Of a stretch of 22,006 bases of DNA, positions 1-22,006 are shown one piece after another. Both the position numbers and the translations under genes were made by a program. Each line of letters begins with the position of its first letter. Within the stretch, counting starts at the first letter, position 1. The notes below the pieces were generated by a model, which saw only the letters and a program-made list of their open reading frames with translations, was not told where the DNA came from and ran no database searches. Source of the DNA: a virus. The DNA is taken from the IMG/VR virus record IMGVR_UViG_3300037882_003033, positions 1 through 22,006 of that record; one strand, written 5' to 3'.

Positions 1-417
1 AAATGGCAAGCACCCTAAAAAATACGTGAATTGAGACAAAACACCTTCGGAAAAGTCGCCATAAACAGGGGCGATATAAAGTCCAGTAATTTTACTGTAT
101 ATCCCACGGATATATCTATCGTCTTTTTTATTTTTATATTCTCCTCTTTCCAACAAAACTATATTGTCAAAGAAAAAATCTCCTAATGATTTCCTAATAT
201 ACTTTTCCTCTGGAGTTATAGAGCAAATATCTCCCTCGTAAATGTCAACGTTATTTATGTCTTTTAATCCAGTAAACTGTTGAATAATTAAATTATTTTG
301 CTGATATGTAGAGCCGTATAATTGGTAATGTTTTCCATCAGCAGAACCGAAAGATGGCAAATTTGTCCACTTTTTTTCATTTAGATCCCAGCATCTAAAT
401 TTAAATTCTCTATTCAT
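1..417 (-). CDS. YopX-family protein (3' end outside window)
   Basis: The first 139 codons of an ORF that starts with ATG at 417 and runs off the left edge without a stop. The N-terminus (MNREFKFRCWDLNEKKW) and the later segment QQFTGLKDINNVDIYEGDIC match the YopX-family pattern (MNREIKFRAWD..., FTGLKDKNGKEIYEGDI), a small protein common in phages and prophages with no established biochemical role. It starts 2 nt after the stop of the upstream 64-aa membrane protein, so the two are probably co-transcribed. The family call rests on motif recognition. The C-terminus is not visible. Confidence 0.85.
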   Translation of the reverse strand, partial: MNREFKFRCWDLNEKKWTNLPSFGSADGKHYQLYGSTYQQNNLIIQQFTGLKDINNVDIYEGDICSITPEEKYIRKSLGDFFFDNIVLLERGEYKNKKDDRYIRGIYSKITGLYIAPVYGDFSEGVLSQFTYFLGCLPF

Positions 418-418
418 A

Positions 419-613
419 TTATTCTTTAATTTTTACGATTACCAAGAAACTAAACAACGATGCCGCAAGTGATACCGGAAGTGCAACCCACCAAGGGGCT
501 ATCAAAAGCACCACCCACAATGTCAGAACAAACGGAACAATCAAAATGAGAGCCAGTATAGCCAGCATTAAAAACAATCCGAAATTGTTGTTTGGTAGTA
601 TTATTTTTTTCAT
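419..613 (-). CDS. Small two-helix membrane protein
   Basis: A 64-aa protein with two strongly hydrophobic segments (about residues 12-35 and 38-60) joined by a short turn containing PWW, and a charged C-terminus (VKIKE). This predicts an inner-membrane hairpin. No family is recognised. It lies directly upstream of the YopX gene. A sigma70-like promoter (678-706) sits about 65 bp before its ATG, so it may head a short operon. A holin-like or superinfection role is possible but unsupported. Confidence 0.7.
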   Translation of the reverse strand: MKKIILPNNNFGLFLMLAILALILIVPFVLTLWVVLLIAPWWVALPVSLAASLFSFLVIVKIKE

Positions 614-677
614 AATTTATTTCTTCTTTAAACCCCTTAATGTAAGTTTTTTCTTTCCGTTTAAACTGATTTCTTTG

Positions 678-706
678 AGATTATCCCTGTTTGGGCGGCG
701 TGTCAA
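678..706 (-). promoter_or_regulatory. Sigma70-like promoter for the small membrane protein
   Basis: On the minus strand, -35 TTGACA (706-701), a 17-bp spacer and -10 TAATCT (683-678). It lies between the RNA ligase stop and the 64-aa ORF. The -35 is perfect; the -10 is weak. Confidence 0.55.
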
Positions 707-777
707 CCCAAATTAATTGTATTTGAAGGTCTGGAACAACAATTTTTTCTTGGCGTTGTTGTCAAGTTCTTTTTTAT

Positions 778-1803
778 CTAATATACGAAAAACGTATGAC
801 GCCCTGTTATTCCCCGCACCCCATAACTATTCAAAATAATTTCTGCGGCTTCTTTTCTAGTTTTATTCTTTAAAGAATCAGCAAACAATCTCATGTGATC
901 CATGATCTTGATAACTTGTTTCCAACCATCCACGACCTTACTTATAATTGGGCGCAACTGTTCCGCTATCTCAAAGTCAAAAGTGGTGAGAAAATGATTA
1001 TAAAACTCATTATAAGAGGGACACTTTAACTCCAAAAACAGATTTATGACGTTTTCTTCGTTTTCAAGCCCAGCTAAGACCTTGTGCAAAAAAAGATATC
1101 GCGCAGCCTTGGATTTTTTTAAGGTTTGTCCATTTTTTGAATAAATTACAATACCCTCGTAATCTGTCCATCCCGCAACGACTTTTTCCATCGCTTCAAG
1201 ATTGTCAAAATTATAACGCTCAGGTCTTTGAACATTCCATTCCTTACCATAAAGGTCAAGGGTGGTTTGTGAAAGATATTGATAATCAGAGTGTTGAACA
1301 ATACCAGTCAACCAAAGAGTAGGTTCGTCGGCTTCTTTAACAACAATTTTGTTGGCATTGCTGTACCACTCAAAAAGAAGAGTAAATTCCTCACTGTTTA
1401 AAACGGGGTTGTCAAAAACGAATGGATATTTTTTGATTAAAAAGCCAATTTCGTAGCCATTGTCCAAGATACGGGCGTCGGAGGTTCCGCGAGTGCGGGC
1501 AACCAATTTACCATTAAATTTTGAAACGATTAAGCATGACCCGTCAACCTTGCGAATAAATTCAAGATTTTCTTTAAGGTTTAAAGGTTCAAATTCGGGC
1601 TTCTCACCGACATTCGTAAATTTTCGAAACGAAAGAGAAACGGGCTTCATATCAGACTTACGCCAGATAGAAGAACGGAAAATTTTGTTGGATTCATCCC
1701 AATCAACTCCCATTGCCTTTGGAAAAACCAAAACGCACTCGTCGCCGCCAACGATACAGTCGCGCAGCACAAAATGTTCAGATGATGGAAGTTGAATCTT
1801 CAT
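778..1803 (-). CDS. T4 Rnl1-like RNA ligase
   Basis: ATP-dependent RNA ligase of the nucleotidyltransferase superfamily, 341 aa. Motif I is KVDGS (K85 is the predicted adenylated lysine). Further motifs are RTRGT (103-107), FEWY (IIIa, 144-147), EGIVIY (IV, 216-221) and LKKSK (V, 228-232). Size and motifs fit T4 RNA ligase 1, which seals 3'-OH and 5'-phosphate ends of cleaved tRNA. The ATG at 1803 is chosen over an in-frame TTG at 1821, because the TTG lies inside the promoter (-35 TTGACT, -10 TATTCT at 1810-1837). The predicted transcription start is at the ATG, so the message may be leaderless. The kinase gene is three genes upstream on the same strand. Stop codon TAG. Confidence 0.9.
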   Translation of the reverse strand: MKIQLPSSEHFVLRDCIVGGDECVLVFPKAMGVDWDESNKIFRSSIWRKSDMKPVSLSFRKFTNVGEKPEFEPLNLKENLEFIRKVDGSCLIVSKFNGKLVARTRGTSDARILDNGYEIGFLIKKYPFVFDNPVLNSEEFTLLFEWYSNANKIVVKEADEPTLWLTGIVQHSDYQYLSQTTLDLYGKEWNVQRPERYNFDNLEAMEKVVAGWTDYEGIVIYSKNGQTLKKSKAARYLFLHKVLAGLENEENVINLFLELKCPSYNEFYNHFLTTFDFEIAEQLRPIISKVVDGWKQVIKIMDHMRLFADSLKNKTRKEAAEIILNSYGVRGITGRHTFFVY

Positions 1804-1809
1804 ACTAGA

Positions 1810-1837
1810 AGAATAACACAACTTGGTCGCGAGTCAA
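1810..1837 (-). promoter_or_regulatory. Promoter of RNA ligase gene (leaderless)
   Basis: Minus strand: -35 TTGACT (1837-1832), 16-bp spacer, -10 TATTCT (1815-1810). Only 6 nt separate the -10 box from the ATG at 1803, so transcription should begin at or next to the start codon. Confidence 0.6.
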
Positions 1838-1844
1838 CAATTAT

Positions 1845-2099
1845 TTACGGTGTTTTCAACCAATCATTAAAATTTTTATCGTATTCTCCGAGCGTCTCTC
1901 TCGGCTCCGCTTTTAAGGGAATATTATTTTTAATTCTATCACGAATTTCTCTAAAATCTGTCAAGCGGGTTGAAAAAATATACGGGGAATGCCACGAATA
2001 AAATTCCATTTTTAATTTGGAGTAGGTCGCGCCGTAATCGGCGGCGTTGTCCAACTCGTTGATTGCGGCGTTAAGCCACGAAATTAATTTCATCAACAT
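1845..2099 (-). CDS. Hypothetical 84-aa protein
   Basis: A small, soluble, charged protein (MLMKLISWLNAAINEL..., then DFREIRDRIKNNIPLKAE). A second ATG at 2093 may be the true start. Its 5' end overlaps the 3' end of the upstream 99-aa gene by 29 nt, which suggests translational coupling in the kinase operon. No family recognised. The position between kinase and RNA ligase is the only functional hint. Confidence 0.55.
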   Translation of the reverse strand: MLMKLISWLNAAINELDNAADYGATYSKLKMEFYSWHSPYIFSTRLTDFREIRDRIKNNIPLKAEPRETLGEYDKNFNDWLKTP

Positions 2100-2370
2100 C
2101 TTCGTAATCGGTAATCATCCTATCTATTTTTTTAACTTCAAAAAACTGAACAATGTAAGGGCTTCCCGCCACAATGCTAATACGAAAATATTGAAATCCA
2201 TGTTCCGAACAATATGCGCGATACAACTTGCCCGTTTGTTTGTGATAAAAAACTTTTTCAACTTCATAATCATTGGGGTCGCCCCGATATGTAAACGGCA
2301 CATCATCAATATGCTGAAGTTGCAATTCAAACTCTTTTAATTCGGGCGAATCTTTAATAAACTCTTTCAT
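2071..2370 (-). CDS. Hypothetical 99-aa protein
   Basis: A 99-aa acidic protein starting MKEFIKDSPELKEFELQL, with aromatic-rich central strands (FQYFRISIVAGSPYIVQFF) that suggest a small beta-rich fold. The start codon overlaps the kinase stop (shared base at 2370), and the 3' end overlaps the next gene, so it is part of the kinase operon. No family recognised. Confidence 0.65.
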   Translation of the reverse strand: MKEFIKDSPELKEFELQLQHIDDVPFTYRGDPNDYEVEKVFYHKQTGKLYRAYCSEHGFQYFRISIVAGSPYIVQFFEVKKIDRMITDYEDVDEINFVA

Positions 2371-2837
2371 TATTCAAAAATCTCCATGATCTCTTCAAAC
2401 CCCTCACTCAAAGCTGGCGGGTTTTTCTTGATATTATTATACATATTCTCAATGATATTGTGAGGAACAAGACGGGTGCGCCCCCGATTTCTCTCGTAAC
2501 AAGTCTCAAGGGGAATATCAAAATGATAGCAGATTGCGGGAACTCCCACCCCTTTTGCAATTTCCACAAGTCTTTCGCGATAAATGGGTTTCGCCGCCGT
2601 AGAATCAAAAATAACATTGAGGCCGAATCTAAGCAACTTTTCTGTCCGCTCGTATGCAGTTTTAAAAATTAAATCGCCCATATTTTGAGCGGAGGCATTA
2701 CCCAAAAGTTCCGCCCTGATTTCGTCGGTGCTCACAATATAAGTGTGGGGAGTTTTTGCCAAAAGGGTTTCGGCATAGGTGCTTTTACCACAGCCGGGAG
2801 TCCCACATAGGCAATACAGCTTATTTTGATTTTTCAT
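2370..2837 (-). CDS. T4-like polynucleotide 5'-kinase (kinase domain only)
   Basis: A 155-aa P-loop kinase resembling the kinase half of T4 polynucleotide kinase. Walker A is GTPGCGKST (12-20), followed by STDEIR (D38, candidate catalytic acid), FDST (78-80), an Arg-rich lid ERNRGRTRLVP (115-125) and NMYNNIKK, all in T4 order. T4 Pnkp has an additional C-terminal HAD 3'-phosphatase, which is absent here. The product should phosphorylate RNA 5'-OH ends before ligation. It neighbours an RNA ligase and a metallophosphoesterase. Its promoter (2844-2872) places transcription start about at the ATG. Confidence 0.87.
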   Translation of the reverse strand: MKNQNKLYCLCGTPGCGKSTYAETLLAKTPHTYIVSTDEIRAELLGNASAQNMGDLIFKTAYERTEKLLRFGLNVIFDSTAAKPIYRERLVEIAKGVGVPAICYHFDIPLETCYERNRGRTRLVPHNIIENMYNNIKKNPPALSEGFEEIMEIFE

Positions 2838-2843
2838 AATTTT

Positions 2844-2872
2844 ATTATGGATTAATTTTGGGTAAATGTCAA
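2844..2872 (-). promoter_or_regulatory. Promoter of the kinase operon
   Basis: Minus strand: -35 TTGACA (2872-2867), 17-bp spacer, -10 CATAAT (2849-2844). The ATG at 2837 follows the -10 after 6 nt, so the transcript is predicted to be leaderless or nearly so. The LAGLIDADG gene starts divergently just upstream. Confidence 0.65.
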
Positions 2873-2893
2873 GGTTTTGATGTAATATATTGT

Positions 2894-3691
2894 ATGACCA
2901 AATCTGAAATTGAGAAGGAACTCATTATAAATCATAAAAATTATAGTTGTAGGGAACTTGCCAAAAAATTAAATGTTCCTTATAGCACTTTACGAAAAAT
3001 TGCTCTGCGTATTAATATAAAATTTACTGCGCGCAAAAATAATTCTGATATTAAAAAATTTAAAAAACTTTCCCCTTTATCTAGTTATATTTTAGGATTT
3101 TTATGGGCAGATGGATCAATCGGAAAAAGAAAGGGAAGGCCTTCTAATGTCGCTACCGAAATAACACAAAAAGACGCTTTTTATTTGGAACAAGCTTATA
3201 ATTTGTGTGGGATTAAATATTCCAAATATGAAAGAACTAGGCCGGGGCGTTCTCCGCAATGCTCTTTAACTATTAACGATTGTTCTTTTACTGAATTTTT
3301 AATTGATGTTTTTGATTTTGATAAAAAATCTCAGAAATTACCTAATCCAAAACTTTTTAAATATTTTGATAGTTTTTTATTAGGTTTTATGGACGGTGAT
3401 GGTTATATTGGTAAACGTGTTGAATTTTCGGGGTCGTATAATTTTGATTGGGGAGTTTTAACGGCTTATTTAGATTCTAAGGGTATTTCTGACTACAGGT
3501 TAAGAAAATATATTTCCCCGAAAACGGGGCATTCTTTATCTTCGGTAAGAATTAATGTTAGGGGTTCTAAATTACTACTTGATACGTTGTATAAACGCCC
3601 CGCTTTTTATTTACCTAGAAAATTTCAAGCTTATAATACATTTTTTGTTTCTTCAAAAGAAAGAAACCCCTCTTCTAAAATCGCAAAATGA
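2894..3691 (+). CDS. Free-standing LAGLIDADG homing endonuclease
   Basis: A plus-strand gene in a minus-strand operon. From the ATG at 2894 it is 265 aa; the TTG at 2858 is less likely. The N-terminus has a helix-turn-helix-like segment (SCRELAKKLNVPYSTLRKIALRI, about 18-40). Two LAGLIDADG helices follow: LGFLWADGSIG (about 67-77) and LLGFMDGDGYIG (about 162-173), each with the catalytic Asp. This is a monomeric two-motif nuclease that spreads by cutting target alleles. Its 3' end overlaps the metallophosphoesterase 3' end by 61 bp (convergent). It separates phosphoesterase from kinase and looks like a recent insertion. Confidence 0.9.
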   Translation: MTKSEIEKELIINHKNYSCRELAKKLNVPYSTLRKIALRINIKFTARKNNSDIKKFKKLSPLSSYILGFLWADGSIGKRKGRPSNVATEITQKDAFYLEQAYNLCGIKYSKYERTRPGRSPQCSLTINDCSFTEFLIDVFDFDKKSQKLPNPKLFKYFDSFLLGFMDGDGYIGKRVEFSGSYNFDWGVLTAYLDSKGISDYRLRKYISPKTGHSLSSVRINVRGSKLLLDTLYKRPAFYLPRKFQAYNTFFVSSKERNPSSKIAK

Positions 3692-4434
3692 GAAAGACTG
3701 GTATCTATGCACCAGTTGGTTGAGATTGGATTTTTCTTATTGGGTAAATGACATGAGGCGGGCTTTTTAAGCGGGGTATGAGCAAAAACTTGATTCCACT
3801 GTTTAATCGGATAAAAATCCGTTAAATGCAACCAAAATGGTCCGCCGCACCCGTCGTTACCCATACGGGTTCCTTGAAACATAAAATGATGCCACTTGTT
3901 ATTGTGACAAGCTTCTATGAAATCTTTTTCCTCTGTTTTGAGATAATCAAGAAGTTCCTCTTTAGAGAAACCTACGACATGACCATATTTTGCCCCCGGT
4001 TTTGCCAATAAATTGTGTTTAAATCCAAATAAATTGGAATAGGTAAATCCGGCATGAGAAAGCATCCAGTTGCCCTCTTCAATATAATGATAGAGTTGGA
4101 GAGACTCAAGTTCGGGCTGAGTAAGGATTGAACGGATTGCACGATTTTTTTCTCCCGTATAACCGGGGCAGTTTAATGCGTTATGGTATGGATAAACATA
4201 ACTTCGATCGTGGTTGCCCCCAATATGAATCCGATTAGGTTGTTGCAGAGAATGCTTCAACCATCTTGCGGTTTTTTCAGCGTCATAGCGGGTGTCATTC
4301 CAATTGTCAAAAAAATCTCCAAGGAATACAACTGTATGAGTTTTCTCAAAATGAGAGGCGAGTTTTTCCGCCGTACTGACTTTGTTGTGGATATCGGGCA
4401 AAATAATAAATTTTTGATTATTAACGTCATTCAT
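3631..4434 (-). CDS. Calcineurin-like metallophosphoesterase
   Basis: A 267-aa protein with the complete metallophosphoesterase motif set: PDIH (D14, H16), GDFFD (D40, D43), GNHD (74-76), LSHAG (125-129) and a late AHTP (the GHxP-like motif). The two-metal site should hydrolyse phosphomono- or diesters. In bacterial Pnkp a phosphatase of this fold is fused between a kinase and a ligase domain. Here kinase and ligase are separate neighbouring genes, so an RNA 2',3'-end phosphatase role is plausible but inferred. Other substrates (nucleotides, proteins) cannot be excluded. The C-terminal coding sequence overlaps the LAGLIDADG gene tail. Confidence 0.85.
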   Translation of the reverse strand: MNDVNNQKFIILPDIHNKVSTAEKLASHFEKTHTVVFLGDFFDNWNDTRYDAEKTARWLKHSLQQPNRIHIGGNHDRSYVYPYHNALNCPGYTGEKNRAIRSILTQPELESLQLYHYIEEGNWMLSHAGFTYSNLFGFKHNLLAKPGAKYGHVVGFSKEELLDYLKTEEKDFIEACHNNKWHHFMFQGTRMGNDGCGGPFWLHLTDFYPIKQWNQVFAHTPLKKPASCHLPNKKNPISTNWCIDTSLSHFAILEEGFLSFEETKNVL

Positions 4435-4448
4435 AAGTTTATTTTATT

Positions 4449-5108
4449 TTATTTTAAAAGAAATGGCACCCACTCCTTAAAAAGTGCTTCTTTAATTAAT
4501 GTTGAGGCCGAAACTGGTCCCGGCTCGGATAATTTATATTGAGGTTTATAACCATATTTAGACTCAAATTCTTCTGGAGGAAGATTAGATTTTAATCTAT
4601 TGATATCTCCACGACTAGGGGCCAAATTCAACCAATTATTCGGAGAACCTTTCTTTTTTTTCTTTGTCCACTCGTCACGACTGGTAACGTGATCAATAGT
4701 CATCTCTTTATAAGATAATTTATCTCCCGTCCAAAAACATTTGCCGCCGTATCTGTCATACAAGTGACGTTTGGTTGGGCGAAACGTTTTAATTGGGATT
4801 TTGTTATAAAACGGCGAAATAATGACTTGTGGGCTACGAATTTCCAACTTTGTAGTTCTTACGCAACTTTCGGGGTCATGTTTGCGCAATGGTAAGTTAA
4901 TCCACTCTTCAAAATTAAGTGGGGTCATTTCAGTAATCTGATCAAAGTCAAAAACTCCGTCACTTTCTTCCCAAAATTCAATTTTTAATGCTTTTTTGGG
5001 AGATTTACAGGAATTCATGTCCTCCAAAGCTTTTTTCAATGTGCAAAAGCCAATTGGAATCCAACTGGAATTTAAGCAGAGAACGCGACTATCTAAAATA
5101 CTTTTCAT
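4449..5108 (-). CDS. HNH endonuclease (HNH_5-like)
   Basis: A 219-aa protein starting with a VLCLNSSWIPIGFCTLKKAL segment, typical of HNH_5-type nucleases (VLVLNASYEPL...). The HNH core is CFWTGDKLSYKEMTIDHVTSRDEW (about 124-147) with DH at 139-140, followed by NNWLNLAPSRGDIN with the distal Asn residues. The usual second CxxC is not evident. It may be a homing or a restriction-type nuclease. It has its own promoter (5138-5165) with a leader of about 25 nt and precedes the phosphoesterase gene by 14 nt. Confidence 0.82.
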   Translation of the reverse strand: MKSILDSRVLCLNSSWIPIGFCTLKKALEDMNSCKSPKKALKIEFWEESDGVFDFDQITEMTPLNFEEWINLPLRKHDPESCVRTTKLEIRSPQVIISPFYNKIPIKTFRPTKRHLYDRYGGKCFWTGDKLSYKEMTIDHVTSRDEWTKKKKKGSPNNWLNLAPSRGDINRLKSNLPPEEFESKYGYKPQYKLSEPGPVSASTLIKEALFKEWVPFLLK

Positions 5109-5137
5109 GGTTATAACTTTTAACTTGTAATATCTCT

Positions 5138-5165
5138 ATTCTCTCCGATTTGGCCGGAAAGTCAA
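5138..5165 (-). promoter_or_regulatory. Promoter of HNH/phosphoesterase genes
   Basis: Minus strand: -35 TTGACT (5165-5160), 16-bp spacer, -10 GAGAAT (5143-5138), upstream of the ATG at 5108. Confidence 0.5.
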
Positions 5166-5172
5166 GGAATTT

Positions 5173-5460
5173 TTACGCCACAATTATATTTAAATCAATG
5201 TTTTCTACATGGCTGCTGATTAAAATGTGGTGATTACCCCGCGCCAATTTAAACGCCCCGATTTCTTTATTCCAGACCTTTCTCGTTGAATTAAATAAAC
5301 AATCACTGATCCACTCCATACATCCATGAAAATTATTAATTTCTGTGGGTTTAATTATAAAATGCGGGTGGCCCATGAAAAACTTATCTCGTTTCTCAAG
5401 GGTCGGCACACTATCAACGCAAACGGCGATATTAAAAACCTCATTTTGCATTGACCACAT
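5173..5460 (-). CDS. Hypothetical 95-aa protein
   Basis: The open frame extends to a TTG at 5502, but that lies in the predicted promoter (5490-5517), so the ATG at 5460 (MWSMQNEVFNIAV) is preferred. The protein is mixed alpha/beta by composition, with GHPHFIIKP and KLARGNHHILISSHVENI segments. No family recognised. It is downstream of the two methyltransferases but probably transcribed separately. Confidence 0.5.
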   Translation of the reverse strand: MWSMQNEVFNIAVCVDSVPTLEKRDKFFMGHPHFIIKPTEINNFHGCMEWISDCLFNSTRKVWNKEIGAFKLARGNHHILISSHVENIDLNIIVA

Positions 5461-5489
5461 TTGTAATTCATTAAAGGTCACTTTAGCCG

Positions 5490-5517
5490 AATTTATCAGC
5501 AATTAACAATATGTCAA
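5490..5517 (-). promoter_or_regulatory. Promoter of the 95-aa hypothetical gene
   Basis: Minus strand: -35 TTGACA (5517-5512), overlapping the end of the methyltransferase gene, 16-bp spacer, -10 TAAATT (5495-5490). Confidence 0.45.
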
Positions 5518-6527
5518 GGCTTTTTCCAACAATATGTTGTATCTTGGCCGAATTTGGCCGGATTTTGGCCGGATTGGTTTGATTGGCGTCTGGAGCTTCT
5601 TACATAAAAAGTCGTATCTACTGCCGCACCAAGCTTTTCCATAAACTTAAATGTATCTGAGATAAAGGGTTTTTTATTAAAATCTGCGATGTTCCAGCAG
5701 AATGTGCCGCCTTGTTTTAGATAATCATTATAAAGGGTTTTTATTACTCCAAAATACCATGTGTCGCGCCACTCTTCATAGCTGGAATATCCCCAAACGG
5801 ATTGAGACTCTTCTTTATCATAAATTTCCAAATTAAAATATGGAGGACTTGAGAGAATAAGATCAAACGCATTAATTGGGGGAATATATCTCGTAATATT
5901 TTCTACACCATCTCTAAATACCTCGGGCTTGATCCTCGTCAAACTATGTAAATCCCAACTGATCCCCTTTAATTCCGTTGCGGTATTAATACAAGGGTCA
6001 AAGCAAGTATATTGTGCGCCAGCGGCCACGGCCCCCAGCATTCTACCCCCCCAACCAGCACAAGGGTCCAAAACATTTTTAGCTTTATAATAATCAACAA
6101 TCATTTTGGCCATTTGAGGCCGATACATTGTAACTTTCGTTAATCCCGCACAAAAATAGATTCCACGGCGCAATTCGGATAGGTATGGCGTAGAATGAGA
6201 TTTGCGGTTCCACCTTAAAACTTTTTCAAGAATACTGGTGTTTTTCCACAATTGAGAGAATGATTTCCCTTTCGTCTCAACGTCCCAAAAATGGGGCATC
6301 CTACTCTCGCACCATTTGAGGCCGATTCTTGACGTTGAATTAATGAAATTGTCATTCGTTGAAAACGAAGTAAGTTTATCCCAGTCCTTTTTTAAATCAG
6401 TATAACTATGTTGGTAATTATAATTGATTAAAGAAAGTTCTTGGGCAAGTTGGGGTAAAATCTTTTCAAATTGTTCGTCTGAAAGTGCGCGAGTTGACCC
6501 CCTGATATTTAAGAATTTCTCTATCAT
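5514..6527 (-). CDS. SAM-dependent DNA methyltransferase (N4/N6 type)
   Basis: A 337-aa protein with a SAM-binding motif I (VLDPCAGWGGRM, about 152-163) followed by the catalytic SSPPYF (226-231), the S/DPPY motif of amino-methylating DNA methyltransferases. The stretch from 120 to 145 (RGIYFCAGLTKVTMYRPQMAK) and the order motif I before SPPY agree with phage DNA methylases. It may modify phage DNA against restriction or be an orphan regulator. The start codon follows the stop of the preceding methyltransferase by 1 nt, so the pair is one operon. A GGCCG-rich triplicated stretch (5543-5578) encodes its Gln/Gly-rich tail. Confidence 0.85.
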   Translation of the reverse strand: MIEKFLNIRGSTRALSDEQFEKILPQLAQELSLINYNYQHSYTDLKKDWDKLTSFSTNDNFINSTSRIGLKWCESRMPHFWDVETKGKSFSQLWKNTSILEKVLRWNRKSHSTPYLSELRRGIYFCAGLTKVTMYRPQMAKMIVDYYKAKNVLDPCAGWGGRMLGAVAAGAQYTCFDPCINTATELKGISWDLHSLTRIKPEVFRDGVENITRYIPPINAFDLILSSPPYFNLEIYDKEESQSVWGYSSYEEWRDTWYFGVIKTLYNDYLKQGGTFCWNIADFNKKPFISDTFKFMEKLGAAVDTTFYVRSSRRQSNQSGQNPAKFGQDTTYCWKKP

Positions 6528-6528
6528 A

Positions 6529-7341
6529 TTAAGGTCTTTGAAATACTAAAACATATTCATGAGTTTTCCACATAATTCTATTCCTTAAATAACCGTTAAT
6601 ACCGGAACAATTCATCGGGTTTGTTTTATTAATTACGGTTTCTTTAAGTTTCCACCCAACGGCGCGAAATTCTTCAATATAATGAGAATGTAATGGAATC
6701 ATTTCCCCGTTTTTTCTTATATCCGCTATAACAAATGCGGCGAATTTTTTTGGTTTTAATTTTCTAAAACAATTTTCTGCAAGAGTTTTAATGGACCTTC
6801 TCCACTCTATTTCCGTTTTAATGTCGGAAATTTGCCCCTTAACACTTTCATATTTTTCGCAACTCCAATAAGGGGGGCAACTAAATATAAAGTCATAATG
6901 TTCATTTTGGACTTCTTTTATCAGAGTTCCATCACTATTGAATAAATCTATGGAAAATTTGGGGTTATTGTGCTTCCAATCCTTTACTTTCTGACGAAGC
7001 TGTAAAAATGTTTTTGGAGAAATTTCAAATCCCGTATAATGACGGTCCATCCAATTTGTGATTAAAGCGCGATCCCGACCCGCGAAGGGGTCTAATACCA
7101 AATCCCCCACGTTACTCCAAACTTTCAATATATTAAATCCTAAAATTGGATTAAATACAGAAAATTTTTGTTTTATGGAAGTGGCTATTCCATTTGATGC
7201 TCGTATGCATTCGTGTTTATCAAGATCGTCCGCGAACAATTCTTTAATTTCTTTAGTTCTTCCGTTTACTTCCCATACTGAACGGGGAACGAAATCCATT
7301 ACCTCTTTATAAGATTTAAATTGACCTAACTCTTTAATCAT
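6529..7341 (-). CDS. SAM-dependent DNA methyltransferase (N4/N6 type), second copy
   Basis: A 270-aa protein with motif I LVLDPFAGRDRA (81-92) and catalytic FSCPPYW (153-159), again ordered motif I then PPY. It is divergent from its neighbour (5514-6527), so the two may recognise different sites or form a heterodimer. The ATG is 1 nt after the stop of a small membrane-protein ORF (TAAT-ATG junction). No Shine-Dalgarno is visible, which implies coupled translation. Confidence 0.85.
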   Translation of the reverse strand: MIKELGQFKSYKEVMDFVPRSVWEVNGRTKEIKELFADDLDKHECIRASNGIATSIKQKFSVFNPILGFNILKVWSNVGDLVLDPFAGRDRALITNWMDRHYTGFEISPKTFLQLRQKVKDWKHNNPKFSIDLFNSDGTLIKEVQNEHYDFIFSCPPYWSCEKYESVKGQISDIKTEIEWRRSIKTLAENCFRKLKPKKFAAFVIADIRKNGEMIPLHSHYIEEFRAVGWKLKETVINKTNPMNCSGINGYLRNRIMWKTHEYVLVFQRP

Positions 7342-7342
7342 A

Positions 7343-7504
7343 TTATCGGTTAAAATAAGTTATAACAGAAATTGGCCAGATTAAAATATGCAAAAGTCGG
7401 TCCTGCAATGTTTGGCAAAATGCTCCCGCAACGAATAATGTCCAGATGGTTCCAATAGAAAAATATAGAACAATAATAGTTAAAATCCAATCAGTAAAAT
7501 TCAT
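7343..7504 (-). CDS. Small membrane protein, 53 aa
   Basis: A short ORF with ATG at 7504 and TAA at 7343-7345. The sequence is MNFTDWILTIIVLYFSIGTI..., with a hydrophobic helix (about 6-32) and a second one (about 36-50) ending FNR. It sits 1 nt before the methyltransferase start and 7 nt after the preceding small ORF, so it belongs to the same transcript. Family unknown. Confidence 0.6.
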   Translation of the reverse strand: MNFTDWILTIIVLYFSIGTIWTLFVAGAFCQTLQDRLLHILIWPISVITYFNR

Positions 7505-7511
7505 AATTAAA

Positions 7512-7661
7512 TTAATCCGCGCCCTCTATGTTGTTTGAGTTGGTTTGGTCTGTCCAAAGACACCTTCTATTTAGTGTCCACATAATAAATGATAAATCTC
7601 GGATCATTTGAGTTTTCAACGTGGCCAAGCTTACGGTTGGCTTTGTATATCTTTTTTGCAT
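7512..7661 (-). CDS. Small hypothetical protein, 49 aa
   Basis: ATG at 7661 (MQKRYTKPTVSLATL...), basic N-terminus, no recognised domain. The open frame extends upstream to a TTG at 7697, but that TTG lies in the -35 box. A promoter (7669-7697) places transcription start about at this ATG, so it is probably the leaderless first gene of the methyltransferase operon. Confidence 0.45.
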   Translation of the reverse strand: MQKRYTKPTVSLATLKTQMIRDLSFIMWTLNRRCLWTDQTNSNNIEGAD

Positions 7662-7668
7662 TGTGTTT

Positions 7669-7697
7669 ATGATAGAATAGTTTGAGTAAAAAAGCAA
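7669..7697 (-). promoter_or_regulatory. Promoter of the methyltransferase operon
   Basis: Minus strand: -35 TTGCTT (7697-7692), 17-bp spacer, -10 TATCAT (7674-7669). The spacer and -10 region carry the 14-mer CTCAAACTATTCTA, which recurs at the lipoprotein promoter (9968-9981). It starts just after the terminator of the large ncRNA. Confidence 0.6.
7673..7686 (-). repeat. 14-mer CTCAAACTATTCTA, copy 1
   Basis: Identical 14-mer also at 9968-9981 (minus) and 21246-21259 (plus). The two minus copies lie in the spacer/-10 region of promoters. Confidence 0.6.
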
Positions 7698-7701
7698 TAA
7701 T

Positions 7702-7737
7702 AAAAAAGAGCGACCTTACGTTTCCGCATGATCGCTC
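7702..7737 (-). terminator. Intrinsic terminator of the large ncRNA
   Basis: In the minus-strand RNA the stem is GAGCGATC...GTCGCTC with an inner TGCG-GAAA-CGTA hairpin, followed directly by UUUUUU. It is one of the strongest terminators in the window. Confidence 0.85.
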
Positions 7738-8423
7738 AATTTAAATCGTAAGCCTCAGAATCCAGCTTTTCAATAGTGAGTTTTTCAACATTATCCCCGC
7801 TGGCGCGGTTTTCTTTGATTTTCCCCGTGATGCCTTACGGCCACCACGATTCACTACATAGGTGCTTATTTTAAGTGGTAGCATTTCCACTGTAACCTAT
7901 TGATACTCCATAACTCTCTGAATCGTCTAACTCCGCTAGGAATCAGTAAAGGCTTGCGGCCACCATGTCTTACCCATTATGAACACAATCTCAGCTTGCG
8001 GCTTTAATCGTGACTTGATTATCCCGAAGGATTCAAGTATTAACCTACTTTTTCAATAGATCAGACCCGACTTTGCATTTTAGATATGTTCCAAATACAT
8101 ACGGCTGTGAGCCATAAACTCAATCAGGGAAGTGCGAGTCTAGTAGCTTCATAACCTTTTGGGTCACGAAATACTACACTCCCCAATATCCTGCTCTTGC
8201 GAAGCATTGGACGATTTTAAAGACTCAAGAATCGGCTTTGACACCAACCCCCTAACTTTAAAAATGCTGGCTTGCCCTCATTTGCAGTTCGGACAATCCA
8301 ACTTGGCTTTAACAATGGTCTTTTGCTCCGATGCTCCTATACCCGTTGGGCCTTTAGAACACCTTCACGCAGATTACAATCCTATTGCTAGAATTTAAAT
8401 TAAGGGTCATTCCACCCTTAATC
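7702..8423 (-). ncRNA. Large structured non-coding RNA, about 720 nt (ROOL/GOLLD-type candidate)
   Basis: About 720 nt with no convincing ORF in the sense direction. The RNA begins with a perfect 9-bp hairpin (ATTAAGGGT/ACCCTTAAT, 8399-8422) about at the predicted start site and ends in a strong terminator. AATTTAAAT segments at 8392-8401 and 7738-7746 can pair to close the whole molecule. Visible internal hairpins include CCGC-GCCA-GCGG, a CGTGGT/ATCACG stem capped by GCC-GUAA-GGC, and two short stems with CGCAA loops. Size, tRNA-array neighbourhood and phage context resemble ornate large RNAs such as ROOL and GOLLD, but I cannot assign a class without a covariance search. At least two promoters precede it. 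Confidence 0.7.
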
Positions 8424-8424
8424 A

Positions 8425-8453
8425 ACTGTTTGCCAATTTTGTTTAAATGTCAA
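8425..8453 (-). promoter_or_regulatory. Proximal promoter of the large ncRNA
   Basis: Minus strand: -35 TTGACA (8453-8448), 17-bp spacer, -10 AACAGT (8430-8425). It places transcription start at the 5' hairpin. The -10 is weak. Confidence 0.45.
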
Positions 8454-8622
8454 CCCTTGCGGGAAGCGCGGACTCGTTGAGAAGTTACCGCTTTTCTCTG
8501 GCTTTTACCAGTATTATCTAAGGATGTCAAACCACCCTTTTTTCAGACTGCTGTTTTTCAAGCAACCCAATAAAGATCATAAAAGGAGTTTCTGTAGTTT
8601 TCTCCAGTTTGTAGAGTTGATG

Positions 8623-8668
8623 TCCTCTACTGTTTCTATATATTACGCGAACTTGTTGATTTCGTCAA
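8623..8668 (-). promoter_or_regulatory. Distal promoter/leader module R1
   Basis: Minus strand: -35 TTGACG (8668-8663), 17-bp spacer, -10 TAATAT (8645-8640), then AAACAGTAGAGGA (8635-8623). The same boxes, same spacing and the same 13-mer occur at 21392-21437, upstream of another structured RNA. The stretch 8454-8690 otherwise holds no convincing gene. Confidence 0.7.
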
Positions 8669-8699
8669 GAGATTTTGTAATTTTTTTTCAAAATTGTTG

Positions 8700-9263
8700 T
8701 TATTTTGAATATTCTTTCAATTTTCCATCCTCAATATAAACGAGTTTACCATATTTCGTTCCCTTCTTCCATTCGCCAATAAAAGTAGCCATATATTCTT
8801 GATTATCAAACTTCCCAAGAGTGGCATCAGCAAATTCCAGAATCAATAAATTTGGAAATGCTTGTGGGCGATGGTTTAAAAGCCAATCAAGGGCGGCTTC
8901 GTTGGTTTCACCCATTAAACGGCGAGCAATAAAGGCGCAAGCTGTCGACCTGCTCACGCCAGCCACACAATGAATTAATACAGTGTGATTTTCGTTGTCC
9001 CCGATCCATGTTTTTAATACATTTATAATATGCCGAACATGAAACTCATTGGGGGCATCTGGCTGATTGATTGCCTCTGTGTCGTCAAAGTAAAATCGGT
9101 ATGATTCAATATTAAAATCGGTGCGAAACCTTTGATGATATTTTTCCGTTTTTTCTTTTAATGATTCATTGAGCAACGACATTATTCGCGTCACCCCATT
9201 TTCCCGCACAAAAAAAACTTCTCGGGCTTCTAGGTAATCTGTTATAAAAATTTTATTTATCAT
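8700..9263 (-). CDS. Dual-specificity / tyrosine-type phosphatase
   Basis: From the ATG at 9263 it has 187 aa; a TTG at 9284 would overlap the upstream gene. The Cys-dependent phosphatase loop HCVAGVSRST has its nucleophile at about C99 and Arg at about 105, and YFDDTEAIN (about 59-67) supplies a candidate general acid. It probably dephosphorylates protein or RNA ends; members of this superfamily do both. The gene starts 1 nt after the stop of the 2H phosphoesterase, so the two are co-translated and may act in one pathway. The extra C-terminus (GEWKKGTKYGKLVYIEDGKL) resembles a single MORN-like repeat. Confidence 0.85.
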   Translation of the reverse strand: MINKIFITDYLEAREVFFVRENGVTRIMSLLNESLKEKTEKYHQRFRTDFNIESYRFYFDDTEAINQPDAPNEFHVRHIINVLKTWIGDNENHTVLIHCVAGVSRSTACAFIARRLMGETNEAALDWLLNHRPQAFPNLLILEFADATLGKFDNQEYMATFIGEWKKGTKYGKLVYIEDGKLKEYSK

Positions 9264-9264
9264 A

Positions 9265-9789
9265 TTATTTTTTGATTCTGTCAACCTTGTTGGATGCTAT
9301 CGTAAAATGAAGGCCGAGGAAATTTTTATCATCATTTATTCCCAAGTTTTTTTTAAGGCCGTCTAAAAATGGACAATCTACAGGGCACCAAAAATTACTA
9401 AATCCTTTGCGCTGTGACCCCCCAAATATGATATTCTCGGGATTATAATAAAATGCAACTGGGGCATTATATTTAATTAAATTATACTCGGGTTTCCATC
9501 CGTGTATGGTATTAATTACGCAAGAAATATGGGCTCCGTGTCTTGGGGTAAAATATCTGTCGTTGTTGACTAGGGTTGCACCAGTATCTCCATAAAAACG
9601 GCGTTTAATTAACCACAAGTAGAAGTTAATCAGGTCGTTGTTGATACGAAGGCGAACTGCCCAATTTTTCTCAACCTCAAGACGACCATAACCAATACGA
9701 GAGTAACCAACGCGGGGCAAAATCACATCACCAATAGAATTGGATTGACGTTTCTGTGTATTGCGGGGTTTGAAAGTATCGTTGTTCAT
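9265..9789 (-). CDS. 2H phosphoesterase-like protein (RNA repair or anti-CBASS Acb1-like)
   Basis: A 174-aa protein with two H-x-S/T motifs: HIS at 87-89 (PRHGAHISCVI) and HFT at 161-163 (LGLHFTIAS). They are about 74 residues apart, the signature and spacing of 2H phosphoesterases. Such enzymes open 2',3'-cyclic phosphates (RNA repair) or, in the phage Acb1 group, cleave cyclic oligonucleotide signals of CBASS defence. The segment SRIGYGRLEVEKNWAVRLRI before the first motif recalls T4 57B/Acb1-type proteins, but this is from memory. The gene overlaps the upstream lipoprotein by 62 nt and is followed by a phosphatase. Confidence 0.7.
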   Translation of the reverse strand: MNNDTFKPRNTQKRQSNSIGDVILPRVGYSRIGYGRLEVEKNWAVRLRINNDLINFYLWLIKRRFYGDTGATLVNNDRYFTPRHGAHISCVINTIHGWKPEYNLIKYNAPVAFYYNPENIIFGGSQRKGFSNFWCPVDCPFLDGLKKNLGINDDKNFLGLHFTIASNKVDRIKK

Positions 9790-9952
9790 AAATATAGGGG
9801 CGAGAAATCTCGCTCTTGATACCTACATCTTTATTGTTTTTGTAAAAAACTTCAAGACAATTGTTTGAATTTTTTTGCAGGGTAATATCAGAGGGCGAAA
9901 CGCACCCGTTCAATACCATCATTCCAAATAAAACTAGAATAATTTTGTTCAT
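9728..9952 (-). CDS. Small lipoprotein, 74 aa
   Basis: Begins MNKIILVLFGMMVLNGCVSP: a short signal peptide with lipobox LNGC, so the mature protein should be acylated at Cys17. The remainder is polar with several Tyr (RPYIYEQRYFQTPQYTET). Family unknown. Phage lipoproteins often act in superinfection exclusion, but nothing here proves that. A good promoter (9964-9992) precedes it with a leader of only a few nt. The 3' end overlaps the 2H gene. Confidence 0.72.
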   Translation of the reverse strand: MNKIILVLFGMMVLNGCVSPSDITLQKNSNNCLEVFYKNNKDVGIKSEISRPYIYEQRYFQTPQYTETSIQFYW

Positions 9953-9963
9953 GGTTTTGATGT

Positions 9964-9992
9964 ATTTTAGAATAGTTTGAGCGGGAAGTCAA
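9964..9992 (-). promoter_or_regulatory. Promoter of lipoprotein/2H/phosphatase operon
   Basis: Minus strand: -35 TTGACT (9992-9987), 17-bp spacer, -10 TAAAAT (9969-9964). The spacer carries the 14-mer CTCAAACTATTCTA shared with the promoter at 7669-7697. Confidence 0.7.
9968..9981 (-). repeat. 14-mer CTCAAACTATTCTA, copy 2
   Basis: In the spacer of the lipoprotein operon promoter, overlapping the upstream edge of the -10 box. Confidence 0.6.
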
Positions 9993-10008
9993 GAACAATC
10001 GGCGGTGG

Positions 10009-10081
10009 TGGTGGCCATAGCGGGGACGAAACCGCAACCTACTTCTTAGGAGGAAGTTGCTCATCTTTGAGCTTTATGGCC
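10009..10081 (-). tRNA. tRNA-Arg (CCT)
   Basis: Acceptor GGCCATA/TATGGCC pairs 7/7. D stem GCTC/GAGC; anticodon arm ACTTC-CTCCTAA-GAAGT. A73 and an encoded CCA. Reads AGG, a rare codon in many bacteria. Confidence 0.93.
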
Positions 10082-10085
10082 GAAA

Positions 10086-10491
10086 TGGTGGAGGCGTCGA
10101 CTTTCGAAAGTCGAGTCCAGACAATCTAATTGTCACCTTTACTATCACAATCATTATTTAAGCGATTTAAAGTCTCGTTCTTAACGTCCGACTCGTAGAA
10201 TTTTACAATATACTACAATTATTGTTTTGCCCAAGTTGTTGTTGTCAAACTGTTTGGGATACTAAACTTCGGCTAGTAAACTTTCCCAACAATTTTTCGT
10301 CCTAATTTCTTAGGCGAAAGCGAGGCTAGGTGCAGGAGAAACCGAAGTTTCAAATGCGGCCTTGACCTTGCTGATTGCAGACCTTACGGCTTTTGCTTTT
10401 ATTTTTTATCATCGTTTTTTACGAGGCCAAGATGAAAATCCTCGGATTGTAAGATGCTCAGTTTCAATTGCTGTCGAAACCTTGCGCCCCC
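10086..10491 (-). ncRNA. ssrA: tmRNA (ssrA), phage-encoded
   Basis: A 406-nt gene. The 5' end GGGGGCG pairs with 3' CGCCTCC, then A73-CCA; the G3-U70 wobble is the alanine identity element. Near the 5' end are the tmRNA-typical GGTTTCGACAG and the GAGG/CCTCG helix followed by CGTAAAAAA. The resume codon GCA (10396-10394) opens a 28-codon frame, AKAVRS...APSLAFA, ending with TAA at 10312-10310. The stop lies in a hairpin (CCTAA-GAAA-TTAGG), as in known tmRNAs. The 3' T arm is a TCGAC/GTCGA stem with an 8-nt loop. The product would rescue stalled ribosomes and tag proteins for proteolysis. The tag is long; the -AFA end is like those of mycoplasmas. Confidence 0.92.
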
Positions 10492-10518
10492 ATTAAATTA
10501 TTATGTGTAATTAAAGTT

Positions 10519-11097
10519 ATGCTTTCTCCCTATCAAAAACTTTACAAACAATTATATCGTGCCTCTTTAACTGGTCCTACCGACCACGTTGGCGAGACTG
10601 GAATCAGTAGCATTCCTTATTTTATTGACGTAATTCATACGGCGAAGCCAAAAAAAATTCTTGAAATTGGATTTAATCGTGGGTCTTCTGCTATAAAGTG
10701 GTTGATGAACTCTGATTCCTCTCTACTTTCTATTGATATTCAAAAAAAGGACGGTTGTATTGATGTTGTGAGGCAAAATTTTGGGGGCCGATTTGGTTTT
10801 ATTCAAATGGATTCAAAGGATTTGGGCGGCATACCTCATTGGGTTCATTTCTTTGATTTAATATTTATAGATGGCGATCATAGCGAAGGTGGTGTTTATC
10901 ACGACATTAAAAATTCTTTAAAGTTGCGCCCCAAATTTCTTTTTTTTGACGATTACTTTCACACTAACCACGGCGAGCATATCCGCCGCACTATATTAAG
11001 ATTTCCTCAATTAAAATTTGTCAAAAATTATCCGATTAAAAATTATGGACCATCTGATGATAATTGTGGGCAAGCATTATATAAGGCTTTTTATTAA
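10519..11097 (+). CDS. Class I SAM methyltransferase (Methyltransf_24-like)
   Basis: A plus-strand gene, 192 aa from the ATG at 10519; the upstream in-frame ATG at 10468 lies inside the tmRNA and is rejected. Motif I is ILEIGFNRGSSA (47-58), motif II SIDIQ (about 71-75), and FIDGDHSEGGVYHD (116-129) is the acidic post-I/IV segment typical of Methyltransf_24 and O-methyltransferase-like enzymes. FFDDYFH follows. Substrate unknown (sugar, lipid, small molecule or RNA). It runs against the surrounding minus-strand RNA genes. Confidence 0.83.
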   Translation: MLSPYQKLYKQLYRASLTGPTDHVGETGISSIPYFIDVIHTAKPKKILEIGFNRGSSAIKWLMNSDSSLLSIDIQKKDGCIDVVRQNFGGRFGFIQMDSKDLGGIPHWVHFFDLIFIDGDHSEGGVYHDIKNSLKLRPKFLFFDDYFHTNHGEHIRRTILRFPQLKFVKNYPIKNYGPSDDNCGQALYKAFY

Positions 11098-11104
11098 GTA
11101 GTGG

Positions 11105-11180
11105 TGGAGGTCCATGTCAGTGACGATCTGACTACTCATCTTTACGAAAGACGTATTTTACCAACGTAAACTAAAGGACC
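11105..11180 (-). tRNA. tRNA-Thr (CGT)
   Basis: Acceptor GGTCCTT/ATGGACC with one T-T mismatch, anticodon arm CGTCT-TTCGTAA-AGATG, T73, encoded CCA. T arm GTCAG-ATCGTCA-CTGAC has A54 and T58 instead of T54/A58. Confidence 0.85.
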
Positions 11181-11207
11181 ATATTATTAATATTATTAAT
11201 TCTAAAA

Positions 11208-11299
11208 TGGCGGCGGGCCAGAGAATCGAACTCTGACTGGCTTTTAAACCAGATATAATTTCCAATTATACGCAACAAACCAATATTTGCCTACCCGCC
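11208..11299 (-). tRNA. tRNA-Ser (GGA)
   Basis: Acceptor GGCGGGT/GCCCGCC, anticodon arm TATAA-TTGGAAA-TTATA, long variable arm CTGG...CCAG (class II), canonical T loop TTCGATT, G73 and encoded CCA. First of a Ser cluster. Confidence 0.93.
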
Positions 11300-11309
11300 A
11301 TAAATTATG

Positions 11310-11396
11310 TGGAAAACTGACAGCACGATTGCCATACCCTTGATAGGTACCATCTGTTTTCGAAACAGTGTCCGCACCCTGACGGATTAATTTTCC
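11310..11396 (-). tRNA. tRNA-Ser (CGA)
   Basis: Acceptor GGAAAAT/GTTTTCC, D stem TCCG/CGGA, loop TTCGAAA (A27-A43 mismatch), class II variable arm TACC...GGTA. T arm TGGCA-ATCGTGC-TGTCA with A54/T58. A73; CCA not encoded. Confidence 0.85.
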
Positions 11397-11406
11397 TTTA
11401 AAACCG

Positions 11407-11497
11407 AGGAAGAGGTGGGATTTGAACCCACGGTGGCTTATTAGGCACACTCCAATTTTCAAGATTGGAACAATAAACCGGACTCTGACACTCTTCC
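11407..11497 (-). tRNA. tRNA-Ser (TGA)
   Basis: Acceptor GGAAGAG/CTCTTCC pairs 7/7; anticodon arm CCAAT-CTTGAAA-ATTGG; long variable region; T arm GTGGG-TTCAAAT-CCCAC. T at position 73 and no encoded CCA, whereas serine tRNAs normally carry G73. Confidence 0.87.
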
Positions 11498-11657
11498 ATT
11501 TTAGCTGTAACCTCAAGAATCGTCGCGAAATCTCGCTCATCCCTAGTTACTATCGGTTTACTATACCGAGTCGGCGGTGACTATCCCCATTTTTACGATG
11601 ATTAATCGTTTATTCATGTGTAGGATCACACTATCAGGAAATCACTCCTGCGGAGGG
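11498..11657 (-). other. Structured spacer, no recognisable tRNA
   Basis: 160 nt between two tRNAs. It contains an anticodon-arm-like hairpin TCGGT-ATAGTAA-ACCGA and hairpins GCGA-GATT-TCGC, CAGGA/TCCTG, GTGT/ACAC and ACGAT/ATCGT, but no T arm or acceptor stem I can assign. It could be decayed tRNA genes or processing spacers. Confidence 0.35.
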
Positions 11658-11728
11658 TCGTCCTGAAAAGATTTGAACTTTTTCTTAAACCGTGTCGGAG
11701 TTTTTTGCTACCATTACAACACAGGACG
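11658..11728 (-). tRNA. tRNA-Val (GAC), C33
   Basis: Acceptor CGTCCTG/CAGGACG, short D stem TTG/CAA, anticodon arm AAACT-CCGACAC-GGTTT, T arm AAAAG-TTCAAAT-CTTTT, A73. Position 33 is C rather than the near-universal U. The same loop pattern CCnACAC occurs in tRNA-Val (TAC) at 14647, supporting the assignment. No encoded CCA. Confidence 0.68.
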
Positions 11729-11743
11729 TTATTTTAACAAATT

Positions 11744-12013
11744 ATCAAACAGATAATAGCCAACCTTTTGTATCTAGTTTCTCGATTAAACTATGCCCTT
11801 TCGGACATCCCCAACTTTACGTTCGGGTGCTCCAACCTTAGCATTATAGTGCAGCACTACACTAGCTACTTTAGGATTAGTCATACCTTGAGGTGATAGC
11901 GAATATTTCTACTCTCCCTACGGCTGCTGATGACGATTGAACTTCCTCTATGTCGTCCACAAGGGACTTCACAGCCGAGAACTGTCTGTTTGATGATTTT
12001 AAATTTGTTTCAT
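11744..12013 (-). ncRNA. Structured ncRNA, about 250 nt, closed by a 10-bp stem
   Basis: ATCAAACAGA (11994-11985) pairs perfectly with TCTGTTTGAT (11753-11744), enclosing 231 nt. Inside, CGGCTG/CAGCCG closes a junction with hairpins GTCC-CTTGT-GGAC and GACGA...TCGTC. Then come TAGTG-CTG-CACTA, CCC-AAC/GTT-GGG, ATGTCC-GAAA-GGGCAT (GNRA loop) and TAGTTT-AATCGAG-AAACTA. A promoter (12020-12048) starts just upstream. No family recognised. It has AGAGGAAG but not the full conserved core of RNase P RNA. Confidence 0.6.
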
Positions 12014-12474
12014 GTTTTGATATTGTGCGAATTTGATTTGTTTGTCAACTCTTTTGTCGGCCAAAAGTAGTCTAATTTCGCCACTTCTGGCCACTTATAT
12101 TGTTGATAAAATTGGGGATTTTTAAAAAGGAGTGCTGATTTATGACTAGAATGAAGTCGTTCGTCTCCAAGCCAAGGTGGCGGCATACCCTTAAATCCAT
12201 TCGGTGCAAGATTTTGCCACTTTTTAATTTTGTCAAAACAGGTATCTTTATACCCACGCCCAATCCATTCTTCACAAATCGCCAACCCATAATCAACTAA
12301 ATGATTTTCATACGTCCTCCACATTGAAACGGCAGGGTGATTTGCCCACCCCTTTTTATTGTTTAAAATTGTATTGAGGATTTGGAGCGTTTCTACTCTC
12401 ATTTTTCCGAGCCGCTTCATATCTAGGGCTTTCGCAGATTGGGCGAAGTCAGGGTATGGTAGGAAAGATTGCAT
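12010..12474 (-). CDS. MSMEG_6728-family protein (pyrimidine dimer DNA glycosylase-like)
   Basis: A 154-aa protein starting MQSFLPYPDFAQSAKALDMKRLGKMRVETLQIL, followed by WANHPAVSMWRTYENHLVDYGLAICEEW. This is the characteristic pattern of the MSMEG_6728 family, annotated as pyrimidine-dimer glycosylase/endonuclease V-like. If active it would remove UV dimers. The family function is mostly by annotation, not biochemistry. It starts 5 nt after the stop of the 123-aa gene, forming a two-gene operon. Its C-terminal codons overlap the promoter of the downstream structured RNA. Confidence 0.78.
   Translation of the reverse strand: MQSFLPYPDFAQSAKALDMKRLGKMRVETLQILNTILNNKKGWANHPAVSMWRTYENHLVDYGLAICEEWIGRGYKDTCFDKIKKWQNLAPNGFKGMPPPWLGDERLHSSHKSALLFKNPQFYQQYKWPEVAKLDYFWPTKELTNKSNSHNIKT
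12020..12048 (-). promoter_or_regulatory. Promoter of the 250-nt structured RNA and following tRNAs
   Basis: Minus strand: -35 TTGACA (12048-12043), 17-bp spacer, -10 CAATAT (12025-12020), embedded in the end of the glycosylase-like gene. Confidence 0.55.
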
Positions 12475-12479
12475 ATTTA

Positions 12480-12851
12480 TTATACTGACACAATTTCAAT
12501 ACTTTCTGTCAAAACTCGTTGAATGGTTCCTTCTACTAATTCCTTCCATTCGTCTATTGAAAGAAGGATGTGGGGTTTTGAGGGGTGTTTAAACCCAATA
12601 AGAACTGCGTAGCCATTTTTTGTTTTTTCTGTCTCGCTATAAACGTAAGTGGGATATACTTTAATGCATTGTCGCAAGGAATTTATCGCCGCCCCCCGAT
12701 TTGCGAAGACAGTCTTTCCACTTCCGGCGCGGAACTGATTTCCTGTTTTTTTAAAAATTACTTTAAAACGGGGGCTATTTGGTTCAATGCTGTAATGTTT
12801 TTCTAGCCGTTCTGTCAAATTTTGGAACGTTTCGTCGTCGTTGTATCTCAT
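12480..12851 (-). CDS. Hypothetical 123-aa protein
   Basis: Soluble protein MRYNDDETFQNLTERLEKHYSI... with a basic Gly-rich stretch KKTGNQFRAGSGKTVFANRGAA (about 49-70) and a C-terminal helix LVEGTIQRVLTESIEIVSV. No family recognised. First gene of the operon with the glycosylase-like protein. The promoter (12861-12889) leaves only about 2 nt of leader. Confidence 0.65.
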   Translation of the reverse strand: MRYNDDETFQNLTERLEKHYSIEPNSPRFKVIFKKTGNQFRAGSGKTVFANRGAAINSLRQCIKVYPTYVYSETEKTKNGYAVLIGFKHPSKPHILLSIDEWKELVEGTIQRVLTESIEIVSV

Positions 12852-12860
12852 GATCTAACT

Positions 12861-12889
12861 ATATTGAACTATTTTGATGTTTTTGTCAA
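12861..12889 (-). promoter_or_regulatory. Promoter of the 123-aa/glycosylase operon
   Basis: Minus strand: -35 TTGACA (12889-12884), 17-bp spacer, -10 CAATAT (12866-12861); the ATG at 12851 is 9 nt from the -10. The boxes match the promoter at 12020-12048. A divergent plus-strand gene starts at 12900. Confidence 0.55.
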
Positions 12890-12899
12890 CCCCAATGTA

Positions 12900-13313
12900 A
12901 TGAATATCGTGAATCTTTTTAAATTCTTTTTAATCGGGGCCGTGTTTTTGACTTTTACTGGTTGCGAACCGAAACCCCAGTCTATTGATTCTATTGTTTT
13001 TAATAACCACGAATTAAGTGGGTGCGTTATTGACGCCGCACTTTATCGCGCCATTTACAAGCAAAATAATTCATTAAAGAAATACTATTGGAGCAAAATT
13101 TTAATGATTAAATTTAAGGGCTCCAACGACGGCCACGCCACTTGTGTCTATATGATTAATATTAAAGATAACGAAAACCCTCTTGACAATATTGTTTTTT
13201 CTTATGACTTTCATAAGGGCTCTCGCATGGTTCCTTTGATTTTAAGAAATAACCCGTTGGGAATCGCCCGATATCTTTACGGGGATAAGGTGGAACTCGC
13301 AATATTTTTGTGA
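12900..13313 (+). CDS. Lipoprotein, 137 aa
   Basis: From the ATG at 12900 the N-terminus is MNIVNLFKFFLIGAVFLTFTGCEP, a signal peptide with lipobox FTGC; Cys22 should be lipidated. The upstream open frame lies in the divergent promoter region. The mature part (SIDSIVFNNHELSGCVIDAALY...) has two further Cys and a YMINIKD strand. Family unknown. It is one of few plus-strand genes and stands alone between divergent and convergent neighbours. Confidence 0.72.
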   Translation: MNIVNLFKFFLIGAVFLTFTGCEPKPQSIDSIVFNNHELSGCVIDAALYRAIYKQNNSLKKYYWSKILMIKFKGSNDGHATCVYMINIKDNENPLDNIVFSYDFHKGSRMVPLILRNNPLGIARYLYGDKVELAIFL

Positions 13314-13351
13314 AAACTGCGCGAGCGAAATTGTCGGTGTGCTATTATCTA

Positions 13352-13394
13352 GGACAGCATCTCACGCATAACCCCTAGAATAAGGTTGCGTGAA
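13352..13394. repeat. Inverted repeat between convergent units
   Basis: TCACGCA...TGCGTGA with inner AACC/GGTT pairing (loop about 10 nt) downstream of the lipoprotein and upstream of tRNA-Ser (GCT). There is no U-run, so it is not a classical terminator. Confidence 0.45.
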
Positions 13395-13408
13395 AATTAC
13401 CGAAGGGG

Positions 13409-13496
13409 CGGCGGGCTGACAGCACGATTGCCATGCCTTTTGAGGGGCACCAGAGAATTAGCAATTCCCGTTCATCACCCGATGAATTAACCCGCC
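13409..13496 (-). tRNA. tRNA-Ser (GCT)
   Basis: Acceptor GGCGGGT/GCCCGCC, anticodon arm GGGAA-TTGCTAA-TTCTC, class II variable arm TGCC...GGCA, G73. T arm TGGCA-ATCGTGC-TGTCA (A54/T58) is identical to that of tRNA-Ser (CGA). The next bases are CCC, not CCA. Confidence 0.88.
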
Positions 13497-13505
13497 GTAT
13501 TAAAT

Positions 13506-13583
13506 TGGTCCTAGCGGCAGGCGTTGCTCCTGCATATTTTCATTTATCAAATGAACCCCATTACTAATCTCGGGCACACTAGG
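13506..13583 (-). tRNA. tRNA-Ile (GAT), copy 1
   Basis: Acceptor CCTAGTG/CGCTAGG with C1-G72, D stem CCC/GGG, anticodon arm TTCAT-TTGATAA-ATGAA, T arm GCAGG-AGCAACG-CCTGC (non-canonical loop), A73, encoded CCA. Confidence 0.82.
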
Positions 13584-13594
13584 ATTAATGTTTT

Positions 13595-13870
13595 TTATCT
13601 TCTTCTATTATTACTCAATTTGTGAGAAACGCAAGCATTTTTGTGCTTTTGTCGCCACTTTATCCAGTTCGCTACGCTCTCATTCTCCCTCAATAATTCT
13701 ATTGAATTTAAATGATACTTGAGTGTTGGGTTTGAGAATAAAACATGAATTTGTCTGTGACATTCTTCGCAAATTAGAACAGTTTGAGTGCCTCCCTTAA
13801 TTTTGGGGACGACGTGATGTTTACTATTTGCACTTGCTACTTCACAAATTGGACATATTTCTTGGATCAT
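13595..13870 (-). CDS. Small HNH endonuclease
   Basis: A 91-aa protein from the ATG at 13870. Zinc ligands CPIC (6-9) and CEECH (34-38) bracket SKHHVVPKIKGG (HH at 18-19), and RQIHVLF supplies the distal His. This is the classic small HNH fold. It lies between a tRNA-Ile and an aberrant tRNA-like gene, which is consistent with a homing nuclease living in the tRNA array. Confidence 0.82.
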   Translation of the reverse strand: MIQEICPICEVASANSKHHVVPKIKGGTQTVLICEECHRQIHVLFSNPTLKYHLNSIELLRENESVANWIKWRQKHKNACVSHKLSNNRRR

Positions 13871-13876
13871 ATAAAA

Positions 13877-14026
13877 TGGAGCCAACGGTGGGATTTGGCA
13901 CCCACACTGAGACGAAACGAAATCAATGGGCGTAATGCCATACTATTTTTCATTGCAACCTTAAAGTCACTCACTAGGCGTCTTGCTCTTTCTAACCCGA
14001 ATATAGTGCGGTTAAGCTACGTTGGC
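13877..14026 (-). other. tRNA-like gene with expanded D loop and anticodon loop (150 nt)
   Basis: Acceptor GCCAACG/CGTTGGC pairs 7/7, with T73 and an encoded CCA. D stem GCTT/GAGC encloses a 25-nt loop with its own AACC/GGTT hairpin. Stem AGACG/CGTCT at the anticodon position encloses about 67 nt instead of 7. The T arm GTGGG/CCCAC has an 8-nt loop. It may be an intron-containing or a decayed tRNA. Anticodon not assignable. Confidence 0.5.
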
Positions 14027-14034
14027 GAAAATCG

Positions 14035-14106
14035 AGCCCGCACCGTGAATCAAACACGGATTCCCTGAATACCACACAGGAGTAATAGTCATTATACTAT
14101 ACGGGC
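14035..14106 (-). tRNA. tRNA-Thr (GGT)
   Basis: Acceptor GCCCGTA/TGCGGGC, D stem GTA/TAC, anticodon arm CCTGT-GTGGTAT-TCAGG (31-39 mismatch), T arm CCGTG-TTTGATT-CACGG, T73, no encoded CCA. Confidence 0.8.
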
Positions 14107-14148
14107 ATTCGTTTTTGTTTATCTATCCACAGAACGATAACTGCGCCG

Positions 14149-14219
14149 TACGTCATGAGATAATCGAAATCTCGCTATATCGTTGGCAACGATAAGTTCT
14201 ACCACTAAACTAATGACGC
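14149..14219 (-). tRNA. tRNA-Gly (GCC)
   Basis: Acceptor GCGTCAT/ATGACGT (G1-T72 wobble), D stem GTT/AAC, anticodon arm TATCG-TTGCCAA-CGATA, T arm GAGAT-TTCGATT-ATCTC. No encoded CCA. Confidence 0.88.
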
Positions 14220-14231
14220 ATAATTAAAACG

Positions 14232-14303
14232 CCGGATAAGTTGGTAACGCTCCAACCTTTGAACTTTTTCAGAATTCCACTAATCTATCTCAGTTATTAT
14301 CCG
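14232..14303 (-). tRNA. tRNA-Phe (GAA)
   Basis: Acceptor CGGATAA/TTATCCG (C1-G72), D stem ACT/AGT, anticodon arm GAATT-CTGAAAA-AGTTC, T arm GTTGG-AGCGTTA-CCAAC with A54/T58. Position 73 is G; no CCA. Phe tRNAs normally have A73. Confidence 0.85.
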
Positions 14304-14315
14304 TTAAATTGAAAT

Positions 14316-14403
14316 TGGAGCACTATATCAGAGTTGAACTGATTATGAGATTTCTCTCCATCCTTTTGCAGAGGATTCGCTCAAGCCGGATGCGTCATAG
14401 TGC
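14316..14403 (-). tRNA. tRNA-Cys (GCA), class II variable arm
   Basis: Acceptor GCACTAT/ATAGTGC, D stem CGC/GCG, anticodon arm ATCCT-CTGCAAA-AGGAT, T arm ATCAG-TTCAACT-CTGAT, encoded CCA. T73 is the Cys identity base. The variable region is 16 nt with a GAGA-GAAA-TCTC hairpin, unlike the 4-5 nt of ordinary tRNA-Cys. Confidence 0.85.
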
Positions 14404-14415
14404 ATAAATTGTTTT

Positions 14416-14542
14416 AAATACCAGAAAGACTTGAACTTTCAATTGGGTAGTTCTTATAGTAAGATTACTCCATCGGTTTACCATTTCAACTATCTTAATT
14501 TCGGGATTTGGCCGACTTCCTCTGCCATTTGGATATGGTATT
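14416..14542 (-). other. tRNA-like gene with long anticodon-loop insert (127 nt)
   Basis: Acceptor AATACCA/TGGTATT pairs 7/7; D stem TCC/GGA; T arm GAAAG-TTCAAGT-CTTTC canonical. The stem GTCGG/CCGAT at the anticodon position encloses 35 nt, and the variable region is 31 nt. Same layout as the gene at 15087-15210. Anticodon not assignable; no CCA. Confidence 0.5.
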
Positions 14543-14549
14543 TAAAATT

Positions 14550-14612
14550 AAATGGCGGATTTTCGCCGCCATAGGGATCGCGCTGATTACTCAACGTTAT
14601 CCTCCACCATTC
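14550..14612 (-). other. Possible decayed or T-armless tRNA
   Basis: AATGGTG and CGCCATT pair 7/7 over 62 nt, with a GAT/ATC D-like hairpin between them. No T arm and no clear anticodon arm can be drawn. Confidence 0.25.
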
Positions 14613-14646
14613 TAAGTTTTTAAACTTAAAAGTAATAAAATAAAAA

Positions 14647-14721
14647 TGGTGCAAGAGGAGAATTTTGCAATCTCAACCTTCTCCGTGTAGGGGAGTTGCT
14701 CAACTTTTGAGCTACTCTTGC
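14647..14721 (-). tRNA. tRNA-Val (TAC), C33
   Basis: Acceptor GCAAGAG/CTCTTGC, D stem GCTC/GAGC, anticodon arm ACTCC-CCTACAC-GGAGA, A73, encoded CCA. Position 33 is C, as in the tRNA-Val at 11658. T loop TGCAAAA is atypical. Confidence 0.8.
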
Positions 14722-14841
14722 GTTAAATTTAAAACCCTAAATTTCGCCTTCCGTATATTTAGTATCTCTCACCAGTCGTTCCATTTCGGGACACACCCAT
14801 TGGTGATTTTTAAACACTGGACTGCCGTTTGTTGTTTTAAA
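14722..14841 (-). other. Structured spacer without tRNA
   Basis: 120 nt containing a TCACCA/TGGTGA stem around a GTCCC-GAAAT-GGAAC hairpin, and a CTAAAT/ATTTAG hairpin. No tRNA cloverleaf and no coding signal seen. Confidence 0.3.
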
Positions 14842-14921
14842 TGGTGGAGGTATCGCGGTTCCAACGCGACTGATTATTCTCATTGCAAGTGAGACGGCCA
14901 CAGCCAGCAGCCCCTACCCCC
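14842..14921 (-). tRNA. tRNA-Ala (TGC)
   Basis: Acceptor GGGGGTA/TACCTCC with the G3-T70 wobble (alanine identity), D stem GGC/GCC, anticodon arm TCTCA-CTTGCAA-TGAGA, T arm TCGCG-TTGGAAC-CGCGA, A73, encoded CCA. Confidence 0.92.
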
Positions 14922-14995
14922 TTAAATTTATTCTACATCGCGCCATATCACTTTATAGAATTAAAGACCGAATTATTTGAGCTTCAATAATAAAT

Positions 14996-15070
14996 TGGTA
15001 GCCCTACTTGCTTACGAGGCAAGACATTAAAATTTTCTAAGAATTTTTTCTCTCTTTGGAATATAGGGCC
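14996..15070 (-). tRNA. tRNA-Leu (TAG), short variable loop
   Basis: Acceptor GGCCCTA/TAGGGCT, D stem TTC/GAA, anticodon arm AAATT-CTTAGAA-AATTT, T arm CTTGC-CTCGTAA-GCAAG, A73, encoded CCA. The variable region is only 6 nt, unusual for bacterial tRNA-Leu. Confidence 0.78.
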
Positions 15071-15086
15071 ATATAAATTAAATTAA

Positions 15087-15210
15087 TCACATAGACAGGA
15101 CTTGAACCTGTATAAGAAAACTCTACTAGAAGTTGTATGTCTTCACGCCCGTCATCGCCATGTCTTCCTTTTGGCTACTAACGTGCTGCTGTGCCATTCG
15201 CTACAATGTG
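15087..15210 (-). other. tRNA-like gene with long anticodon-loop insert (124 nt)
   Basis: Acceptor CACATTG/CTATGTG (one mismatch), D arm GC...GC, T arm ACAGG-TTCAAGT-CCTGT canonical, A73. CACG/CGTG at the anticodon position encloses 34 nt with an inner GCCA/TGGC hairpin. The 31-nt variable region holds an AACTT-CTAGTA-GAGTT hairpin. Same layout as 14416-14542. Confidence 0.5.
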
Positions 15211-15217
15211 ATTAAAT

Positions 15218-15292
15218 TGGCAGCGTTCACCGTGGACAATCGGCACTTCCACCCCTAATAGGTGGTGTTCTATGTATTTAAACTATCGCGCT
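15218..15292 (-). tRNA. Degenerate tRNA, anticodon uncertain
   Basis: D stem GTT/AAC, anticodon-type stem CCACC/GGTGG with loop TATTAGG, T-type stem TGCCG/CGGTG with an 8-nt loop, encoded CCA. Only 4 of 7 acceptor pairs (AGCG/CGCT) form. Possibly a pseudogene. Confidence 0.4.
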
Positions 15293-15295
15293 AAA

Positions 15296-15371
15296 TGGTA
15301 CTCGCGGACGGGATTGAGCCGACACTGTTATCGTTTTGAATGATATGCCTCCTGCATTGGGCTACGCGAGC
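15296..15371 (-). tRNA. tRNA-Leu (CAA), short variable loop
   Basis: Acceptor GCTCGCG/CGCGAGT, D stem GCC/GGC, anticodon arm TATCA-TTCAAAA-CGATA (A31-C39 mismatch shared with tRNA-Leu TAA), T arm GTCGG-CTCAATC-CCGTC, A73, encoded CCA. Class I size. Confidence 0.78.
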
Positions 15372-15372
15372 A

Positions 15373-15954
15373 TTAAATCTTTTTATAGTGAACCCAACAC
15401 TCACCATAATATTTTTTTACTTCAAAATTGTTGGGGAGAAGTTCGTTGACTGCGCGGTTTACGCCTTCCCAGCCGTAGTCGTGGCCAGAAAGAATTCCAC
15501 CCTTTTTAACTTTTGGCAACCACGCTTTGATGTCGGCTTTTACGTCTTCATAATTGTGAGAGGCATCAATATAAACGATATCTAAACTTTCATCAGCAAA
15601 CGACGCCGCCGCTTTGATTGATTCATTTTTAATTGGAAATACAATGGATTTTTGGTCATTAACAACTTTCATGTTAGACACAAATAAATCGTAGAGACTT
15701 CCGTTTTTCACATAAGAATCATTTTGATGAATATCAAGGTCTAATTGGCCAAGCCATGTATCAACGGCAAAAACTTTAATGTCTTTACCAGAATTAAAAA
15801 CTTCAACTGCTAAATAAATTGTGGAACGACCTTTCCAAGAACCGACCTCAACGATTACCCCATCTGAGGGGCAAGCGTTAACAAATTCACTGTACAAATT
15901 TTGGTAATCAAACCAATCTTCGCCGTATTGTGGTTGTGTATAAACGTGTTCCAT
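15373..15954 (-). CDS. Class I SAM methyltransferase (Methyltransf_24-like), second copy
   Basis: A 193-aa protein with motif I VIVEVGSWKGRSTIYLA (33-49), AVDTW (about 64-68) and DIVYIDASHNYEDVKADI (about 124-141), then LPKVKKGGILSGHDYGWEGV. This is typical of Methyltransf_24 and cephalosporin-hydroxylase-like enzymes. It is only distantly similar to the methyltransferase at 10519-11097. Substrate unknown; such genes often act on surface sugars. It sits among tRNA genes, the ATG at 15954 following tRNA-Arg (TCG) on the same strand. Confidence 0.83.
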   Translation of the reverse strand: MEHVYTQPQYGEDWFDYQNLYSEFVNACPSDGVIVEVGSWKGRSTIYLAVEVFNSGKDIKVFAVDTWLGQLDLDIHQNDSYVKNGSLYDLFVSNMKVVNDQKSIVFPIKNESIKAAASFADESLDIVYIDASHNYEDVKADIKAWLPKVKKGGILSGHDYGWEGVNRAVNELLPNNFEVKKYYGECWVHYKKI

Positions 15955-15996
15955 ATTCCTATAATAAGGGTGGTGGCTTGATCTGTCTAATATTTA

Positions 15997-16073
15997 TGGT
16001 GGACCCCGCGAGATTTGAACTCGCACTAATTTTGGTTCGAAGCCAAATTGACTTTCCAGTTGCCGAGAGGTCC
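15997..16073 (-). tRNA. tRNA-Arg (TCG)
   Basis: Acceptor GGACCTC/GGGGTCC, anticodon arm TTTGG-CTTCGAA-CCAAA, T arm GCGAG-TTCAAAT-CTCGC, A73, encoded CCA. Fully canonical. Confidence 0.93.
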
Positions 16074-16080
16074 ATAAAAG

Positions 16081-16168
16081 TGCATCAGGTGGGATTTGAA
16101 CCCACAGTGTTTACCTCTTGGGTATATCGTTTTAAGTGATATGCGTTTCGCCGTTTCGCCACTGATGC
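16081..16168 (-). tRNA. tRNA-Leu (TAA), class II
   Basis: Acceptor GCATCAG/CTGATGC, D stem GCG/CGC, anticodon arm TATCA-CTTAAAA-CGATA, long variable arm TACC-CAAGA-GGTA, T arm GTGGG-TTCAAAT-CCCAC, A73, CCA not encoded. Confidence 0.9.
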
Positions 16169-16218
16169 TTAAATTAATTTGTTAAAAGCGTGTTTTTACA
16201 CCAAAAAACAATTGAGCC

Positions 16219-16374
16219 TTACCAATTACGGGGTTCTCGTTTACTTTCCACGGTTAGACGGTATCCAATGGGCATCTCAATATCTAACTTTGATAAATTG
16301 CACATCACCACAGTCATTCCCGAATAAAGGTCGGGAATCGTTGGCGTCGGAGGCCCGCGCTTCGGTTTAATCAT
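16219..16374 (-). CDS. Possible small protein, 51 aa
   Basis: An uninterrupted minus-strand frame in an otherwise RNA-free gap: ATG at 16374 (MIKPKRGPPTPTIPDLYSG...) to TAA at 16219-16221 (...ESKREPRNW). Composition is protein-like (Pro-rich start, amphipathic middle). No Shine-Dalgarno or recognised family. It is the best explanation for the 247-bp gap between tRNA-Leu and tRNA-Tyr. Confidence 0.4.
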   Translation of the reverse strand: MIKPKRGPPTPTIPDLYSGMTVVMCNLSKLDIEMPIGYRLTVESKREPRNW

Positions 16375-16415
16375 TAAAGATGGCTACTTCTAAGCCTACT
16401 TCTTCTAACAAAAAA

Positions 16416-16503
16416 TGGTGGGCAGTCAGGGAATCGAACCCTGTTAGGTTTTTAGGCCGCTTGGTTTACAGCCAAGATCGCATCCTTAACGAGATACCTA
16501 CCC
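16416..16503 (-). tRNA. tRNA-Tyr (GTA)
   Basis: Acceptor GGGTAGG/ACTGCCC, anticodon arm CTTGG-CTGTAAA-CCAAG, class II variable arm, T arm CAGGG-TTCGATT-CCCTG, A73, encoded CCA. Confidence 0.92.
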
Positions 16504-16510
16504 AATAAAA

Positions 16511-16585
16511 TGGTGTTGCATACAAGAATTGAACTTGTCCTTAGACTTTCGCAAAGTCTCGTGCGATCCGATACACTAATGCAAC
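16511..16585 (-). tRNA. tRNA-Arg (GCG)
   Basis: Acceptor GTTGCAT/ATGCAAC, D stem GTG/CAC, anticodon arm AGACT-TTGCGAA-AGTCT, T arm ACAAG-TTCAATT-CTTGT, A73, encoded CCA. G34 is notable because bacteria usually read CGC with inosine-modified ACG. Confidence 0.9.
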
Positions 16586-16591
16586 ATAAAA

Positions 16592-16665
16592 TGGCGGCGT
16601 ATAGGGGTAACGATCCCCTTTCAGCGAGTTGAGAACTCACAGTATTACCTTTATACGAATACGCC
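16592..16665 (-). tRNA. tRNA-Glu (CTC)
   Basis: Acceptor GGCGTAT/ATACGCC, D stem GTAT/ATAC, anticodon arm GTGAG-TTCTCAA-CTCGC, T arm AGGGG-ATCGTTA-CCCCT (A54/T58), G73, encoded CCA. Confidence 0.9.
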
Positions 16666-16674
16666 AATTAAATG

Positions 16675-16745
16675 CACGAGGGGATGGCAACGAACCACCA
16701 ACTTTCGCGACAAACGGCGAATATTTTACTTTAAACTACCCAAGT
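16675..16745 (-). tRNA. Degenerate tRNA, anticodon uncertain
   Basis: Acceptor ACTTGGG/CCCTCGT with two mismatches, D stem GTTT/AAAT, anticodon-type stem TTCGC/GCGAA with an 8-nt loop CGTTTGTC, T arm GGTGG-TTCGTTG-CCATC, position 73 G. The loop could hold GTT, TTT or TTG. No CCA. Confidence 0.45.
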
Positions 16746-16754
16746 ATAAAAACG

Positions 16755-16826
16755 CACGGCCAACAGGTAACGCTCCTGCTCACAAAAAGGTGAAAACTTT
16801 TCTGCCTGCTTTGGGCACTTGACCGC
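16755..16826 (-). tRNA. tRNA-Glu (TTC)
   Basis: Acceptor GCGGTCA/TGGCCGT, D stem TGCC/GGCA, anticodon arm AAAAG-TTTTCAC-CTTTT, T arm GCAGG-AGCGTTA-CCTGT (A54/T58), G73, no encoded CCA. Confidence 0.87.
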
Positions 16827-16836
16827 ATTTAAATTG

Positions 16837-17001
16837 TTAAAAATTGATACCGAACACTTTGAGTAAGTATCCAATATAAACCAAAATAAGGATGACTGCC
16901 GCGACGGTCAAAAAGACCCCTGCAATAATCATGGCGAGAAGCACATAGATTAGATAGAGGACAAGACCAGCGACGACTGCTTTGATTAATGTTTGAATCA
17001 T
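16837..17001 (-). CDS. Small membrane protein, 54 aa
   Basis: From the ATG at 17001: MIQTLIKAVVAGLVLYLIYVL..., almost entirely hydrophobic, with two predicted transmembrane helices (about 6-24 and 26-46) and the end FGINF. The longer upstream frame runs into tRNA-His and is rejected. A promoter at 17009-17036 puts transcription start 7 nt after the -10, at the ATG. AGGTAAT precedes the ATG, but little of it would be transcribed. Confidence 0.65.
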   Translation of the reverse strand: MIQTLIKAVVAGLVLYLIYVLLAMIIAGVFLTVAAVILILVYIGYLLKVFGINF

Positions 17002-17008
17002 ATTACCT

Positions 17009-17036
17009 ATTATAGTGGTATAATGGGTATAGTCTA
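17009..17036 (-). promoter_or_regulatory. Promoter of the 54-aa membrane protein
   Basis: Minus strand: -35 TAGACT (17036-17031), 16-bp spacer, perfect -10 TATAAT (17014-17009), 7 nt from the ATG. Confidence 0.6.
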
Positions 17037-17049
17037 ATTTATTTAAAAA

Positions 17050-17123
17050 TGGGTTGACCGTGGATATTTGCAATCCATTATTCTGTTTCACAAACAGAGA
17101 CATCACTCAAATGCTTCGGCCAA
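17050..17123 (-). tRNA. tRNA-His (GTG)
   Basis: Acceptor TTGGCCG/CGGTCAA, anticodon arm TCTGT-TTGTGAA-ACAGA, T arm TGGAT-TGCAAAT-ATCCA, C73 (His identity), encoded CCA. The base before position 1 is T, so the usual encoded G-1 is missing. Confidence 0.88.
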
Positions 17124-17141
17124 AGTGTTTTTTATAAAAGC

Positions 17142-17213
17142 AGAGGGCTAGAAAATCGAATTCTACCAGTCTGATTTGGAGTCAAACTCGCCAGCCTTGG
17201 AACATGGCCCTCT
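17142..17213 (-). tRNA. tRNA-Trp (CCA)
   Basis: Acceptor AGAGGGC/GCCCTCT, anticodon arm TTTGA-CTCCAAA-TCAGA, T arm TAGAA-TTCGATT-TTCTA, G73 (Trp identity). D stem weak (wobbles); 3' CCA not encoded. Confidence 0.87.
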
Positions 17214-17220
17214 ATTGAAA

Positions 17221-17295
17221 TGGTGGGTTGTCAGGGAATCAAACCCTGTTCTCAAGAGTAAGAATCAAGAGCATCATCATTTATGCTTACAACCC
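17221..17295 (-). tRNA. tRNA-Lys (CTT)
   Basis: Acceptor GGGTTGT/ACAACCC, D stem GCAT/ATGC, anticodon loop TTCTTAC on a stem with two T-T mismatches, T arm CAGGG-TTTGATT-CCCTG, A73, encoded CCA. Confidence 0.82.
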
Positions 17296-17303
17296 GTTAA
17301 ATT

Positions 17304-17380
17304 GTGGTGAAGAGAGATTTGGACTCCCACTATGTCTCCGTTATATTGGAGTGCCTCTTGTTTTGTTGGGCTATTCACCG
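17304..17380 (-). tRNA. tRNA with ambiguous anticodon (TAT or similar)
   Basis: Acceptor CGGTGAA/TTCACCA (C1xA72 mismatch; an alternative register pairs GGTGAAT/CTTCACC), D stem GCC/GGC, T arm GGGAG-TCCAAAT-CTCTC. The anticodon stem CTCC/GGAG holds an 8-nt loop AATATAAC, so the anticodon is uncertain. Confidence 0.55.
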
Positions 17381-17384
17381 AAAG

Positions 17385-17455
17385 CTCCCTGCCGTGGACT
17401 CGCACCACGACTTAACAATTTCAAAGACTGCCGTGCTACTTTACACTAACAGGGA
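17385..17455 (-). tRNA. tRNA-Gln (TTG)
   Basis: Acceptor TCCCTGT/GCAGGGA, D stem GTG/CAC, anticodon arm GCAGT-CTTTGAA-ATTGT, T arm CGTGG-TGCGAGT-CCACG, G73, no encoded CCA. Confidence 0.86.
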
Positions 17456-17516
17456 ATAAATAAAACGCCCGAAATTCTATCTAATTTAATAGAGGAAGAG
17501 TTGCTTCGGGACTGTG

Positions 17517-17602
17517 CTATATCGGAAGGTGACGATCCTTCATGCTTTTGGGCTCACCGTTTCAGAGACGGGACAGGAATGCCAACTATCCTGAGCGATA
17601 TA
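17517..17602 (-). tRNA. tRNA-Gln (CTG), extended variable region
   Basis: Acceptor TATATCG/CGATATA, D stem CAGG/CCTG, anticodon arm CCCGT-CTCTGAA-ACGGT, T arm GAAGG-ATCGTCA-CCTTC (A54/T58), G73. The variable region is 14 nt (GC-CCAAAA-GC), unusual for Gln. No CCA. Confidence 0.82.
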
Positions 17603-17607
17603 ATAAA

Positions 17608-17688
17608 TGGAGTCGTGTTTATTTTAAATGTCCGGGCCGGAAAAACCTCATTCACTACTGGTTTTCAAGGACTTGCGACTAACATTGA
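17608..17688 (-). other. Non-canonical hairpin RNA in a tRNA slot
   Basis: AGTCG/CGACT end stem, GTCC/GGAC and AAAACC/GGTTTT nested stems, and a terminal CCA with the same spacer as the neighbouring tRNAs. No T arm or anticodon arm can be drawn. Confidence 0.3.
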
Positions 17689-17689
17689 A

Positions 17690-17751
17690 TGGTGGAACCA
17701 TAACCGTTCGGTTTAGAAGACCGATGTGCTGTCCTCTAACACTCTAGTTCC
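17690..17751 (-). tRNA. T-armless tRNA-Arg (TCT), 62 nt
   Basis: Acceptor GGAACTA/TGGTTCC pairs 7/7 (one wobble), D arm GTG/CAC, perfect anticodon arm TCGGT-CTTCTAA-ACCGA, A73 and encoded CCA. Only 7 nt (ACGGTTA) lie between anticodon stem and acceptor, so the T arm is absent. A complete tRNA-Arg (TCT) is at 19964. Confidence 0.65.
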
Positions 17752-17773
17752 GTTTATAAATTGATTAAATGAA

Positions 17774-17874
17774 ATATTCTGGTAGGATTCGAACCTACGT
17801 CATCAGAGCCATACTCTTTTTGGCAGTATCTTTCCACATAGTATGGTTGCGGTCTTCCACTGAACTACAGAATA
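17774..17874 (-). other. tRNA-like gene with anticodon-region insert (101 nt)
   Basis: Acceptor TATTCTG/CAGAATA 7/7, T arm GTAGG-TTCGAAT-CCTAC canonical, D arm near GTTCAGTGGAAGAC. In place of a normal anticodon arm, CCATACT/AGTATGG closes about 24 nt that can also form GCCA/TGGC. T73, no CCA. Anticodon not assignable. Confidence 0.5.
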
Positions 17875-17876
17875 AA

Positions 17877-17962
17877 TGGTGGGCGTGGCAGGATTTGAAC
17901 CCGCATGGTATTACTCCGCGACGTTCTCGACATCGTGCGTCTGCCAATTTCGCCACACGCCC
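17877..17962 (-). tRNA. tRNA-Leu (GAG), class II, C33
   Basis: Acceptor GGGCGTG/CACGCCC, D stem GCG/CGC, anticodon arm CGATG-TCGAGAA-CGTCG with C at position 33, long variable arm, T arm GCGGG-TTCAAAT-CCTGC, A73, encoded CCA. Confidence 0.87.
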
Positions 17963-18083
17963 ATAAAAATAATCCTATATTTTATCGTAAATAGAATTCA
18001 AGTGCGTTGTCAGTGTCGCGAATGACTTTTGGTTGAATTTATAAGACTGAGGTTTATTGCTTTACTTGGGATAGGAAATTAAA

Positions 18084-18130
18084 TGGCGTTTATAATGGGA
18101 TTTGACCCCGTTTTAGTGTAATGATTATAT
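18084..18130 (-). pseudogene. tRNA 3' fragment next to an endonuclease gene
   Basis: A 3' half with T arm ACGGG-GTCAAAT-CCCAT, TATAAAC, G73 and CCA. No convincing matching 5' half (GTTTATA) is found; the expected position is occupied by the start of the plus-strand nuclease gene at 18131. It looks like a tRNA broken by that insertion. The preceding stretch 17963-18083 shows no feature. Confidence 0.45.
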
Positions 18131-19006
18131 ATGATAATACTAACCCAAAACTTGAAAGACATTTCCCTTAAAGGACTTGTGGATATTCAGTGTGAATATT
18201 GTAAAAATATTTATCAACTAACTAAAAAATCTGTAAAAGCTAAAAAAAAATATGAAAAAGCTGGATATTGTTCTAAACGTTGTAGGAATATAGCTAATGG
18301 TAAGTTAATTTTGTGTAAATGTAGTCAATGTAACTCTTTACTTGAAAGGTGCAGAAAAGAGTATATAAAATCTACCGCTCATTTCTGTTCAAACTCTTGT
18401 TCTGCCAAATTTTATAATCCCAAAAAAGATTGGGCTCAAATATGGACCTCAGAAAAAAGAGAAAAGATATCAAAATGGGCTAAAATACACGCACATAAAA
18501 TTTCTCTTGAAGAAATTCGTAGAAACCCTAAATTTAAAGATTTAAAATTGTGCGAAAGAGTTTGCCCGATTTGTTTTTCTAATTTTGTGGCAAAACACGC
18601 ATCCCATAAACAAAAATATTGTTCTAAAGAATGTTGTTCTAAACGGCCCAATCAAGGTGGTTTCCGCGAAAATTCAACTAGGTTACACCGATGTATTTAT
18701 AATGGAATTAAAATGGACTCCGGTTCTGAAAAGAAGTTTGCAGAAATTTTAGACAAAAACAATATTCGGTGGTCAAAAAACTCCACTAAATACTATTCAT
18801 ACGAATTTGAAGGAAAGAACAAGAAATATTATCCTGATTTTTATTTACCCGACTTAAAATTGTGGGTAGAGATCAAAGGAAAAATTTACGTTGAACTTTG
18901 GCTTCCTAATAAACTTCAATCGGTTAAAGACGCCGGAGAAAATATTGTTATGATTTTTTCTAAAGAAATTAAGGAAGACTTTGTTCTTAATTTGATTAAG
19001 CGGTGA
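18131..19006 (+). CDS. Zn-finger / PD-(D/E)XK homing-type endonuclease
   Basis: A 291-aa plus-strand gene inside the minus-strand tRNA array. The N-terminal half has repeated Cys pairs (CEYC 21-24, YCSKRC 46-51, CKCSQC 62-67, FCSNSC 85-90, CPIC 145-148, YCSKEC 163-168), suggesting several small zinc-binding DNA-reading modules. The C-terminal domain has SGSEKKFAEIL, YPDFYLPD (D236) and WVEIKGK (E247, K249), a PD-(D/E)XK / Vsr-like core as in EDxHD-type homing nucleases. Its TGA stop lies in the acceptor stem of tRNA-Asp, and its start abuts a broken tRNA, so it is probably mobile. Confidence 0.85.
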   Translation: MIILTQNLKDISLKGLVDIQCEYCKNIYQLTKKSVKAKKKYEKAGYCSKRCRNIANGKLILCKCSQCNSLLERCRKEYIKSTAHFCSNSCSAKFYNPKKDWAQIWTSEKREKISKWAKIHAHKISLEEIRRNPKFKDLKLCERVCPICFSNFVAKHASHKQKYCSKECCSKRPNQGGFRENSTRLHRCIYNGIKMDSGSEKKFAEILDKNNIRWSKNSTKYYSYEFEGKNKKYYPDFYLPDLKLWVEIKGKIYVELWLPNKLQSVKDAGENIVMIFSKEIKEDFVLNLIKR

Positions 19007-19072
19007 TACTGATATTTGAAATCAGCCTTCAACCTTGACAGGATTGTGTGCGAACCACTACACTACATCACC
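19001..19072 (-). tRNA. tRNA-Asp (GTC)
   Basis: Acceptor GGTGATG/TATCACC, D stem GTG/CAC, anticodon arm CAATC-CTGTCAA-GGTTG, T arm CTGAT-TTCAAAT-ATCAG, G73 (Asp identity). CCA not encoded. The 3' end overlaps the endonuclease stop codon. Confidence 0.92.
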
Positions 19073-19083
19073 ATAAATTAAAA

Positions 19084-19157
19084 TGGTCCTCCGACAACGA
19101 TTTGAACGCTGACACCACCCACATCAAGGGTGTTCTCTACCATTAAGACACCGGAGG
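19084..19157 (-). tRNA. tRNA-Ile (GAT), copy 2
   Basis: Acceptor CCTCCGG/TCGGAGG (C1-G72), D stem TCT/AGA, anticodon arm CACCC-TTGATGT-GGGTG, T arm CAGCG-TTCAAAT-CGTTG, A73, encoded CCA. Position 37 is G. Confidence 0.83.
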
Positions 19158-19164
19158 ATAAAAA

Positions 19165-19243
19165 TGGTCCTAGTGCTGGGCGATGCTCCCAGTACCCGAC
19201 GCTTATAAAGCGTCCGCTCTGACTAATCGTGAGCTACACTAGG
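19165..19243 (-). tRNA. tRNA-Ile (TAT)
   Basis: Acceptor CCTAGTG/CACTAGG, D stem GCTC/GAGC, anticodon arm GACGC-TTTATAA-GCGTC, T arm CTGGG-AGCATCG-CCCAG (A54/T58), A73, encoded CCA. Reads AUA directly. Confidence 0.9.
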
Positions 19244-19278
19244 TTTTTAAAATTTAATCTCCGACTTACTCGGAGTGA

Positions 19279-19352
19279 TGGTAGCTCTCGTCCGTATTGA
19301 CCGGACATCTAACCGCGTATGAAACGATTGCTTTACATTAAGCTAGAGAGCC
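19279..19352 (-). tRNA. tRNA-Met or tRNA-Ile2 (CAT), copy 1
   Basis: Acceptor GGCTCTC/GAGAGCT (G1-T72), D stem GCTT/AAGC, anticodon arm ATCGT-TTCATAC-GCGGT, T arm GTCCG-GTCAATA-CGGAC, A73, encoded CCA. It lacks the three G-C pairs of initiator tRNA. Elongator Met or lysidine-modified Ile cannot be separated. Confidence 0.8.
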
Positions 19353-19382
19353 ATAAATGGTTGCGGGAACCCCGCATATAAA

Positions 19383-19462
19383 TGGAGCTTCCTCTCAGCG
19401 ACGATCTGAGTTTTCCCGAGTACAAAACGGGGGTTTTAAAATCCAACGTAAACTAAGGAAGC
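19383..19462 (-). tRNA. tRNA-Thr (TGT)
   Basis: Acceptor GCTTCCT/AGGAAGC, D stem GTTT/AAAC, anticodon arm CCCGT-TTTGTAC-TCGGG (31-39 mismatch), T arm CTCAG-ATCGTCG-CTGAG (A54/T58), T73, encoded CCA. D arm and T arm resemble tRNA-Thr (CGT). Confidence 0.85.
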
Positions 19463-19474
19463 GAAATTAATTCA

Positions 19475-19561
19475 GGGACACCTATCAGATAAAATGTGTA
19501 TCCCAATACGCTATAAAGTGGCACCAACTCCCCTAGTTCTTATCTGAGAATAGAGGTGTCC
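19475..19561 (-). ncRNA. tRNA-sized structured RNA without T loop
   Basis: GGACACC/GGTGTCC (7 bp) encloses an 8-bp stem TCAGATAA/TTATCTGA. Inside are AACT-AGGGG-AGTT and GTAT-TGGG-ATAC hairpins. It occupies a tRNA slot but has no T arm or anticodon arm, so it may be a small ncRNA or a strongly diverged tRNA. Confidence 0.4.
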
Positions 19562-19592
19562 GGTATTGTTATCTTTAGAGGTTTTGAAAGCC

Positions 19593-19664
19593 AGCACCAT
19601 GAGAGAATCGAACTCTCGTCTCAACTTTGGAAAAGTCAAGTAATAGCCATTATACGAATGGTGC
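19593..19664 (-). tRNA. tRNA-Gly (TCC)
   Basis: Acceptor GCACCAT/ATGGTGC, D stem GTA/TAC, anticodon arm TGACT-TTTCCAA-AGTTG, T arm GAGAG-TTCGATT-CTCTC, T73 (Gly-like), no encoded CCA. Confidence 0.9.
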
Positions 19665-19716
19665 ATTAAATTGTTTTGAACAGTTTTAATTCTCACGATT
19701 GTTCAGGAACGTTAAA

Positions 19717-19793
19717 TGGTCGGAAATCAGGGTGCTGCCCCCTGCTATATCCTGATCCCAAATCAGGCGTCCACGCTGGCAGACTCATTTCCG
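19717..19793 (-). tRNA. tRNA-Pro (TGG)
   Basis: Acceptor CGGAAAT/ATTTCCG with C1-G72 and A73 (Pro identity), D stem GTC/GAC, anticodon arm CCTGA-TTTGGGA-TCAGG, T stem CAGGG/CCCTG with unusual loop GGCAGCA, encoded CCA. Confidence 0.9.
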
Positions 19794-19802
19794 TTAAAAT
19801 TT

Positions 19803-19860
19803 GGAACGGGCTTTTTAGTGACGACCCATGAATAGGAATTTCACCTATTTCGTTCCATCC
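19803..19860 (-). other. Short hairpin RNA in a tRNA slot
   Basis: TGGAACG/CGTTCCA 7-bp end stem with an inner AATAGG-TGAAATT-CCTATT hairpin, total about 56 nt. Too short for a tRNA; possibly a deleted tRNA remnant. Confidence 0.25.
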
Positions 19861-19880
19861 TAGTCAATTAGGAATTTAAA

Positions 19881-19957
19881 TGGCTCTCCCCCTTCGTAAC
19901 GATCGAAGTTGATTTTGCTTAACAGGCAAACGGTTCGGTCCTACCACCCCGAGGAGA
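19881..19957 (-). tRNA. tRNA-Asn (GTT)
   Basis: Acceptor TCTCCTC/GGGGAGA, D stem GGT/ACC, anticodon arm TTTGC-CTGTTAA-GCAAA, T arm CTTCG-ATCGTTA-CGAAG (A54/T58), G73 (Asn identity), encoded CCA. Confidence 0.9.
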
Positions 19958-19963
19958 ATAAAT

Positions 19964-20036
19964 TGGTGCTCCCTAACAGAATCGAACTGTTTCAGCGGGC
20001 TTAGAAGACCCAAGCCTAGAATCCACTAGAGGGAGC
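19964..20036 (-). tRNA. tRNA-Arg (TCT)
   Basis: Acceptor GCTCCCT/AGGGAGC, anticodon arm TGGGT-CTTCTAA-GCCCG, T arm AACAG-TTCGATT-CTGTT, A73, encoded CCA. Complete counterpart of the T-armless gene at 17690. Confidence 0.9.
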
Positions 20037-20041
20037 AAAGT

Positions 20042-20109
20042 AGCGGATTCGGTTACGATCACGACCCACCAGCTTATGAAACTGGTATGCTCCCAGAGCA
20101 CTTATCCGC
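20042..20109 (-). tRNA. tRNA (CAT), copy 2, weak T arm
   Basis: Acceptor GCGGATA/AATCCGC, D stem TGCT/AGCA, anticodon arm CCAGT-TTCATAA-GCTGG. The T arm (near GTCGT-GATCGTA-ACCGA) pairs poorly and the gene is 68 nt. Met or Ile2; possibly degenerate. No CCA. Confidence 0.6.
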
Positions 20110-20249
20110 AAGGTGATCTGGCGACGTTATTCTCGTCTGTTTTTCCCCTAAATGGAGAACGTTCTAATATGTTGAACTACCGAATCATAAAATTTGAGGC
20201 TTTTCCGTTTACGGGAAATTTAATTCTCCTACCAGAGAAACCTCTAATG
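20110..20249 (-). other. Structured spacer, possible decayed tRNA
   Basis: Contains GGAGAAT/GTTCTCC end pairing (20231-20156), a TTTCC-CGTAAAC-GGAAA hairpin and a GACG-AGAATAA-CGTC hairpin. The T loop is missing and no anticodon can be assigned. Confidence 0.3.
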
Positions 20250-20319
20250 CACAGAAGGATGGAGTTGAACCACCGACCTTCGGGCTTAATCCCAACGCTC
20301 TACACTGAGCTACTTCTGT
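20250..20319 (-). tRNA. tRNA with anticodon TAA (Leu?), class I
   Basis: Acceptor ACAGAAG/CTTCTGT, D stem GCTC/GAGC, T arm GGTGG-TTCAACT-CCATC. The anticodon arm TTGGG-ATTAAGC-CCGAA has one G-G mismatch; anticodon TAA if the loop is 7 nt. Position 73 is G. Amino acid uncertain. Confidence 0.6.
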
Positions 20320-20325
20320 ATAAAT

Positions 20326-20892
20326 TTAATATTTTGTAAAAAATCTTTTACGACCACCGCCATCATGGGTGGGCGAAAACTTATAAAGCTCAAACTTGGA
20401 TTTGGGCTCAAAATTTGATTTTTTGTTTTGTGAAATTAAATGGCCCAACTGGTAATGTCGGGTTGGAGAAATCTTTACCCCAATTAAAGAATCAAAATTT
20501 TCAAGGTTTACTTTAAGAATTGCACTCGCTTTTTTCTTTAAAGAGATATTTAAGTTGTTAAGTCTGGCTACAAACCCTTTATTTATTGTAAAGTTTTTGC
20601 TAAAAAGCTTTAGTTTTTCTTTTAATTTTGACAGATTTGAAATTTCCGCTAAAAAGATTGAAGAATGAATTTTGTTGTGGCATTTTCTACAAACACCGAT
20701 TAAATCTTCGTCTAAATTTTCAAATGGGAGGTTTTTATAAGTTAAGTGATGAGTATCACAAGACCTTTCTTTGTCGCAGATTTTACAATCTATATCGCGG
20801 CCTAAAATATACTTACTTTTAGCTCGCCACTCATCGGATTTTAAATACTCATTTCTATATTCAAAACGAGAAAACTTTATCATATTTTCCAT
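20326..20892 (-). CDS. HNH endonuclease
   Basis: A 188-aa protein with zinc site CKIC (36-39), catalytic DTHHLTYKNL (46-55), CRKC (68-71) and HNKIHSS (72-78), a complete HNH fold. The basic C-terminal half (KLKEKLKLFSKNFTINK...) probably binds DNA. It lies at the upstream edge of the tRNA array on the same strand, as expected of a homing nuclease. ATGs at 20892 and 20883 are both possible. The predicted promoter (20897-20925) is only 4 nt from the first, so the second may be used. Confidence 0.83.
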   Translation of the reverse strand: MENMIKFSRFEYRNEYLKSDEWRAKSKYILGRDIDCKICDKERSCDTHHLTYKNLPFENLDEDLIGVCRKCHNKIHSSIFLAEISNLSKLKEKLKLFSKNFTINKGFVARLNNLNISLKKKASAILKVNLENFDSLIGVKISPTRHYQLGHLISQNKKSNFEPKSKFELYKFSPTHDGGGRKRFFTKY

Positions 20893-20896
20893 ACTT

Positions 20897-20925
20897 ATTA
20901 TAGTGTGGAAGGATTATAATTTCTA
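20897..20925 (-). promoter_or_regulatory. Promoter of the HNH gene
   Basis: Minus strand: perfect -10 TATAAT (20902-20897) with a weak -35 TAGAAA at 17-bp spacing (20925-20920). Confidence 0.45.
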
Positions 20926-20984
20926 AATTATGCAAACATTTTTGTAGTTTGCGAATCATTTGTTTGTTTTTATATTTTTTTATT

Positions 20985-21298
20985 CTTCACCGAAGGAATA
21001 TTAAATATGATTAGTTTAGCTTTTTAAGGCATTTCACCAATCACAAACTCTTGATAATAGTAGTTGTTGCTACTATCCAAGGCTCGTTGCAGTTACCAAG
21101 AATATCAGAGGGCGCGACTTTCGCGACATACATAGTCTTGCTACTTCGGCCCCATTTTTAATGAGGATCAGCTATACGAGTTGGTTAGCATCTTCGGATG
21201 ATTGTCTTCGGCCTCATCCTTAATAAAGGGCCGTCACTTTCGCGACTCAAACTATTCTAAAAATTGTTTTTTATTTCACTGATTTGTTGTCTCAGTGT
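20985..21298 (-). ncRNA. Third structured ncRNA, about 300 nt
   Basis: Starts near a promoter -10 (21310-21305) with a 5' hairpin CACTGA/TCAGTG. Then come GTCGC-GAAA-GTGAC, GGATGA/TCATCC, CATC-CGAA-GATG, CCTCATT-AAAA-AATGGGG and GATAGTAG/CTACTATT. TAGTTT and AAACTA can close the core. GGCCGAAG and GTCGCGAAAGT each occur twice, giving a two-fold internal repeat. There is no ORF and no clear terminator at the 3' end. The class is not recognised. Confidence 0.55.
21246..21259 (+). repeat. 14-mer CTCAAACTATTCTA, copy 3
   Basis: Plus-strand orientation, within the closing stem of the third structured RNA and upstream of a hairpin-U element. Confidence 0.5.
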
Positions 21299-21301
21299 TT
21301 T
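21277..21301 (+). terminator. Weak hairpin-U element (plus strand reading)
   Basis: CACTGA-TTTGTTGTC-TCAGTG followed by TTTT on the plus strand. On the minus strand the same hairpin is the 5' end of the structured RNA, so termination is uncertain. Confidence 0.3.
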
Positions 21302-21304
21302 AAG

Positions 21305-21333
21305 AGTTTATCTCGCTTTGCTGCGAAAGTCAA
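21305..21333 (-). promoter_or_regulatory. Proximal promoter of the third structured RNA
   Basis: Minus strand: -35 TTGACT (21333-21328), 17-bp spacer, -10 TAAACT (21310-21305), immediately before the 5' hairpin. Confidence 0.6.
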
Positions 21334-21391
21334 CATCTTTTTGAAACTTTTTTGTTGTTTCGTTTCTCCGTCAGCTTTGGTTGCCGTGGCT

Positions 21392-21437
21392 TCCTCTACT
21401 GTTTTTACATCATATGTCCTTTTGTCGGTTTCGTCAA
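21392..21437 (-). promoter_or_regulatory. Distal promoter/leader module R2
   Basis: Minus strand: -35 TTGACG (21437-21432), 17-bp spacer, -10 TATGAT (21414-21409), then AAACAGTAGAGGA (21404-21392). Box sequence, spacing and 13-mer match module R1 at 8623-8668. Confidence 0.72.
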
Positions 21438-21500
21438 TAGGTTTTTCAGATATTTTTGGTTGATTGTTGTAAGTTATTGGTTGTGAACTGGTTGGAAAAC

Positions 21501-21527
21501 AAAAAACCTCGCTTTTTACTGCGAGGC
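21501..21527 (-). terminator. Intrinsic terminator
   Basis: Minus strand stem CCTCGC-AGTAAAAA-GCGAGG followed by UUUUUU. It ends transcription coming from the right edge before module R2. Confidence 0.85.
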
Positions 21528-21561
21528 TTGATCTTTTAACCGTCTGTCCCTTTAAAAAATG

Positions 21562-21663
21562 TTACCTCGCTGTCTGTCTCCCTTGTGTCGGATTTTTTAC
21601 AATGGCGCAACGGAGGGTATCTGTACCCTTTTCGCTGGAAAACCATGTATATGACGAGTTCAT
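21562..21663 (-). CDS. Possible small ORF, 33 aa
   Basis: ATG at 21663 (MNSSYTWFSSEKGTDTLRCAI...) to TAA at 21562, just upstream of a strong terminator and downstream of a TAATAT box near 21690. Too short to judge; it may equally be untranslated leader of a small RNA. Confidence 0.25.
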   Translation of the reverse strand: MNSSYTWFSSEKGTDTLRCAIVKNPTQGRQTAR

Positions 21664-21727
21664 TTTTGAATTTATTCTTCTTTCTTTTATATATTACAAG
21701 AGTTTTCTCAAAAAATCTAAAAATTCT

Positions 21728-21868
21728 TCAATTATTTTCAATTTTAAATGTAGGGGAGTTCCATGCCGCCCATGACAATCTGCATATCTGTATGAGAATC
21801 AAGATTTTAACCACCCCAAACAATAACAGAAATGCAACGGAATTTGACCGTTGTGCCTCTCCCATCAT
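21728..21868 (-). CDS. Possible small membrane protein, 46 aa
   Basis: ATG at 21868 (MMGEAQRSNSVAFLLLFGVV...) with one clear hydrophobic helix (about 11-29) and a polar tail ending KIENN. A GTG at 21907 would add 13 residues. No family or strong promoter seen. The last 100 bp of the window upstream of it hold no other feature. Confidence 0.4.
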   Translation of the reverse strand: MMGEAQRSNSVAFLLLFGVVKILILIQICRLSWAAWNSPTFKIENN

Positions 21869-22006
21869 TTCAATTTCTTCCGCTGTTGGAATCCACCCAT
21901 AAAACACTGGTATTTATAGCTGGTTAAGATTTTCTGAAAAATCTAGCGATTTTATAGAACTTTATGTGTAAGTAGTAATAAGACAATGTATAAACTCTCC
22001 GAATAC

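Follow-up and report, generated by a model that had tools for sequence, protein, structure and literature searches.

A divergent GOLLD RNA with a predicted promoter and terminator in a virus carrying a tRNA and tmRNA island

Described GOLLD RNAs and the identity of the locus

The cryo-EM structure of GOLLD env-38 is a closed 14-mer, a hollow RNA-only cage that is empty but for its linker, with caps made of 5′ domains, rings made of 3′ domains and an inward-pointing linker (PMC12286853). Some GOLLD RNAs carry a tRNA in this linker (PMC12286853; PMC6582537). GOLLD expression rises during lysis (PMC12286853), and a ribosome pull-down has been reported, as cited in the same paper. Phage ICP1 produces an orf-less transcript of ~800 nt that has been likened to GOLLD and ROOL and is its most abundant phage transcript (PMC7567579); according to a citation in that paper, a GOLLD RNA was reported not to be needed for producing phage in Lactobacillus brevis. 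ROOL is likewise a large phage RNA that forms a hollow cage and often lies near tRNAs (PMC12286853).

The window analysed here is the complete 22,006-base IMG/VR record IMGVR_UViG_3300037882_003033, presumably from a tailed phage, and it encodes a single GOLLD copy. All features are on the minus strand unless stated otherwise. An Rfam scan of the window matched GOLLD (RF02032) at 8184-7751 over the full model (1-416 of 416; E 7.9e-46). A separate Rfam search of 7500-8800 returned GOLLD at E 4.7e-47 and no match at E ≤ 1 to ROOL or to any other family. An earlier note on this DNA had proposed a large ornate RNA of the ROOL or GOLLD type, or else a new class, in a phage genome with a tRNA array, and had suggested a covariance-model search. 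The search settles the identity: the large structured RNA is a member of the known GOLLD family and no new type of RNA, the full-length RF02032 match leaves the new class unsupported, and the virus record indeed holds 26 tRNA genes beside the RNA. The score of 167.9 bits exceeds the gathering score (150) by only 18 bits and is low for the family, with relatives scoring up to 319. The window copy is a new, divergent GOLLD member. We read it as the GOLLD RNA of a virus with a tRNA and tmRNA island, running from its own promoter to a terminator, with a two-domain fold and, by homology, a homo-oligomeric cage (probability about 0.87).

To gather relatives, viral contigs were scanned for sequence patterns and the matched records were then searched with the Rfam GOLLD model. 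This yielded 51 GOLLD loci outside the window. Xanthomonas phage XacN1 contributes two of these, and another lies on a 194,705-base contig that also occurs in Oceanobacillus profundus; 37 non-redundant GOLLD RNAs, window included, were usable for alignment. Neither the RNA nor the complete window had a DNA-level match among 50,697 phage records, and no relatives were recovered from viral contigs through the flanking proteins (phosphatase 8700-9284, methyltransferase 6529-7341). The two window proteins tried had only distant relatives (<60% identity).

The window RNA shares with GOLLD env-38 (PMC12286853) two domains, a variable linker at the same place, pseudoknots, a length >800 nt, a phage origin, adjacent tRNAs and a full-length 3′-domain match, and it likely shares the contact between loop L27 and linker J24/26. 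It differs from env-38 by scoring weakly, by changed letters in L27 and J24/26, by the divergence of its 5′ domain, by a linker of 53-59 nt that lacks a tRNA, and by a tmRNA gene 1.5 kb upstream. The GOLLD of the jumbo phage XacN1 (AP018399.1; loci L124/L125) is alike in having tRNA genes beside it and a tmRNA ~1 kb upstream of the 3′ domain; unlike the window copy it scores 227 bits, the permuted model RF04321 also hits its tmRNA region, and the two have no match at the DNA level.

Extent and predicted transcription of the RNA

The whole RNA is placed at 7702..8633 (~930 nt), with the 5′ end predicted from a promoter and the 3′ end from a terminator. The promoter, TTGACG-17-TAATAT at 8640..8668, predicts a start near 8633 and rests on a consensus scan together with the relatives, as the scan alone was not above chance (11 sites found in the region, 11.1 expected). 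Most loci among the relatives have a strict TTGAC-(17-19)-TAnnnY site ahead of the 3′ domain, mostly by 400-510 nt; 23 were found against 1.5 expected in shuffles, and the distance in the window is 484 nt. An intrinsic terminator hairpin with a GAAA loop and a U tract lies at 7702..7737 (-18.9 kcal/mol, z -5.8). Transcription from an own promoter of the sigma-70 type, starting near 8633 and ending near 7702, is predicted from these elements. The earlier note had given the RNA its own promoters, a strong terminator near 7702 and an extent of ~720 nt up to 8423. The terminator is borne out, and comparative support goes to one promoter, not to several. Because the promoter lies at 8668-8640 and covarying 5′-domain helices at 8537-8443 fall outside the earlier limit, the RNA spans ~8633-7702 and the extent first drawn was ~210 nt short. 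The complementarity of the AATTTAAAT ends, to which that note had also drawn attention, is trivial, because these ends have a palindromic core and there are 9 copies of the 9-mer across the window against 2.8 expected; a closing helix formed by these ends was rejected on these sequence grounds.

The RNA stretch is non-coding, as had been claimed. No sense ORF of ≥50 aa appears over it in the ORF list, the longest stop-to-stop stretch in the sense frames of 7702-8423 is 51 codons, and no coding frame was found in the sense strand. On the sense strand, 7702-8640 folds with z -6.1 relative to 30 approximately dinucleotide-preserving shuffles, whereas the antisense value (z +0.3) is that expected by chance. 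Several hairpins with the GNRA-type sequence CGCAAG occur in the RNA, in line with the GNRA-type hairpins noticed earlier. A protein-coding region or messenger leader in place of a structured RNA could point to an antisense ORF of 79 aa (8159-8398, plus strand, TTG start), but the short sense frames, the absence of an antisense folding signal and the promoter-to-terminator unit speak against it, and covariation across divergent relatives already refutes it; its probability is practically nil.

Covarying structure of the two domains

The 3′ domain (7751..8184) corresponds to the full Rfam GOLLD model. Covariation was assessed in the 37 sequences over 568 columns, comprising 180 nt before the 3′ domain and the 3′ domain minus most of the linker, by an APC-corrected G-test against 40 alignments simulated along a maximum-likelihood tree (GTR+G). 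In this test, which is our own R-scape-like procedure with few simulations and not R-scape itself, covariation at E < 0.05 relative to the phylogenetic null is seen for 30 column pairs. The earlier note had named stems without covariation as evidence against its proposal; the covariation found is strong. The gathered relatives provide an independent, phylogeny-controlled check of GOLLD helices and pseudoknots.

An outer stem (8183-8180/8128-8131) and a hairpin (8038-8032/8013-8021) are both supported by covariation. The linker-flanking helix 8140-8136/8064-8068 (8064..8140; three pairs at E < 0.05 and two more at E 0.1) crosses the outer stem to form a pseudoknot. A long-range helix, 8059-8054/7902-7897 (7897..8059), consists of six adjacent covarying pairs, all at E < 0.05, and is crossed by a second pseudoknot, 8047-8043/7863-7859 (7859..8047), with four covarying pairs and 100% standard pairs across the 37 sequences. 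From the text of PMC12286853, this crossing helix probably corresponds to the L22-J17/22 pseudoknot of GOLLD. The domain ends in the terminal hairpin P27 with loop L27 (7766-7752), of which stem pairs 7766-7764/7752-7754 covary at E < 0.05.

In the cryo-EM structure, loop L27 pairs with linker J24/26 (PMC12286853). J24/26 lies at about 7826-7821 in the window, and the corresponding tertiary pair is 7821-7760, A-U in the window copy. Its covariation falls just above the 0.05 line (E 0.075), with standard pairs in all sequences and 4 pair types; these counts were taken from the alignment, as a regular expression for J24/26 picked the wrong site in a few loci. Such borderline covariation supports the cryo-EM contact, without proving it. 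L27 reads GGATTCTGA in the window and in no other aligned sequence, the rest carrying GTAATCTCA or a close variant, and it differs from relatives at two near-invariant positions. J24/26 reads GGGGA instead of GTGGA, and the window is the sole aligned sequence with GGGGA. Being unique in both, the window RNA has therefore changed the two elements together, a joint change that would keep the contact.

These altered letters, together with the low family score, are also what a pseudogene might present, that is, a degraded copy that still matches the model and has lost assembly. Standard pairs are nevertheless retained in the window at 27 of the 30 strongly covarying pairs, pseudoknots included (the exceptions are 8029/8022, 7981/7910 and 7979/7912), the copy has both a promoter and a terminator, its L27-J24/26 pair persists as T-A in DNA letters, and loop and partner have changed together, as compensation predicts. 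Degradation is accordingly quite improbable, and a divergent GOLLD RNA is the reading that we retain.

The 5′ domain (8185..8633), the cage cap in the known structure, is less conserved, and over the whole GOLLD family it can be aligned only poorly. An alignment of 25 GOLLD RNAs gave 8 pairs at E < 0.05 in this domain. Five are standard in the window (8534/8525, 8533/8526, 8527/8446, 8461/8456 and 8288/8280) and three are not, through either alignment error or real divergence; two further covarying pairs, 8291/8277 and 8263/8215, come from the 37-sequence test. The loop of the hairpin 8537-8522 pairs with 8446-8443, forming a further pseudoknot that includes the loop contact 8527/8446. In the known structure, two half-shells are closed by loops L21a and L21b, each of which pairs with its own copies in other chains (PMC12286853). 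GOLLD chains also kiss through L20 and J13/15, a contact that the 37-sequence covariation test did not pick out. By eye in the alignment, most relatives have a TTAGCG-like loop on the first hairpin of the interface region and CGCAAG on the second, whereas in the window CGCAAG caps the first hairpin and CTAGCG the second; both candidate loops in the window hold a self-complementary GC. If these hairpins are L21a and L21b, the loops would be exchanged in the window relative to most relatives.

A GOLLD-related RNA with a different assembly, of another ring size or with no cage, could follow from such a divergent 5′ domain. The poor family-wide alignment, the three non-standard pairs among the eight strongest and the apparent loop exchange beside the half-shell interface favour this. 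Against it, part of the window 5′ domain is recognisably common to relatives such as loci L163, L147 and L137, the mismatches may be alignment error, and the loop reading derives from the alignment. We consider it unlikely, and we hold the same opinion of a structural variant in which a cage would form but differ from the 14-mer in copy number or closure, through the 5′ domain, L27 and J24/26, and the exchanged loops. The two-domain GOLLD fold described above remains the preferred reading.

Within the 3′ domain lies the variable linker (8069..8127; 53-59 nt), bounded by covarying helices and located inside the cage in the known structure. Neither a normal nor a permuted tRNA was found in it. 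D-arm-like and anticodon-arm-like hairpins can be drawn; a decayed tRNA was rejected, and the stretch 8142-8086, which covers part of the linker, folds no better than shuffles (z -0.8). Relatives often have a tRNA at the linker site: ARAGORN finds one in 12 or more of the first 43 loci. Separately, the GOLLD linker of IMGVR_UViG_3300009154_000117 (L162; also L080) contains a circularly permuted tRNA in the order T arm, 3′ acceptor strand with CCA, short loop, 5′ acceptor strand, D arm and anticodon arm, with acceptor strands GGGGAGT and ACTCCCC forming 7/7 pairs. Among the six contigs picked up by a follow-up scan, no other had this arrangement.

Genomic neighbourhood and possible cage function

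Upstream of the GOLLD RNA are a tmRNA gene (10086..10491; RF00023, 85.5 bits, gathering 47), the reading frame of which ends PSLAFA followed by a stop, and an array of 26 tRNA genes (11105..20319; ARAGORN, with a few more by Rfam). Downstream are genes for two methyltransferases, an HNH-type protein, a phosphoesterase-like protein, a polynucleotide kinase and an RNA ligase. Flanked on one side by tmRNA and tRNAs and on the other by the RNA ligase and polynucleotide kinase genes, the GOLLD RNA occupies a translation and RNA-repair island. The locus adds to the family a divergent GOLLD with a compact, tRNA-free linker and such a neighbourhood.

Family identity, two-domain covarying structure and this genomic context are established here for the window RNA. 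By analogy with published homologues, the RNA should form a hollow homo-oligomeric cage with the linker inside, and it is probably expressed in the lytic phase. RNA made from the sigma-70-type promoter near 8633 to the intrinsic terminator near 7702 would fold into 5′ and 3′ domains joined by helices, pseudoknots and tertiary contacts. Many copies may then assemble without protein, as in env-38, into a hollow cage with caps from 5′ domains, rings from 3′ domains and the linker 8127-8069 pointing inward. The most likely use would be a lytic-phase RNA compartment that holds or organises translation-related cargo. That this cargo is tRNA- or ribosome-related is a tentative guess, favoured by the tRNA arrays, the linker tRNAs and the ribosome pull-down. 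The varied linker contents (tRNA, no tRNA and one permuted tRNA) make the idea of a tRNA-like cargo testable.

A general linkage between tmRNA and GOLLD is unsupported with RF00023, which passes its cut-off in 4 of 51 records, window included, with one match spanning only 83 bases; this model undercounts, as the XacN1 tmRNA scored 33 bits with it and was found with the beta and permuted models. In locus L123 of XacN1, the tmRNA region upstream of GOLLD (1511-1930) matches beta_tmRNA and tmRNA_permuted. Directly after the window tmRNA, a clear tRNA-like sequence is seen by eye at 10080-10008 (acceptor GGCCATA/TATGGCC, anticodon CCT, encoded CCA), which is absent from the ARAGORN and Rfam gathering lists. 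At 778-2837, a T4 Rnl1-like RNA ligase and a polynucleotide kinase are encoded close together, like a tRNA repair pair. A GOLLD-type hairpin pattern also occurs outside the gathered loci, at 1387-1409 of a Saprospiraceae MAG contig (CALGAW010000074.1; L193), among densely packed tRNA genes, one of which follows it directly; it gave no GOLLD match above the gathering score, and it is perhaps a more divergent relative.
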